Under the pieces are notes generated by a model that saw only the letters and a program-made list of their open reading frames with translations, was not told where the DNA came from and did not search any database. A stretch of DNA of 64,000 nt from Jannaschia helgolandensis (lineage in GTDB: Bacteria > Pseudomonadota > Alphaproteobacteria > Rhodobacterales > Rhodobacteraceae): contig NZ_FNZQ01000001.1 of the NCBI RefSeq assembly GCF_900109285.1, positions 463,001 through 527,000 on the forward strand, in the 5' to 3' direction. Within the stretch, counting starts at the first letter, position 1. The number at the start of each line of letters is the position of its first letter. Of the stretch, positions 1 to 64,000 are shown one piece after another. A program made the translations under genes and the position numbers.

Positions 1-36
1 AACGGCTGGTCACCGAGACACGATCATCTGCTGGCA

Positions 37-52
37 TTAAGGTTTCGTTTAC
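37..52. promoter_or_regulatory. CtrA-like box upstream of the spike genes
   Basis: The sequence reads TTAAGGTTTCGTTTAC, that is TTAA, seven bases, then TTTA, one mismatch from the alphaproteobacterial CtrA consensus TTAA-N7-TTAA. It lies about 100 bases upstream of the first spike gene and matches the better box at 9685-9700 in 13 of 16 positions. CtrA controls GTA-related genes in Rhodobacter capsulatus. Its binding here is inferred only from the motif. Confidence 0.4.
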
Positions 53-153
53 TGCTCCTTCAGAGTGTCCCGATCGTAGCGCGCCCCATTCGCCCTCGGT
101 TGCGCGCCGCCGTCCGGTCTTTCGGGCGCGGGGGCAGCTGACGAGGCATCCTC

Positions 154-420
154 ATGTACGATCCTTTCAAGAACCGCATTCCGGAAGCGACGGGCCCCGC
201 TTCGGACATTCTTCCGGTCCTGCCTGCGGACGAGACCGACCTGCCGCAGGTCGCTGCGGCGCTTTACATAGAAACGGGCGGTGCCCTGTCCATCGTGACC
301 GCATCGAACGAGATTCGCACAATTATCGTCGGCGACCTGTCGGTCCTGCCGGTGCGAGCCCGCCGCGTCCGCGCAACCGGCACGACCGCCACCGGCATCC
401 ATGCACTGTTCATCGCATGA
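154..420 (+). CDS. ghsA: GTA head-spike base protein (GhsA / RCAP_rcc01079-like)
   Basis: An 88-residue protein with no signal peptide or membrane segment, rich in beta-type sequence (VAAALYIETGGALSIV; IRTIIVGDLSVLPVRARRV). Length, sequence style and position directly before a fibre-like hydrolase match the small spike base protein of Rhodobacter gene transfer agents, where base and fibre form the head spikes that contact the recipient's capsule. A GAGG ribosome-binding site sits seven bases before the ATG. Its stop codon overlaps the next start (ATGA at 417-420), so the two are translationally coupled. The family assignment is from memory of the R. capsulatus proteins. A small phage-like structural protein of unknown role is the fallback. 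Confidence 0.6.
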   Translation: MYDPFKNRIPEATGPASDILPVLPADETDLPQVAAALYIETGGALSIVTASNEIRTIIVGDLSVLPVRARRVRATGTTATGIHALFIA

Positions 421-1787
421 GGTTCGATTTCGCAATTACTTCCACATCGGACGTGCTTCGGGGAAGAGTGCGGCGCGCAGGGCATTGGTCCCGCGCGCTG
501 TTCACTGAGGGCGATACGGGTTTCACCTATGATCCGTCAGACGTCACTTCACTGTTTCAGGATGCCGCCGGAACCCTTCCAGTCGTGGCAGATGGCGACC
601 CTGTTGGTCGCATGGTCGACCAGAGCGGCAAGGGCCACGACGCGTTGCAGACGATTGCCGAACGGCGGCCGCTGTGGCGGACCGATGGCATCAGGGGCTG
701 GCTGGAGTTCGACGGTACGGATGACGAGATGACCGTGCCGCAGACTGCCTTGTCGCAGACCGCCACGAGCTTCGTCGGTATCGTGGCCCTGACGGCGAAT
801 GGCTATTACCCGATGATCCTGGGGGATCAATCGCTGTCGAGTGGGCTAAGCGCAGGGTTCGGCAATGGTAGCGGGCGCAAACCGCGCTTCGGCATCTCCG
901 GACACAACCCGGTCACCCTGATTGCCGCGGACGCGCTGACACTCGGGCAGGTGACGTCCATGGCCTATGTCTGGGATGGGTCCAACCGCGTTCTCTTGCG
1001 GGATGGCAGGGAAGTCGGGCGCGACGTCCAGACCGCCACATGGGTAAAGGGCGATCAGCCGCTGCTATGCTATTCCGGGTCGAATGTCCTGAAGTCGTCG
1101 ATCCTGTTTCACGGCGGTCTGGCCATCGATCGCGGTCTGTCCGGAGTTGAGCTGGCAAAAATCTCGGCCCGCTTAGGACAGGAATTACCCGCAGCGGGAA
1201 CGGCATGGATCCTGGGCGACAGTTCCATCGCATCCTATGCGGGGCTTCCCTCGGTCCTCGGCCTTCTCGACGGCGCGCGAGCCATGCAGGATCTGGCGGC
1301 ACCAGGACAGACCATTGCGCAACAGATGGCAGCCTGGACCTCGGCGAATGTAACGCAGGCGCTTGACGGTTTCGTCCTGATCCAGCTTGGATTGAACGAC
1401 CTCGACCCGTCCGAGACAGCGAATTCCGCCATTGGCCGGCTTCAGATGCTGGTCGATACCGTACGTGCAGATATCGGGTCCGCTCCCGTGCTGATTGCCC
1501 AGATGACGCCTGCACGGCAGCGTCTTCTGGATATCTACGGGGCACAGGAACCGGCAGCTCAGGATAAGTGGCTGGCAATAAATGCCGCCATTGCGGGTCA
1601 GGGGACAACTCCCGTCACGGGAGTCGACGCCCGCATCACCACGCATGTCGCCGCGATGGACGACGGGACGGGCGCTTTGGCGGCGGATTTCGATACAGGC
1701 GATGGCATCCATCCGAACACGGCCGGTCGCCAGCTGATCGCGGATGCCTGGAGAGCGGGTTTGAATGGGTTGGATCTGTCGGTCTGA
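417..1787 (+). CDS. ghsB: GTA head-spike fibre with SGNH hydrolase domain (GhsB-like)
   Basis: A 456-residue protein. Residues about 30-260 look like a LamG/concanavalin-type beta sandwich (VDQSGKGHDALQ; WLEFDGTDDEMTV), typical of carbohydrate-binding fibres. Residues about 263-450 carry all SGNH esterase blocks: ILGDSS with Ser269, APGQ with Gly297, GLND with Asn327, and DGIH with Asp429 and His432. An intact catalytic set suggests removal of acyl groups from polysaccharide rather than binding alone. It is coupled to the spike base gene and sits beside capsule genes, as rcc01079-rcc01080 do in R. capsulatus to my recollection. No other GTA structural genes are in the window. Plain alternative: a secreted-type SGNH esterase, but there is no signal peptide. 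Confidence 0.6.
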   Translation: MRFDFAITSTSDVLRGRVRRAGHWSRALFTEGDTGFTYDPSDVTSLFQDAAGTLPVVADGDPVGRMVDQSGKGHDALQTIAERRPLWRTDGIRGWLEFDGTDDEMTVPQTALSQTATSFVGIVALTANGYYPMILGDQSLSSGLSAGFGNGSGRKPRFGISGHNPVTLIAADALTLGQVTSMAYVWDGSNRVLLRDGREVGRDVQTATWVKGDQPLLCYSGSNVLKSSILFHGGLAIDRGLSGVELAKISARLGQELPAAGTAWILGDSSIASYAGLPSVLGLLDGARAMQDLAAPGQTIAQQMAAWTSANVTQALDGFVLIQLGLNDLDPSETANSAIGRLQMLVDTVRADIGSAPVLIAQMTPARQRLLDIYGAQEPAAQDKWLAINAAIAGQGTTPVTGVDARITTHVAAMDDGTGALAADFDTGDGIHPNTAGRQLIADAWRAGLNGLDLSV

Positions 1788-1796
1788 CTGGAAATC

Positions 1797-1826
1797 ACCG
1801 GGGCGGCCTGCATGGATCGTCCCGGT
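1797..1826 (+). terminator. Hairpin after the spike genes, no T tract
   Basis: A nine-pair stem (ACCGGGGCG with CGTCCCGGT, one G-T pair) around a 12-base loop begins ten bases after the spike stop codon. It is followed by AAACC, not a T run, so it may be a processing or Rho-assisted structure rather than an intrinsic terminator. The rest of the gap to 2065 contains an AT-rich stretch at 1862-1890, which is the likely promoter zone for the export gene. Confidence 0.25.
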
Positions 1827-2065
1827 AAACCAACGGGGCCAAGCGGCCCGAGGTCAGTTCTCCAAATTAAACCAAATTTTAACTATTACGCGAGAACCAT
1901 ACGGCAGGTCCGAAATGCCCTTGGGCGGTGTGGAATACATTTATGAAATTGAAGATAAACCGTTTCGGAGGTCGTGCATATTCTTGTTGAATCTTGGATA
2001 CTGCTTGATCGGGCGCGCTGTATGACTGCTGCACATCGGCTCGCGTCGCCGATCGGAATGACAAC

Positions 2066-3412
2066 ATGATCAGGACCATGATCACCGGGCTGGCATGTCT
2101 TGCCCTGACGGGATGCGGCGCAGTCTACTCATCGTCATCTGTGCCGCGCGATGCACCCGGTGTCCGCGTCCTGTCGCTGACGGCGGACTCGGTGTTGACC
2201 GCCAACTCTACTCCCTATGTCCCCCGTGCCCTGCCTGCGGTTTTCGAGGCCAATGCCGGGGCCGGATCAGACCTGGGCGCGCCTGGTGCGGTGCCGCCCG
2301 CCGCATTGTCGCGCCCGGTGCGCCCCGGGCCGCTGGCTTTGGACGCCCCGCCAGCGGTGCGATCCGGGTCCTATGCGATCGGCATCGGGGACGTCCTGTT
2401 ACTGGCCACCCGCTCCGACGGTTCAACCGCCGCAGAACTTTCGGGCCTGCTGGCCGCCGCAAACCGGCGTCAGGGCTATACGGTCCGTAGCGACGGTGCG
2501 ATCGCCATTCCCGACATCGGGCGAGTTCCGGTTGCCGGACTGACCCTCGAGGGAGCCGAAGACGCATTGTTCCAGGCCCTTGTTGCCAACAACATCGACC
2601 CGACGTTCAGCCTTGAAGTGGCGGAGTTCAACTCCGGGCGCGTATCAGTCGGTGGTGCGGTCGCCAACCCGACGGTCGTTCCGGTCGCTCTGACCGAATT
2701 GACATTGGATGCGGCTCTGGCTGGTGCCGGTGGCGTATCAACGGGCAACCTCGATTTCGCGCTGATCCGCATCTATCGAGATGGTCGGCTTTACCGGATT
2801 CCAATTGCGGATTACCTGTCCCGGCCAGCCCTCCAGAAAACGGTTCTGATCGCGGGCGACAGTGTCTTCGTCGGCGAGGAGTTTGATCTGGATCGGGCGC
2901 AGGCCTATTTCTCGGAGCAGATCCAGCGCGCCGGTCTACAAGCCGCTCAGCGCAGTCAAGCGCTGGCCGAGTTGACCACCGAGGTTGGCCTGCGGCGCGC
3001 GGCACTGGATGAAACGCGGGGCAACTTCCAAGACCGGTTCGCGCTGGATGCGGTCGAGCGCGATTATGTCTATCTGACCGGCGAAGTGCGGATGCCCAGC
3101 AGGTTTCCCCTGCCTTTCGGACGACAGGCCACACTGGCCGACGCCCTGTTCGAAAGCGGCGGGTTCGAGTCGAAAACCGCAAACCCCGGTCAAATTTACG
3201 TATTGCGCGCGGCTGCCGATTCCGCCGAGCCGGGAGCAGTGATCGCATGGCATCTCGATGCTCGGAATGCAGTGATGTTCACAGTCGCGACCCGGATGCA
3301 GATGCGGCCCGGTGATGTGATTTTCGTCGCCGAGCAGCTGATCACGCGGTGGAACAGGTCGATCAGTCAACTTGTGCCGCAGGTCATCGCAGCCGGGAAC
3401 GCCGCAAACTGA
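2066..3412 (+). CDS. Polysaccharide export (OPX) outer-membrane lipoprotein, Wza/KpsD-like
   Basis: A 448-residue lipoprotein precursor with a short signal peptide and lipobox LTGC, giving lipidated Cys17. A proline- and alanine-rich linker (about 40-95) precedes a poly-export domain starting near SGSYAIGIGDVLLLATRSDG. One SLBB-type segment follows (GGAVANPTVVPVALTELTL), and a second lies near residues 335-420 after a helical, probably coiled stretch (about 285-325). OPX proteins form the outer-membrane exit channel for capsule or exopolysaccharide and work with a Wzc-type kinase, present here at 16425-18575. The gene converges on the sugar transferase gene with 29 bases between them. Confidence 0.85.
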   Translation: MIRTMITGLACLALTGCGAVYSSSSVPRDAPGVRVLSLTADSVLTANSTPYVPRALPAVFEANAGAGSDLGAPGAVPPAALSRPVRPGPLALDAPPAVRSGSYAIGIGDVLLLATRSDGSTAAELSGLLAAANRRQGYTVRSDGAIAIPDIGRVPVAGLTLEGAEDALFQALVANNIDPTFSLEVAEFNSGRVSVGGAVANPTVVPVALTELTLDAALAGAGGVSTGNLDFALIRIYRDGRLYRIPIADYLSRPALQKTVLIAGDSVFVGEEFDLDRAQAYFSEQIQRAGLQAAQRSQALAELTTEVGLRRAALDETRGNFQDRFALDAVERDYVYLTGEVRMPSRFPLPFGRQATLADALFESGGFESKTANPGQIYVLRAAADSAEPGAVIAWHLDARNAVMFTVATRMQMRPGDVIFVAEQLITRWNRSISQLVPQVIAAGNAAN

Positions 3413-3441
3413 GCCGCCCGGGCGCGACCCCGTTTTCGCGA

Positions 3442-4164
3442 TCAGCGACCACCGCCGCTTGCCACGACCCGAAGCGTCTTCAGCGCGATCCGGGTGTCCA
3501 TCACATACCCGCGCCTGCGGACATAGGTCAGGTCTGCGGCGACTTTGGCGCGTGTCGCGTCGGCCCCCTCCGCATAACCGAGGTCGACCTGTGCCAGACC
3601 CGTTATACCAGGCTTGACCGCATGACGCTCGTGATAGCCCGGAATCGTTCGAAGATAGTGCCGCGCATGCGGCAGATAGTCGGGTCGCGGTCCGATCAAA
3701 CTCATCTCACCGCGCAGGACATTGATGATCTGCGGCAGTTCGTCGATGCGGGTTCGACGGATGAACCGCCCGACTGTCGTAATCCGGTTGATTTCCAGCG
3801 GGTCATGGGCGCGGCGATTTATACGATGGGTCGATGTCATGCTGCGGAACTTGATAACCCGGATCGGCTTGCAATCCTTTCCCATCCGCTTCTGATGAAA
3901 GATCAGAGGCCCGGCGTTCGAGGATCGGTTTACAATGGCAAGTCCGACCGCGCAAAGCCCCAGTATCGGAAGCAGGGCCAGGGAAACGACAAGGTCAAAA
4001 GCGCGTTTGGCACCTGGAAAATGCGCTTCCGGTTTTATGGATACGGCGACTTTCACAGGGCGCGCAAAAAGAACACCTCGTTGACCGTAGATCGCATCAA
4101 TGAATGCGCTGGACGGGCCGCAGAATTCGGACGTTATCGCCAGGCCGCCTTCGAAATCATTCAT
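3442..4164 (-). CDS. Priming sugar-phosphate transferase (monotopic phosphoglycosyl transferase)
   Basis: A 240-residue member of the bacterial sugar transferase family, which moves a sugar phosphate from a nucleotide sugar to undecaprenyl phosphate as the first step of repeat-unit assembly. One hydrophobic membrane segment (FDLVVSLALLPILGLCAVGL) comes first, followed by the conserved blocks VIKFRSMT, TRIDELPQIINVLRGEMSLI with GPRP, and PGITGLAQV. It lacks the extra N-terminal membrane helices of the long WbaP/WcaJ class, so it resembles the short PglC/ExoY form. The ATG at 4164 overlaps the stop of the upstream glycosyltransferase (ATGA), which decides the start. It is the last gene of its operon. 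Confidence 0.9.
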   Translation of the reverse strand: MNDFEGGLAITSEFCGPSSAFIDAIYGQRGVLFARPVKVAVSIKPEAHFPGAKRAFDLVVSLALLPILGLCAVGLAIVNRSSNAGPLIFHQKRMGKDCKPIRVIKFRSMTSTHRINRRAHDPLEINRITTVGRFIRRTRIDELPQIINVLRGEMSLIGPRPDYLPHARHYLRTIPGYHERHAVKPGITGLAQVDLGYAEGADATRAKVAADLTYVRRRGYVMDTRIALKTLRVVASGGGR

Positions 4165-5156
4165 GTCGACGTCTTGCGCCTTCTTTGAGATCGCGCGGGC
4201 CGGGCCAGCAGACGCAGCCGATGAAGGACATGCCCGATAGTCCCTCTGCCCACCATGGCGACACCGATACCGGCCATGGCCCCAAGCATCGCCGCGATCC
4301 ACAGTCCCCGTGGATAGGCTCTCCGCCGCTCCCGGTCGCGCCCGATTAACCGCCGTAACGATGTCAGATCCCCTTGCCGACCGAACCCCCGCGCAAGCCG
4401 TCGCTCGCGCAGGTCGGTGGCGCGGAGCCAGAGATCCGGAAACTCGGCCCTGAGATTCTTGTCGAGAATCCGAAACCCGTCTTCGAACCGCTGCGTGATC
4501 ACATGCCCAAGCCCACCGGGGCTGTCTCGCTTGATGATCAGCGGGGTGTCCAGAAAGCGGAAACGCGCGATCCGCGCCGCTCGCAAGTAGAAATCCAGGT
4601 CCTCGTAGGTCAACGACTCATCGAATGGGCCGACCGCATCGAAGAGATTGCGACTGGCGAAAAACGATGGGGCGTTGATCCAGCCGCGTCCCAGGGCAAT
4701 ATCCTCCATGACCCAGCCATCGAGCGGTTTTCCGAAGGGCGGGCGATGCCGAATACGGACGCCATCCCTGCGCAACCGGATGGCCGCGCTTTGCATGCAG
4801 ACCATATCGGTCGCCTCGGTCACAACGGCAGCCATGTTGCGGGATACGAAAGTCGGCAGATACATGTCGTCGGAGGCGATCATGCCGATCCAATCGCCGT
4901 CGGCAGCCGCGATACAGCGGTTCAGACTGGCACAAACGCCCTTGTTCGAGACATTTTCCAGCAGGATCATCGGCACCGGAGAGCGCGCTGCCATATCGCG
5001 AAGGATCGCCAGCGTGCCGTCGGGTGAAGCATCGTCGCAAACCACGATTTCAAGGTTAGGATAATCCTGAGCCCAGAGACTCTCGATGCAATCGGCCACG
5101 TGATCGGCGTGGTTGTAAGCGGGCACGACGATCGTGACCCGAGGCGGGTCGATCAT
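4161..5156 (-). CDS. GT2-family glycosyltransferase
   Basis: A 331-residue GT-A fold glycosyltransferase. The N-terminus VTIVVPAYNHADHVADCIES, the segment VVCDDASPDGT and the SDD metal-binding motif (GMIASDDMYL) are typical of family 2. The acceptor region has EDLDFYLRAAR. The C-terminal 60 residues include a hydrophobic patch (LWIAAMLGAMAGIGVAMV) that may anchor it to the membrane. It probably adds one sugar to the lipid-linked repeat unit at the cytoplasmic face. The start at 5156 overlaps the stop of the flippase gene (ATGA), and its stop overlaps the next start. Donor and acceptor cannot be told from sequence. Confidence 0.85.
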   Translation of the reverse strand: MIDPPRVTIVVPAYNHADHVADCIESLWAQDYPNLEIVVCDDASPDGTLAILRDMAARSPVPMILLENVSNKGVCASLNRCIAAADGDWIGMIASDDMYLPTFVSRNMAAVVTEATDMVCMQSAAIRLRRDGVRIRHRPPFGKPLDGWVMEDIALGRGWINAPSFFASRNLFDAVGPFDESLTYEDLDFYLRAARIARFRFLDTPLIIKRDSPGGLGHVITQRFEDGFRILDKNLRAEFPDLWLRATDLRERRLARGFGRQGDLTSLRRLIGRDRERRRAYPRGLWIAAMLGAMAGIGVAMVGRGTIGHVLHRLRLLARPARSQRRRKTST

Positions 5157-6547
5157 GCGGGATGCCTCCGAAAGAACGCGGCGGGTTGCAGGGCCAAAAT
5201 ACCCAAGGCCGCCTGTATAATGGCCAGCAGCCAGGTCAGCGCAGGCACATTGAGGGAGAGCGTCGCCAGCAACAGGGCAGTCGCTGTCAGGATCAACGGG
5301 ACCGGACCTGGCGACATCGCCTGTGCAGCCCCCCAGATCAGCCCCGCCGCCAGGTAGGCGCCATAGGCGAGCGCAAATCCGACGCCGACGGCGGTCAGAC
5401 CCAATATCGGCATCAGGATCAGCGATAGCCCGAGGCACAGCATCGCGAAACCAAGTTCGGCCAAGAAGAATATGCCCCCCGCCCCCCGCGCCAGCATGGC
5501 GAAGCCCATGGCCCAGGCAGGCAGTCGCAGGATCGTGCCAAGCGCCATCCAGCCCAGAAGCGGTGCCGCCGGTAGAAACGCTTCGGAATAGAATAGGGTC
5601 AGTACCAGATCCGCCTGCCCCGCCAATACGACCAGGACCGGCGCGCCCAACGCCAGTATGAGGCGGATTTGCGTGTCGATCAGCGCCCGTGCCTCGGCAG
5701 GGCGCGACAGCAGGGCCGTCAAACGGGGATAGAAATCGGCAGATATCGCGGCCAGGACAAATCCGGCCTGCGTTACCGCCAACGCCCATGCCGCAGTGAA
5801 CAGACCGACCGCATCCAGCCCCAATCGGGAGGCGATCTGCGCCCGCAGGACTAGCAGGACCATGGCTGAAAAAGCTGTTCCGGCTACTGTCGCCATGCCC
5901 AGTCGCACCAGCCGGGGCCAGAGCGCCGGACCGGGCCGGGCACCTGTCGCCGCAGGCCGCGCCGGAACCATCCAGACCAGGCAGGCCAGCACGGCAGGCG
6001 GCACAAGAACCAGTGCAGGCAAGGCAGCCGCGCCCCATTTCGCGATCGCGGCCAATGCCAGGACGGTGCCAGCGGCGGCGGCGGTCACCTGGACGCGGGC
6101 AAGGGTGTGTATGCGCCGTTGTCCCTGCAAAAGGGCGGTGCCGGCCCCGGCCAGAAGCGCGACAGGTATGCCCAGACCCACAAACGCGACTTCGGCCCCG
6201 CGTGTCGGATCGTCCAGAAGCCAGCCTGCCAGCGGCACTCGAAAGACGAAGACCGCCACGGCGGCGATGCCGCCCTGAACGATAGCCGCGCGCGGCAAGA
6301 GCAGCGTCGCGCGCGTCAGACGGTGCGGGCGTGCGGCAATCATGCGGACCGTCGCAGGGCCAAGGCCAAGCCCAGCTATCTGCGATCCGAAGGCCTGTAA
6401 CGCCAGCATCAGGCCAAGCACGCCCAGCCCGGCCGGTCCCAGCCACAGCGATACCAGTTTGAATCGTACCAGTCCCATCAGCAGGATCGCGACCTGCGCC
6501 GATCCGGTAACGGCGAAAGCGGCCAACAGAGGGCGCAGGGAGGTCAT
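5153..6547 (-). CDS. Wzx-type lipid-linked repeat-unit flippase
   Basis: A 464-residue polytopic protein of about 12-14 hydrophobic segments, of the MOP/MATE-like polysaccharide transporter superfamily. The N-terminus (LRPLLAAFAVTGSAQVAILL) and the internal motif FSAMVLLVLRAQIASRLGLD fit O-antigen/capsule flippases. Wzx proteins turn undecaprenyl-diphosphate-linked repeat units from the inner to the outer face for polymerisation by Wzy, encoded nearby at 10906-11979. It is coupled by four-base overlaps to the DegT aminotransferase gene upstream and the GT2 gene downstream. Flippases diverge widely, so family identity is firm but sugar specificity is not. Confidence 0.85.
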   Translation of the reverse strand: MTSLRPLLAAFAVTGSAQVAILLMGLVRFKLVSLWLGPAGLGVLGLMLALQAFGSQIAGLGLGPATVRMIAARPHRLTRATLLLPRAAIVQGGIAAVAVFVFRVPLAGWLLDDPTRGAEVAFVGLGIPVALLAGAGTALLQGQRRIHTLARVQVTAAAAGTVLALAAIAKWGAAALPALVLVPPAVLACLVWMVPARPAATGARPGPALWPRLVRLGMATVAGTAFSAMVLLVLRAQIASRLGLDAVGLFTAAWALAVTQAGFVLAAISADFYPRLTALLSRPAEARALIDTQIRLILALGAPVLVVLAGQADLVLTLFYSEAFLPAAPLLGWMALGTILRLPAWAMGFAMLARGAGGIFFLAELGFAMLCLGLSLILMPILGLTAVGVGFALAYGAYLAAGLIWGAAQAMSPGPVPLILTATALLLATLSLNVPALTWLLAIIQAALGILALQPAAFFRRHPA

Positions 6548-7659
6548 AGCGCAGCCCGCAAAACATCTGCTACGCGCCTGGCATCCTCTTCGGGCAGATG
6601 CGGTCCCATCGGCAGGCTGAGAACCGTTTCCGAAATGCGATCCGCCTGTGTCAGAGCCTGTCTGTTGATACCAATCCCCCGGTGCGCGCCCTGGCGATAA
6701 CAGGGAATCGGATAATGTATCCCGGTGCCTATTCCAGCGTCTGCCAATCGTGCCGCCAGTCGGTCCCGATGCGCATGACGCACGACATAGAGGTGCCAGG
6801 ACGGGTCGGTACCGGGTAGCGTCACAGGCAGGACCAGCCCGGTTCCGGCCAACTCCTCGGCATAGATCCCGGCAATGCGGGCCCGCCGCGCGACCCAGGT
6901 CGTCAGATGCCGCAGCTTGACGGCCAGAACCGCCGCCTGAAGCGGATCGAGGCGAGAGTTTATACCAAGCTCTACCGCGTCGTACTTTGCCGTCGCACCA
7001 TAATTGGTCAGGCGGCGAATACGATCGGCGATCTTCGGGTCGTCGGTCGTGACCGCGCCCCCGTCGCCCAACGCGCCCAGCGTCTTGGCGGGATAGAAGC
7101 TCCAGGCGACGGCATCGCCATGCGCCCCAATGGGGCGGTCACGAAACCGGGTGCCATGCGCCTGCGCCGCATCTTCGACCACCTTCAGACCGGTGTCGCG
7201 CGCAAGGGCCAGAAGCCGATCCATCGGGGCAGGCTGACCATAGAGATGAACGGGCAAGATCACGCGGGTCGTGGAGTCGATGGCGGCGGCGGCGGCCTTC
7301 GGGTCCATCACCATTGTGACCGGATCGACGGCGACCGGCTGCACCCGTGCACCCAGGGCCGCGATGGCGTGCCAGGTGGCGACAAAAGTATGCGCTGGGA
7401 CGATGACGCCATCGCCGGGTCCCACGCCGCAGGCGCGCAGCGCAAGTGTCACGGCATCCAGTCCGTTACCGCAGCCGACCGCATGCTTCGCACCGCAATA
7501 CGCGGCCCAATCCGTCTCGAACATGGCGACTTCGGGACCGCCGATATACTGCCCCGACCGGGCGACACGCAAAAGCGCCGCCTCGATCCGGGGGGCCAGT
7601 TCGCGGCTTGCGGCGGCAAGATCGAGAAACGGTATGCTGCGCTTCAGGGTCGCGGTCAC
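6544..7659 (-). CDS. DegT/DnrJ/EryC1 sugar aminotransferase (FdtB/QdtB-like)
   Basis: A 371-residue PLP enzyme that adds an amino group to a keto-sugar nucleotide. Asp163 in KVVEDAAQAHGT and the PLP lysine Lys192 in SFYPAKTLGALGDGG are the family hallmarks; CGNGLDAVTLAL is the substrate and PLP-binding start of the fold. The operon also contains an FdtA/QdtA-type ketoisomerase, so a 3-amino-3,6-dideoxyhexose on dTDP is the likely product. The GTG start at 7659 overlaps the stop of the acetyltransferase gene (GTGA), a pattern repeated along the operon. Confidence 0.9.
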   Translation of the reverse strand: MTATLKRSIPFLDLAAASRELAPRIEAALLRVARSGQYIGGPEVAMFETDWAAYCGAKHAVGCGNGLDAVTLALRACGVGPGDGVIVPAHTFVATWHAIAALGARVQPVAVDPVTMVMDPKAAAAAIDSTTRVILPVHLYGQPAPMDRLLALARDTGLKVVEDAAQAHGTRFRDRPIGAHGDAVAWSFYPAKTLGALGDGGAVTTDDPKIADRIRRLTNYGATAKYDAVELGINSRLDPLQAAVLAVKLRHLTTWVARRARIAGIYAEELAGTGLVLPVTLPGTDPSWHLYVVRHAHRDRLAARLADAGIGTGIHYPIPCYRQGAHRGIGINRQALTQADRISETVLSLPMGPHLPEEDARRVADVLRAAL

Positions 7660-8198
7660 ACGGCAATCCTCTCCTGCGCGGCGAGCAGACCGGGAGCTGC
7701 ACGGTTCCAGTCCGATGCGGTCAGGCGATACAGGATATCGGTTTCGGTCGCACCGATCCGGGTCGCGCCGAACCTGTCGTGGAAGGCCAGCGCCGCAGTG
7801 TTCGCGCGGCGCACGTCAAAGGTGGCCTTCGGCAGGCCCAACAGGTCGAACCCGATACGATAGACCATCAAGGCCGATTCGAGGGCTGCGCGCCGCGGCT
7901 TCATTGCCGGATGCAAAAGCCAGCTGCCCCAGGTGAAGCCTGCGTCGCAAAGATTCGACAACCTCAAGAGACCGCAATCGCCGGTCGGGCCTGCAATAAC
8001 GTAGTAACCACGAATTTCGGCCTTTTTCAGCCACCGGACCTGTCCCTCTATGCCGCCCGTGACCGGATGCAGGTGGCGCGCCAATACCGGATCGCTGCGC
8101 AGACCGTGGACGAAGGCTGCATCGCCGGGCGTGATGCTGCGCAAGGACACGACCGGCCCCGAAAGCGTCATGGGAAGTCTCGCATAAAGGGTGTTCAC
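7656..8198 (-). CDS. GNAT-family N-acetyltransferase, probably acting on the amino sugar
   Basis: A 180-residue GNAT protein. The N-terminal strand (VVSLRSITPGDAAFVHGLRS), the segment FTWGSWLLHPAMKPRRAALE and the C-terminal FDVRRANTAALAFHDRFGAT match the RimJ/RimL-type fold and CoA-binding region. Placed between a sugar aminotransferase and an acyltransferase, it probably N-acetylates the newly formed amino sugar, a job usually done by hexapeptide-repeat enzymes (FdtC/QdtC). The start is taken as GTG at 8198 because GAGGGGG lies about eight bases upstream and the codon overlaps the previous stop (GTGA). The ATG at 8171 has no such site. Confidence 0.75.
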   Translation of the reverse strand: MNTLYARLPMTLSGPVVSLRSITPGDAAFVHGLRSDPVLARHLHPVTGGIEGQVRWLKKAEIRGYYVIAGPTGDCGLLRLSNLCDAGFTWGSWLLHPAMKPRRAALESALMVYRIGFDLLGLPKATFDVRRANTAALAFHDRFGATRIGATETDILYRLTASDWNRAAPGLLAAQERIAV

Positions 8199-9232
8199 GC
8201 TGGTCGCCCCCTCGGCAGAGGGCGCGTGCGCAGCAACCAAAGTCGGGCCGGACGTTCGACCAGGTAATGGGCCGCTGTGGCGATGATCAGCGTCAGCACA
8301 ATCGTGACCAGCCAGTACGACGGCGCGGACAGATCGACGAGGCGCGGCAGACCGAGGATCACATGAAACTGGAACAGGTAGAACGCGTAGGAGATGCGGC
8401 CGAACCAGACCACGGGACGCGCCGAAAGCAGGCCGTTTGGGGTATGTGTCAGATGCAGGACCGCCATCCCGACGACCGGGATCAGCAGCGGTGCCCACAT
8501 CGTCGGCAACCCCTGTCCTTCGACACCGATCATCAACGTCGCGAACGCAAGAACGCCGAGCATCGGCAACCACCCGGGCACCTGCACGCCGCGCAGGGCC
8601 AGGTGGCCGAAGGCGACACCGGCCATAAACTCCGGCAAACGAAAGATCGGGGTGGCATACTGAAAGGCGAACCCCGGCCCGTTCGGAAAGATATAATAGG
8701 TTCCGGCAATCATCCCCGAGAAGATCATCGTCGTCAGTATGACCCATATCAGCGTCTGTTCCGGCAGCGCGTGCAGCACATGCCGCACCGCCGGAAATGC
8801 GGTATATAATGCGGCTTCGACCGACAGGGACCAACTGCTGGCGTGGTTCCAGATATTGAAAAGATTTGGAAACCATGCCTGAAGCATAAGCCCCGAAATC
8901 AGCACCGTGGTCGCGATCGCAAGTGGACTTTGGTCCGACGACAGAAGCCACGGCAGCGCCATCACGGCGGCCAGTGCATAGAGCGGATAAATCCGGGCCA
9001 TCCGGGCCCGCGCAAACCTGCGCAGATCCGGACCGTCACGACAGGCAAGCGTCAGTACGAACCCCGACAGTACGAAGAATACCGTCATACCGGCCGCGCC
9101 CGCCTGAAAAATTGCCGCCAGCGGTCCGTCGACAATCGGTGCCCGGATATGCAGGTGAAAGCCGAAGACCCAGACAGCAGCCACTGCGCGCAATCCCGTC
9201 AGGGCCAATATCTCGCCCTCTGGGGGTGTCAT
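8195..9232 (-). CDS. Acyltransferase-3 family membrane O-acyltransferase (OafA-like)
   Basis: A 345-residue protein with about ten membrane segments. It opens with the family signature LTGLRAVAAVWVFGFHLHIR, including the catalytic-type histidine, followed by FFVLSGFVLTL and RFARARMARIYPLYALAAVM. These enzymes carry acyl groups, usually acetyl, across the membrane onto surface sugars. Within this operon it should decorate the capsule or O-unit. It is coupled on both sides by four-base overlaps. The spike fibre at 417-1787 carries an SGNH esterase that could remove such groups. Confidence 0.88.
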   Translation of the reverse strand: MTPPEGEILALTGLRAVAAVWVFGFHLHIRAPIVDGPLAAIFQAGAAGMTVFFVLSGFVLTLACRDGPDLRRFARARMARIYPLYALAAVMALPWLLSSDQSPLAIATTVLISGLMLQAWFPNLFNIWNHASSWSLSVEAALYTAFPAVRHVLHALPEQTLIWVILTTMIFSGMIAGTYYIFPNGPGFAFQYATPIFRLPEFMAGVAFGHLALRGVQVPGWLPMLGVLAFATLMIGVEGQGLPTMWAPLLIPVVGMAVLHLTHTPNGLLSARPVVWFGRISYAFYLFQFHVILGLPRLVDLSAPSYWLVTIVLTLIIATAAHYLVERPARLWLLRTRPLPRGRPA

Positions 9233-9660
9233 GCGGTTGTCGGACTGAAGGTGACATGACGCACGGCGACCCGGAAGGCAGCGTGATCGCGAATGTAGTC
9301 GGCTTCTTCATAGGCTGCGGATGCCATGACCAGGCAAACAGTCTCCGGTGCGAAATCCGTAAGATCGCGCCATGTCATCGGACCGACGAGCAAGGCCCGC
9401 GCCGGATTATCGAGACGATAAGACCGCGCGCCTCGCGCCGTCTCGAGTGTCAGGGTCAGAGCACCCGCAAGAGGGACGAATACCTGCCAGAGAGTGCGGT
9501 GCGCATGCCCCCCGCGCGGCGCGCCAGAAAAGCCGTGCAGCCAGTAGAGCCGCTTGATATCGAATGGCAGGGCCAGACCCTCGGCGACAGTAAGCTGCCC
9601 GCGGGAATCACCATGACGGGCAAGATCTATCCAGGGAGAAAGGGGCGGTGTGTCGAACAT
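9229..9660 (-). CDS. dTDP-sugar 3,4-ketoisomerase, FdtA/QdtA (WxcM-like) cupin
   Basis: A 143-residue cupin of the FdtA/WxcM family. The fold markers are WLHGFSGAPRGGHAHRTLWQ, with the catalytic pair His52 and His54, and the following strands LTLTLETARGARSYRLDNP. FdtA and QdtA turn dTDP-4-keto-6-deoxyglucose into the 3-keto isomer, which the DegT enzyme of this operon can then aminate. rmlA and rmlB, needed to make the substrate, are not in the window. First gene of a seven-gene operon; a consensus CtrA box lies 25-40 bases upstream of its ATG. Confidence 0.85.
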   Translation of the reverse strand: MFDTPPLSPWIDLARHGDSRGQLTVAEGLALPFDIKRLYWLHGFSGAPRGGHAHRTLWQVFVPLAGALTLTLETARGARSYRLDNPARALLVGPMTWRDLTDFAPETVCLVMASAAYEEADYIRDHAAFRVAVRHVTFSPTTA

Positions 9661-9684
9661 TCGACAAGATTTAGGTAATGACGG

Positions 9685-9700
9685 TTAAGGGATCGTTAAC
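9685..9700. promoter_or_regulatory. Consensus CtrA binding box
   Basis: TTAA, seven bases, TTAA followed by C: an exact match to the alphaproteobacterial CtrA consensus TTAA-N7-TTAA. It lies in the 82-base gap between the last gene of the GT4 operon and the ATG of the ketoisomerase gene, 25-40 bases upstream of that ATG, where it could act at a promoter. Binding is inferred from the motif; occupancy is not shown. Confidence 0.6.
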
Positions 9701-9742
9701 AACGACTTGCCGTAACGGCAGCGCCCCTGTCCCGGGCTTGCC

Positions 9743-10909
9743 TCAATCCTCTGACAGATCGGCGAGTTCGCGGCGATAGGCGGCAATTACCAGCCTTTCG
9801 TCAAAGAACTGCTCCGCCCGGCGACGCGCGGCATTTCCCATATCGATACGCGCCGGAGGACCGATCCCGATCATCTCGGTCATCGCGCGCGCCAGGTCGT
9901 TCGGATCGCGCACCCGGCAGAGAAGCCCGGTTTGGCCCGGCACGATCGCGTCGCGACATCCGGGATGGTCCGTCGTGATGATCGGACGCCCGGTCGCCGC
10001 CGCTTCAAGCAGGCTGCGGGGCAGGCCCTCGGCATAGTAGCTGGGAAGGACAATGCAATCCGCATCCGCAAGGTAGGGCCGCACGTCCGCAACATGGGCG
10101 ATAAACTCCAGCCCATCTATCCTGCGCCAGCTTTCCAGATCCCGCGCGGCGACCATTCCCGCATCGCGGTCGTCGAATGCGCCCAGAACCGTGACATGCG
10201 CTTCAACGTCCCAGCGCCGCATGATCCGCAGTGCTTCCACCAGATCGGCAACGCCCTTGTCGCGCAGCAACCGCGCGATCATGAGAAAGCGAACCTGCGC
10301 ACGCGATGGCGCGAACGGAGCCTGCGCAAACCTGACCAGATCGACACCCGATCCGGGAAGCGACTTGATCTGTCCCGCGGTCAAAAAGCCCCCGTCGAGC
10401 AGAAGTTCCGCATCGTTCGCATTCTGCACAAAAACCGGAGCGACACCCTTCAAACCCCTTTTATAGAGCCTTCCCGCCACCCAGCCCAGCATTGACCCCC
10501 GTCTGGCAAAGGCGGTTCCCAGCCCTGTTACATTCGGAACAACGGGAATTCCCAACGGGCGGGCCGCCAGCGCCCCATAGAGGTTGTTCTTGATCGTCCA
10601 GCTGAGCACCACGTCCGGGGCCAGCCGCCGAAATGCCAGCCGCATTCGCCAGATCAGCGCAATCTCCGACAGGGGATTCAGACCCCTGGCGTCCATCTTC
10701 AGCGGCACGACCCTGCATCCCATGGCGGCAATTTCGCCGTCATGGATCGACGGCGGAACCAGCGCGACAAGCTCGTGCCCGTCGGCCAGCAGGGCCGCGA
10801 TCAAACCGGCGCGGAAGTTCACAAGATTGAAGCCCGTATTTGCGGTCAGCACGATCCGCAGGGGGCCGCGCGGTCCGCAAGAAGGACTACGGTGGGTCGG
10901 GTCGGTCAC
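9743..10909 (-). CDS. GT4-family glycosyltransferase (PglA-like)
   Basis: A 388-residue GT-B glycosyltransferase. The N-terminal domain has RIVLTANTGFNLVNFRAGLI; the NFR element is seen in PglA-type HexNAc transferases. The C-terminal donor domain has FLMIARLLRDKGVADLVEAL and the EX7E-type segment YYAEGLPRSLLEAAATGRPI. It should extend the lipid-linked repeat unit. The GTG at 10909 is chosen because it overlaps the polymerase stop (GTGA) and has AGAGG about eight bases upstream. Last gene of its set; only a small TGCCG-TTA-CGGCA hairpin lies downstream, so read-through into the ketoisomerase operon is possible. Confidence 0.87.
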   Translation of the reverse strand: MTDPTHRSPSCGPRGPLRIVLTANTGFNLVNFRAGLIAALLADGHELVALVPPSIHDGEIAAMGCRVVPLKMDARGLNPLSEIALIWRMRLAFRRLAPDVVLSWTIKNNLYGALAARPLGIPVVPNVTGLGTAFARRGSMLGWVAGRLYKRGLKGVAPVFVQNANDAELLLDGGFLTAGQIKSLPGSGVDLVRFAQAPFAPSRAQVRFLMIARLLRDKGVADLVEALRIMRRWDVEAHVTVLGAFDDRDAGMVAARDLESWRRIDGLEFIAHVADVRPYLADADCIVLPSYYAEGLPRSLLEAAATGRPIITTDHPGCRDAIVPGQTGLLCRVRDPNDLARAMTEMIGIGPPARIDMGNAARRRAEQFFDERLVIAAYRRELADLSED

Positions 10910-11979
10910 AACGGAAACCTCTGAACATCGGGATATCCCCCGATCCAGGTCTGATAGGGGACGAAACACTGTTCGAAGTGATCGGAGGTCGCCATCCAGA
11001 CGACGAAAAGCGCGAGCAGCGCGACCCAGGGCACGGTCGCCAGAACCCTGCGGCTGTCGCGGGTCGGAAGATACGGAATGCGCGCAAAGATCACAGCCTG
11101 GACCGGAACCAGATAATAGGCGAGCCGATCCGCGATAACCGTCGAGACGGGAAGGATCGCGACCATTGCCATCATCCCGAGACTTCCGATCAGGACGAAA
11201 TCGTAATCCTCCGGCCAGGCCCGCTTCCATGCCGAGCGCAGGAACAGGCGAAAGGCCAGCCCAGACAGAACGATGAACATGACGCGGAAGATCGCACCCT
11301 GCGCCACAAGGTCCGTATCGACATAGCGCGCGGTCGCGATCGCGACTGCTTCGCCGGACCACAGGAAAACGATGCCGGGAATGGCCAGCAGTGCCGCCAT
11401 TGCCAGTCTTGTCCAATTGTAACGGCCCCCGACCAACGGCAGAAGAAGCGCGAAGATCAGGGCGCTTTGGTGGAACAGGCTGGCCAGTCCGACCCAGATG
11501 CCGAAGCGGACGACCCTGCGGTCCATCATCGCCGTGAATGCAACGCAGACCAGACCGATCGCGATGGCCTGTCGCAGCGCGCCCATCGACATATTCACCA
11601 CGAGGACCGGGTACAGGAATGCAAGAAAGGCGAACGGATCGGGTTGCCGTCTGGCCAGCGCGTGAACGCCGGCAAAGAAGATGATCGCGGTGGCGACGTT
11701 GACGAATGGGTAGGGCAGGCCGGCTGCCCCGATCGTCTCGATCATCAGCCACCAACCCGGATCCCGCCGAACGATAGACCGATCATAGGAGGGGCTGCCG
11801 ACAATCTCGAAATGATTGAGGTATCCGGACCAGTCGCAACCGACTTCGAAGCGGAACGCCACGAACAGGAACATCGCCGCCATGATGATCCAATAGAGCT
11901 GATCGCGCAGCCGGTGATACGGCGCAATCCCCCAGCGCAGCAGCATCAAGGCCACAAAAGGCAAAAGATAGACAATCAC
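10906..11979 (-). CDS. Wzy-like polysaccharide polymerase (EpsG family)
   Basis: A 357-residue integral membrane protein with about ten hydrophobic segments. The segment FLFVAFRFEVGCDWSGYLNH is the EpsG-type signature (aromatic-R-x-G-x-D/DW-x-x-Y) near the N-terminus, and GLASLFHQSALIFALLLPLV holds the conserved histidine. Such proteins polymerise flipped repeat units at the periplasmic face. The GTG start at 11979 overlaps the stop of the upstream glycosyltransferase gene (GTGA). The presence of Wzx, Wzy, a Wzc-type kinase and OPX in one locus indicates a Wzy-dependent pathway. Confidence 0.8.
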   Translation of the reverse strand: MIVYLLPFVALMLLRWGIAPYHRLRDQLYWIIMAAMFLFVAFRFEVGCDWSGYLNHFEIVGSPSYDRSIVRRDPGWWLMIETIGAAGLPYPFVNVATAIIFFAGVHALARRQPDPFAFLAFLYPVLVVNMSMGALRQAIAIGLVCVAFTAMMDRRVVRFGIWVGLASLFHQSALIFALLLPLVGGRYNWTRLAMAALLAIPGIVFLWSGEAVAIATARYVDTDLVAQGAIFRVMFIVLSGLAFRLFLRSAWKRAWPEDYDFVLIGSLGMMAMVAILPVSTVIADRLAYYLVPVQAVIFARIPYLPTRDSRRVLATVPWVALLALFVVWMATSDHFEQCFVPYQTWIGGYPDVQRFPL

Positions 11980-13040
11980 CCTGCCGCCCCGCGCAGCAGC
12001 GCCGCGACCCGGGGTGCCCAGACCTGCAGGGAATAGGAACGCTCCACCTTGGCGCGCCCCGCGGCCCCCATCCGCGCACGCAGGGCCGGATCGTCCAGCA
12101 GCGTGATCAATGCGTCGCGCCAATCCTTTGCGGTCCTGGCCAGGAAGCCGTTCACCCCATGTTCGACGATCTCGGTGTTCACGCCCGTAGGCGATGCCAC
12201 GACCGGTCGTCCGCAAGCCATGTACTGGATCAGCTTGTACCCGCATTTCCCGCGCGACCACGGGCTGTCGTCCAGCGGCATGATGCCCACATCCATGCCG
12301 CGGATCGCCTCGACCTCCGTATCTTCGGACCACGGCAGATACTCGATGCCGTCCTCGATCTCTGACGTGCCGCGCGCCCCGATGGCCCGGAACAGGCCGC
12401 CACGCGGGATCACGACGTCCACGATCAGACGTTGCATCGGCGCGGCATGATCTGCCCATGTCATCGGCGTCCCGACCCAGCCCACGCGCAGGCCACCGTC
12501 CGGCGGGGGCAATGGGCTGGCCGGATAGCGCGACAAATCGACGACTGTCGGCACGACCTCGACCCGACCGGCCCCGGCGGTCCTTGCGCGGTCGGCGATA
12601 TAGGGATTGCCCGCCATGACGATGCGCGATGCAGCCATCACCCCGTCGATCTTGCCACCCAGAAGCCCACGCACAGACGCGCGGCGGTGGTGGTCATAGC
12701 GGTGAAAGACGGCATCGTCATGGTCCGATACTACCGGCACATCCCGCGGCCATGCCGGACGCTCCAAAAGCCATGGAAGCCAAGGCAAAGCCTCTTTTTC
12801 CAGCCAGATCACATCGGCAGAGCCAGCGGCGCGCAAATCCGCCAGACGGGTTCGGATATATCGACCCAGATGCGCTTTGCGCGACCCACCGCCATAGAGA
12901 GCCGAAATATAGGTTGCATCGAAGAACGGGCGGGTCGAAACCTGAAACCCTTCGGCTTCGAGAAACGGGACGTATTGAGCGGTTCGCAATCGCGATGACG
13001 CGGCGACGGCGTCGTATCGCGACAGGATCACGAGCTTCAC
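11976..13040 (-). CDS. GT4-family glycosyltransferase
   Basis: A 354-residue GT-B protein. The N-terminal domain starts KLVILSRYDAVAASSRLRTA and contains VPVVSDHDDAVFHRYDHHRR; the C-terminal domain has LRVGWVGTPMTW and GIMPLDDSPWSRGKCGYKLI, then QYMACGRPVVASPTGVNTEI. These are donor-binding features of family 4. The GTG start at 13040 overlaps the stop of the gene before it. The donor sugar cannot be deduced. It lies between another GT4 gene and the polymerase, so it works on the same repeat unit. Confidence 0.85.
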   Translation of the reverse strand: MKLVILSRYDAVAASSRLRTAQYVPFLEAEGFQVSTRPFFDATYISALYGGGSRKAHLGRYIRTRLADLRAAGSADVIWLEKEALPWLPWLLERPAWPRDVPVVSDHDDAVFHRYDHHRRASVRGLLGGKIDGVMAASRIVMAGNPYIADRARTAGAGRVEVVPTVVDLSRYPASPLPPPDGGLRVGWVGTPMTWADHAAPMQRLIVDVVIPRGGLFRAIGARGTSEIEDGIEYLPWSEDTEVEAIRGMDVGIMPLDDSPWSRGKCGYKLIQYMACGRPVVASPTGVNTEIVEHGVNGFLARTAKDWRDALITLLDDPALRARMGAAGRAKVERSYSLQVWAPRVAALLRGAAG

Positions 13041-14227
13041 GATGCAGACCCCAGAATCGTATCGTAAAGACTTGCGTAGGCCCGCGTCCCATCCTCCAGC
13101 GAGAACAGCGTCTCGGCCGTGGCACGGGCGCGGTCGGGCAGGTCGGGGTCATGGCGCAGGGCCGACAGATCGGACAGCGCGGCGCGCGCCGCATCCATGG
13201 TACAATCCGCCATCAGCACGCCGACACGATGACCGGTTACGATGTCCGCGACATTGCCGACGCCCGCGTTCGCAATCACCGGGCGGCCCGTGGCGAGGAT
13301 TTCCGCCAATCGCGTAGGAGAAGACCCCAGTCTGGCCGGTCCGGTGGCGTAGAACATCGCCGAGGCGTGGTGGCCAGCGATCCGCGCCGCCACGTCTTCC
13401 GGCGGCACCGACACGATTGTCAGTCGCGCGGTCGGTACATTGGGCAGGCCTGCGCGAACGACATCGGAGTCGTCGCGAGTTACGACCTCGAATAGGGCAG
13501 TGGGGTCATCGGACGCCGCTGCCGCGAACAGCGCATCGAGCCAATCCAGACGAAACCAGCCGGACGTGACCGACCCGACGCAACCGAACACCATCGGCGC
13601 GTCGGGTGGCGGGCGCATCGGGAACCTGTCCAGATCGGCACAGGTCGGGATCACGACAATGCGTTGGCCGATAAGCTCGGACGGGTAGATGCCTTGCAGG
13701 TGTGAAACCGCCGCGTCGGTCAGGGATACCACGCCCGCGGCATCGCGAAGGCACAGCCGTTCCATACGTCGCAGAACCCGTTCCATCGGCGACCCGGCCG
13801 TCAGGCGACCCGCTTCGATCATCTCGTCCAGCCAGAGCGCGCGCATGTCGAATACGAACGGAACGCGGGTCCGCCGCCACAGGGCCCGGGCAATGGCCGC
13901 AGGAATATAGGACCGGGCGTGGATCAGGGCGATAGGCTTCTGCCGCATGATCCTCATCGCAACTTTGAACATCGTCGCGAAATTTCGGGCCGCGCCAATC
14001 CTGCCTGCCCGGAACCTCTGCGGTCGCCAGTCGATGCCATGCGCCGCGCAATCGGCCCGCAGTGCGGCCATGTGGGATGCATCATCGGCATCGTCGATCT
14101 TTTCGGCAGTCAGAAGCGTGATATCATGATTACGCGACAGCCCGCGCAGATAGCTCATGACCTGACTCTGACCCAACGGATCCGCCAGCCCGGTGCGCGT
14201 CAGATAGAGTATGCCGGGACGCTTCAC
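13037..14227 (-). CDS. GT4-family glycosyltransferase
   Basis: A protein of 396 residues from the GTG at 14227. The N-terminal domain begins GILYLTRTGLADPLGQSQV, the usual start of this GT4 subgroup; RSYIPAAIARALWRRTRVPF and the C-terminal SSPTRLAEILATGRPVIANA complete the GT-B fold. The frame stays open to 14425 (ATGs at 14368 and 14425), but the added residues look non-conserved, so I prefer the shorter form although its ribosome-binding site is poor. First gene of the four-gene minus-strand set that ends at 9743. Confidence 0.82.
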   Translation of the reverse strand: MKRPGILYLTRTGLADPLGQSQVMSYLRGLSRNHDITLLTAEKIDDADDASHMAALRADCAAHGIDWRPQRFRAGRIGAARNFATMFKVAMRIMRQKPIALIHARSYIPAAIARALWRRTRVPFVFDMRALWLDEMIEAGRLTAGSPMERVLRRMERLCLRDAAGVVSLTDAAVSHLQGIYPSELIGQRIVVIPTCADLDRFPMRPPPDAPMVFGCVGSVTSGWFRLDWLDALFAAAASDDPTALFEVVTRDDSDVVRAGLPNVPTARLTIVSVPPEDVAARIAGHHASAMFYATGPARLGSSPTRLAEILATGRPVIANAGVGNVADIVTGHRVGVLMADCTMDAARAALSDLSALRHDPDLPDRARATAETLFSLEDGTRAYASLYDTILGSAS

Positions 14228-14532
14228 AGGTCTGCGCGCGCGCCAAACCAGCGGCTCGGCGCTTTCGCACTTCGGCAGGCACCCAGAAACCGTCGCACCG
14301 TGTGGACCTCTCTCCTTCGTCAATCGGAGCGACTGCGGATCGACCCGCACCCGATGCGACACCGACATCGCCTTGCATGAAGGTCGTTGAACTTCAACGG
14401 CATCACAAGTCCATCTCTCGGGCAAAGGAGAATACAGTCACACTTCATCGCTCCCCGGAGCCATCAAGCATTGGGTTTACCGGGGTCATCGCTTAGGAAA
14501 CTCGGGATCGACAGCCAGCCCGAGGCCGACCC
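14228..14532. promoter_or_regulatory. Divergent intergenic region, glycosyltransferase / epimerase
   Basis: About 300 bases between divergent genes, expected to hold both promoters. The left two thirds remain open in the glycosyltransferase frame and may be coding if an upstream start is used. AAAGGAGA at 14425-14432 resembles a ribosome-binding site with no good start after it. No CtrA-type TTAA pair is present. Confidence 0.35.
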
Positions 14533-15561
14533 ATGACCGACAAAGACCCCCGCACCATTTTTGTGACCGGCACCGCCGGGTTCATCGGTTTCCATCTTGC
14601 ACGGCACCTGCTGGACGAAGGTTTCACTGTGGTCGGCTTCGACGGGATGACCGATTACTACGACGTCGCTCTCAAACGTCGCCGCCATCAGATGCTGCTC
14701 CAGACCCCGGGTTTTCGTGCCGTCGAGGGGCGGCTGGAGGATTCCGACCTGCTGAAGCGCACCATGACCGAGGCCGCGCCCGACGTTATCGTTCACTTGG
14801 CCGCGCAGGCGGGCGTCCGCTACAGCCTGGAAAATCCCCGGTCCTATGTCGAAGCCAATCTGGTCGGCACATTCAACGTGATGGAATGCGCCCGCGAACT
14901 GGCGGTCGATCATTTGCTGATGGCCTCCACCTCTTCGGTCTACGGGGCGAACACGCAGATGCCGTTCACCGAAGACCAGAAGACCGATGCGCCCCTGACA
15001 CTTTATGCCGCGACCAAGAAAGCGAACGAGCACATGGCGCATTCATATGCGCACCTGTGGAAAATTCCGACGACGATGTTCCGCTTCTTCACTGTCTACG
15101 GGCCCTGGGGCAGGCCCGATCTGGCGCTTTATAAATTCGCGAAGGCGGCCTTTGCCGGAGAGGCGATCGACGTCTACAACCACGGCCGCATGTCGCGCGA
15201 CTTCACCTATATCGACGATCTGGTTCGTGGCATCCGTCTGCTGATCGATACGCCGCCGGTGGAGCCCGCCGACCCGTCCGACATCGCGCCGGGCGATACG
15301 CTCAGCCCGGTGGCGCCTTACCGCGTCGTGAACATCGGCAACGGCGAACAGGTGCAACTGATGGAATTCATCACCGCACTGGAAGCCGAGCTGGGCTTCG
15401 AGATCAGGAAGAACATGATGGAAATGCAGAAGGGCGATGTTCCCGGAACCTGGGCCAGTTCGGATTTGCTGGAGAGTCTGACTGGTTATCGTCCCGACAC
15501 GCCCGTTCGCGCCGGTATAGCGAAATTCGTCGCCTGGTATCGCGACTACCACGGCGTGTAA
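14533..15561 (+). CDS. UDP-glucuronate 4-epimerase (extended SDR)
   Basis: A 342-residue NAD-dependent epimerase. The nucleotide-binding motif is IFVTGTAGFIGFHLARHLL, the catalytic set is Ser-rich STSSVYG with YAATK, and FFTVYGPWGRPDLALYKF is typical of UDP-glucuronate epimerases (LspL/CapI group). The product UDP-galacturonate would supply an acidic sugar to the capsule. It is transcribed away from the glycosyltransferases and ends four bases before the convergent phosphatase gene, leaving no room for a terminator. Confidence 0.85.
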   Translation: MTDKDPRTIFVTGTAGFIGFHLARHLLDEGFTVVGFDGMTDYYDVALKRRRHQMLLQTPGFRAVEGRLEDSDLLKRTMTEAAPDVIVHLAAQAGVRYSLENPRSYVEANLVGTFNVMECARELAVDHLLMASTSSVYGANTQMPFTEDQKTDAPLTLYAATKKANEHMAHSYAHLWKIPTTMFRFFTVYGPWGRPDLALYKFAKAAFAGEAIDVYNHGRMSRDFTYIDDLVRGIRLLIDTPPVEPADPSDIAPGDTLSPVAPYRVVNIGNGEQVQLMEFITALEAELGFEIRKNMMEMQKGDVPGTWASSDLLESLTGYRPDTPVRAGIAKFVAWYRDYHGV

Positions 15562-15565
15562 TACG

Positions 15566-16336
15566 TCAGGTCAGGGTCCTGAAGGTCCCTTCTTCCAGAA
15601 CACCTACGGTCAGAAGGCCCGAAAAATGCGCGCCGGTATCAAGCGCGATGCGCCCGTCGGCTATTTCCGGAACGTCGACGACCGTATGCCCGTGCGCCAC
15701 CCAGATGCCATCGCGCCGTGGTGTGGTTCTGAAGTCGGGATGGCCCCAGATCATCGTTGTGTCCGCCTGCCCGGACACGGCCAGGCGCGGGTCCAGTGCG
15801 GCATGAACGCAAACCAGATTACCTGACCGCCACAGCAACGGCAGGTTCGACAGCCAGATCTCCAGACCCGCGGGCAGCGCGGCGCGCAGGTCTGCTGCTG
15901 CAGATCCCAGAGCGTCAGGATCGGATATGTCGGTATCTTCGATGCCGAAACTGGCCATCGTCGTCAGGCCGCCATTGTGCAACCAGAGACGTCCGCAGGA
16001 TACCGGATCGGCAAGAAAATCCAGCATCATCCGTTCGTGATTTCCCATCAGCGTGACGACCGGGATCGGGCTGGTCCCCGGCAAAGCTCTGAGCTTTTCA
16101 AGAACCTGGGCCGACTGCGCGCCCCGGTCTACGTAATCGCCCAGAAACACCAGGGCCGAGGGCCCATCACATCCAGCCAGATCGCCGTCGATCCGGGCCA
16201 GTGCCGACATCAGCAGATCGTGCCGACCGTGAATATCGCCCACGGCGTAAACGCGGACATCGGGTTGTAATGGCGCAGAGAATTGCGGTCCCCTGCGACG
16301 CACCGCAAGTCGGTCAATAAGATACCTGACGATCAT
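15566..16336 (-). CDS. Calcineurin-like serine/threonine-type metallophosphatase
   Basis: A 256-residue protein of the PPP-like metallophosphoesterase family. The metal-binding signatures are all present: VGDIHGRHD (GDxHG), FLGDYVDRG (GDxVDRG) and LMGNHERMM (GNHE), with a later AHGHTV histidine motif and DTGAHF. AGGGGACATAG precedes the ATG. It lies between the epimerase and the divergent tyrosine autokinase, so it might counter protein phosphorylation linked to the capsule system. That role is a guess from position; bis(nucleosyl)-tetraphosphatase or a general phosphatase are alternatives. Confidence 0.8.
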   Translation of the reverse strand: MIVRYLIDRLAVRRRGPQFSAPLQPDVRVYAVGDIHGRHDLLMSALARIDGDLAGCDGPSALVFLGDYVDRGAQSAQVLEKLRALPGTSPIPVVTLMGNHERMMLDFLADPVSCGRLWLHNGGLTTMASFGIEDTDISDPDALGSAAADLRAALPAGLEIWLSNLPLLWRSGNLVCVHAALDPRLAVSGQADTTMIWGHPDFRTTPRRDGIWVAHGHTVVDVPEIADGRIALDTGAHFSGLLTVGVLEEGTFRTLT

Positions 16337-16424
16337 CTATGTCCCCTGCACTGCACTCTGATGCTCGGGCAATCCGGCAAGAGAATGCAAGCACCGCGCG
16401 TTGATGCGCAAGGGATGCTGTGCC

Positions 16425-18575
16425 ATGCCTGACCGACGCCATCCTGCAGGACGATGCACTTCCATGACAGCTCAGACCCCGATTTCCACCGCTACTCTGC
16501 CATCGCGGGACGATGAGGTCGATTTGGTAAGTATCCTGAAACTGCTCTGGCGGGGGCGGTGGTGGATCGTCGGGGCGACCACGATCTCGCTGTCCCTCGG
16601 TGCGATCTATGCGTTTTGGATTGCGGTCCCGGTCTACACTGCCTCCTCCACCGTCGCTCTGGACAGTCGCGAAGGCAATGTCATCGAGTTCGAAAGCGTC
16701 GTGTCCGGCCTCTCGTCGGATATCTCCACGATCAATACCGAGATCGAAGTCATGCGATCGCGCGACCTGATCGGGAAACTGGTGCGCGATCTGAACCTGA
16801 CAGCCGACCCCGAGTTCAACCGCGCCCTGCGCCCGCCCACATTTTCACTGCGCGACTGGCTCGCGGACCTTGCCGGGGCGGGGTCCGAGCGTTCTCCCGC
16901 CATTGCAACTGACCAACAGATTCTCGACCGGGCGATCAACGCCGTACTGGCAGCAACATCAGTGACAAACCTGCGCAATAGTCTCGTATTTCAGGTCACT
17001 GCCCGGACCGAAAACGCGGTGAAATCAGCACAGATCGCGAACCTGTTGGCCGAGATCTATATTCGGGATCAGATCGAGGTAAAGTTCGACGCCACTGCGC
17101 AGGCCACCCTATGGCTGGGGCAACGGGTGGCCGATCTGGGCCTGGAATTGCAAGTGGCGCAATCGGATTTGCAGGCCTTCACGGCCAGCGCCGACCTTGT
17201 CACCCCAGCCGAAGTCGCGGGCCTGAATCGACAGATTTCGGACATACGATCCCGACTTGCCTCGACGCGCGCCCAGATCGACACCGACGTCGGCCGGGCC
17301 GATATGCTGGCTGATGCGCTGGCGGCGGAAGACTGGCCCCGGCTGGCCAGCCTGACCGGGGACCGCATACTCGACCGTTTACTGGCGCTGCCCGACGATG
17401 ACAGCAAGGCTACGGCATTGCGCGCACGCGGCGAACAGCTGGCCAACATCGCCACCCGGTCCGAAAGGCGCGGAACGGCCCAGATCGCTGCGCTGACCAC
17501 ATCGCTGGCGGAGTTGGAGGCGCAGATCAACGCCCAGTCCGAGGGGCTTGTCGAATTCCAGGGGTTGGAACGGAAGGTAGAGCAGGCCCGTGTCCTGTTT
17601 GAATATTTCCAGAACCGCCTGCGCGAAACGACCGTGCAGCAGGGCATCCAGCAGGCCGATGCCCGTCTTCTGTCCCGCGCTGTCGTGCCAGGCGAGCCGT
17701 CCGAGCCGCGCAGGCCGGTCATTCTGGCGCTTGCTGCAATGCTGGGACTGATGGCGGGTGCCGGTGGTGTTCTGCTGCGCGAGGTGCGCAACACCGGCGT
17801 CCAGTCGGCCAACGATCTGGAGGCACTGACCGGTATCGTCGTCATGGGTCAATTGCCGATGATTGGCACAAAATCCAGCCGGGAGATGATCGAATACCTG
17901 TCACAGAAACCGAATTCCCGGTTGGCCGAGTCTTTTCGCAACCTGCGCACTTCTGTGATGCTTTCGAACCTTGATCGACCGCCGCAGATCATCATGTCTA
18001 CCTCTTCCCTGCCGAACGAGGGGAAGACGACACAATCCTTGGCGCTGGCGCAAAACTTCGCAGGTATGGGCAAGTCGATCCTGCTGATCGAGTGCGACAT
18101 CCGCCGCCGGATTTTCGGATCGGAACTGGGGTTCAGGGACGAGATTGGCCTGCTCTCTGTCCTGTCGGGCGAGGTCATGCTGGCAGATGCGGTGCAGCGC
18201 GATCCTCAGTTGGGCGCAGTTGACGTTCTGGTCGGCGACAGTGGCACATCGAATCCCGTCGACATATTTTCGTCAGACACCTTTCGGGCGTTCCTGACGG
18301 ACGCGCGCACTGTCTACGATATCATCATCATCGACACGCCCCCCGTGCTGGCCGTGCCGGACAGCCGCGTCATCGCACAGCATGCGGACGCCATTCTCTA
18401 TGCGGTGAAGTGGAATTCGACACCCCGAACAGCGGTGCGCGAAGGGATGCGCCTGCTCGAAACGGTGAATGCCAGGATTTCTGGGCTTGTGCTGACCCAG
18501 GTCGATGTCAAGCGGATGGAGCGGTCCGGATACGGCGCATACGGCCAGTATGACAAAGGCTACTATTCCGACTGA
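16425..18575 (+). CDS. Polysaccharide co-polymerase / tyrosine autokinase (Wzc/ExoP-like)
   Basis: About 716 residues. An N-terminal chain-length determinant (Wzz) domain with a first membrane helix near [19 protein letters not shown] is followed by a large periplasmic coiled-coil region, a second helix ([19 protein letters not shown]) and a BY-kinase domain. The kinase has a Walker A motif [10 protein letters not shown], Walker A' [10 protein letters not shown] and Walker [11 protein letters not shown]. The tail has a tyrosine cluster ([12 protein letters not shown]) for autophosphorylation. It controls polymer length and export with the OPX protein. The start at 16425 has AAGGGA nine bases upstream; ATG at 16464 is an alternative. 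Confidence 0.9.
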
Positions 18576-18798
18576 CGCACGGCCTGACTGCCAAGAACAT
18601 CACCGGCAATCCCGATCAGACATTGATACAGTGGCGCAAACGTTTTGTGTCGCAGACTGTTCCGCAAAGACGCGACCACGTTTGTCACAGGACAAGGCCG
18701 ACAAGCCATCGCCGCAGGATCAGGCGGCGGGTCACAGTCGATTCCAACAGTTGTCAGTTACAAAACCAATAAATACCCTGTGGCAAAGGGAGATCATC

Positions 18799-20154
18799 AT
18801 GACCGAATATCCCAAGCCCCGAACCCTGCGAGCCGGGCCGGTCGATAGGACCCGCTCCTATATGCCCGGCTTCAGCAACGATTTCGAGACCGAGGCCCTG
18901 CCCGGTGCGCTGCCGCAGGGGCGCAACAGCCCGCAAAAAGCGAACTACGGCTTGTACGGAGAACAACTTTCCGGAACTGCCTTCACCGCGCCCAGCCACC
19001 AGAACGAGCGGACGTGGTGCTATCGCATCCGCCCGTCGGTCAAGCACACGCATCGGTTTGCCAAGATCGACCTGCCATACTGGAAATCCGCCCCTCTGGT
19101 CGATCCCGATATCGTCAGTCTGGGGCAATATCGCTGGGACCCTGTGCCCCATGCCGACACACCGCTAACCTGGCTGACGGGCATGCGGACGATGACGACG
19201 GCTGGCGATGTGAACACGCAGGTCGGCATGGCGAGCCATATTTATCTGGTGACCGAATCGATGGTCGACGCTTATTTCTATTCCTCCGATTCCGAGCTTT
19301 TGGTCGTGCCGCAGGAGGGCCGCCTGCGCTTCTGCACCGAGTTGGGCGTGATCGACCTGGAGCCGCAGGAGATCGCCATCCTGCCACGCGGTCTGGTCTA
19401 TCGCGTCGAAGTGCCGGACGGCCCGGCGCGCGGATTCGTCTGCGAAAACTATGGCCAGAAATTCGCCCTGCCGGGGCGCGGGCCCATCGGCGCGAACTGC
19501 ATGGCGAACCGGCGTGACTTCAAGACGCCCGTTGCGGCCTTCGAAGACCGCGACGCGCCCAGCACCGTCACGGTAAAATGGGCCGGCCAGTTTCATGAAA
19601 CGGAGATCGGGCATTCGCCGCTGGACGTCGTTGCGTGGCACGGCAACTATGCGCCCTGCAAATACGACCTGCGGACCTATTGCCCGATCGGCGCGGTACT
19701 GTTCGACCACCCGGACCCGTCGATCTTCACCGTGCTGACCGCGCCATCCGGCATCGAGGGGACGGCCAATATCGACTTCGTCCTGTTTCGCGACCGCTGG
19801 ATGGTGGCAGAAGATACCTTCCGCCCGCCATGGTACCACAAGAACGTCATGTCAGAACTGATGGGCAATATCTTCGGCATATACGATGCGAAGCCCAGGG
19901 GCTTCGTCCCCGGCGGCATGTCCCTGCACAACATGATGCTGCCGCACGGACCGGACAAAGCCGCGTTTGAGGGGGCATCGAATGCGGACCTGAAGGCGGA
20001 GAAGCTGGAAAATACGATGTCCTTCATGTTCGAGACACGCTTTCCGCAGCATTTGACGCCCTTCGCCGCACAGGAAGCGCCATTGCAGGACGACTACATC
20101 GATTGCTGGGCCGATCTGGAGAAGAAGTTCGATGGCACACCGGGGGTCAAATGA
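18799..20154 (+). CDS. hmgA: Homogentisate 1,2-dioxygenase
   Basis: A 451-residue enzyme that opens the ring of homogentisate to maleylacetoacetate in tyrosine and phenylalanine breakdown. [20 protein letters not shown] and [14 protein letters not shown] are family signatures. The iron ligands His347, Glu353 and His383 have the same spacing as H335, E341 and H371 of the human enzyme. The ATG at 18799 follows AAAGGGAG by seven bases, which rules out the longer open frame upstream. Its stop overlaps the start of the fumarylacetoacetase gene. The 223 bases before it hold no gene and presumably its promoter. No maleylacetoacetate isomerase gene is adjacent. Confidence 0.95.
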
Positions 20155-21104
20155 TCCTCGCGTCCTATCCCATGCGACGGGACGGGCAATTACGGATCGT
20201 TTCGCCAGACCGAAAGACCAGCACCCGGATGAAGCGGCATTCTTTCATCGAGATGATGGAGTACGGTATTGACGAGCCGGATGGCCCGCCGGAGCCGTTC
20301 GATATTGCCCGTTGCACCGCCCCCCTGCCCCGCGCGCATCAGTTTCTCGACGGATCGGCCTACGTCAATCACGTCGAACTTGTCCGAAAGGCGCGCGGTG
20401 CGCCGATGCCCGCTAGGTTCTGGACTGATCCGCTGATGTATCAGGGCTGTTCCGATCCTTTTCTCGGACCGATGTCCCCGATTGTCGGCGATCCGGCTTG
20501 GGGTATCGACTTCGAAGCCGAAGTGGCGGTCATCGTGGCCGACGTCGACATGGGGGCGACAGTGGATGAGGCGCGTCAGGCGATCCGGTGGGTGATGCTT
20601 TTGAACGACGTCTCCCTGCGAAACCTGATCCCGGACGAACTGGCCAAGGGATTCGGCTTCGTTCAGTCCAAACCGCCCTCTGCCCTTGCCCCGCTGGCCA
20701 GAAGTGTCGACGACGTGACAGGATGGGACGGTGACCGCCTTCATGCCACGATGTGCGTCGATCTGAACGGTATGCCATTCGGGCGAACCGATGCCGGACA
20801 GGACATGACATTTGGCTTCCCGCAACTGATTGCCCACGCCGCCAGAACCCGACCGCTGCGTGCGGGCACAGTGATCGGCTCCGGCACGGTCTCGAACAAG
20901 CTTGATGACGGGCCGGCGCGAACCGTCACTCAGGGCGGTGTCGGCTATTCCTGCATTGCCGAGCACCGGATGATCGAAACCATCGAAACCGGCGCGCCGG
21001 TCACACCCTTCCTGCAACCCGGCGATGACGTCCAGATCTGGATGGAAGACGCATTTGGCAATGACCTGTTCGGGCGCATTTCACAAAAAGTCCAGATGCC
21101 CTGA
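20151..21104 (+). CDS. Fumarylacetoacetate hydrolase family protein (fumarylacetoacetase)
   Basis: A 317-residue FAH-fold hydrolase. The catalytic core has [14 protein letters not shown], with acidic metal ligands, [25 protein letters not shown] and the C-terminal [11 protein letters not shown]. Coupling to hmgA (ATGA overlap at 20151-20154) makes cleavage of fumarylacetoacetate to fumarate and acetoacetate the likely reaction. The ATG at 20151 is preferred over one at 20103 inside hmgA. Confidence 0.9.
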
Positions 21105-21336
21105 GCCGACCTTCCGCCACGACCGGGAACTGGACCGAGAAGAAGATCGCGTCGATCAAATCGGTCCCGATCTATAGGCGTTCACCGCCGGATACGACAC
21201 GAATTCCGGCGTCGTCACCGGCAACAACAAGTCAGCCATGCTGATCGGTACCGTCCCGCACTCCGCGTTACAGCTCGCAGGGGACGTTGCCGCACCCGAA
21301 GACCCGGCATAGGGTCTGACCAACGGAGGAGCTACC

Positions 21337-22515
21337 ATGACCAATCCCGCCACCCCCCAGATCGTCGGCTGGGCGCACAGCAAGTTCGGCAAGGCCCCCG
21401 AAGGCGATGTCGAGCAATTGATCGCAAGCACCGTTCCCGAAGCGCTGGACCACGCGGGTATCACCGCAAGCGACGTTGATGGCATCTTCGTCGGCGTCTA
21501 CAACAACGGCTTTTCCCGGCAGGCGTTCGAGGGCGCGCTGGTCGGCATGGCTGTGCCCGAACTGGCATACGTGCCGTCGGTGCACCTGGAAAACGCCTGC
21601 GCCACCGGGTCCGCCGCGCTCTATGCCGCACTGGATTTCATTGCTGCGGGGCGGGGCCGCATCGCGCTGGTCGTGGGTGCCGAAAAGATGAGCGCGACAC
21701 CGGGCGTCGAGGTCGGCGACATCCTCCTGACCGCCGCCTATCGCGCCGAAGAAGGCGAGATCGATGGCGGGTTTGCCGGCGTCTTCGGCCAGATCGCGAA
21801 CCGTTATTTCCAAGCGCATGGCGACCAGTCGCGCGAACTGGCGATGATCGCGGCCAAGAACCACACGAACGGCGCGCGGAATCCATTCGCCCACATGCAG
21901 AAAGATCTGGGCGTCGACTTCTGCAATACCGTCAGCGACCGCAATCCGATCGTCGCGGGGCCGCTACGGCGCACTGACTGCTCGCTCGTTTCCGACGGGG
22001 CCGCCGTCCTTGTCGTGGCGCACCCGGACGTGGCCGCCGACATGCGCCGTGCCATCGGCTTCCGCGCCCGCAATCAGGTCAACGATGTTCTGGCCCTGTC
22101 ACGGCGGGACCCGACCGAATTTGCGGGCGCGCGCGGAGCCTGGGCCAAGTCGCTGGATGAGGCGGGGCTGACGCTGGACGACCTGAGCCTCGTGGAAACC
22201 CACGACTGCTTCACCATCGCCGAATTGCTGGAATACGAGGCCATGGGCCTTGCACCCCGCGGCCAGGGCGGGCGGGTGATCCGCGACGGCATCACCACGC
22301 GCGACGGCAAGCTGCCCGTGAACCTGTCGGGTGGGTTGAAATCGCGAGGTCATCCGCTGGGCGCGACCGGCGTTTCACAGCACGTGATGGCCGCAATGCA
22401 ACTGGCCGGTGACGCGGGCGACATGCAATTGGACGGTGCTGCGCTGGCGGGTGTGTTCAACATGGGCGGCGCTGCCGTGGCCAATTACGTCTCGATCCTG
22501 GAACGCGTGAAATGA
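21337..22515 (+). CDS. Thiolase-family acetyl-CoA acetyltransferase (SCP-x-like)
   Basis: A 392-residue thiolase of the SCP-x-like, non-canonical branch. The nucleophile cysteine lies in HLENACATGSAALYAALDF, the HDCF motif in SLVETHDCFTIAELLEYE, and the second histidine in GGLKSRGHPLGATG. Probable role: thiolytic cleavage of 3-ketoacyl-CoA from a branched, aromatic or sterol-type side chain. GGAGGA precedes the ATG. It is coupled to the acyl-CoA synthetase gene by ATGA at 22512-22515. The substrate cannot be identified from the context. Confidence 0.88.
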   Translation: MTNPATPQIVGWAHSKFGKAPEGDVEQLIASTVPEALDHAGITASDVDGIFVGVYNNGFSRQAFEGALVGMAVPELAYVPSVHLENACATGSAALYAALDFIAAGRGRIALVVGAEKMSATPGVEVGDILLTAAYRAEEGEIDGGFAGVFGQIANRYFQAHGDQSRELAMIAAKNHTNGARNPFAHMQKDLGVDFCNTVSDRNPIVAGPLRRTDCSLVSDGAAVLVVAHPDVAADMRRAIGFRARNQVNDVLALSRRDPTEFAGARGAWAKSLDEAGLTLDDLSLVETHDCFTIAELLEYEAMGLAPRGQGGRVIRDGITTRDGKLPVNLSGGLKSRGHPLGATGVSQHVMAAMQLAGDAGDMQLDGAALAGVFNMGGAAVANYVSILERVK

Positions 22516-24122
22516 CGGAAACCGGGAATCGCGATCCTCGCCTGCCCTGGACGACCCGCACCACGAACCTCGCGCATTTCCTGACGCGCAATGCCCGTCG
22601 TCTGGGTGACCGTCCCGCGATCATCGATGCCCGTGGCACACTGACCTGGTCCGAATTGGACACCCGCGTCAGCGCGTTGGCCGCCGCGATGCGCGACCGG
22701 TTCGGAATCAAGGCCGGCGACCGCGTTCTGGTTCAGTCCCCCAACAACCGCGAAATCACCGAGACGATGCTGGCCTGCTGGCGGTTGGGCGCGGTCTGGG
22801 TGCCCTCGAACTACCGCCAGCGCCCGGACGAGGTCGCCTATCTGGCCCAAAAATCCGATGTCGCGCTGATGTTCTGCGAACAGGATTTCCCCGACCACGC
22901 GACCGTATGCGTCGAGGCCGCACACAAGCTGACCGAGGTCGTCTGCATCGGGCAGGGGTTCGGCACACCCTATGATGACTTGATCGCCGCGCATGACGGC
23001 ATGCCTGTCAGCAATGCCGATATGGACCGCGATGCCCCCTGTTGGCTGTTCTTCACCTCCGGTTCGACCGGGCGACCCAAGGCCGTCGTCCTGACCCACG
23101 GCCAGTTGACCTTCACAACGCTCAACCACCTGAACGACCTTATGCCCGGCACTGGTCCCGATGACGTCAGCCTTGTGGTCGCGCCGCTGTCGCATGGTGC
23201 GGGAATGCACCAACTCGTTAACATCGCGGCGGGTGCCGTGTCCGTCCTGCTGCCGCCCGGTCGCTTCGACCCTGCCGTCGCGTGGCGTCTGGTTCAGGAC
23301 CACGGTGTCACGAACATGTTCACCGTGCCGACCATTGTGAAGATGCTGACCGAACACCCCTCCGTCGATCAGTTCGACCATTCCAGCCTGCGCTACATTA
23401 TCTATGCGGGTGCGCCGATGTACCGCGAGGATCAGAAACATGCGCTGGGCAAACTGGGTCGCGTTCTGGTCCAGTATTTCGGACTGGGCGAGGTCACCGG
23501 CGCGATCACTGTTCTGCCGCCGCACGATCACCACATCAATGACGGCCCCGAAGCCCGCGTCGGCACCTGCGGGTTTGAGAGGACCGGCCTGCACGTTACC
23601 ATCCAGAATGACAGCGGCGCACATTTGCCGCCCGGTCAGACGGGCGAAATCTGCGTTGCCGGGCCAGCGGTCTGCGCCGGATATTACATGGATGATGCAG
23701 CCAACACGAAGGCCTTCCGCGACGGCTGGTTCCTGACTGGCGATCTGGGTCACATGGAAGCCGAAGGCTATCTTTTCATCACCGGGCGGTCGTCGGACAT
23801 GTACATCTCGGGCGGATCGAACGTGTATCCGCGCGAAATCGAGGAGCTGATGCTGACCCATCCCGCCCTGTCCGAAGTCGCGATCCTTGGCGTGCCGCAC
23901 AAGCAATGGGGCGAAGTCGGTCTGGCAGTCTGCGTCTGCGAGGCGGGCAAGTCGGTGACCGGCGACGAAATCACGGCGCTGCTGAAGGACAGCCTGGCGA
24001 AATACAAGCTGCCGCAGGAATATGTGTTCCTGGATGAGATGCCGAAGACCGGCTATGGCAAGATCACCAAGAAACTCGTGCGCGAAGCATTGGAAGCGCG
24101 CGGAGTCTTGCCCGCAAAATGA
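22512..24122 (+). CDS. Acyl-CoA synthetase (AMP-forming, ANL superfamily)
   Basis: A 536-residue ligase that activates a carboxylic acid with ATP and CoA. The P-loop motif is LFFTSGSTGRPKAVVLTH, the A5-type motif is VLVQYFGLGEVTGA, the hinge region carries WFLTGDLGHMEAEGYLFITG, and the C-terminal catalytic lysine lies in KTGYGKITKKLV. It is the middle gene of a three-gene operon (thiolase, ligase, PPC-domain protein) with four-base overlaps on both sides. The substrate is likely an aliphatic or aromatic acid feeding the neighbouring thiolase. Confidence 0.92.
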   Translation: MTETGNRDPRLPWTTRTTNLAHFLTRNARRLGDRPAIIDARGTLTWSELDTRVSALAAAMRDRFGIKAGDRVLVQSPNNREITETMLACWRLGAVWVPSNYRQRPDEVAYLAQKSDVALMFCEQDFPDHATVCVEAAHKLTEVVCIGQGFGTPYDDLIAAHDGMPVSNADMDRDAPCWLFFTSGSTGRPKAVVLTHGQLTFTTLNHLNDLMPGTGPDDVSLVVAPLSHGAGMHQLVNIAAGAVSVLLPPGRFDPAVAWRLVQDHGVTNMFTVPTIVKMLTEHPSVDQFDHSSLRYIIYAGAPMYREDQKHALGKLGRVLVQYFGLGEVTGAITVLPPHDHHINDGPEARVGTCGFERTGLHVTIQNDSGAHLPPGQTGEICVAGPAVCAGYYMDDAANTKAFRDGWFLTGDLGHMEAEGYLFITGRSSDMYISGGSNVYPREIEELMLTHPALSEVAILGVPHKQWGEVGLAVCVCEAGKSVTGDEITALLKDSLAKYKLPQEYVFLDEMPKTGYGKITKKLVREALEARGVLPAK

Positions 24123-24955
24123 CCCCATCCATCAGCCGCGATCTGATCCGTCACCCCGGTCCCAAACGCTCCGACCGCATTCTGTCCGCCCGCGGCACCG
24201 TGACGACGCGGACCGTGACATTACCGCGGGGTTCCGTGTTGATGCAGGCCGTGGCGCAGGCGATGGACGACGCCGGATGCGACAGTGGCGTGATGGTGCT
24301 GGATGGCCTGCGGATCGGACCCTATCGCTATGTCATGCCCGGCCCGTCGCACGACGCCGATCATGCCGCATGGTACAGTGCGCCGCGTGATGGCGGGTCC
24401 GGAAAAATCGTTTTCGGGACTGCCATTGTCGGACGGCGCGACGGTGCCTGGTGGCTGCATTGCCATGCGCGCTGGACGGATGGTGACGCGACCAGAATGG
24501 GTCATTTGCTGCCCGACGATGTGAAGCTGTCTGAAGACGCGCAGATCACTTTGCACGCTTTCAAGGGCGGCGCGTTCGAGGTGCTGCACGACGCCGAAAC
24601 CAACTTCTCGATCTTCCATGCGATGGGCGGGATGGCGGACGGCAACGCAGTGATTGCCAAAATCAATCCTCACGAGGATATCTCGAGCGCGCTGGAAACA
24701 CTGATCCACGGCGCCGGGTTCGCCCGCGCGAAAATCCACGGCATCGGCAGCTTGATCGGTGCAGTGTTCGACGGCGCACCGCCGATGACGTCGCCCATAT
24801 CCGAAGTGTTGATCCCGCCGGGCGCGATCTGGAATGGCGCGCTGCATCTGCCGATGGAATGTGTCGACCCGGACAACGGGCAATACGCGGGCCTTCTGAC
24901 GAAAGGCCGCGCGCCGGTCTGTGTGACGTTCGAAGTAATGATCGTTGCCACCTGA
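24119..24955 (+). CDS. PPC/DUF296-domain protein
   Basis: A 278-residue soluble protein. The segments LPRGSVLMQAVAQAMDDAGC, LHCHARWTDGD and the C-terminal VLIPPGAIWNGALHLPMECV fit the PPC (plants and prokaryotes conserved, DUF296) beta-alpha fold, apparently as two related halves. Function is unknown. In bacteria such proteins often sit, as here, beside CoA-ligase and thiolase genes, so a metabolic rather than DNA-binding role is plausible. It is coupled to the ligase gene by ATGA. Family assignment is moderate; the operon association is clear. Confidence 0.65.
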   Translation: MTPSISRDLIRHPGPKRSDRILSARGTVTTRTVTLPRGSVLMQAVAQAMDDAGCDSGVMVLDGLRIGPYRYVMPGPSHDADHAAWYSAPRDGGSGKIVFGTAIVGRRDGAWWLHCHARWTDGDATRMGHLLPDDVKLSEDAQITLHAFKGGAFEVLHDAETNFSIFHAMGGMADGNAVIAKINPHEDISSALETLIHGAGFARAKIHGIGSLIGAVFDGAPPMTSPISEVLIPPGAIWNGALHLPMECVDPDNGQYAGLLTKGRAPVCVTFEVMIVAT

Positions 24956-24960
24956 TATGA

Positions 24961-24995
24961 AAACGCCGGACGAACCGCTTGGGTCCGTCCGGCGC
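24961..24995 (-). terminator. Intrinsic terminator of katG
   Basis: A perfect nine-pair stem (CGCCGGACG with CGTCCGGCG) around a 13-base loop, followed on the minus strand by TTTT. It lies about 20 bases after the katG stop codon. It may also limit transcription from the convergent PPC-domain gene, but only the minus strand has the T run. Confidence 0.8.
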
Positions 24996-25015
24996 GAAAG
25001 GCTTTGATCCGCAGA

Positions 25016-27349
<2,334 letters not shown>

Positions 27350-28240
27350 ATGGCGAACATTACCCTCAAACAGTTGCGCTATTTCGAGGCATTGGCCCGT
27401 CACACGCACTTCGGACATGCGGCAGAGGCCTCGGCCATCTCCCAGCCGGCCTTGTCCAGCCAGATCAAGGATCTGGAGGCGACGCTGGGAACGCAGTTGT
27501 TCGAGCGCAACCCCCGGCAGGTCCGGTTGACGTCCTTCGGCATCCGGTTCCGCGACCGGGTCCGCGATATCTTGCGCAGCGTGGATGAATTGGGCGATCT
27601 GGCCCGCGTATCGAAAGGTGCGTTATCGGGACGGCTGCGGATCGGGGTGATTCCCACCATTGCTCCTTACCTGCTGCCGACCCTCGTGCGCAGCCTGACC
27701 GCGACCTATCCCGACCTCGATCTCGATATCCGCGAAACGATCACCCCGCGTCTGATCGACGATATAGCGGACGGCCATCTGGATGCGGCCATTGTCGCTC
27801 TGCCGGTGTCTGAGCCTTCGCTGACCGAGGTCACGCTGTTCACCGAAGATTTCGTCCTCGTCCGCCCCGAGGCTGACGGCGACCGCCCGATGCCCGCCCC
27901 GGATCAATTACAGCATATGCGCCTGTTGCTGCTGGAAGAAGGCCATTGCTTCCGGGATCAGGCACTGTCGTTCTGCAAAATACCCACCGCGCGCACACGG
28001 CACGGGCTGGACGGATCGTCGCTGTCCACTTTGGTGCAGATGGTCGGCGCCGGGCTGGGCGTCACGCTGATCCCGGATATGGCGGTGCCGGTCGAAACCC
28101 GCTCGGCCCCGGTCGCCATTGGACGGTTTGCCGAGGTGCAGCCCAATCGAACCGTGGGCATGATTTGGCGCAAGACCACGCCGCTGGCCGATCATCTGCA
28201 CGAGATGTCTCAGGTCGTTCGACGTGCCGTCACCCCCTGA
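27350..28240 (+). CDS. oxyR: OxyR, peroxide-sensing LysR-family regulator
   Basis: A 296-residue LysR-type regulator. The N-terminal winged helix-turn-helix (LKQLRYFEALARHTHFGHAA; SQPALSSQIKDLEATLGTQL) is followed by the effector domain. Cys200 and Cys209 in EEGHCFRDQALSFCK correspond exactly in spacing to the redox pair Cys199 and Cys208 of E. coli OxyR, so it can form the sensing disulfide. It lies divergent from katG with 123 bases between. Probable role: activation of katG and repression of itself. Confidence 0.95.
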   Translation: MANITLKQLRYFEALARHTHFGHAAEASAISQPALSSQIKDLEATLGTQLFERNPRQVRLTSFGIRFRDRVRDILRSVDELGDLARVSKGALSGRLRIGVIPTIAPYLLPTLVRSLTATYPDLDLDIRETITPRLIDDIADGHLDAAIVALPVSEPSLTEVTLFTEDFVLVRPEADGDRPMPAPDQLQHMRLLLLEEGHCFRDQALSFCKIPTARTRHGLDGSSLSTLVQMVGAGLGVTLIPDMAVPVETRSAPVAIGRFAEVQPNRTVGMIWRKTTPLADHLHEMSQVVRRAVTP

Positions 28241-28324
28241 ACGCTGCCCTATACTTCTGGGCGTAATGGGCGTAGGGACCGGCGCTTGCCGCCCTGACCG
28301 CAGGGCAATCGAAAGGCCATCCCC

Positions 28325-30286
28325 ATGAAAAAAGCCCTCGCCGATGCGCTCGAGGCGCGTGGTTACGACACGCTCACCCCTGTTCAGCAGGCCGTGCTGG
28401 AACCCGAACTCGACGGCGTCGACATGCTGGTATCCGCGCAAACCGGCTCGGGTAAAACACTGGGCTTCGGTCTGGCCATCGCGCCCACGTTGCTGGGCAC
28501 CGCCGAACACTTCCCAGACGCCGGCGCGCCGCTGGCCCTGATCATCGCGCCGACCCGCGAACTGGCGATGCAGGTGAAACGCGAGCTTGACTGGCTCTAT
28601 GACAAGGCAGGGGCTGTCATGGCCTCGACCGTCGGCGGCATGGATATGCGCGACGAACGGCGCACGCTGGCCCGCGGCGCGCATGTCGTCGTCGCCACGC
28701 CGGGCCGTCTGCGCGATCACATCACGCGGGGGTCCATCGATCTGACGGAAATCCGGGCTGTCGTTCTGGACGAAGCGGACGAGATGCTGGATCTGGGCTT
28801 CCGCGAGGATCTGGAATTCATTCTGGGCGAATGCCCCGAAGCACGGCAAACGCTGTTGTTCTCGGCCACGGTACCCGCCGCTATCGCGAAACTTGCCGAA
28901 TCCTATCAGCAAGAAGCCGTGCGGGTCGCCACGGTCAGCGCGCGTGAACAACACGCCGACATCGAATACCACGCGCTGGACGTGTCGCCGCGCGATGCCG
29001 AAAACGCAATTATCAACGTGCTGCGATTTCACGAGGCCCCGAACGCCATCGTCTTCTGCAACACTCGCGCCATGGTGAACCGCCTGACGACGCGCCTGTC
29101 GAACCGGGGCTTTTCCGTCGTAGCGCTGTCGGGCGAATTGTCGCAGGCGGAGCGCACACACGCCCTGCAAGCCATGCGCGACGGACGTGCGCGGGTCTGC
29201 GTGGCGACAGATGTTGCCGCGCGGGGCATCGACCTGCCGAACCTCGATCTGGTGATCCACGCTGAACTGCCGACCGGGTCGGACACGTTGTTGCACCGGT
29301 CTGGCCGGACGGGCCGCGCCGGACGCAAGGGCGTCAGTGCCCTGATCGTGCCGCCGTCGGCCAAGAAAAAGGCGCAGCGCCTGCTGGGCTGGGCCAAGTT
29401 GTCGGCGACATGGGGCGTTGCGCCCTCCGCCGATGCCGTCCGTGACAAGGACCGCGAGCGTATGCTGGCCGACCCGGCCTGGCACGAGGAGATCACCGAG
29501 GACGAGGAGCAGGCCGTCAACGACCTGGCCACGCGGTTCACCCCGCAGCAGCTTGCCGCCGGGTATCTGCGCCTGAAGGCCGAACGTCAGACTGCGCCCG
29601 AAGACCTGTCCGCAGTGTCATCAAAGCATACGCCTGACCCGCGTCCGGAATTCGGCCCCTCGGTGTGGTTCGCCATTCAGGGCGGGCGCAGCGCGCATCA
29701 GGACCCGCGTCGCCTTTTGCCGATGCTGTGCAAGGTCGGTGGTCTGACCCGCGACGATATCGGCGCGATCCGGATTCGGGACGAGGAGAGCTATTTCCAG
29801 ATTGCCGATGTCAAAGCCTCGGCCTTCGAGAAGGCCCTGGGCCCCGACATGATCGGCGAAGATGGCCTGACGATCCGCCGCTCCGAAGCGCCGCCTGCAC
29901 AGGGAAAGCCGTCTTACGATCGCGGCCCCAGGCCGGGCAGCAAGCCGTATCAGGGCAAACCCCAAGGCACGACCAAGCCGGTCGAATGGAACGACGACCC
30001 GGCCCCCCGCACGCGCAAGCCAAAGCCGGAGCATCCGAACGCCAAGCCCCGCAAACCTCATGCGGAACGGCCCGAGGGCGTTGTCGAAGATTTCAAGCGG
30101 TCATCGAAACCAGGCAATAAACCCGGCGCGAAACCGTGGCAGGGCAAGCCAGGCGGCAAATCTGGTGGCAAGCCGTTCAAGGGCAAACCGGGTGGCAAGC
30201 CAGGCACCGGCGGCACCCCGGTCGGCAAGCCCAACAGCAAGAAGAACAAGGCGCGGGCGGCGGCGAAAAAAGCTGGCGAAAGCTGA
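28325..30286 (+). CDS. DEAD-box RNA helicase (DeaD/CsdA-like) with disordered basic tail
   Basis: A 653-residue ATP-dependent RNA helicase. Present are the Q motif (TPVQQAVL), motif I (SAQTGSGKT), Ib/GG, DEAD in VVLDEADEMLDLGF, SAT, and motif VI HRSGRTGRAG. A DbpA-type RNA-binding domain follows at about 440-525 (PSVWFAIQGGRSAHQDPRRL). The last 120 residues are a low-complexity Gly-Lys-Pro tail with repeated GKP units, probably disordered and RNA-binding. Likely roles are ribosome assembly and cold-related RNA remodelling. The gene stands alone and converges on the gene at 30316. Confidence 0.92.
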   Translation: MKKALADALEARGYDTLTPVQQAVLEPELDGVDMLVSAQTGSGKTLGFGLAIAPTLLGTAEHFPDAGAPLALIIAPTRELAMQVKRELDWLYDKAGAVMASTVGGMDMRDERRTLARGAHVVVATPGRLRDHITRGSIDLTEIRAVVLDEADEMLDLGFREDLEFILGECPEARQTLLFSATVPAAIAKLAESYQQEAVRVATVSAREQHADIEYHALDVSPRDAENAIINVLRFHEAPNAIVFCNTRAMVNRLTTRLSNRGFSVVALSGELSQAERTHALQAMRDGRARVCVATDVAARGIDLPNLDLVIHAELPTGSDTLLHRSGRTGRAGRKGVSALIVPPSAKKKAQRLLGWAKLSATWGVAPSADAVRDKDRERMLADPAWHEEITEDEEQAVNDLATRFTPQQLAAGYLRLKAERQTAPEDLSAVSSKHTPDPRPEFGPSVWFAIQGGRSAHQDPRRLLPMLCKVGGLTRDDIGAIRIRDEESYFQIADVKASAFEKALGPDMIGEDGLTIRRSEAPPAQGKPSYDRGPRPGSKPYQGKPQGTTKPVEWNDDPAPRTRKPKPEHPNAKPRKPHAERPEGVVEDFKRSSKPGNKPGAKPWQGKPGGKSGGKPFKGKPGGKPGTGGTPVGKPNSKKNKARAAAKKAGES

Positions 30287-30315
30287 GCGTATTTCTGTGT
30301 GGACGGCGCAGTCCG

Positions 30316-31017
30316 TCACAACATCCGGATGACCTTGGGGTCCAGCGCCAGCACATACCCCTGCCGCGTGATATTGCGGATCAGAAGGTGCGTCACGATC
30401 TGGTTGCCCAGCGTGTCGCGCAACCGCTTGATCCGGGTCGCGCCCGCCGCTTCCTCGCAATCGCTCTCGGATTTACCGGTGATGACCGCCTCGATCTGGG
30501 CACCGGTCAGCGTGTCCCCGTCCAACCGCGCCTCGGCCAGAACGGCCAGCGTTTCCATCGCCGCATCGGTCAGCTTCAACTCGATATCGTTCAGCATAAC
30601 GGCGTTCTCGGCGCGGGCCAGAACTAGCGACGTGACCTGAATTCCTGACCGCTCGATCTCGCCCATGCGACGATTCAGCGTGACGATCGCAAGCAATAAC
30701 ACGACGCAGGCGATAAGAAGGGCCGTTGCGAACACCAGCAGAACGAAGATGATCACCCGGTAGCTGGTCAGAACCTCTGAAAACGCTGTGCCCGACTGGG
30801 CCAGCACCTCCAGAAGGCCGATCTCGGCGCGGGTGGTCAGGTCCGATTCGATGAAAAGCTGCTCGACCCGCAGGTTGAACGCGTTCGCGTTCGGCAATGT
30901 CGCAAACAGAAAGATTGCCGCCGCCAGCAGGATCGCGACGATGGCGGCGATTCCCAACCCGATGACCTTGTTCGACGCCGCGCGCGTTTCAGTAACGGAG
31001 GAAGAATTCGCCGGCAC
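30316..31017 (-). CDS. Membrane-anchored winged-helix (OmpR/PhoB-type) protein
   Basis: A protein of about 233 residues with two membrane helices (VIGLGIAAIVAILLAAAIFL; VIIFVLLVFATALLIACVVL) enclosing a roughly 40-residue periplasmic loop. The C-terminal 95 residues are shaped like an OmpR/PhoB winged helix, ending in RIKRLRDTLGNQIVTHLLIR and then NITRQGYVLAL, the wing signature. This is the reverse order of ToxR or CadC, where the DNA-binding domain comes first. GTG at 31017 has AAGGA six bases upstream; ATG at 31041 is the alternative. It overlaps the small exported-protein gene by 29 bases or more. Probably a membrane-bound transcription factor; target unknown. Confidence 0.6.
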   Translation of the reverse strand: MPANSSSVTETRAASNKVIGLGIAAIVAILLAAAIFLFATLPNANAFNLRVEQLFIESDLTTRAEIGLLEVLAQSGTAFSEVLTSYRVIIFVLLVFATALLIACVVLLLAIVTLNRRMGEIERSGIQVTSLVLARAENAVMLNDIELKLTDAAMETLAVLAEARLDGDTLTGAQIEAVITGKSESDCEEAAGATRIKRLRDTLGNQIVTHLLIRNITRQGYVLALDPKVIRML

Positions 31018-31270
31018 TTGCTTTCCTTTTCTCAAGGCCATCTTCGTCGTCGAAGACAGAGATCACCTGCAACAGCTGCCAACCATCGTCCAGCCTGTCG
31101 CGCAATGCGGCGGCAGCGGATGAGGAATCGCAGGCATCATCGGGCAATTCGACGACACCGTAATGCAGCCGCAGGGGATCGTCCTGCTTGGCCTTGTAGT
31201 CGGCATAACACGCTGCAGAGGCGGGACCTGCAAGCACGAAAGCCATCAAGATCAAAAGTGCGCGTTTCAT
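30989..31270 (-). CDS. Small exported protein of unknown function
   Basis: A 93-residue precursor with a clear Sec signal peptide (KRALLILMAFVLAGPASA, cleavage before ACYADY) and a mature region with two cysteines (positions about 21 and 47) and acidic character. AAGGA lies shortly before the ATG at 31270. Its 3' end overlaps the start of the membrane-anchored winged-helix gene, so the two are translationally linked. It could therefore be a periplasmic partner of that regulator. No family recognised. Confidence 0.6.
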   Translation of the reverse strand: MKRALLILMAFVLAGPASAACYADYKAKQDDPLRLHYGVVELPDDACDSSSAAAALRDRLDDGWQLLQVISVFDDEDGLEKRKASAGEFFLRY

Positions 31271-31401
31271 GGAGTCCTTGATGGGGCATAGACGCTTGGC
31301 AAGCAATGACGGTCGTTCCGTTATCTCATGACACCGCACCGTCATTGAGCGTCAGAGCATCAAGGATAATGGTCTGTCCATCAACCAACTGGAGGTCTGT
31401 C

Positions 31402-31950
31402 ATGTTTCGCACAACGCTAGCCGCCATTCTGTCCATGGCCCTGTCATTGTCTATGATCGCTGTTCCCGCCGCCGCCGATCAGCGCAGCTATGCGCATAAT
31501 CACGATAACCAGAACAGAAACATCGCCATCGGTGTCGTAGGCGGCCTTGCCGCTCTGTTGCTGCTCAAGCGCGCCGCCGATCGCCGCGAGGAGAAGGAAG
31601 CCGCCCGTCGCGCCGCCACCGTCCGCCGCGATAACCGTAACGAACGAAATGACCGAGTCTTGCTGGGTCGTGACCGTGACCGTGACCGTGACCACCATGA
31701 TGATAACGATCGCGGGCGCAATCAGCGGAACGCCAAGATTTTACCGGAAAGCTGCTATAGAACGTTCCGCACTGATCGCGGCACAGTTTCAGGCTATGGC
31801 GCGCGCTGCATGCAGAATGCGGTCGCCCGGCCTGCTATCTTGCCACCGCAATGCATCCGTCAGGTTCGCACCGACCGGGGTGCGCGCAACCTGTACACTG
31901 CGCGATGCATGAGCCGCGACGGCTGGACCTCCCGCACCGCACGGCGTTGA
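31402..31950 (+). CDS. Exported/membrane-anchored protein with duplicated Cys-RTDRG motif
   Basis: A 182-residue protein. A signal peptide (AILSMALSLSMIAVPAAA) is followed by a short hydrophobic segment (NIAIGVVGGLAALLLLKR), a highly charged Arg-Asp-rich linker encoded by repeats of CGTGAC near 31670-31690, and a C-terminal region made of two similar units. The units are C-YRTFRTDRGTVSGYGARCM and C-IRQVRTDRGARNLYTARCM, each with a cysteine pair that could form a disulfide in the periplasm. GGAGG six bases before the ATG fixes the start. Function unknown; a periplasmic binding or structural role is possible. Confidence 0.7.
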   Translation: MFRTTLAAILSMALSLSMIAVPAAADQRSYAHNHDNQNRNIAIGVVGGLAALLLLKRAADRREEKEAARRAATVRRDNRNERNDRVLLGRDRDRDRDHHDDNDRGRNQRNAKILPESCYRTFRTDRGTVSGYGARCMQNAVARPAILPPQCIRQVRTDRGARNLYTARCMSRDGWTSRTARR

Positions 31951-31996
31951 CGCAATCGCGTTGACCCACCGCCGGAGCGGGGGCAGGGTCGGCTTC

Positions 31997-32614
31997 ATGT
32001 CGATCCTGCCCCTGGACTACCTTCATGAACGCGCGGCCTTTGACCGGGGCGCGCGTTTCGTTGTCGGCCTGGACGAAGTCGGGCGCGGTCCCTGGGCCGG
32101 ACCCGTGGTCGCCTGCGCTGCCCTCCTGATCGGACCTGCGCCAGCCGGATTGAACGACAGCAAGAAGCTGACGGCGAAGCGGCGGGAGGCTTTGGTGCCG
32201 TTTTTGCTGGCCTGCTGCGATGTCGGCTTCGGCGAGGCGACGGTGGCCGAAATCGACGCCCTTAACATCCGGCAAGCCACGCATCTGGCCATGCGCCGGG
32301 CGGTGGAGGCCCTGCCAACACTACCCGATCACCTGTTGATCGACGGCAATGATTGCCCCGCCTGGGTCGCCTGCCCCTTCGACCTGATCATCGGCGGCGA
32401 CGGACTTTCGCCATCAATCGCGGCCGCGTCGGTCCTTGCCAAAACACGGCGGGATCAAGGCATGGTGGCGCTGGCGCAACAGCATCCCGGTTATGGATGG
32501 GACAGCAACGCAGGATACGGCACCAAGGCCCATCAGGACGGACTGGCCAAACATGGCGTCACACAACATCATCGGCGTTCCTTTGCCCCAATACGCAAGA
32601 TGTTGTGTTCCTGA
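31997..32614 (+). CDS. rnhB: Ribonuclease HII
   Basis: A 205-residue endonuclease that cuts RNA in RNA-DNA hybrids and removes misincorporated ribonucleotides. The catalytic acidic residues lie in VVGLDEVGRGPWAGPVVACA (Asp-Glu), HLLIDGND and the later DLIIGGDGLSPSIAAASVLA with KTRRD; NDSKKLTAKRREAL is the RNase HII substrate-binding signature. ATG at 31997 follows GCAGGG. The gene precedes ccrM by about 115 bases, an arrangement often seen in Rhodobacterales. Confidence 0.95.
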   Translation: MSILPLDYLHERAAFDRGARFVVGLDEVGRGPWAGPVVACAALLIGPAPAGLNDSKKLTAKRREALVPFLLACCDVGFGEATVAEIDALNIRQATHLAMRRAVEALPTLPDHLLIDGNDCPAWVACPFDLIIGGDGLSPSIAAASVLAKTRRDQGMVALAQQHPGYGWDSNAGYGTKAHQDGLAKHGVTQHHRRSFAPIRKMLCS

Positions 32615-32705
32615 CCCTGCCTTAATCTTGCCTTTCTTGCCCGCTGGACGGTGAACCAACCGCCCGCCATTCTGGCCGGACAACAACAAGGCGCCCCGTC
32701 AATGA

Positions 32706-33836
<1,131 letters not shown>

Positions 33837-33893
33837 CGTTGCGACCGAGTTACCGCCTGCGTTCCCTGCCCAATGTCCGGGGAACGCAACTTG

Positions 33894-33930
33894 CCCCTGT
33901 TCCCGTTTGTCGGGTTCAGGGGTTTTTTTT
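33894..33930 (+). terminator. Intrinsic terminator of ccrM
   Basis: A twelve-base stem with two mismatches (CCCCTGTTCCCG with CGGGTTCAGGGG), a five-base loop and eight T residues. A second hairpin (GCGTTCCC with GGGAACGC, about 33859-33887) precedes it without a T run. Confidence 0.85.
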
Positions 33931-33967
33931 AATGCACCGGAAAACAGGCGAACTTCACGGCACATAA

Positions 33968-33998
33968 CGAAAAGCGCGCCCCCGAAGGGACGCGCTTT
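33968..33998 (-). terminator. Intrinsic terminator with UUCG tetraloop
   Basis: On the minus strand a twelve-pair stem (AAAGCGCGTCCC with GGGGCGCGCTTT, one G-U pair) closes on the very stable loop TTCG and runs into TTTTCGTT. It lies about 45 bases after the stop of the small exported protein at 34043-34228. The stable fold suggests a strongly expressed short transcript. Confidence 0.8.
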
Positions 33999-34042
33999 CC
34001 AGAGAACCTTCTGGTTCCGATGGCCCGTGAGGGCCGTCGAAA

Positions 34043-34228
34043 TCAGTCCGACGCTGCGGCAGCGGCCAGCAGAATGATGGCCAGGATCGGAACGATGATG
34101 CCGGCGGACGAGGACGAGGTGTCCTCGACAATGACGACGGGCTCGACCGGGGTCACCGGAGCGATACCGCCGGCGAAGGCGGTGGTGGAAGCAACCGACA
34201 GAGCGGCAGCGAGAGCGAGTTTCTTCAT
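34043..34228 (-). CDS. Small signal-peptide/membrane protein of unknown function
   Basis: A 61-residue protein. A Sec signal (KKLALAAALSVASTTAFA) is followed by a proline- and valine-rich acidic stretch and a hydrophobic C-terminal segment (AGIIVPILAIILLAAAAA), so the mature chain is about 40 residues with one membrane helix. GGAGG five bases before the ATG at 34228 and a strong UUCG-capped terminator suggest high expression. No known family is assigned. It is a single-gene unit convergent with ccrM. Confidence 0.75.
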   Translation of the reverse strand: MKKLALAAALSVASTTAFAGGIAPVTPVEPVVIVEDTSSSSAGIIVPILAIILLAAAAASD

Positions 34229-34706
34229 AGTATCCTCCAAGATACGCCAATGATGAGGCGAATTTGCCAAATCTTAAGGCACCCAAGACTGTACCTCGTA
34301 AGACTCGTTAAGCAGCTATGCCAAACCTTTGCAACGCCCGGACAACGCGCGTGCGATCGCTTTCGCTCGGGTCTTGTCAAATTGGCAACACCTGTGTTCC
34401 GGCCTCCGACGCAAAGCGTATCCAATTGATATCCCCCGTCATACGAATCGACAAAGCCAGGATGGTGAAGGGCATTTCTTCCTGCACTGGTCTCTCCGGG
34501 CTACCGGCGGGTGTCGTGTCGACCCCGCTGACCGAAGTCCGATCGGGCCATGTGATCGAGACTCCTGTCAGGAATGGACATATTCTTCCGAAGGCAAAAT
34601 CCCGTCACAGGCGCGATGTTTCGCCTTTCGAAGACGCGATCATGGCATTTGCCTCGCCGGACGCTCCGATATACTCCGACGTGACACGAAAGACCTGGGG
34701 ACGCCG
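34229..34706. other. 478-base region with no recognisable gene
   Basis: It lies between the divergent small exported-protein gene and the CAP-domain lipoprotein gene. Open frames cross it on both strands, but their translations show no domain, no hydrophobic pattern and no convincing ribosome-binding site. It must contain promoters for both neighbours and could hide a small RNA. I see no riboswitch or tRNA fold in it. Confidence 0.4.
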
Positions 34707-35222
34707 ATGAACCGCCGCACTGCATTGATCCTGCTCGCTTCCACCGCGCTGGCCGCCTGTGCGCCGACGCCGACGCCGCCCGCGCTCGGCCCCAACGGCA
34801 AGCCATTGCCCAAGCTTTACCGCATTTCCGATACCGACGGCCGACGACTGCCGTTCCGCGCGCTGGATGCCGTGAATGCGCTGCGTCAGGCGTCCGGGGC
34901 CCCACCGCTGACCCTGGATGCCAAGCTGACGGCCGCTGCCGAAACCCATTCCCGCGATATGTCGTTGCAGAACCGCCCGTGGCATTTCGGCTCCGACGGC
35001 TCGTCTCCCATCGATCGAGCGCGCCGGGTCGGCTTCGATGGCCGCCTTCTGGGAGAGGCGATCTCGGAAACCTATGAGACCGAATTGGAGACAGTGGCCG
35101 CCTGGTTGCAGGAACCCGGACCGCGCCGCGTTCTGCTGGATCCGAACGGACGTCGCATGGGATTCGGCTATTTCCAGGAATCCAACGGCAAAATCTGGTA
35201 CACGCTGAACGTCGGCACCTGA
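34707..35222 (+). CDS. CAP/SCP-domain lipoprotein
   Basis: A 171-residue lipoprotein precursor with a lipobox ending LAAC (Cys18), followed by a proline-rich spacer. The CAP (SCP/PR1) domain has ALDAVNALRQASGAPPLTLD, ETHSRDMSLQNRPWHFGSDG and GEAISETYETELETVAAWLQ, then DPNGRRMGFGYF; the helix-His-Glu pattern fits the family. The role of bacterial CAP lipoproteins is not established; they are found at the cell envelope. A strong terminator follows at 35248-35273. Confidence 0.8.
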   Translation: MNRRTALILLASTALAACAPTPTPPALGPNGKPLPKLYRISDTDGRRLPFRALDAVNALRQASGAPPLTLDAKLTAAAETHSRDMSLQNRPWHFGSDGSSPIDRARRVGFDGRLLGEAISETYETELETVAAWLQEPGPRRVLLDPNGRRMGFGYFQESNGKIWYTLNVGT

Positions 35223-35247
35223 TCGGCACGAAATATTCGAATCGCGA

Positions 35248-35273
35248 ACGGGGCCCTGCGGCCCCGTTTTTTT
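35248..35273 (+). terminator. Intrinsic terminator of the CAP lipoprotein gene
   Basis: A perfect eight-pair stem (ACGGGGCC with GGCCCCGT), a four-base loop CTGC and a run of seven T residues. Confidence 0.88.
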
Positions 35274-35294
35274 GTCAGAACTTCGGGATGTGAT

Positions 35295-35801
35295 TCAGGC
35301 GTAGATATCCACCGGCGTGCCATCGCGCACCGACGCATAGATCACCTTGATCTCCCGATTGGTGACCGCAACGCATCCGGCCGTCCAGTCGCCGCTGCTG
35401 GCGCGCCGCTTGTCGCCCCACCCGTGAACGAAAATTTCGCCTCCCGGCTCCTTACCCATCTCCGCAGCATAGGCGCGATCGGCCTCGTTCGGATAATCAA
35501 TGCCGACCGACAGAAAATACGCTGAATTGGGGTTACGCTTGTCGACGGTGTAACGGCCTTCGGGCGTCTTGCCGTCGCCTTCGAACTGCTTGGGCCCGAC
35601 GGGGGCAAAGCCAAGCTGGATCTTGTATTGTTCCAGCATCGTGTTGCCGTTGAACAGCGCCAGCTGGCGCGATGATTTCTGGATCACGACTCGCGTGACC
35701 TCAGGCCCGTCATAGGAAATGAACTTGCTGCCGCATCCCGCCAGAAGGGCGGTCGAACCGAGACCCAGTGCCAGCGCGCCCCGACGTGTATAATTATTCA
35801 T
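35295..35801 (-). CDS. L,D-transpeptidase (YkuD) family lipoprotein
   Basis: A 168-residue protein with an N-terminal Arg pair and lipobox LLAGC. The YkuD domain starts VTRVVIQKSSRQLALFNGNT and has the catalytic block EIFVHGWGDKR followed by SGDWTAGCVAVTN, with the His and the nucleophile Cys. Such enzymes crosslink peptidoglycan peptides 3-3 or attach proteins to the wall in the periplasm. The start is taken at 35801, where a signal peptide begins; the frame remains open upstream to 35864. Confidence 0.85.
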   Translation of the reverse strand: MNNYTRRGALALGLGSTALLAGCGSKFISYDGPEVTRVVIQKSSRQLALFNGNTMLEQYKIQLGFAPVGPKQFEGDGKTPEGRYTVDKRNPNSAYFLSVGIDYPNEADRAYAAEMGKEPGGEIFVHGWGDKRRASSGDWTAGCVAVTNREIKVIYASVRDGTPVDIYA

Positions 35802-35877
35802 ATCTGCCTGCCTACCTGCACTCTGCGTTGCATCTATAAGGCATGTCTTACAGCAATTTGGCACAGCAAGGAACGCC

Positions 35878-36756
35878 TCATGTTTGCACGATCCCCGAAT
35901 CGCGGTCGCGCTGCAACAGGTTCGCCAGACCGCTGCGGTAATCGGGGAAGCGCAGGGTCACGCCCAGGTCCGCCTTGATGCGATCATTTCGCACCCGTTT
36001 CGATTCGGCATAGAAGCTGCGCGCCATCGGACTCATCTCGGCTGCTTCAAAATCCACTTCCGGCGGCAGCGGCAGGCCCAGCAGTTCGGCAGCATGGCCG
36101 ATCACATCCTGCGGTGGAGCCGGGTCGTCGTCGCACAGGTTATAGATCGCGCCGGGGTCGGGCCGGGCGATGCTGGCCATCAGCACCTGCGCGATGTCAT
36201 CGACATAGATGCGGCTGAAAACCTGACCCGGTTTCACGACACGCCGGGCGCTGCCGTTGCGAACCTTTTCGAACGGCCCACGACCGGGCCCATAGATCCC
36301 GGCCAGGCGAAAAATATGCAGGGGCGCACCTGTTCTGGCCGCCAGATCCTGCCATGCCGCCTCCGCCTCTACCCTAAGGCGCCCGCGGCGGGTCGTGGGG
36401 GTCAATGGCGTGTCCTCGTCTACCCAGCCGCCGTCATGATCGCCATAAACACCCGTCGTTGAAAGATATCCGACCCACGCCTTTGACCCCAGATGCGTCT
36501 CTAACATTGGCAGATACGCATTCAGGACCGGATCGCCCGTCACGTCCGGTCCGGCGGAAATCAGAACATGGCTCGCCCGTGCCAGCGCAGTGTCCAGCGG
36601 CGCACCGAAGATCACCGGCTCCACGCCCTCGGCGCGTAAGGCCTCGGCCTTTTCATCTGACCGCGTCGTGCCGATGACCGTCCAGCCTTGTGCCAGCAGG
36701 AGCGGCGTCAGCGCACGGGCCGAGTAACCGTGCCCGAAGCTCAACAACGTCTTCAT
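35878..36756 (-). CDS. NAD(P)-dependent SDR-type epimerase/reductase (YeeZ-like)
   Basis: A 292-residue extended SDR-like protein. The N-terminal nucleotide-binding loop is atypical ([20 protein letters not shown], GxGxxA type), with [19 protein letters not shown] and [17 protein letters not shown] in the middle. This fits the YeeZ/GalE-related group of unknown substrate. The ATG at 36756 overlaps the queG stop (ATGA), so it is cotranscribed with queG and the GST gene. No reaction can be assigned. Confidence 0.8.
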
Positions 36757-37769
36757 ATCCGCTCCACGGCCCAACGCGCTGCGTTCGAGACGCCGGCATC
36801 CGGGTCTTCGCACAGACCCTGCACAAAGGTTTTCAGGCGATCCGACCGAGAATTTCCAATCGCGTAACAGACATTCCGCACCATTCGATCCCGTCCGATC
36901 CGCTTGATAGGGCTGCCACTGAACCGTGCTCGAAATGCAGTATCGTCCAACATGGCCAACTCATCAAGATCAGGGGTGCGATGCGGGCCATGGTAGCGCA
37001 GGTCCGATGCCTCGACCGCAAACTTGTTCCACGGGCAAACCGCCAGACAATCGTCACAGCCATAAATGCGGTTACCCAAGGCAGGGCGTAGACCTTCATC
37101 CACCGGACCGCGATGTTCAATTGTCAGATAGGAAATGCACCGGCGCGCATCTAATTGAAACGGCGCGGGAAAAGCATCGGTTGGACAGATGTCCAGACAT
37201 TTGCGGCACGATCCGCAATGCTCGGCCTCGGGCGCATCCGGCTCCATGTTCAGCGTCGTGAAGATTGCCCCCAGAAAGACCCAGTTGCCGAAATCGCGTG
37301 ACAGAAGGTTGGTATGTTTTCCCTGCCACCCCAGACCCGCTGCCTGCGCCAGCGGCTTTTCCATTACCGGCGCGGTGTCGACGAAGACCTTCACCTCGCA
37401 GTCGCCCTCCGCGACCATCCAGCGCGCGACGCGTTTCAGCGCCTTCTTGACCACGTCATGATAATCGCGCCCCTGCGCATAGACCGAAATCGCCCCATGT
37501 TCGGGTCTGTTCAGGTCATTCAGCGGATCGTGTCCGGGCGAATACGAATGCGCCAGCATCACGACCGACCGTGCTTCTGGCCAGAGTGCCGCCGGATTGC
37601 CGCGCCATGTCGAACGCTCGCCCATCCAGGTCATCTGACCATGATATTCCGCGTCCAGAAACGAAGCCAATTGTCCGGGCGCTTTCGGAATGGCATCCGG
37701 CGCGCACACCCCGACAGACACGAATCCCGCCGCCCGCGCCTCGGCCTCCAGCCGGACACGGAAGGACAT
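36753..37769 (-). CDS. queG: Epoxyqueuosine reductase QueG
   Basis: A 338-residue cobalamin-dependent iron-sulfur enzyme that reduces epoxyqueuosine to queuosine in tRNA. The N-terminal domain has [20 protein letters not shown] and [14 protein letters not shown], a QueG signature. Two [4Fe-4S] cysteine sets follow: [12 protein letters not shown] and [18 protein letters not shown]-like C-terminal region completes it. Its ATG shares one base with the stop of the GST gene (TGATG) and its stop overlaps the next start. Confidence 0.95.
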
Positions 37770-38434
37770 CAGAAATCCAGATCGGCGTAGTGTTTCGCCG
37801 GTCGGAATCCCGGCACCACATCCGCCAGGATCGAACGGAACGCCGGGCGGGACTTGATCTTGGAATACCAGTCGCGCACGGCCTGATTGCGACCCCAGTC
37901 AACGTCCGAACTATAGTCCAGGCACGACAGATGCGCGGCAGCGGCGAAATCGGCGACGGTCAAGTCCGGCCCCGCAAGCCATCGCGACCGATCCAGCAGC
38001 CAGCCCATATAGTCGAGGTGGAACTTGATCGCCTTTACCCCATCCTTGACGTTTGCCCCGTCGGGATAGCCCGCGCGCGTCAGCTTCTTGTTGACCCGCT
38101 CATAGACCAGCTTCGATGTCACCTCGTGATGAAACTTGTCGTCGAACCAGGCCACCAGCCGCCGCACCTCGGCGCGATGCGCCGGGTCCCTGGGCATCAG
38201 CATCGGGCTGGAGTTCGTCTCCTCCAGGTATTCGCAGATCGCCCCCGAATCCGACAGCGTCAGCCCGTCGATTCGCAGGACCGGCACTTTACCCGCGGCG
38301 TTGCGGCGCAGAAACTCGGACGACGCTTCCCAATAGCGTTCGTCGATCAATTCGACGTCGAGTTTCTTCTCGGCCAGGACAAGGCGGACCTTCCGGCAGA
38401 ACGGTGACAGGGCAAAATGATAAAGCTGAATCAT
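37769..38434 (-). CDS. Glutathione S-transferase family protein
   Basis: A 221-residue GST. The N-terminal thioredoxin-like domain begins [20 protein letters not shown], with the active-site SPFC, and has the cis-proline region [20 protein letters not shown] with the ES/DS glutathione contact. The C-terminal helical domain includes [20 protein letters not shown]. Reaction unknown; many Rhodobacterales carry it next to queG. The start at 38434 is chosen because the fold begins there; upstream residues are not conserved-looking. Confidence 0.9.
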
Positions 38435-38465
38435 GGGACCGGGATGCCCTGTGTCGGCGGGATTT

Positions 38466-39194
38466 TCAATCCTCGAAGCACGCCGCGCGCCCATCTGAAC
38501 GGATCGTCGCTGCTCCATCCTGCACGCGGCGGGCCTTGCGCTGCAACGCAGGGGTCATCGCGGCGGCATTCCTGTCCTTTGGGTTCGGCAGGATCGAAGC
38601 CAGGGCGGCGGCCTGCGGCGCACTCAGGTCCCCGGCATCGACCCCGAAATACAGTTGCGCGGCCGCCTGCACGCCAAAGACGCCCTCGCCGAATTCGGCC
38701 ATGTTCAGATAAACCTCGATGATCCGCCGCTTGGGCCAGAGCGTTTCCATCAACGGTGTCAACCCCGCCTCCAGCGCCTTGCGCAGCCAGCTTCGACCCT
38801 GCCACAGAAAGACATTCTTCACGACCTGCTGGCTGATCGTCGAAGCCCCGCGCCCGGCTCCCGCCTCGATCGCATCGCGAATGGCGGCGACGTCGAAGCC
38901 CCAATGACGACAGAAATTCGCGTCCTCGGCGGCGACGGCGGATCGGGCCATCACCGGCGCGATGGCATCGATATCGACCCACTGCCGCTCGACCTCGCCC
39001 AGCCGCAGCCCCTCGGCCAGAATATAGGGTGTCGTCGGCGGGTCGAACCAGCGATAGGCCAGCACCCAGACGACCACGGCGACCGCACCCCACAGGGCAA
39101 CGCGCCACAACAGGCGCAAACCACGACGGACCAGTTCTCCGATCCGGGGTCGCAGGCCTGTCTTGGCCGACTTCTTCGTTTTCTTCCGCGCCAT
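38466..39194 (-). CDS. mtgA: Monofunctional peptidoglycan glycosyltransferase MtgA
   Basis: A 242-residue GT51 enzyme that polymerises lipid II into glycan strands. A basic N-terminus and one membrane anchor ([20 protein letters not shown]) precede the catalytic domain with [12 protein letters not shown] (catalytic Glu), [20 protein letters not shown] and [20 protein letters not shown]. No transpeptidase domain follows. ATG at 39194 is taken; GTG and TTG codons just upstream are possible. Confidence 0.92.
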
Positions 39195-39227
39195 CGCCTT
39201 CACCAACCGGCACGGCGCGTCCGGGTC

Positions 39228-39261
39228 AAGGAAGACCCTGCCTGATTCCTGGTCAGGCGGG
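39228..39261 (-). terminator. Probable terminator after gltB
   Basis: On the minus strand CCC-GCCTGA pairs with TCAGGC-(A)-GGG around a seven-base loop, followed by TCTTCCTT. The T tract is imperfect. It lies about 24 bases after the gltB stop and before mtgA. Confidence 0.45.
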
Positions 39262-39284
39262 GCAATACAGTCACAAACAAGGGA

Positions 39285-42200
39285 CTATTCCGCCGGAATC
39301 GCGCCCGCCTCCTCGCTCAGCGGGGCCTTCAGATGGATCAGCATCTCCTTCGGGCAGATCTGCAGGAAGTTACCGCGCTCATTTTCCCAATCCGACAGGA
39401 TGCGCTGCGCCTTCTTGGAGCCGGTTTCCCTTGCGTGCCGCTCCACCAAGGCACGCAACTGCGCGTCCCAATGGTCTACGGTCACAGGGCAGGTAACCAG
39501 CGTTTCCATGTTCATCAGCGTCGGGGCCGCGCCCGCAGGGTCGTACAGATACGCCATCCCCCCGGTCATGCCGGCGCCGAAATTCGCGCCGATCGTCCCC
39601 AGAATCACGGCAACTCCGCCGGTCATGTATTCGCAGCCGTTGGACCCGCAGCCCTCGATCACCACCGATGCGCCCGAATTGCGGACCGCAAAGCGTTCCC
39701 CGGCCCGACCAGCCGCGAACAGATAGCCATCGGTCGCACCATACAGGACCGTGTTGCCGATGATCGTATTCTCGTCCGCTTTCAAAGGGCTGGACATCGC
39801 GGGCCGCACCACGATCGTGCCCCCGGACAACCCCTTGCCGACGTAATCGTTGGCGTCCCCCGACACTTCCAGCTTCAGACCGGGGGCCAGAAACGCACCC
39901 AGCGATTGCCCGGCAGAGCCCTGCAATTTCACCGTCAGGTGATCCGGTTGCAGCGAATTGCGCATCCCGAACTTCGAGACGACATGACTGGAAATCCGCG
40001 TGCCCACGGTGCGGTGCGTATTCTGCACCGCGTATTGCAGCTGCATCTTCTCGCCGTCGTTCAGGAAGCGTTCGGCATCCTTCACGATCTGCGCGTCCAG
40101 CGTATCCAACACGGCATTACGGGGCTTGTTGCGGTCATACCTGATCCGATCCGCGCCATCGACGGTGATCAGCAGCGGGTTAAGGTCGAGGTCATCCAGA
40201 TGCGCCGACCCCCGCGACACCTGGGTCAGCAGATCGGCGCGCCCGATGATGTCATCTATCGATCTGGCCCCGATCTCGGCCAGAATTTCCCGCACTTCCT
40301 GCGCGTAGAAGGTGATCAGATTGACCACCTTGTCCGCCGTGCCGGTGAACTTGGCGCGCAATTCGGGGTTCTGCGTGCAGACGCCGACGGGGCAGGTATT
40401 CGACTGGCACTGTCGCACCATGATGCAGCCCATCGAGATCAGAGCCGCTGTCCCGATGCCGTATTCCTCGGCCCCCATCATGGCGGCCATGACAATATCG
40501 CGCCCGGTCCGCAGGCCGCCATCCGTGCGCAGGGTCACCCGTTCGCGCAACTTGTTCATCGCCAGAACCTGATGCGCTTCGGTCAGGCCCATTTCCCACG
40601 GCAGGCCGGCATATTTGATCGATGTCGCCGGTGACGCCCCCGTCCCACCGTTATGTCCCGAAATCAGGATCACATCGGCCTTGGCCTTGGCCACGCCCGC
40701 CGCAATCGTTCCGACCCCGGATGACGCCACCAGCTTTACCGTCACCTTGCAGCGCGGGTTGATCTGCTTGAGGTCGTAGATCAGCTGCGCCAGATCCTCG
40801 ATGCTATAGATGTCGTGGTGCGGCGGCGGTGAAATCAGCGTCACGCCCTTGGTCGAATGCCGCAGCCGCGCGATCAGGTCGGTGACCTTCATGCCCGGCA
40901 ACTGCCCGCCCTCACCCGGCTTGGCGCCCTGCGCGACCTTGATCTCCAATTCCTCGCAATGGTTCAGGTATTCGGCGGTGACACCGAACCGTCCTGAAGC
41001 GACCTGCTTGATCTTGGCCGAGGGGTTGTCGCCATTCGGCTCCGGCACGAAATGCGCCGGGTCCTCGCCGCCCTCGCCGGAATCCGACTTCGCGCCGATC
41101 CGGTTCATCGCGACGTTCAGCAGCTTGTGCGCCTCGGGCGACAGCGCGCCCAGGCTCATGCCCGGCGTCACGAACCGCTTGCGGATCGAGGTGATGCTCT
41201 CGACCTCCTCGATCGGAATCGGCTTGGCCATCGGCTTGATCGCCAGCAGATCGCGCAGGTGAATCGGCGGGTTCGACTGCATCGCGTGGCTGAACTGCTT
41301 CCACAACTCATACGACCCGCGATCGCAGGCGGCCTGCAACATGTGCATCGTCTGCGCTTCCCAGGCGTGCTTTTCGCCCGACCGCCGCGCCTTGTAGAAC
41401 CCGCCAATCGGCAGGATGTTCGACGTCGCCTGCCAACCCGTGGCGTGGATCGCCTCGGCCTTGCGCTGAATGCCGTTGGTGCCGATGCCGGAAATCCGCG
41501 ACAGCATGCCGGGGAAGAACTCCGCAACCATCGCCCGGCTCAGACCGACCGCCTCGAAGTTGAGGCCGCCGCGATACGAGGAGACCACCGAAATCCCCAT
41601 CTTGGCCATGATCTTCAGCAGACCCGCGTCGATGGCGCTGCGATAGCGGTCCACCGCCTCGTCCAGCGTGCAATCCAGCAAACCCTTGCCGATCCGGTCG
41701 GCCAGGCTGTCCTGCGCCAGATAGGGGTTCACGGTTGTCGCGCCGCATCCGATCAGCACCGCGAAGTAATGCGGGTCGATACATTCGGCAGACCGCACAT
41801 TGATCGAACAGAAGGTCCGCAGACCCTTGCGCGTCAGCCAGGAATGCACGGCCGAAGTCGCAAGGATCATCGGCATCGCAACCTTGTCCTCGTCCTGCAT
41901 CCGGTCGGTCAGCACGATATGCCCCGCACCGGATCGCACGGCGTCTTCGGCCTCGGCCCGGATCCGGTCGAGGTTGGCTCGCAGCGCACCGGGCGTGCCG
42001 CCGGTCGGGAAGGTGCAGTCAAGCGTGACGACCGAATCCTCGAAGTGTTCGAACATGGCCTGAAACTGGGCGTTGCCGACGAAGGGCGACGGCAATTCCA
42101 GAATCTCGGTCTGCGACGAATCCTCGTCCAGCACGTTCTTCAGGTTCCCGAACCGCGTCTTCAGGCTCATCACCCGGAATTCGCGCAGGGAATCGATGGG

Positions 42201-43823
42201 CGGGTTCGTGACCTGACTGAACGACTGCCGGAAGAAATGGCTCAGCGGACGGTATTTTTCCGACAGAACGGCGCTGGGCGTGTCATCCCCCATCGACGCC
42301 AGTGCTTCTTTTCCGTCCTCGGCCATCGGCGCCAGAATCTGCTCCAGCTCCTCGATGGAATATCCTGCCGCAACCTGGCGCGACCGCAGCGCGGCCCCCT
42401 CGTGAAGCGCCACTTCGGACACGTTGCGCGTCATCTCACCCAGGTTGGTGATCCGCTCGACCCAGTCCCCGAACGGACGGTCTGCTGCCAGTTTGTCCTT
42501 CAGTTTGGCGTCGTGGTACAGCTCGCCCGTTTCCATGTCGACGGCGATCATCTGGCCCGGCCCCAGCGCCCCCTTCTCGACCACGGTGGATTCGTCGACC
42601 GGCACCATTCCCGCCTCGGACCCGGCGATCAGCAGGCCGTCGCCCGTCAACGTATACCGCATCGGCCGCAACCCGTTCCGGTCCAGCCCGGCGCAGACCC
42701 AGCGCCCGTCGGTCATCGCCAGTGCGGCGGGTCCATCCCATGGCTCCATCACCGCGTTGCAGTACGAATACATGTCACGCCAGGTATCGGGCAGTTCCAC
42801 AGCCGATTGCGACCAGGATTCGGGCACCAGCATCGTCTTTGCCATTGGCGCCGACCGCCCGGCCCGCACCATCACTTCGAAGACCGAATCCAGCGCTGCG
42901 GAATCGCTCGCGCCTTGCGGAATGATCGGCTTGATGTCCTCGGCCATCTCTCCGAATGCGCCCGAGGCCATTCGGATCTCGTGGCTTTTCATCCAGTTGA
43001 CGTTGCCCTTCAGCGTGTTGATCTCGCCGTTGTGGGCCAGCATCCGGAACGGCTGCGCCAGCCACCACTGCGGGAAGGTGTTCGTCGAATACCGCTGGTG
43101 ATAGATTGCGAAGGCGCTCTCGAACCGCGCATCCTTCAGGTCGGGGTAGAACTCCGCCACCTGCTCGGCCAGCATCATGCCCTTGTAGATCACGCCCCGG
43201 CACGACAGCGACGCCAGATACAGCCCGTTGATCTGGGCGGCAATCGCAGCCTTCTCGATCCGGCGGCGGATGACATACAGCTCGCGCTCGAAAGTGTCCT
43301 CGTCCACTCCCTTCACGTTGGAGATCAGAATCTGTTCGATCTCGGGGCGCGTCGCGTTGGCTTTTTCGCCCAGAACCTCGATGTTCACGGGCACATGGCG
43401 CCAACCGTAAATATAGTATCCCATCCGCAGGACTTCGGTTTCCACGATCGTCCGACAGATTTCCTGCGCGGTGAAATTGTCGCGCGGCAGGAAGATCTGG
43501 CCCACCGCGATCCGCAGCCCCTCGTGCGGCTCGTGTCCGGTGCGCCGGATCTGGTCCTTGAAGAACTCGACCGGGATCTGCACGTGAATGCCCGCGCCGT
43601 CGCCGGTCTTGCCGTCGGCATCGACCGCGCCCCGGTGCCAGATCGCCTTCAGCGCGTTGATCCCCGACTCGACCACTTTGCGCGACCGCTTGCCATTGAC
43701 GTTGACAACAAGACCGACGCCACAGGACGCATGCTCGGATTCCTCGTGATAGAGACTGATTTCGCCCATCGCCTGACGGCGCTTCAGCTCATCGCGTTCC
43801 CAATCGGAAAAATAATGGGTCAT
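39285..43823 (-). CDS. gltB: Glutamate synthase (NADPH) large subunit
   Basis: A 1512-residue enzyme that, with GltD, makes two glutamates from glutamine and 2-oxoglutarate. A short propeptide ends at Cys34 (HASCGVGLVVN), the N-terminal nucleophile of the class II amidotransferase domain. The central domain, the FMN-binding synthase domain (GHNGGTGASPATSIKYAGLP) with a 3Fe-4S cysteine set (CIMVRQCQSNTCPVGVC), and the C-terminal beta-helix with repeated G-x-x-G-x-x-x-G segments follow. Its ATG overlaps the stop of a 67-residue gene (ATGA at 43820-43823), an unusual upstream partner. Confidence 0.98.
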   Translation of the reverse strand: MTHYFSDWERDELKRRQAMGEISLYHEESEHASCGVGLVVNVNGKRSRKVVESGINALKAIWHRGAVDADGKTGDGAGIHVQIPVEFFKDQIRRTGHEPHEGLRIAVGQIFLPRDNFTAQEICRTIVETEVLRMGYYIYGWRHVPVNIEVLGEKANATRPEIEQILISNVKGVDEDTFERELYVIRRRIEKAAIAAQINGLYLASLSCRGVIYKGMMLAEQVAEFYPDLKDARFESAFAIYHQRYSTNTFPQWWLAQPFRMLAHNGEINTLKGNVNWMKSHEIRMASGAFGEMAEDIKPIIPQGASDSAALDSVFEVMVRAGRSAPMAKTMLVPESWSQSAVELPDTWRDMYSYCNAVMEPWDGPAALAMTDGRWVCAGLDRNGLRPMRYTLTGDGLLIAGSEAGMVPVDESTVVEKGALGPGQMIAVDMETGELYHDAKLKDKLAADRPFGDWVERITNLGEMTRNVSEVALHEGAALRSRQVAAGYSIEELEQILAPMAEDGKEALASMGDDTPSAVLSEKYRPLSHFFRQSFSQVTNPPIDSLREFRVMSLKTRFGNLKNVLDEDSSQTEILELPSPFVGNAQFQAMFEHFEDSVVTLDCTFPTGGTPGALRANLDRIRAEAEDAVRSGAGHIVLTDRMQDEDKVAMPMILATSAVHSWLTRKGLRTFCSINVRSAECIDPHYFAVLIGCGATTVNPYLAQDSLADRIGKGLLDCTLDEAVDRYRSAIDAGLLKIMAKMGISVVSSYRGGLNFEAVGLSRAMVAEFFPGMLSRISGIGTNGIQRKAEAIHATGWQATSNILPIGGFYKARRSGEKHAWEAQTMHMLQAACDRGSYELWKQFSHAMQSNPPIHLRDLLAIKPMAKPIPIEEVESITSIRKRFVTPGMSLGALSPEAHKLLNVAMNRIGAKSDSGEGGEDPAHFVPEPNGDNPSAKIKQVASGRFGVTAEYLNHCEELEIKVAQGAKPGEGGQLPGMKVTDLIARLRHSTKGVTLISPPPHHDIYSIEDLAQLIYDLKQINPRCKVTVKLVASSGVGTIAAGVAKAKADVILISGHNGGTGASPATSIKYAGLPWEMGLTEAHQVLAMNKLRERVTLRTDGGLRTGRDIVMAAMMGAEEYGIGTAALISMGCIMVRQCQSNTCPVGVCTQNPELRAKFTGTADKVVNLITFYAQEVREILAEIGARSIDDIIGRADLLTQVSRGSAHLDDLDLNPLLITVDGADRIRYDRNKPRNAVLDTLDAQIVKDAERFLNDGEKMQLQYAVQNTHRTVGTRISSHVVSKFGMRNSLQPDHLTVKLQGSAGQSLGAFLAPGLKLEVSGDANDYVGKGLSGGTIVVRPAMSSPLKADENTIIGNTVLYGATDGYLFAAGRAGERFAVRNSGASVVIEGCGSNGCEYMTGGVAVILGTIGANFGAGMTGGMAYLYDPAGAAPTLMNMETLVTCPVTVDHWDAQLRALVERHARETGSKKAQRILSDWENERGNFLQICPKEMLIHLKAPLSEEAGAIPAE

Positions 43824-44023
43824 GGATCATCTCCTTCGACGAAGAGGGATCGCGCCTCGTATTCGGCGCGTGTTTTTTTGGGGTGATCGCCCGCCAGCCG
43901 GGCATAACCGGGCGCGCGGTCGATATAGATTTCCGAGATCAGCGGGAAGTCATCGGCTTCCGCAAAGAACAGGCAGCGACCCGACAGGTTGCCCGACCGG
44001 CGATATACCGAAATATCCGTCAT
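43820..44023 (-). CDS. Small protein of unknown function upstream of gltB
   Basis: A 67-residue hydrophilic protein (TDISVYRRSGNLSGRCLFFA at the start, EYEARSLFVEGDDP at the end), with one cysteine and no signal or membrane segment. It overlaps the upstream hydrolase gene (44020-44023) and the downstream gltB gene (43820-43823) by four bases each, so expression is tightly tied to both. I recognise no family. The double coupling is the main support that it is a real gene. Confidence 0.65.
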   Translation of the reverse strand: MTDISVYRRSGNLSGRCLFFAEADDFPLISEIYIDRAPGYARLAGDHPKKTRAEYEARSLFVEGDDP

Positions 44024-44727
44024 GCCACGCCCTCCGCATATTCGGCATACAGCCTCTCTACGCGAGTCTTGCGGCCCCGGATGATTGCGCCGATCACATC
44101 ACTCAGCAGACCCGCATCCTTCAGCGCGCCAGCGATGTTATGCCGTCCCTTCGGCAGAACAAAGCGATGGACGCGGTTCATCTCGGGCGCGAAATCCAGA
44201 TGCGCGACGTCCTCGCGGCACCCACCTCCCGCCGTCAGGTAATACTGCGTCTTTGTGTCGGCGAAGGTCCCGCCCACATTGTCGACGGGCAGATCGCCGA
44301 ACTTATCCTTGATATCCGGCCAGCGCGTGTCATCCATCAGCGTGCGATCCATCGTCAGTTGCGGCGAAAAGGCGATGGCGCGCCGCACCCGGACATCACG
44401 CGGCAGCAGCAGCGCGCCAAAACCGCCCATCGAATTGCCCAGCGTCACGATTTCATCGATCCTCTCGGACTTTCGCAGATACCGGATCAGCTTGACGATG
44501 CGCCGCCACAGACCGGGAGCCGCGAACCAGGTTGCGCGCCGGTCGGTCACGAACAGCACGTTGTTCTTTCCCTTGTCCGAGGCTGATCCGGCAAACTCGT
44601 CCAGCGGCGCGCCACCGAAACCCGCCTTGAGGCCGGTGAAGACGACGACCATCCGCCGCGTGCTGCCGGGCAGCCAGCGCAAGATCAGCTCCTCGTCCTG
44701 AAGCACGGTATCGATGGTCGATGACAT
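44020..44727 (-). CDS. Alpha/beta-hydrolase-like protein
   Basis: A 235-residue soluble protein. The nucleophile elbow is VTLGNSMGGFGALLLP (GNSMGG, with Ser as nucleophile), preceded by a strand (MVVVFTGLKAGFGG), and a later HNIAGALKDAG gives a plausible catalytic histidine. The substrate is unknown; the family resembles uncharacterised esterase-like proteins sometimes found near surface-polysaccharide genes. First gene of the hydrolase, 67-residue protein, gltB operon. A GTCAGC-N3-GCTGAC palindrome lies 24-38 bases before its ATG. Confidence 0.7.
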   Translation of the reverse strand: MSSTIDTVLQDEELILRWLPGSTRRMVVVFTGLKAGFGGAPLDEFAGSASDKGKNNVLFVTDRRATWFAAPGLWRRIVKLIRYLRKSERIDEIVTLGNSMGGFGALLLPRDVRVRRAIAFSPQLTMDRTLMDDTRWPDIKDKFGDLPVDNVGGTFADTKTQYYLTAGGGCREDVAHLDFAPEMNRVHRFVLPKGRHNIAGALKDAGLLSDVIGAIIRGRKTRVERLYAEYAEGVA

Positions 44728-44750
44728 GAAATGTGAAGACCTCGCAAAGA

Positions 44751-44765
44751 GTCAGCCAGGCTGAC
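44751..44765. promoter_or_regulatory. Palindrome GTCAGC-CAG-GCTGAC upstream of the gltB operon
   Basis: A perfect 15-base palindrome with a three-base centre, 24-38 bases upstream of the hydrolase start codon. The same arms with another centre (AAT) stand upstream of gltD at 46417-46431. This makes a shared operator for the two glutamate synthase units likely. The 15-base N3-centred form would suit an Lrp/AsnC-type regulator, but that is inference. Confidence 0.6.
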
Positions 44766-44800
44766 GTTTCTCTTTACCGAATTACACCCTGTGTATGTAC

Positions 44801-44833
44801 AGGGGGTGCACGGGGGGTGCACAGGGGGTGCGC
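44801..44833. repeat. Three tandem 11-base repeats (RGGGGGTGCRC)
   Basis: Three consecutive units: AGGGGGTGCAC, GGGGGGTGCAC and AGGGGGTGCGC. They lie directly after the gltD stop codon, between gltD and the gltB-operon promoter. On the minus strand the region also forms a CCCTGT/ACAGGG hairpin with the adjoining bases. It may be a weak transcript end or a slippage product; no known repeat family recognised. Confidence 0.75.
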
Positions 44834-44836
44834 CGG

Positions 44837-46360
44837 TTATTCGGCAGCGATCTCCGGCACGACAGAAGCCGAGAATTTCGCCAAAATCGCGTCAGCCGCC
44901 TCGCGTCCGTCGCGGATTGCCCAGACCACCAGAGACGCGCCGCGTACGATGTCACCCACTGCGTAGATGCCGTCCAGCGGCGTCGCGTGGGTGCGGAAAT
45001 CGGCCCGGACAGTGCCCCAGCGCGTGACTTCCAGCTCCGGATGATCCCACAGCGTCGGCAGATCTTCGGGCTCGAAACCCAGCGCCTTGATGACCAGATC
45101 GGCGTCCTCGACGTAGTCTGCATCTTCGATCAGTTCCGGCGCCTGGCGACCCGTCGCATCCGCCTCGCCCAAGCGCATACGCTGGACGGTGACGCCGCTG
45201 ACGATGCGGTGCATCGTTGCCACGTCCTCGCCCTCCAGCTCGATACCTTTCATATCGACGGCCACCCCGCCCGCCATGGCATCGCCCGCGCCTGCCTCAA
45301 AGCCCGTGGGCGCGGTCAGCCAGACGAAATCGACGCCCTCTTCCTCGGCGTTGGCGACTTCGCGCTGAGACCCCGGCATATTGGCCCTGTCGCGGCGGTA
45401 CAGACACTTGACCGACCTGGCCCCCTGCCGGATGGCGGTGCGAACACAATCCATCGCCGTATCGCCGCCGCCGATCACGACGACGCGCTTGCCCTCGGCC
45501 GACAACTCGCCGCTGTCGAACTCGGGCACATCATCGCCGAAGCTCTTGCGGTTGGAGGCGGTCAGATAGTCGATGGCGCGCACAATACCCTGTGCATCAT
45601 GGTTATCACCGCCCAGTTCGCGGGATTTGTAGACCCCGGTGGCGATGATCACCGCATCATGCTTTTCGCGGATGGCGTCGAAGGTAATGTCGCGCCCGAC
45701 CGCGGTATTCAGCACAAACTTCACGCCGCCCTCGGCAAGCTGATCGTTGCGACGCTGAACCACGTCCTTCTCAAGCTTGAAGCCGGGGATGCCATACATC
45801 ATCAAGCCGCCCGCGCGGTCATGGCGATCGTACACTGTCACCTGCACACCGGCCCGGCGCAGCACGTCCGCCGCAGCCAGACCGCCCGGCCCGCCGCCGA
45901 TAATTCCAACCGATTCCTTGCGTTCGGTGCGCGGCTTTATCGACGGAACCCAGCCCATTTCGAAGGCCGTGTCGGTAATGTATTTCTCGACCGCGCCGAT
46001 GGTGACAGTGCCGTGGCCGGATTGCTCGATCACGCAATTGCCTTCGCAAAGCCGGTCCTGCGGACAGATACGACCGCAGATTTCCGGAAAGGTATTTGTC
46101 GCCTGACTGATTTCATAGGCTTCCTGCAACCGTCCTTCAGCGACCAGGCGCAGCCAGTCGGGGATGTTGTTGTGCAGGGGGCAATGGGTCTGGCAGTAAG
46201 GCACGCCGCACTGGCTGCACCGGCCCGCTTGCTCGGCGGCCCGTTCGGCGGCAAATTCACGATAGATTTCGTCAAAATCATGCCGCCGCGCATCGGCTTC
46301 GCGCTTCTCGGGCGTCTTGCGATCGACGGTCACGAACTGAAGCATCTTACTGACAGCCAT
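44837..46360 (-). CDS. gltD: Glutamate synthase (NADPH) small subunit
   Basis: A 507-residue flavoprotein that feeds electrons from NADPH to GltB. The N-terminal iron-sulfur region has CSQCGVPYCQTHCPLHNNIP and CGRICPQDRLCEGNC; the FAD motif is VGIIGGGPGGLAAADVLRRA and the NADPH motif VVVIGGGDTAMDCVRTAIRQ. The C-terminus has GIYAVGDIVRGASLVVWAIR. GGAGGGACCG precedes the ATG. Unlike many genomes, gltD is not in one operon with gltB here; it has its own promoter with the shared palindrome. Confidence 0.97.
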   Translation of the reverse strand: MAVSKMLQFVTVDRKTPEKREADARRHDFDEIYREFAAERAAEQAGRCSQCGVPYCQTHCPLHNNIPDWLRLVAEGRLQEAYEISQATNTFPEICGRICPQDRLCEGNCVIEQSGHGTVTIGAVEKYITDTAFEMGWVPSIKPRTERKESVGIIGGGPGGLAAADVLRRAGVQVTVYDRHDRAGGLMMYGIPGFKLEKDVVQRRNDQLAEGGVKFVLNTAVGRDITFDAIREKHDAVIIATGVYKSRELGGDNHDAQGIVRAIDYLTASNRKSFGDDVPEFDSGELSAEGKRVVVIGGGDTAMDCVRTAIRQGARSVKCLYRRDRANMPGSQREVANAEEEGVDFVWLTAPTGFEAGAGDAMAGGVAVDMKGIELEGEDVATMHRIVSGVTVQRMRLGEADATGRQAPELIEDADYVEDADLVIKALGFEPEDLPTLWDHPELEVTRWGTVRADFRTHATPLDGIYAVGDIVRGASLVVWAIRDGREAADAILAKFSASVVPEIAAE

Positions 46361-46406
46361 CGGTCCCTCCTGGAGAAATTCAAGCCCCGAATATCCGAGG
46401 CGCTAC

Positions 46407-46440
46407 GGAATATAAAGTCAGCAATGCTGACCTATATTCC
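46407..46440. promoter_or_regulatory. Extended palindrome around GTCAGC-AAT-GCTGAC upstream of gltD
   Basis: The core at 46417-46431 is flanked by GGAATATA and TATATTCC, so the symmetric region spans 34 bases with one base of asymmetry between core and flanks. It lies 47-80 bases upstream of the gltD ATG. The core arms are identical to those before the gltB operon (44751-44765). Confidence 0.65.
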
Positions 46441-46568
46441 GATTTATTTGCGAATTCTACCTGTCAGGCGGAAATAATGCGCCATTAAAGGACCGAAGCG
46501 GTCCTACCAGACCTCTTTCCTTCGCCTACCCGCTTCGACAGTGTGCGGGAAAACAAAGTGAGTCGAGC

Positions 46569-47369
46569 ATGGCCATCTGGCATCTTATCCTTCTGGCGCT
46601 GGTTCAGGGCGTTACCGAATTCCTGCCCATCTCCTCCTCGGCCCACCTGATTCTGGTGCCTGCCGTATTGAACATTCAGGATCAGGGCGTAGCCCTTGAT
46701 GTGGCGCTCCATGTCGGCACCCTGGGTGCTGTCGTCCTGTACTTTCGCGCTGACGTCGCCCGCGCCCTTGCCGGCACCATCGGTCTGTTCCGGCGGCGCT
46801 GGGGACCCGACGAACGCCTGGCGGCCGGCCTGGCCATCGCCACGGTTCCTGTGGTCATTATCGGCCTTGTCCTCAAGGTCACGGGTGCAGCGGATGCCAT
46901 GCGATCCGTCGTGGTCATCGGCTGGGCGACAATCGGATTCGGTCTGCTGCTCTGGTGGTTCGACCGGCGCGGGGGCGAGACCCGCACCATTGCCGACTGG
47001 ACCTTGAAGCATGCACTGATCTTCGGATTTTGGCAGGCCATCGCGCTGATCCCCGGAACCTCGCGGTCCGGCATCGCCATCACCGGCGCACGGGCCCTGG
47101 GCTATGCACGTGAAGATGCGGCCCGAATTTCGATGCTGATGTCGATCCCGACCATCCTTGCCTCTGGTGCATTGTTGTCGATCGACGTGATCGGGCAGGC
47201 CGACGGAGCCTTGTTGCGGGATGCTGCGATCGGAGCGGTCATGGCTTTCATCGCCGCTTTGACTGCGCTGTCATTGATGATGCGGCTGCTACGCTCGGTC
47301 AGCTTTACACCCTATGTGATCTATCGCCTGATTCTGGGAACGACCCTGCTGATCTGGGCCTATGGCTAG
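46569..47369 (+). CDS. uppP: Undecaprenyl-diphosphatase
   Basis: A 266-residue BacA/UppP membrane phosphatase with about eight hydrophobic segments. It recycles undecaprenyl diphosphate, the carrier for peptidoglycan and for the capsule repeat units in this window. The signature blocks are QGVTEFLPISSSAHLIL, with the catalytic Glu and Ser cluster, and ALIPGTSRSGIAITGARALG. It stands alone; the 150 bases to the convergent gene at 47520 hold no gene. Confidence 0.95.
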   Translation: MAIWHLILLALVQGVTEFLPISSSAHLILVPAVLNIQDQGVALDVALHVGTLGAVVLYFRADVARALAGTIGLFRRRWGPDERLAAGLAIATVPVVIIGLVLKVTGAADAMRSVVVIGWATIGFGLLLWWFDRRGGETRTIADWTLKHALIFGFWQAIALIPGTSRSGIAITGARALGYAREDAARISMLMSIPTILASGALLSIDVIGQADGALLRDAAIGAVMAFIAALTALSLMMRLLRSVSFTPYVIYRLILGTTLLIWAYG

Positions 47370-47519
47370 GGCTCGCAGGTAAAACCGGCACCGACCCGCC
47401 CACCCAACATCGTAAAACTTCGATGAGGCTTTGTGACTTGCGCGCGCTTCAGTCAGATCGCGTGATATGTCTGGCACGCCAACATGCAGAACCGGAACAT
47501 AGGGCCGTTTGGCCGTCCG

Positions 47520-48503
47520 TCAGGTCTTCATGTTCCGGGCGCTGTCCTTGATATCTGAATACTGCCCCGACGGCCGGAACCGCCACAGGTAACCGGGCAG
47601 AATCGCCTCCATCGAGGTGGGTGCGATGCCCAGCGCGTCGAAACCCGGATACTCGCCGGTAACAATGTTATCATTCGCCAGGTTGCGGACCTGATCGCGG
47701 GTCAGGGTGCCATTGTGCAAAAGTCCCCCGGTGATCGTCTGACCCATATCGAGGACCCACGCCATGATCCGCGCGACGAAGAACGGCACGGTCAGCAAAA
47801 GGGCGCGGCGTCTGATCACATGCAGCATGGTTTGCATCAGTTCGCGGAAGGTATCGACGTCCGGGCCGCCCAGTTCGTAGATACCTGCCTGTGCCCTGCC
47901 CTCGACACCAAGCGCAGCGGCGGCGGCAACGTCGTCGACGAAAACCGGCTGAAATTTCGTGTTAGGGCCGACGACGGGCAGGACAGGAGCCAGACGCGCC
48001 ATTCCGGCGAAGCGATTGAAAAAGTTGTCCTCCGGCCCGAATATCAGCGAAGGGCGCAGAATTACGGCGTCGGGCATATGTTGCGTCACACCCGACTCTC
48101 CCTTGGCCTTGGAGCGGGCATAATCGCTGTCGCTGCCCGCGTCGGCCCCGATGGCGCTGACGTGGACCATACGGTCGATACCCTCCGCAGCGGCAAGACG
48201 TGCGATGCGGGTCGCCCCTTCGGCCTGCACCGCATCGAAGCCGTTCTTGCCGGACTCTGACAGGATGCCGACGCAGTTCACCACAGCATCGGCACCCGAC
48301 AACGCTGCGGCAACCGAGGCATCATCGCGGATATTGGCGAAAACCGGCACCACCTGACCGACGGCCCCGTACATGCGCACGAAATGCGCTTCGTTCGGAC
48401 GACGCATGGCGACGCGGACGCGCCAGCCCTGCTTGGCCAGGCGACGGGCGATATAGCGACCGACGAAACCGGAACCGCCGAATATTGTGACGAGCTTCTG
48501 CAT
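47520..48503 (-). CDS. Complex I NDUFA9-subunit-family protein (atypical SDR)
   Basis: A 327-residue NAD(P)-binding protein. The Rossmann motif is VTIFGGSGFVGRYIARRLAK; VVNCVGILSESGKNGFDAVQ and RPSLIFGPEDNFFNRFAGMA are typical of the NDUFA9-like group, which includes accessory factors of respiratory complex I in alphaproteobacteria. The catalytic Tyr-Lys pair (DYARSK) is partly kept. The start at 48503 gives the Rossmann strand at residue 4; the longer frame upstream looks non-coding. Confidence 0.87.
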   Translation of the reverse strand: MQKLVTIFGGSGFVGRYIARRLAKQGWRVRVAMRRPNEAHFVRMYGAVGQVVPVFANIRDDASVAAALSGADAVVNCVGILSESGKNGFDAVQAEGATRIARLAAAEGIDRMVHVSAIGADAGSDSDYARSKAKGESGVTQHMPDAVILRPSLIFGPEDNFFNRFAGMARLAPVLPVVGPNTKFQPVFVDDVAAAAALGVEGRAQAGIYELGGPDVDTFRELMQTMLHVIRRRALLLTVPFFVARIMAWVLDMGQTITGGLLHNGTLTRDQVRNLANDNIVTGEYPGFDALGIAPTSMEAILPGYLWRFRPSGQYSDIKDSARNMKT

Positions 48504-48642
48504 GGGACGCGCCTTTCGTGTTGCCGCATCGGATACCGCCCGGCGCGGGTCCGGGCAAGGGTGGCAATGGTCGCGACCAAATTTCCCGGTGCAGGCGATT
48601 GACACCACCTGAAGCCGGATATACCCACCCCGCACCGTGGAC

Positions 48643-48729
<87 letters not shown>

Positions 48730-48746
48730 CGGTCTACCGAACATGA

Positions 48747-48792
48747 AACGCCCGGCGCGCCTCCTTCCAGGGCCGCCGGGCGTTCGTGTTTT
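48747..48792 (+). terminator. Terminator after tRNA-Leu
   Basis: A perfect ten-pair stem (AACGCCCGGC with GCCGGGCGTT) around an 18-base loop, followed by CGTGTTTT. It stands 18 bases after the tRNA and before the RNase D gene, so that gene probably has its own start signals or depends on read-through. Confidence 0.7.
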
Positions 48793-48826
48793 CAGACTGC
48801 CGGTTTCTGGACGAAGGACGCATGCC

Positions 48827-49441
48827 ATGACGATCACCCTGCACAAGAACGATCTGCCCGATGGGATGCACCTTGGGTCGTCAGTCGCCATCGACTGCGA
48901 AACCATGGGCCTGAATCCGCATCGTGACCGGCTTTGCCTGGTGCAGTTGTCGTCCGGTGACGGAACAGCGCATCTGGTGCAGATTGCCAATGGCCAGACG
49001 GCGGCTCCCAACCTGTCCCGGTTGGTGAACGACCCGGACGTGCTGAAACTGTTTCACTATGGCCGCTTCGACATCGCGGCGATGTACCATGCGTTCGGCG
49101 CGCTGGCGCAGCCGGTCTGGTGCTCCAAGATCGCATCGCGTCTGGTCCGCACCTATACCGACCGGCACGGCTTGAAAGCTCTGCTGCAGGAGCTGTTGCA
49201 GGAGGATATCTCCAAGATGCAGCAGACGTCGGACTGGGGGGCGGAGGATCTGACCGAGGCGCAGATGGCTTATGCCGCGTCAGACGTGCTGTATCTGCAT
49301 CGCCTCAAGGCCGCACTGGACGACCGCCTTGCCCGCGAGGGCCGGACCGAGATCGCGCAGGCCTGTTTCGATTTCCTGCCGACCCGTGCGAAGCTTGACC
49401 TGATCGGTTATCCCGAGACGGATATCTTCGCCCATTCCTAA
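48827..49441 (+). CDS. Ribonuclease D-like 3'-5' exonuclease (exonuclease domain only)
   Basis: A 204-residue DEDDy exonuclease. Exo I is AIDCETMGLNPHRDRLCLVQ (Asp-Glu), Exo II LKLFHYGRFDIAAMYHAF and Exo III MAYAASDVLYLHRLKAALDD (Tyr and Asp). The HRDC domains of classical RNase D are missing, giving about half the E. coli length, as is usual for the short alphaproteobacterial form. Probable role: tRNA 3'-end trimming, in line with the tRNA gene just upstream. AAGGA nine bases before ATG 48827 supports the start. Confidence 0.9.
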   Translation: MTITLHKNDLPDGMHLGSSVAIDCETMGLNPHRDRLCLVQLSSGDGTAHLVQIANGQTAAPNLSRLVNDPDVLKLFHYGRFDIAAMYHAFGALAQPVWCSKIASRLVRTYTDRHGLKALLQELLQEDISKMQQTSDWGAEDLTEAQMAYAASDVLYLHRLKAALDDRLAREGRTEIAQACFDFLPTRAKLDLIGYPETDIFAHS

Positions 49442-49469
49442 TACGGCGCGACAGCACTACATCACATCC

Positions 49470-50081
49470 ATGATCATGCGTGACACCCTGAATCCCGTTC
49501 GCAGCCGGATTATCCGGTTGGCGACGCTTCTCCTGCCGGTATTGGCGTTGATGCTGTTGTCGACGCTTTTCCTGGTGGCGCGCAGGGTGAACCCCGACGA
49601 TGCCATTCCTTTCGCCGACGTGGATGTCTCGATGCGCGCCCGCGAACAGCAACTGACGATGCCACGCTTCACCGGCGTATCTAGCGGCAGCACCGCTTTC
49701 GATCTTTCGGCGCTGCTTGCCCGGCCCGATGTCGCCGATCCCCGCCACATGACCGCCGAAGCCCTGCGCCTGATTCTGCGCGACGATCTGGGCGGTCAGG
49801 CCATCGTGATCTCCAACGAGGGCGATATCGACACCGGAAAGCGTAACCTGATCCTGACAGGCGACGTGCGGATCGAAACCTCGACCGGCTACGCCCTGAT
49901 GACCGATCGATTGGAGGGGTCGCTGGCGGACCTGTCCATCACATCGCCTGGCAAGATCACAGGCACCGGTCCACTGGGCGATCTGCGCGCCGGAAGCATG
50001 GAGATTTCGGAACGTGCGGACGGCACCGCACGGCTGGTGTTCACGAACGGTGTCGACCTGTTATACAGACCTCCAACCTGA
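49470..50081 (+). CDS. lptC: LPS export protein LptC
   Basis: A 203-residue single-span protein of the LPS transport bridge. An N-terminal membrane helix (LATLLLPVLALMLLSTLFLV) precedes the periplasmic beta-jellyroll with DVDVSMRAREQQLTMPRFTG and ALMTDRLEGSLADLSITSPG. It links the LptB2FG extractor to LptA. Identity rests on position before lptA and lptB and on the LptC-type topology, because sequence conservation is low. Confidence 0.87.
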   Translation: MIMRDTLNPVRSRIIRLATLLLPVLALMLLSTLFLVARRVNPDDAIPFADVDVSMRAREQQLTMPRFTGVSSGSTAFDLSALLARPDVADPRHMTAEALRLILRDDLGGQAIVISNEGDIDTGKRNLILTGDVRIETSTGYALMTDRLEGSLADLSITSPGKITGTGPLGDLRAGSMEISERADGTARLVFTNGVDLLYRPPT

Positions 50082-50093
50082 ATTGGATATCTC

Positions 50094-50579
50094 ATGTTCT
50101 TGCGCCTGATCCTTCCGCTCCTTCTTGCGCTGTTCCCCGCTCTGCCCGCCGCCGCGCAATCGGCAGCGATCGGATTCGGGCAGGGCGATTTCGACCGGTC
50201 CGCCCCTGTAGAGGTCACGGCAGACAATCTTGAGGTCGACCAGGCCTCCGGACGCGCCACCCTGACTGGCAATGTCGTAATCGCGCAGGGCGACCTGCGG
50301 CTGTCGGCGAACCTGGTGACGGTCGATTATGCTACCACGAACGGCAACCGCACGATCGAGCGTCTGAACGCCGAGGGCGATGTTCTGATCGTTGCCGGTC
50401 AGGATGCCGCCGAAGGACAGACGGCGGTCTATACCCTTGGCACGTCGGACATTCTGATGACCGGCGATGTCGTTGTGACTCAGGCCGCTGGCACACTGGC
50501 GGGCGATCGCGTGGCGATCAACCTGAACTCGGGCGCAGGCACGGTGACGGGACGCGTGCGAACCACGCTGCAACCGTGA
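50094..50579 (+). CDS. lptA: LPS export protein LptA
   Basis: A 161-residue periplasmic protein. A Sec signal ([20 protein letters not shown]) precedes an OstA-like jellyroll domain with [20 protein letters not shown] and [20 protein letters not shown]. LptA oligomers form the bridge that carries LPS across the periplasm. Its TGA overlaps the GTG start of lptB (GTGA at 50576-50579). Confidence 0.93.
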
Positions 50580-51349
50580 CCGGCGATATGACCCAGATCG
50601 AACCGGTGCTGTCCGTGACCCCCGGCGACGGCGGGTTGTCGATCCGAAACCTGCGGAAATCCTATCGCAAGCGCCCGGTGATCCGCGATGTGTCGATGGA
50701 ACTGGCGCGTGGCGAAGTCGTCGCCCTGCTGGGGCCGAACGGGTCGGGCAAGACGACAACTTTCTATTGTATCGCGGGCCTGGTGACGCCGGATGGCGGG
50801 CGCGTCGCACTGGACGGCGCGGATGTGACCTATCTGCCGATGTATCGCCGCGCCCAGGCCGGGATCGGCTATTTGCCGCAGGAAATGTCGATCTTTCGCG
50901 GACTGACGGTCGAACAGAACATCATGGCCATCCTTCAGATCGCCGAACGCAAACCTCACCGTCGTCGCGAACGGCTGGAGGAGTTGCTGGGCGAATTTCA
51001 TATCGAACACCTTCGCCGGGCCTCGGCGATGGCGCTGTCGGGCGGAGAACGCCGCCGGGTCGAAATCGCGCGCTGCCTCGCGGCGAATCCCCGTTATCTG
51101 CTGCTGGACGAGCCGTTCGCGGGTGTCGATCCGATTGCCGTGGGTGACATCCGCGCCCTGGTGGTCGAACTGAAATCGCGCGGTATCGGAGTGCTGATCA
51201 CCGACCATAATGTCCGGGAAACGCTGGAAATCGTCGACCGGGCCTATATTTTGCACGATGGCGGCGTTCTGATGTCCGGCAGCCCGGACGAAGTCGTCCA
51301 AAACGACAATGTGCGTCGCGTCTATCTGGGCGAGGGATTCTCGCGATAA
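50576..51349 (+). CDS. lptB: LPS export ABC transporter ATPase LptB
   Basis: A 257-residue ABC ATPase driving LPS extraction from the inner membrane. Walker A is [14 protein letters not shown], the signature is [16 protein letters not shown], Walker B is [19 protein letters not shown] and the switch is [13 protein letters not shown]. The GTG start at 50576 overlaps the lptA stop; an in-frame ATG follows at codon 5. In many proteobacteria rpoN comes next; here the following gene is hpf. Confidence 0.96.
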
Positions 51350-51558
51350 GATGCTATTGGGTCGATTGCCATGCGTTTCAAGATTGACAGACCCCCGATT
51401 AAAAGCGCCCAATCGACGAATGGAGCCCCTCTCGCTGCACCTGTTCCCCTGGCGGAAACGCCTGTGCAGACCCCGGTCGCAGATTGCGGCACGGCAGCGG
51501 ACCCGTCAGGACAAGATCGACGGGACGAGTGGCTTCGGTACTCAATACAGGAGCTATC

Positions 51559-52128
51559 ATGCGCTATCAGATCACCGGAAAGCAGATCGACATTGGCGAA
51601 GCTTTGCAGACTCACGTGCAGACCGAACTCGGCTCGGTGATCGACAAGTATGCGCAGCGACCGACCGATGCCATAGTGGTGTTCTCCAAGTCCGCGCACG
51701 AATTCATATGCGAATCGACTGTCCATCTGTCGACTGGCCTGACCGCGCAGGCCAAGGCCAAGGCAACCGAAATCTATGCCGCCTTCGACGCCTGCGGCGA
51801 GAAGATGGACAAACAGTTGCGCCGTTATAAACGGCGTCTCAAGAACCACCATCAGGACCGGTCCCGTCCGGTTGAACTTTCGGGAGCGTCCTCCTATATC
51901 CTCGCCGCCGAAGGGTCCGAGGATGAGCCCGACTCGCTGGCCCCCGTGATCGTGGCCGAAATGCAGACAAAAATCCCGTCTCTCTCGGTTGGAGAGGCGG
52001 TCATGCAGATGGAATTGACCGGCGCGCCCGTGCTGGTTTTCAAGAATGAAAAGGGCGGTAGCGTAAACGTGGTCTATAAACGTGAAGACGGAAACGTCGG
52101 CTGGATAGACCCCGCAACCAGCACCTGA
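51559..52128 (+). CDS. hpf: Ribosome hibernation promoting factor (long form)
   Basis: A 189-residue protein. The N-terminal S30AE domain begins YQITGKQIDIGEALQTHVQT and includes AKATEIYAAFDACGEKMDKQ followed by LRRYKRRLKNHH. After a linker, the C-terminal dimerisation domain has SLSVGEAVMQMELTGAPVLV and NEKGGSVNVVYKREDGNVGW. Long HPF joins ribosomes into 100S dimers in stationary phase. CAGGAG precedes the ATG. The 209 bases before it contain an inverted repeat (GTCGATTG at about 51360 and CAATCGAC at about 51411). Confidence 0.95.
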   Translation: MRYQITGKQIDIGEALQTHVQTELGSVIDKYAQRPTDAIVVFSKSAHEFICESTVHLSTGLTAQAKAKATEIYAAFDACGEKMDKQLRRYKRRLKNHHQDRSRPVELSGASSYILAAEGSEDEPDSLAPVIVAEMQTKIPSLSVGEAVMQMELTGAPVLVFKNEKGGSVNVVYKREDGNVGWIDPATST

Positions 52129-52160
52129 ATTGGTCCGAAGTGGCCGAACGAGGATGAGCA

Positions 52161-52628
52161 ATGCAGTTAAGCGAAATCCTGGCCCCTGGGGCTGTTAAGG
52201 TATTGCCGAAAGCGTCCAGCAAAAAGCGGCTGTTCTGCGATCTGGCAGAGATTGTGCAGGATTTGCACGGGGTGGACTACAACTCCGCCTTCAGCGCCCT
52301 TCAGGAACGCGAGGCGCTCGGCACAACGGGTGTGGGCGGCGGTGTCGCCCTGCCCCACGCACGGCTGGAAGGGCTCGATCAGGTCCACGGCGTTTTCGTG
52401 CGGCTGGAAACTCCGCTCGATTTCGACGCAACGGATCGTAAGCCGGTCGATCTGATCTTTTCGCTGTTCGCGCCCGAAGGGGCAGGTGTCGCGCACCTCA
52501 AGGCTCTGGCACTGGTATCCCGGACCCTCCGGGAGGCGTCGGTCTGTGCCAAGCTGCGGGCGAATGGCGATCCCGCGATTCTCTATACCGTTCTGACGGA
52601 AGCGCAGGCGTCGGTCGCCGCCGCCTAG
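52161..52628 (+). CDS. ptsN: Nitrogen-regulatory PTS EIIA protein
   Basis: A 155-residue EIIA-Ntr. The phosphorylated histidine is His66 in GVGGGVALPHARLEG, and EREALGTTGVGG is the approach to the active site. The protein takes phosphate from PTS-Ntr and regulates potassium and nitrogen responses. It follows hpf by about 30 bases. Its TAG stop shares the sequence CTAG with the stop of the convergent sulfotransferase gene. Confidence 0.95.
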   Translation: MQLSEILAPGAVKVLPKASSKKRLFCDLAEIVQDLHGVDYNSAFSALQEREALGTTGVGGGVALPHARLEGLDQVHGVFVRLETPLDFDATDRKPVDLIFSLFAPEGAGVAHLKALALVSRTLREASVCAKLRANGDPAILYTVLTEAQASVAAA

Positions 52629-54001
52629 GCATTCTTCCAGCGCTTGAAACCGAATGCGAGGAAATCGCGACGATAAGCATCGACGCAGGCATCCTCGATC
52701 TCTTCTGTTGAAATGTCTGTCAGCAGATCCCGGTCCGGCAGGGCAAAAACCGGCGAAGGCTTCTCGGCAAGTTCGGCCAGACGGTCCAGCTCCCTCTGCG
52801 CCTCGCCTTCGCGGATGATACGTTGTGCCAGAACGGTTTGCGCCTGACCGGCCAGCAGCGCCGATTGACTGGCCCATTCCCGGGCGACCGGAAGCGAGGA
52901 CTGGCCGTTTAGATTGGCCTTCAAAAACTTCAGAAACCCCAGAAACGCATCTGACCCGGACCCGTCCAGATCAACCGCATGCTGATTGGTCAATATCCGG
53001 CGCAGATTGTTCGCCTGCGGTCCCTTGGCGCTTAACAGGGTGCGAAACGCATCATGGGCACGGGCGAGCGGATGCCGGACCACTGCGAAGCTGACGAAAT
53101 TCTTGGTCTTGCGCATCCATGGGCGCAATTGCTTCTGCGTCATCCCCTCGGTCGGGGCCACACCATCCAGCGCCGTCAGCCAGTCCCGGACCGCATCGTC
53201 CGGTCCCCCGGGCAGAGGCAGGGCCAGCAACGGACTGTCCGCCGCCGCCATGAGCGTCGGAATGGCAGGGCCCCGCACAGGTTCGGCATTGACGGATCGC
53301 GACAGCAGGAACGGGTCCAGCGTCGCCAGATGCGCGCGCATCTGATCGGGATTCTCCAGCTTGTCCTCGACTTCACCCGGATTCTGTCGCTTCAGCTTGC
53401 CCGGCACCTCGGTCAGTCGATCACCCGACCCCAGAAACGCGGCCAATCCGTTCAGAACGTCGAGATCGCCGATATCGTCATAACCAATCCAGAACGCTCC
53501 CTGCCCCGATAGCTGCAAGTGTCGCTGGATCCGATCGCGGAACTGGCGCTGGCGTACGATCAAGGCATCGAAATCCGACCCGACGAATGTCGCCTTGGCG
53601 GACTTTGCCATCTTCGGGTTGGTCAGACGCCATTGGCCTGTTTGTGACGCAATCGCCAGCGAGACATAGCTGTCCAGAGGATTACGCGTCAGCACGACCT
53701 TGCCGATTCTCGGATCGTCAAGCAGACGATCAAGGACACGGGGGTCGTGATCGTGGAAAAACCGCAAGCCGGTCAGGCCCGGCTGGTCGACAATCCTGTC
53801 GAGCAGGGGCAGCGGGTCGCGTTCGCGGGCGGCAATGTCGATCCCGAAAAGCTCGCGTCCGTTGTGTGTTCCGATGAACGATGGATTGAAGACCTCCCCG
53901 TGGCTCGTCACATCGGACAAGGTGTTCAGCGATTCTTCCAGGTGATTTGACCCTGTCCGCATCTCGGCAAACATGACGAATGCATCGAACCTAGCGGACA
54001 T
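52625..54001 (-). CDS. Sulfotransferase-like protein
   Basis: A 458-residue protein. The N-terminus FDAFVMFAEMRTGSNHLEES is the PAPS 5'-phosphosulfate-binding loop type of Stf0/nodulation sulfotransferases, and KVVLTRNPLDSYVSLAIASQ is the 3'-phosphate-binding (RNPxDxxVS) motif. A second half (VSFAVVRHPLARAHDAFRTL) repeats a sulfotransferase-like RHPLAR motif, suggesting two related domains. It probably adds sulfate to a surface polysaccharide. In the same strand run upstream lies cysQ, which removes the PAP by-product. The start at 54001 overlaps the previous gene by 11 bases. Confidence 0.75.
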   Translation of the reverse strand: MSARFDAFVMFAEMRTGSNHLEESLNTLSDVTSHGEVFNPSFIGTHNGRELFGIDIAARERDPLPLLDRIVDQPGLTGLRFFHDHDPRVLDRLLDDPRIGKVVLTRNPLDSYVSLAIASQTGQWRLTNPKMAKSAKATFVGSDFDALIVRQRQFRDRIQRHLQLSGQGAFWIGYDDIGDLDVLNGLAAFLGSGDRLTEVPGKLKRQNPGEVEDKLENPDQMRAHLATLDPFLLSRSVNAEPVRGPAIPTLMAAADSPLLALPLPGGPDDAVRDWLTALDGVAPTEGMTQKQLRPWMRKTKNFVSFAVVRHPLARAHDAFRTLLSAKGPQANNLRRILTNQHAVDLDGSGSDAFLGFLKFLKANLNGQSSLPVAREWASQSALLAGQAQTVLAQRIIREGEAQRELDRLAELAEKPSPVFALPDRDLLTDISTEEIEDACVDAYRRDFLAFGFKRWKNA

Positions 54002-55685
54002 TTTGCGATCTTTCCTGCGCGGCACGATTGATCCGGGTCGGCATGGACCCGAAGTCGCCCACAACCTGCGGTTTTATGCCCCCGTTCCGAAGTTGTAACA
54101 GGAAGTCAGGCAGACCGGAGATGTCGCGCATCTGGGGCAGATCGGTCAGGCGGCGGGGGCCGGGGCCGGTGATTTCATCAAGAATATTCTGCAGCTTTTC
54201 GATTGGCTGTTCCACGAATTCAGCCAGAGTCCAAAGATGCACGCGCGCTGCTACGCCTGTCGCCCTCAGGGTCCGCAGAAACATTATTTCAGCTCGCTGC
54301 AATCGTGCGGCCTCGGCCTTGATTTCATCGAAGTCCATGTTCGATGTATGCAGCGGAACCACCCAGGCTCCCGAGATGATGGCCAGCGTCGCATTCGGAT
54401 CGCGAGCCAGAAACGATCCGATCTGGGGCGTGTCGCCCGGACCATAGAAGAATGACTGCCGCTCACCGCGCGTGGACCACAGAAGGTTCGTCAAAAACTG
54501 TTCGGGCCTATAGTCGCGCAAGGCGGGACTGTCAGACAGGCAACCGTTCATAACGGTTTCTCCGCCGGCAAATTCAACCTGGTCCGGATGATACAGGTGG
54601 CCGTGGACACGCCCCCCCAACCGACGGGCGAGCCAGGGTTCGAACTGATGGAAAACCTGTTCGAACCCCGAGAATACATTGTAGCGAGCACAGCTCAGGC
54701 CGTTCTCGAAACCCGGTGCGGGAAAGCGCGCCTGACTGTACAGGCCCGGACGACCACGGCCCCGCCGTTCGTTTGCCTTGGAGAATACCCGATCAATCTT
54801 TCCGGGATTCGGATCCGCATGGCGTTTGATCGGCCGCTCATCGTCGAGGAAAGTGGAATACAACCGTTCCGCATGGGGCCAGATCTTGCGTGCCACAAAA
54901 CAGTCCGACCGTTCCAGCAACGGCTGATGATCGTCGTAGAAGACATGTGGTTTCCCCTGGACGTCGAATTTCGACAACGTCAGCGAATGGCTTTCGATAT
55001 CAGCGGAATATCGCCGCGAGAGAGACTGAAAATAGCTTTCATCAGGAATCCAGACCTTGGAGAAATAGCTATCGACAGCGGGTCGGTCCGGGGCATTGAG
55101 AATCGACTCCAGCGTGCGACGGGTCAGACACCACCACTGGCTGCCCAAATGCGGCGAGATGCCGTCGGGGATGCGCCGCCGCAACCCGAACCGCCGCTGA
55201 AGCCGGACGTAGGTGTCGAAGGCACGCCGGTTCTTTCGCCACGAAAATGGAAAGCGCAGGGTGAACCGCTCCGTCTCCAGCCCATCGACTGTCCATGTAA
55301 CCTGATGCGTCGTCACCGATTCGATGAAATCGGTTTCAGGGTGGGTCGCCAGATAATCCTTCAGTTGTGCCACAGGCCGCAGTGGCAGACAGGACCCTGA
55401 AGCCAGAAAGACGTGCCGCACATCCGGGAAGTTATCGAGCAGGCGCTCGGCCGCGAATTGGGTGGCCCGCACCAAAGACCATGTGCCCCATTCCACCCGC
55501 GTCCGCCGGGAAAACCGGACCAGCGGTTCGCCCTGGAACCGATCACGGAAATCCTTGAACGTGCGCGGTTTGACCTTGCCGTCGACATGGATGATGACCG
55601 GGCAATCGTTCGCCGCGAAATAGCGCGCGACCTGTTCGGCACGATCGAACGCGGTGTGCACCAGGAGAACGAACCCCAGAGTCAC
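53991..55685 (-). CDS. GT14-like (core-2/I-branching) glycosyltransferase with C-terminal extension
   Basis: A 564-residue protein. The N-terminal 270 residues fit GT14 branching N-acetylglucosaminyl/xylosyl transferases: LGFVLLVHTAFDRAEQVARY, HVFLASGSCLPLRPVAQLKD, HLGSQWWCLTRRTLESIL and WIPDESYFQSLSRR. The remaining 290 residues are a separate domain of unknown function, seen in Rhodobacteraceae homologues. The GTG start at 55685 overlaps the stop of the upstream glycosyltransferase (GTGA). Probable role: building or branching a surface polysaccharide. Confidence 0.78.
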   Translation of the reverse strand: MTLGFVLLVHTAFDRAEQVARYFAANDCPVIIHVDGKVKPRTFKDFRDRFQGEPLVRFSRRTRVEWGTWSLVRATQFAAERLLDNFPDVRHVFLASGSCLPLRPVAQLKDYLATHPETDFIESVTTHQVTWTVDGLETERFTLRFPFSWRKNRRAFDTYVRLQRRFGLRRRIPDGISPHLGSQWWCLTRRTLESILNAPDRPAVDSYFSKVWIPDESYFQSLSRRYSADIESHSLTLSKFDVQGKPHVFYDDHQPLLERSDCFVARKIWPHAERLYSTFLDDERPIKRHADPNPGKIDRVFSKANERRGRGRPGLYSQARFPAPGFENGLSCARYNVFSGFEQVFHQFEPWLARRLGGRVHGHLYHPDQVEFAGGETVMNGCLSDSPALRDYRPEQFLTNLLWSTRGERQSFFYGPGDTPQIGSFLARDPNATLAIISGAWVVPLHTSNMDFDEIKAEAARLQRAEIMFLRTLRATGVAARVHLWTLAEFVEQPIEKLQNILDEITGPGPRRLTDLPQMRDISGLPDFLLQLRNGGIKPQVVGDFGSMPTRINRAAQERSQNVR

Positions 55686-56692
55686 GCCCAGTTTCCCTTG
55701 GAAATCAGCCCGAGAATTTCGAGCTGGCGCCAATTTACATAGCGTTCGGACCACTTGCACCAGAGGTCCGCCGATACATCCAGGCCATCGGAATAGGCCC
55801 TGTATTCGTCGCCACGGCGATAATGTTCCGACCGTTTGGCTTCCTCGGCGGCGCGCTCGACGAACAGGCTTATGAACTTGGCATGCAGCAACACACCCGT
55901 CGTCTTTTCGCCGCCACTCGCATCGTATGTCAGGTTCAAGCCGCGCGGCAAAAGTGCGTGGGTGGAGCTGACATAGACGAAATCCTTGTGCCATTTAACC
56001 AGCGGCACCTTGTTGAGCGCCGGGGCCGTTTTCGGTGTCGTGGCAAAGAAGGCGCGCGCGCGGACGCCGCCCTGAATCCAGAGGTTCTCATAAGTCGAAT
56101 TACGCTCGAACATGTAGTTGCCGCTGTCGAACCAGGTGGCGATTTCGAAGGGATTTTGTCCCTCGGAATACGTCTGTCCGCCAATCGGCCCCTTGGGATA
56201 CATATCCAGCAGCATAGCCCCGAAACTGCGTATCGAGCTGGCATCGAGCCAATCGGTCAACGCGCGCAGGGGGCGGGTGTCGCAGAACGGGTAAACCAGA
56301 AATTCATCCACATCGACCGTCAGCGACCAATGGCGATGCGCATATTGCCGTTGCAGCCAGTTCAGCCAGTCGACCCCGAACGCGGACTTTGCATAACTAT
56401 GGGATGTCGACCAGACCGAGACATCCGTCTGTTCGGTCAGAAATTCGCGCGTCCCGTCGTCGCTTCCGTTGTCGACGAACAGAAAGTGGTCGACACCCAG
56501 TTTGCGATAATACTCCAGAAAATACGCCAGCCGCAGACGTTCGTTGCGAACTGTCGTGAACGACAGAATCGCACCAGGCCGGATGACGTGTGTCCGGTCG
56601 CTGACGACCGAAAGCTGACGTCGGCGGCGAAGCGCGCGCACCCGCCAGTACCGGCGGCGCAATCGCATTCTGTAGGACGAAATCAGTCCCAT
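55682..56692 (-). CDS. Glycosyltransferase family 2 (Glyco_tranf_2_4 type)
   Basis: A 336-residue GT-A enzyme. A basic N-terminus precedes ILSFTTVRNERLRLAYFLEY and HFLFVDNGSDDGTREFL; the DxD-type motif is LTVDVDEFLVYPF. It is clearly paralogous to the next gene upstream (56823-57845): both share the order of motifs, MLLDMYP/MMLDMYP, WIQGGVRARAFF/WVQGGPRARAFF and a VSSTH block. It is coupled to the GT14-like gene. The sugar is unknown. Confidence 0.85.
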   Translation of the reverse strand: MGLISSYRMRLRRRYWRVRALRRRRQLSVVSDRTHVIRPGAILSFTTVRNERLRLAYFLEYYRKLGVDHFLFVDNGSDDGTREFLTEQTDVSVWSTSHSYAKSAFGVDWLNWLQRQYAHRHWSLTVDVDEFLVYPFCDTRPLRALTDWLDASSIRSFGAMLLDMYPKGPIGGQTYSEGQNPFEIATWFDSGNYMFERNSTYENLWIQGGVRARAFFATTPKTAPALNKVPLVKWHKDFVYVSSTHALLPRGLNLTYDASGGEKTTGVLLHAKFISLFVERAAEEAKRSEHYRRGDEYRAYSDGLDVSADLWCKWSERYVNWRQLEILGLISKGNWA

Positions 56693-56822
56693 CGCGTTGC
56701 CAGACCCCGCCGTAACACATCATTATTCCCCAATTGGACTTTGACCATTGTTTCCATTGATAAATCAATCTGGGCACCTGCCGAAGATTGTCGCATGATT
56801 CTATTTCGCAACTGTTTACGCA

Positions 56823-57845
56823 TCAATCCCACCCGCCCCTCGACAACAGACCGAGGCCTTCAAGCTGTTGCCAGCCATGATATCGCGTCGAAGCTTCAGT
56901 CCAGAGAACTGGGCCCGAGGCCAGAGCGTCATAGTACTCGTCATAGAGGTTTGAATTTTCAAAGTGTTGGCGACGTGACATTTCTTCGACGGATTTTGAC
57001 AGAATTGTCGGCAGAAACTTGGTGTGCAGCAGGATACCCGTCGGAGCTTCGCCCCCGTGCCTGCCGTAGACGTGATTCAGGTATCGCGGAAGCAAGGAAT
57101 GTGTGGAGCTGACATAGGCATATCGTCGGTTCCATCGCACCAGCGGCACTTTGGACAAGGTCGGTGCGCGGCGCGGGTCGGCGCGAAAGAACGCGCGCGC
57201 ACGCGGCCCGCCCTGTACCCACAGGTTCTGGAGTTTGGGCTGGCGGATCATGACGTAATTGCCGGCGTCGAAGTATGGAATGCCCGCGATAGGGTCTTTT
57301 TCAGGGTCCGACGCACCCGATCCCAGTGCCCCGCGCGGATACATGTCCAGCATCATCGCGCCCATCGTCGGCCGACCGGTCACGTCCAGCCAATCCGTCA
57401 ATGCGCGCAGATTTCGGCGATCATGATGGGCGTAAACGAACAATTCATCCGCATCCAGCGTCAGGCACCAGTGGCCGTGCCCGTATCGTGCAAGCAGCAC
57501 GGTCAGCCAGTCGACGCCGAAGCGTGACGCCTTGTATCCATGCGGCGTGGTCCAGGTCGACACGTCGGGCTGATCGGCCAGCCACTTTGCCGTCCCGTCG
57601 TCGCTGTCATTGTCGACGATCAGAAAGTGATCGATACCAAGCGCGCGGTGGTGTTGCACAAAATACGGCAGGCGGTCCATTTCGTTCCGCACCGTGGCGA
57701 AACAAAGGATTGCGCCTGCCGCAATATCGTCGGTGCGGTCACGCAGCGGTGACAGTTGCCGTCGCTTCGCAAACGATCGAAGCAACAACCGCCGACGTCT
57801 CCAGCGCAGCTTGTAGGCCAGCCAGAGGTCAGCAGGACGCGACAT
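56823..57845 (-). CDS. Glycosyltransferase family 2 (Glyco_tranf_2_4 type), paralogue
   Basis: A 340-residue GT-A enzyme with ILCFATVRNEMDRLPYFVQH, HFLIVDNDSDDGTAKWLA and the metal-binding LTLDADELFVYAHH. It is a tandem relative of the gene at 55682-56692, divergent enough to suggest a different acceptor. It starts six bases after galU ends. The 130 bases between the two paralogues hold no gene. Confidence 0.85.
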   Translation of the reverse strand: MSRPADLWLAYKLRWRRRRLLLRSFAKRRQLSPLRDRTDDIAAGAILCFATVRNEMDRLPYFVQHHRALGIDHFLIVDNDSDDGTAKWLADQPDVSTWTTPHGYKASRFGVDWLTVLLARYGHGHWCLTLDADELFVYAHHDRRNLRALTDWLDVTGRPTMGAMMLDMYPRGALGSGASDPEKDPIAGIPYFDAGNYVMIRQPKLQNLWVQGGPRARAFFRADPRRAPTLSKVPLVRWNRRYAYVSSTHSLLPRYLNHVYGRHGGEAPTGILLHTKFLPTILSKSVEEMSRRQHFENSNLYDEYYDALASGPVLWTEASTRYHGWQQLEGLGLLSRGGWD

Positions 57846-57851
57846 GCCAGG

Positions 57852-58733
57852 TTAAGTTCCGCTCAGGCTCAGATCGGACAGGAAGGCGGAAAGCTCATCC
57901 CGCAGGTCGGGCCGGGCCAGCCCGAAGGCGACCGTTGCCTGCAAAAACCCGGCCTTGGACCCGCAGTCATATCGCTGACCTTCGAAGCGAAACCCATAGA
58001 CGCCGTCACCGTCGATCTCTCGGGCGATGGCATCGGTCAGCTGGATCTCGCCACCCGCACCGGCACCCAGCCCGGTCAGGTGCTTCATCACCTTCGGACT
58101 GAGGATATAGCGCCCGATCACGGCCAGGTTCGACGGTGCGGTCCCGGCTTCGGGCTTTTCCACCATACCGCGCACCCTGGAGGTTTGACTATCCGTGCTA
58201 TCGACATCCAGGATACCGTAGGACGAGGTACGGTCCGGCGCGACCTCCATTGCGGCGACCATGCTGCCGCCGGTTTCGGCATAAGCCTCGATCATCTGGG
58301 CAAGACACGACGTTTCGGCGGCGATCACATCGTCGGGCAGGATCACGGCGAAGGGTTCATTGTGGATCATCCGGCGCGCGCAGGCCACGGCATGGCCCAG
58401 CCCTTTTGCGCGATGCTGCCGAATATAGGCGATTTGCCCCGAATCCATCGTCGTGCGCTTCAATTCTTCCAGGAGATCCAGCTTTTTCTTCTTGCGAAGT
58501 TCCTGCTCAAGGATGGGACTGTCGTCGAAATAGTCCTCCAGCGCCGACTTGCCGCGCGATGTCACGAAGATAAACTCCTTGATGCCGGCCGCACGCGCTT
58601 CGTCGATCGCATATTGGATCAGGGGCCGATCCACGAGCGTCATGATTTCCTTGGGAACCGATTTCGTAGCCGGCAGGAATCTCGTTCCCAGGCCTGCGAC
58701 CGGGAAGATTGCCTTAGTGACTGTCCGCTTCAT
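57852..58733 (-). CDS. galU: UTP-glucose-1-phosphate uridylyltransferase
   Basis: A 293-residue nucleotidyltransferase making UDP-glucose. KAIFPVAGLGTRFLPATKSV is the nucleotide-binding motif; GLGHAVACARRMI, FAVILPDDVI and the C-terminal FEGQRYDCGSKAGFLQATVA complete the GalU signature. UDP-glucose feeds the neighbouring glycosyltransferases and, via UDP-glucuronate, the epimerase at 14533. It lies 66 bases downstream of cysQ on the same strand and six bases before the next gene. Confidence 0.95.
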   Translation of the reverse strand: MKRTVTKAIFPVAGLGTRFLPATKSVPKEIMTLVDRPLIQYAIDEARAAGIKEFIFVTSRGKSALEDYFDDSPILEQELRKKKKLDLLEELKRTTMDSGQIAYIRQHRAKGLGHAVACARRMIHNEPFAVILPDDVIAAETSCLAQMIEAYAETGGSMVAAMEVAPDRTSSYGILDVDSTDSQTSRVRGMVEKPEAGTAPSNLAVIGRYILSPKVMKHLTGLGAGAGGEIQLTDAIAREIDGDGVYGFRFEGQRYDCGSKAGFLQATVAFGLARPDLRDELSAFLSDLSLSGT

Positions 58734-58799
58734 TTGACCACTCTCTCAAGTTCAGAATTCCTTATCGCGTGACACAGAAATATGCTGGATGCCTGACAA

Positions 58800-59597
58800 T
58801 CAATGCTTTTTGAGATCGACCCCCGGAGCGAGCGCGATGAAGAACGGATTCTCATAGCCCGGCTTGCCATATGTCAGCGGTGTGTGATCGTTAAAACGCA
58901 CCACCTGACCGCCCGCACCTGACAGCACGGCATGCCCTGCTGCGGTATCCCATTCCATCGTTCGACCCAGTCGCGGATACAGGTCCGCCTCGCCCGTGGC
59001 GACCAGGCAGAACTTGAGGGATGAACCTGCGGATTTCAGATCCGAGACCGCATATTTGCCGATGTAATCATCTGTTGCCTGATCGCGATGCGACTTGCTG
59101 GCCACGACCGAAAGGGCCGAATTATCCGCTTTAGAGACTGAAATAGGGGTGCAAATGCCGATCTTGTCCTGATTGAAAGGTCCCGTTTCCTCGACTGTCG
59201 TGCCATCGGCCTGGGTCCAGAACAAGCGGTCGCGGGCAGGGGCGTAGACCACCCCCCGGACCGGCGTGCCATCTTCGACCCAAGCGATATTGACGGTGAA
59301 ATCGCCACGACGTTTCACGAACTCTTTCGTGCCATCCAGAGGATCAACGATGAAAAAGTTTCCAGCTTCCAGATCATGGGTCGCCGACTGTTCTTCGGTG
59401 ATTAACGCAGCATGGGGGAAAGCCGCCTGCAGGCCAGCGGAAATCAGCGTGTCAGCGGCTTCATCGGCTTCGGTTACCGGACTTTCGTCTGATTTTGAAC
59501 GCACTTCGAAGTTTGGGTCAGCATAGATTTCCATGATGCGGTCACCTGCCTGCAACGCAAGTTTGCGAAGCGTTAACATCATTTTGTCGAATTCCAT
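58800..59597 (-). CDS. cysQ: 3'(2'),5'-bisphosphate nucleotidase
   Basis: A 265-residue member of the inositol-phosphatase superfamily. Metal-binding motifs are LITEEQS, FIVDPLDGTKEFVKRRGDFT and the C-terminal MEWDTAAGHAVLSGAGG. CysQ turns PAP into AMP, relieving inhibition of PAPS-using sulfotransferases. It heads a minus-strand run that ends in a sulfotransferase gene, so its place fits local sulfation as well as general sulfur metabolism. GGGGGATC precedes its ATG. Confidence 0.93.
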   Translation of the reverse strand: MEFDKMMLTLRKLALQAGDRIMEIYADPNFEVRSKSDESPVTEADEAADTLISAGLQAAFPHAALITEEQSATHDLEAGNFFIVDPLDGTKEFVKRRGDFTVNIAWVEDGTPVRGVVYAPARDRLFWTQADGTTVEETGPFNQDKIGICTPISVSKADNSALSVVASKSHRDQATDDYIGKYAVSDLKSAGSSLKFCLVATGEADLYPRLGRTMEWDTAAGHAVLSGAGGQVVRFNDHTPLTYGKPGYENPFFIALAPGVDLKKH

Positions 59598-59684
59598 GCC
59601 TAGATCCCCCTGGAAACGCTGTCGCTGACACGGCAGGCTTATGGTAAGGTCCCGGCAAGGGGCAAGCGCAGGCAGGAAGCGTCA

Positions 59685-60506
59685 ATGTTCAAGATCGAAC
59701 GCCGGGATACGATGACGACTCGTGCGTTTACCCTGGCAGAGTTGATTTTTCATGCCACGGTCCGGCAGATCCGAAAGGGCCATTCCAGCGGCCTTCAGGC
59801 GCTGTTCATGAGCATTCTGCAATCGGTGATCTTTATCGCCGCCTTCGTTGTGATGTTCAGCGTTCTCGGACTGCGCGGCAATGCCATCCGGGGCGACTTC
59901 ATTCTTTACATCATGACAGGCGTCTTTCTGTTCATGACCCACATCAAGGCGATGGGCGCCGTCGTCGGGGCCGAGGGCCCGGCTTCGCCAATGATGAAAC
60001 ATGCGCCGATGAACACAGTGATATCGATCACAGCAGCGGCCTTGGGGTCGCTTTATGTGCAATCGCTGTCAATGTTCCTGATCCTGTTCGGTGTCCACGT
60101 TGCCTGGAACCCGATTGTCATTGAAAATTTTGGCGGCGCGGCAATGATGTTCCTGTTGGCATGGTTTGTCGGGGTGGCCATCGGCATGGTCCTGCTCGCC
60201 TTGAAGCCCTGGGCGCCGAACTTCGTCCAGGTCGTCAATTCTATCTACAGCAGGGTGAACATGATCGCCTCGGGCAAGATGTTTGTAGCCAACATGCTGC
60301 CGGCCAAGATGTTGGCGTTCTTCGACTGGAACCCGCTGTTCCACGCCATCGATCAGTCGCGGGGATACACATTTATCAATTACAATCCGCATTACACCAG
60401 CTGGCAGTATCCTCTGAAGGTCGGTTTGGTTCTTCTGGTGATCGGCCTGATGGGTGAATTCTATACCCGCCGTCATGCGTCCCTGTCCTGGTTCGCAGGG
60501 AAATGA
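59685..60506 (+). CDS. ABC-2-type polysaccharide export permease (KpsM/Wzm-like)
   Basis: A 273-residue protein with six hydrophobic segments of the ABC-2 export fold (SILQSVIFIAAFVVMFSVLG; FILYIMTGVFLFMTHIKAMG; AMMFLLAWFVGVAIGMVLL). It resembles permeases of capsule and polyol-phosphate exporters. No ATPase partner gene is in this window, so it must pair with one elsewhere or be part of a split system. AGGAAG lies just before the ATG. Divergent from cysQ with 87 bases between. Confidence 0.85.
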   Translation: MFKIERRDTMTTRAFTLAELIFHATVRQIRKGHSSGLQALFMSILQSVIFIAAFVVMFSVLGLRGNAIRGDFILYIMTGVFLFMTHIKAMGAVVGAEGPASPMMKHAPMNTVISITAAALGSLYVQSLSMFLILFGVHVAWNPIVIENFGGAAMMFLLAWFVGVAIGMVLLALKPWAPNFVQVVNSIYSRVNMIASGKMFVANMLPAKMLAFFDWNPLFHAIDQSRGYTFINYNPHYTSWQYPLKVGLVLLVIGLMGEFYTRRHASLSWFAGK

Positions 60507-60512
60507 GGGGTT

Positions 60513-60697
60513 ATGCTGCCGATCCTGTTCGGGGTGCTGGCTGGTTTTCAGGTCAACCCCGTGCAGGCAACGCAGGACGTCTGGCCCGCCTGTTCGACGT
60601 GGCGGCAGACGATGTGCTGAACCTGCGAAAAGGGCCGTCCCTTGACGCGATCTTTGGCGAGCAGGTCCTGTCGGGATGCTGCACGCTCGCGCCGTAA
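60513..60697 (+). pseudogene. Frameshifted SH3-domain exported protein remnant
   Basis: The ATG at 60513 opens a signal-peptide-like start (LPILFGVLAGFQVNPVQATQ, then DVWPA) that ends in a stop after nine further codons. In another frame from 60591 the sequence continues LFDVAADDVLNLRKGPSLDA, the beginning of a bacterial SH3 domain, to TAA at 60695. Restoring one base near 60590 joins both parts. The joined protein would still be short (about 60 residues), lacking most of the SH3 fold, so it looks both frameshifted and truncated. Confidence 0.7.
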
Positions 60698-60702
60698 GAT
60701 AG

Positions 60703-61350
60703 TTATCTCGAAGGCACACTTGTCTCGTCACTCACCACCCGCAGCGTCAGATTGATTCGTCCTGGCGCGTCCAACAAGGTCGATGTTCCCGGCGCAACCC
60801 GGTCCACCCCATGATGCAGCAACCGCGCCGCTCCACCGAGAACCAACACATCGCCGGACCGCAGCCAGAGCGATTCGGTCTTGCCGCCGCGTTCGACATT
60901 GCCGATGCGAAACAGCGCGTCGTCACCCAGCGAGATCGATACGACCGGCTGGTTGAAATCGCCTTCGTCCCGATCCTGATGCATACCCATCCGCGCATCG
61001 GGGCCATACCAGTTGACCAGACAACTTTCCGGCGGGCGTGCACCGGGCACCACAGCATCCCATACCGCGCGCACGCTGTCTGGAATCGGGGGCCATGGCA
61101 CCCCCGAGGAATGCCGTGCCTCGTACCGATAGCCCCGCCGATCTGTTACCCATCCCAACAAACCGGCCGAGGTCATGCGGACTGATAATGGCTGGCCCCG
61201 TCGTGTCACAGGCACCACGAATGGGGCGGCACGGGCAATCGCGCGTACGTCTGCGACCATCGCCGCCTGCGCCACCGCATCCAGAAAGCCATCGAAAACC
61301 TGTACGCCCCGAACGTCGCGTCGCGGGTGGCTGTCTGATGTTTCCGTCAA
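60703..61350 (-). CDS. alkB: AlkB-type 2-oxoglutarate/iron-dependent DNA repair dioxygenase
   Basis: A 215-residue enzyme that oxidatively removes methyl groups from 1-methyladenine and 3-methylcytosine. The iron ligands are His124 and Asp126 (GMHQDRDE) and His179 or His180 (LLHHGVDR); the 2-oxoglutarate contact is RINLTLR near the end. CLVNWYGPDARMG is the AlkB nucleotide-lid region. No good ATG is available; TTG at 61350 follows AGGGGG by about five bases, with GTG at 61365 as alternative. Divergent from dnaK. Confidence 0.9.
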   Translation of the reverse strand: MTETSDSHPRRDVRGVQVFDGFLDAVAQAAMVADVRAIARAAPFVVPVTRRGQPLSVRMTSAGLLGWVTDRRGYRYEARHSSGVPWPPIPDSVRAVWDAVVPGARPPESCLVNWYGPDARMGMHQDRDEGDFNQPVVSISLGDDALFRIGNVERGGKTESLWLRSGDVLVLGGAARLLHHGVDRVAPGTSTLLDAPGRINLTLRVVSDETSVPSR

Positions 61351-61368
61351 ATTCGCCCCCTTCACATC

Positions 61369-61397
61369 CTTGCGAGCGTAAAACCCCCTCCTTATAT
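61369..61397 (+). promoter_or_regulatory. Sigma-32-like heat-shock promoter of dnaK
   Basis: CTTGCGAG at 61369 (-35) and CCTTATAT at about 61390-61397 (-10) match the alphaproteobacterial RpoH pattern of CTTG and CYTATnT with suitable spacing. Transcription would begin near 61405, giving a 5' leader of roughly 105 bases. No CIRCE inverted repeat is present. Confidence 0.65.
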
Positions 61398-61513
61398 ACC
61401 CCCTGATCCGCGGACGGGCAGTTTCCGACCGCAACGATTTTAACCTGGGATTAGGGCCGGGGCGCCTGAGAGGGCTCCGGTTCGAGCAAATCGCCAAGAG
61501 AGGACTATTCGAA

Positions 61514-63427
61514 ATGGCAAAAGTCATCGGTATCGACCTCGGGACCACCAACTCCTGCGTCGCCATCATGGACGGGTCGCAACCCCGTGTGATCGAAAAC
61601 GCGGAAGGGGCCCGCACTACGCCGTCCATCGTCGGCTATACGGAAAACGAGCGTCTGGTGGGTCAGCCCGCCAAACGTCAGGCCGTCACCAACCCTGAAA
61701 ATACCATTTTCGGCATCAAGCGTCTGATCGGTCGTCGGTTCGACGATGAGCATCTGAACAAAGACAAGAAGAACCTGCCGTTTAACGTCGTCTCCAGCAA
61801 TGGTGACGCCTGGGTCGAAGTGCGCGGTGAAAAGTATTCCCCCGCTCAGGTCAGCGCGCTGATCCTTCAGAAGATGAAGGAAACGGCCGAATCGTATCTG
61901 GGCGAAGACGTCACGCAGGCCGTCATCACGGTTCCCGCGTATTTCAACGACGCCCAGCGTCAGGCCACCAAGGACGCGGGCAAGATCGCCGGTCTGGAAG
62001 TGCTGCGTATCATCAACGAGCCGACGGCGGCCGCGCTGGCCTATGGTCTGGACAAGAAAGAAACGCGCACCATTGCGGTTTATGACCTTGGTGGCGGTAC
62101 GTTCGACGTAACCATTCTGGAAATCGATGACGGCCTGTTCGAGGTCAAGTCGACCAACGGCGACACCTTCCTGGGTGGCGAAGATTTCGACATGCGGATC
62201 GTGAATTACCTCGCAGAGGAGTTCAAGAAAGAGCATGGCACCGACCTGACGCAGGACAAAATGGCCCTTCAGCGCCTGAAAGAGGCGGCGGAGAAGGCCA
62301 AGATCGAGTTGTCCTCGGCCAATCAGACCGAGATCAACCAGCCCTTCATCTCGATGGGGTCCAATGGTCAGCCGCTGCACATGGTCATGAAGCTGACCCG
62401 TGCCAAGCTGGAATCGTTGGTCAGCGATCTGATCAAGGCGTCGATCAAACCGTGCAAGGATGCGCTCAAAGACGCGGGCCTGTCCACGTCGGATATCGAC
62501 GAAGTCGTTCTGGTCGGCGGTATGACCCGCATGCCCAAAGTTGTTGAAGAGGTCACCAAGTTCTTCGGGAAAGAGCCGCATAAAGGCGTGAACCCCGATG
62601 AAGTCGTGGCTCTGGGTGCCGCCATTCAGGCCGGTGTTTTGCAAGGCGACGTCAAGGATGTGGTCCTGCTGGACGTGACTCCGCTGAGCTTGGGGATCGA
62701 GACTCTGGGTGGTGTGTTCACTCGTCTGATCGACCGCAACACGACGATCCCGACCAAGAAATCCCAGGTCTTCTCGACCGCCGAGGATAATCAGAACGCT
62801 GTCACAATCCGGGTCTTCCAGGGTGAGCGCGAGATGGCGTCCGACAACAAGATGCTCGGAAACTTCAACCTCGACGATATCCCGCCCGCCCCGCGCGGCC
62901 TGCCGCAGATCGAAGTGACTTTCGATATCGATGCCAACGGCATCGTGTCGGTCAGCGCCAAGGACAAGGGCACCGGCCGCGAGCAGCACATTACAATCCA
63001 GGCGTCGGGCGGTCTGTCGGATGAAGACATCGAACAGATGGTCAAGGATGCTGAGGCGAATGCCGAAGCAGACAAGGGACGTCGCGAGTTGGTCGAAGCC
63101 CGGAACCAGGCCGAAAGCCTGATCCATTCGACCAAGAAGTCCTTGGAAGAGCATGGCGACAAGGTCGATCCGTCCACCGTCGAAGCGATCGAGCTAGCCG
63201 TCACTTCGCTGGAAGAGTCGATGGACTCGGAGGATGCCGGCAAGATCAAATCCGGTATCCAGAACGTATCCGAAGCCGCGATGCGTCTGGGCGAGGCGAT
63301 CTACAAAGCCTCGGCTGCTGCCGAAGAAGGGGATGAAGCCGCACCGGCCGATGGTCCCCGTGACGAGAGCGAGGATGAGATCCTGGATGCCGATTTCGAG
63401 GACCTCGATGACGAGAAGCGGGCCTGA
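61514..63427 (+). CDS. dnaK: Chaperone protein DnaK (Hsp70)
   Basis: A 637-residue Hsp70. The ATPase domain has [33 protein letters not shown] and [20 protein letters not shown]; the linker and substrate domain follow ([20 protein letters not shown]), and the C-terminal lid ends in an acidic tail. It refolds proteins with DnaJ and GrpE and usually restrains the RpoH response. GAGAGGA precedes the ATG. dnaJ follows after a hairpin. Confidence 0.98.
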
Positions 63428-63449
63428 TCGTCTTATGAATGACAGACAA

Positions 63450-63476
63450 GGCCGGCCCCAAGCGGGCCGGTCTTTT
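63450..63476 (+). terminator. Hairpin between dnaK and dnaJ
   Basis: A nine-pair stem (GGCCGGCCC with GGGCCGGTC, one G-T pair), five-base loop, then TTTTCGTT. It lies within the 66-base gap and could partly end transcription, lowering dnaJ relative to dnaK, as reported for other dnaKJ operons. Confidence 0.6.
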
Positions 63477-63493
63477 CGTTGGAGACCTGAGTA

Positions 63494-64000
63494 ATGGCGA
63501 AACGTGACTACTACGAGACGCTCGGCGTGTCGAAGGGGGCCGGGCCGGACGAAATCAAAAAGGGGTTCCGGGCCAAGGCCAAGGAACTGCACCCGGACCG
63601 CAATTCCGACAACCCGAACGCCGAAGCGCAGTTCAAGGAAGCGAACGAAGCCTACGACGTCCTAAAGGACCCCGAAAAAAAGGCTGCCTATGATCGCTTT
63701 GGTCATGCCGCATTTGAGGGCGGCATGGGCGGTGGTGGCCATGGTGGACCGCGTCGCGGACCTGCGGGGGCCCAGCAAGGAGACTTTGCCAGCGCGTTCT
63801 CGGACGTGTTCGAAGACCTGTTCGGCGACTTCATGGGTGGCCAGCCCGGTCGCGGTGGTGGTGGTCGGGCGCGTGCGACCCGTGGCTCGGATCTGCGATA
63901 CAACATGCGGATTTCGTTGGAGGAAGCCTTCGCCGGACAGCAAAAGACAATTACCGTTCCGACCGCCGTGCAGTGTTCCACCTGTAACGGCAAGGGCACC
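63494..64000 (+). CDS. dnaJ: Chaperone protein DnaJ, 3' end outside the window
   Basis: The first 169 codons are present. The J domain begins [20 protein letters not shown] and holds the HPD motif in [14 protein letters not shown] Gly/Phe-type linker ([20 protein letters not shown]) is followed by the start of the client-binding region and the first zinc-site cysteines ([11 protein letters not shown]). It stimulates the DnaK ATPase. GGAGACCTGAGTA precedes the ATG. Confidence 0.97.

Follow-up and report, generated by a model that had tools for sequence, protein, structure and literature searches.

Two overlapping genes near the start of the 64-kb stretch of Jannaschia helgolandensis DNA analysed here (the window) are best read as a GTA head-spike cassette, located at the edge of a polysaccharide locus and acting together with the GTA encoded on contig 8 of the same genome. 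We give this reading a probability of roughly 0.74. The upstream gene (154-420, plus strand) encodes a GTA-type head-spike base of 88 residues (P0001), and the downstream gene (417-1787, plus strand) encodes a head-spike fibre of 456 residues; both ORFs are open and share 4 nt. This agrees with the first-pass annotation, which had described a coupled pair of a small spike-base-like protein and a LamG-like/SGNH fibre.

The assignment of the base was supported by homology to Rcc01079, a PHROG match and the AlphaFold fold. In sequence searches, the protein matched Rcc01079 (6tb9_E3) with an E-value of 3.3e-8 and phrog_12296 with an E-value of 2.1e-18, and a profile built from 39 base homologues reached 3.3e-28 for Rcc01079 and 1.7e-8 for a phage spike base (8cjz_h). 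The AlphaFold model (pLDDT 88) had its best PDB match in 6tb9_A1 (TM 0.78/0.81), the sole PDB match with an E-value of 0.001 or lower; the fold E-value for 8cjz was 1.9e-3. Judged from sequence and model, the base is homologous to Rcc01079 and has the same predicted fold, and the comparison with rcc01079 that had been proposed for the small protein did reveal similarity. The J. helgolandensis genome contained one clear base (E 6.6e-53), and two further places matched at E 0.09 and 0.34.

In the fibre, Pfam identified Laminin_G_3 (LamG) at residues 99-217 (9.9e-7) and Lipase_GDSL_2 at residues 267-440 (1e-9), phrog_10356 aligned to residues 29-112, and the SGNH blocks GDS, GLND and DGIH were located at residues 267, 325 and 429, respectively. 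The protein thus consists of an alternating hydrophobic stretch (approximately residues 1-8), a phage-fibre-like/LamG part extending to about residue 262 and an SGNH esterase (approximately 263-456). The N-terminus (MRFDFAIT) shows alternating hydrophobic residues with a run of four and is not of the LGLGLG form. Alignment with eight viral relatives covered approximately residues 1-262 of the fibre, seven of the eight stopping there, and the SGNH blocks were found in none of them. Since the viral relatives align to this part only and lack those blocks, the esterase looks like an appended module. The N-terminal part was 43% identical over 128 columns to one viral-contig protein, and a scan of genome contigs with the fibre gave three partial matches, all in Bacteroidota MAGs. 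Fold prediction for the fibre yielded no confident model (pLDDT 36).

Pfam was also run on 18 genes of the window, 15 of which are the right-hand neighbours of the spike pair. The first neighbour encodes an OPX outer-membrane polysaccharide export protein (2066-3412, plus strand; Poly_export, PF02563, 1e-12; SLBB_2, 3.5e-21). Eleven genes on the minus strand come next, encoding an initiating sugar transferase (3442-4164; Bac_transf, 9.8e-54), a GT2 glycosyltransferase (4161-5156; PF00535, 2.2e-26), a Wzx-type flippase (5153-6547; Polysacc_synt_3, 7.9e-16), a DegT sugar aminotransferase (6544-7659; PF01041, 1.2e-106), a GNAT acetyltransferase (7656-8171; PF13302, 2.4e-8), a membrane acyltransferase (8195-9232; Acyl_transf_3, 5e-25), an FdtA/WxcM-like ketoisomerase (9229-9660; PF05523, 9.8e-34), a GT4 glycosyltransferase (9743-10852; PF13692, 3.8e-26), an EpsG-type (Wzy-like) polymerase (10906-11979; PF14897, 1.8e-47), a GT4-like glycosyltransferase (11976-13040; PF13692, 4e-15) and a further GT4 glycosyltransferase (13037-14227; PF13579, 1.5e-14). 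The remaining genes encode a nucleotide-sugar epimerase (14533-15561, plus strand; PF01370, 3.6e-52), a metallophosphoesterase (15566-16243, minus strand; PF00149, 3e-13) and a Wzc-type co-polymerase/tyrosine kinase (16464-18575, plus strand; Wzz, 1.8e-17; AAA_31, 1e-8). The membrane acyltransferase might supply the polymer with ester groups. To the left of the pair lie a sigma/anti-sigma pair and metabolic genes (gene calls, named by eye). No phage genes could be recognised by eye among the gene calls of the 15-kb left flank and the 64-kb window, and no other phage structural or replication genes were seen near the pair, either by eye in the gene calls or by Pfam on the 18 window genes. Both the position beside an OPX gene and a Wzx/Wzy locus and the apparent lack of further phage or GTA genes nearby, as claimed before from the window sequence, were therefore confirmed at this level.

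The main GTA cluster, which had been suggested to lie elsewhere in the genome, is present on contig 8 as a run of open structural ORFs that appeared complete by eye, flanked by cysE and pyruvate dehydrogenase genes. Its capsid matched Rcc01687 with an E-value of 2e-178, and TIGR02218 scored above its cut-off in the cluster. A second TIGR02218 match fell on contig 12 (L010-L011, G000:C12), in a cluster that resembles a prophage and includes a GTA-like baseplate module. We also examined the occurrence of spike base and GTA capsid in 395 Rhodobacteraceae genomes. The base was found in 142 genomes (E-value of 0.001 or lower, among the matches listed) and the capsid in 326 (E-value of 1e-60 or lower). 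By hand count of the matches listed, 131 of the 326 capsid-positive genomes and 11 of the 69 capsid-negative genomes contained the base (p 9e-5); it should be noted that absence of the capsid does not exclude other GTA genes, as some of these genomes (for example, G003 and G012) had a GTA terminase match. Among 20 Jannaschia species, 19 had the capsid and five had the base, showing that a GTA exists without the spike base, which weighs against the GTA-spike reading; the spike is thus an accessory to the GTA in this genus. A search of 394 genomes of the family with a stretch of Rcc01079 gave no match exceeding 60% identity, which suggests that R. capsulatus itself is absent from the surveyed genomes. 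The base was weakly congruent with the capsid (Mantel r 0.22, p 0.0045, n 41), less so than 90-column segments of the capsid were with the remaining capsid (r 0.34-0.51). Partial horizontal movement of the spike base is therefore possible on sequence grounds, although the base is short.

To what extent the linkage with polysaccharide genes extends to relatives was analysed in 100 spike-base neighbourhoods from 95 genomes, hand-picked among the listed matches (seven were shorter than 13 kb; many loci from fragmented assemblies or close to the end of a contig were left out, and 16 bases missed by the gene caller were added from a profile search). As controls, one random region was used from each of 20 of these 95 genomes. 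Gene calls revealed polysaccharide markers in 64 of the 100 spike loci and in none of the 20 random regions, so adjacency by chance is unlikely; at least two kinds of marker occurred in 56 loci, and in 56 a marker was at most three genes away. A six-frame search placed markers within 10 kb of 67 of the 100 cellular bases, again with 0/20 for random regions. Thus, the synteny between such pairs and polysaccharide genes that had been looked for in relatives is present. No marker was found in the best 80 of 124 viral-contig loci carrying the same base family, which are shorter (888 kb in total versus 1.94 Mb for the cellular loci). The marker HMMs were built from clusters of the spike loci themselves, hence a separate Pfam check was made: among 100 of 182 nearest-neighbour proteins, glycosyltransferase families topped the list (5/100 and 4/100), and none was among the 25 Pfam families listed for the control proteins (100 of 345). 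On the other hand, gene calls gave no polysaccharide marker for 36 of the 100 spike loci, which weighs against the GTA-spike reading. No GTA capsid homologue was found within the 100 loci, and GTA- or prophage-like structural homologues of some kind occurred in four. One locus (L141), with its base near GTA- or prophage-like baseplate genes, is an exception to the rule. In four loci with polysaccharide markers around (L052, L066, L084 and L111), proteins of 733-746 residues are encoded convergently beside the base, possibly another form of fibre. One genome (G300) carried two spike pairs, approximately 95% identical, on different contigs (L115 and L138).

The base and its downstream gene were frequently coupled: 57 of the 100 loci had an ORF of 150 or more residues that started between -4 and +5 nt from the base stop. 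With wider limits, such an ORF was found in 42/64 marker-positive and 26/36 marker-negative loci; that it is no commoner in the former also weighs against the GTA-spike reading. An N-terminal alternating hydrophobic run of at least four was seen in 27 of these 68 downstream ORFs versus 107 of 1290 other genes. The coupling and hydrophobic-run tests used all 68, and the fibre comparison used 58 plus the window, 10 having been dropped by eye as doubtful. Over the resulting 59 loci, 1665 of 1711 base pairings were detectably related (E < 1e-3); for the fibres, 167 of 1711 pairings were related beyond residue 20 (E < 1e-4) and 67 over the full length, and the 59 fibres fell into 26 families. On these alignments the base is conserved and the fibre hypervariable. 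Pfam domains in the 59 fibres included LamG (6), GDSL (5) and SASA acetylesterase (4). A matching of fibre esterases with locus acyltransferases was not borne out beyond the window: three of 58 fibres had an esterase motif, one of them in a polysaccharide locus, and no acyltransferase match was found there.

We then asked whether spike and capsule genes change together, as the first-pass annotation had proposed. Across genera, linked variation was unsupported at present sampling: among 35 polysaccharide-positive loci, flank sharing was 0.105 for the 19 pairs with the same fibre family and 0.116 for the others (p 0.56). For all 58 loci the corresponding p value was 0.05, and for marker-negative loci it was 0.014, arising from two pairs. 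Joint replacement was seen in one of four congener pairs (L123/L131), in which the base was kept (68% across 53 residues; the gene call for the L123 base is short), the fibres had no detectable similarity and, among the remaining genes, a match at E 1e-10 was obtained for just one flanking gene (79%); this sequence pattern fits a linked replacement of fibre and flanks. The other three pairs had conserved flanks: one kept a 746-residue fibre-like gene (63%), another kept its fibre (43%) outside a polysaccharide locus, and no fibre could be recognised in the last. In a further Jannaschia species (G412), homologues of the OPX (76%), phosphatase and Wzc genes lie side by side, with no counterpart of the window's 3.4-15.6 kb block between them; no spike base was found in this genome.

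Some loci bear on mobility. At L131:12890-15560, next to a spike/polysaccharide locus, genes resembling integrase and excisionase were recognised by eye, which suggests a mobile island. Three plasmid records matched the base. In Tritonibacter mobilis p4 and in the conjugative plasmid unnamed3 of Pontibrevibacter nitratireducens, the base and a fibre-like next gene lie inside a polysaccharide locus, and in a Roseinatronobacter sp. S2 plasmid the base is at the edge of such a locus, with no fibre recognised. A base with a fibre-like neighbour within a polysaccharide locus is what the plasmid loci L169 (NZ_CP049814.1) and L168 (NZ_CP110387.1) contain, and one of these plasmids is typed as conjugative. 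A broader proposal would be that the spike, a conserved socket bearing an exchangeable fibre, belongs across the family to the polysaccharide locus and not to the GTA cluster, that it is inherited, replaced and moved along with its receptor genes, even on a conjugative plasmid, and that GTA exchange groups are set by mobile lock-and-key islands and not by phylogeny. At present we hold this proposal as tentative and somewhat doubtful.

Upstream regions of the bases were also examined. A palindromic promoter-like element, GCAGCGYACGCTGGnTTAA, was observed approximately 86 nt upstream of many bases (L047-L146), and the full element exceeded the 95% background threshold in 41 of 100 held-out spike-base upstreams. 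Its core, CG[CTA]ACG[GC], was present upstream of 44/100 spike bases, 17/30 GTA g1 genes and 213/1825 other genes, of 32/64 marker-positive versus 12/36 marker-negative spike loci, and of 2/77 viral bases, the upstreams of which are lower in GC. Three results weigh against the GTA-spike reading: the core also occurred in five of nine loci from GTA-capsid-negative genomes, it was absent from the 250 nt preceding the window pair, and the full element was not enriched at GTA g1 promoters, with 2/30 over the 95% null and no shift over 1.5 kb; only the core was common. Pairwise alignment of the window spike and GTA upstreams did not rise above shuffles, 48 of 300 of which reached the score. In R. 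capsulatus, CtrA and GafA control the spike genes, which belong to the late class (PMC9638019); by analogy, GafA is a candidate reader of the core.

How the window pair might work can be outlined from R. capsulatus, in which binding of base to capsid, of fibre to base and of fibre to capsule has been established. On a GTA particle assembled from the contig 8 cluster, five base subunits would sit on a capsid vertex, and one fibre would plug into the base via its N-terminal hydrophobic stretch. The LamG-like part would then bind the polymer of the adjacent Wzx/Wzy-type locus, which probably makes the receptor of the spike, and the SGNH domain would de-esterify that polymer. In this way, particles would be retained on cells that bear the same coat. 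For J. helgolandensis, we infer expression, assembly onto the GTA, substrate and kin bias.

Viral contigs carry the same base and fibre cassette (124 relatives, best base identity 66%; a coupled downstream ORF in 73 of the best 80 of 124 loci), and membership in a GTA thus rests on context. The pair might instead be a prophage remnant, or a capture from a capsule-targeting phage, with no role in a GTA, for which the similarity of the fibre N-terminal part to a viral-contig protein also speaks. Among annotated phages, 20 records had partial matches to the base, all of them Rhodobacter phages, and in RcRios the base-matching gene does not belong to the structural genes. However, both window genes are open and overlapping with no phage genes recognised by eye around them, polysaccharide genes recur at 67/100 cellular versus 0/80 viral loci, and a GTA-like capsid homologue occurred in 0/100 cellular loci, though 4/100 had some structural homologue. 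A remote phage origin would also be compatible with present GTA use, and we consider a phage relic unlikely. It might also be argued that the fibre or its esterase serves capsule modification or attachment, with the base as a carrier, given that the pairs sit beside or inside polysaccharide loci and that esterase or lectin domains recur among the fibres (LamG in six, GDSL in five and SASA in four of 59). Such a role appears very improbable: the base keeps the predicted fold of the capsid-bound Rcc01079 and is more frequent where a GTA capsid is present, and inspection by eye showed no clear export signal in either protein.

If the pair is a GTA head spike, its position has a biological implication. 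GTA producer cells die, and GTAs would therefore persist only if their DNA is delivered to kin. Fixing the spike gene next to the receptor genes offers a physical way to match donor tool and recipient receptor, and lock and key may travel together. Receptors have been proposed to confine GTAs to kin (PMC10883770), and the 64-67 spike loci with polysaccharide genes and the named plasmid cases make kin-restricted transfer testable. The first-pass annotation had presented the adjacency of receptor-binding tool and capsule genes as its main point. The gene linkage is real; it is not new, as PMC10218006 states that CPS and head-spike genes are adjacent and co-regulated in R. capsulatus. A statement of family-wide linkage was not found in the literature searched, including the available portions of PMC8601537, PMC6854486, PMC13420450 and PMC11841831. 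Relative to that literature, the breadth of linkage across Rhodobacteraceae relatives appears to be the new part.

Capsule-active phage tailspikes and deacetylases share the logic of sugar binding combined with an esterase. In contrast with these, the window spike is proposed to be placed on the head, is encoded by the cell and lies beside the likely receptor genes. The spike base of phage Carin1 (8cjz) resembles the window base in profile and fold, and spike cassettes of viral contigs have a coupled downstream ORF, as in the window. Unlike the window pair, the viral cassettes have major head, tail and terminase proteins among their neighbours (PHROG, 38 of 41 proteins examined) and no polysaccharide markers in 80 loci, and the viral fibres examined lack the SGNH part. 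The closest known system is the head spike of RcGTA, formed by Rcc01079 and Rcc01080 (GhsA/GhsB). The window base is homologous to that of RcGTA, the spike genes lie outside the GTA cluster in both organisms, and in both the fibre gene is directly downstream of the base gene, with the 4-nt overlap in the window. The RcGTA spike genes adjoin the capsule genes rcc01081-01086 (PMC10218006), and the window pair is likewise located by a polysaccharide locus. On the other hand, the neighbouring locus of the window is of the OPX/Wzx/EpsG type, and the window pair lacks the promoter core. The fibres differ in length and architecture: Rcc01080 is given as 325 residues and has an N-terminal peptide, IALGLGLGL, that binds the base pentamer (PMC7296036), whereas the window fibre has 456 residues with LamG-like and SGNH parts. 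The window pair is therefore a further case of the arrangement published for R. capsulatus, with a modified fibre.
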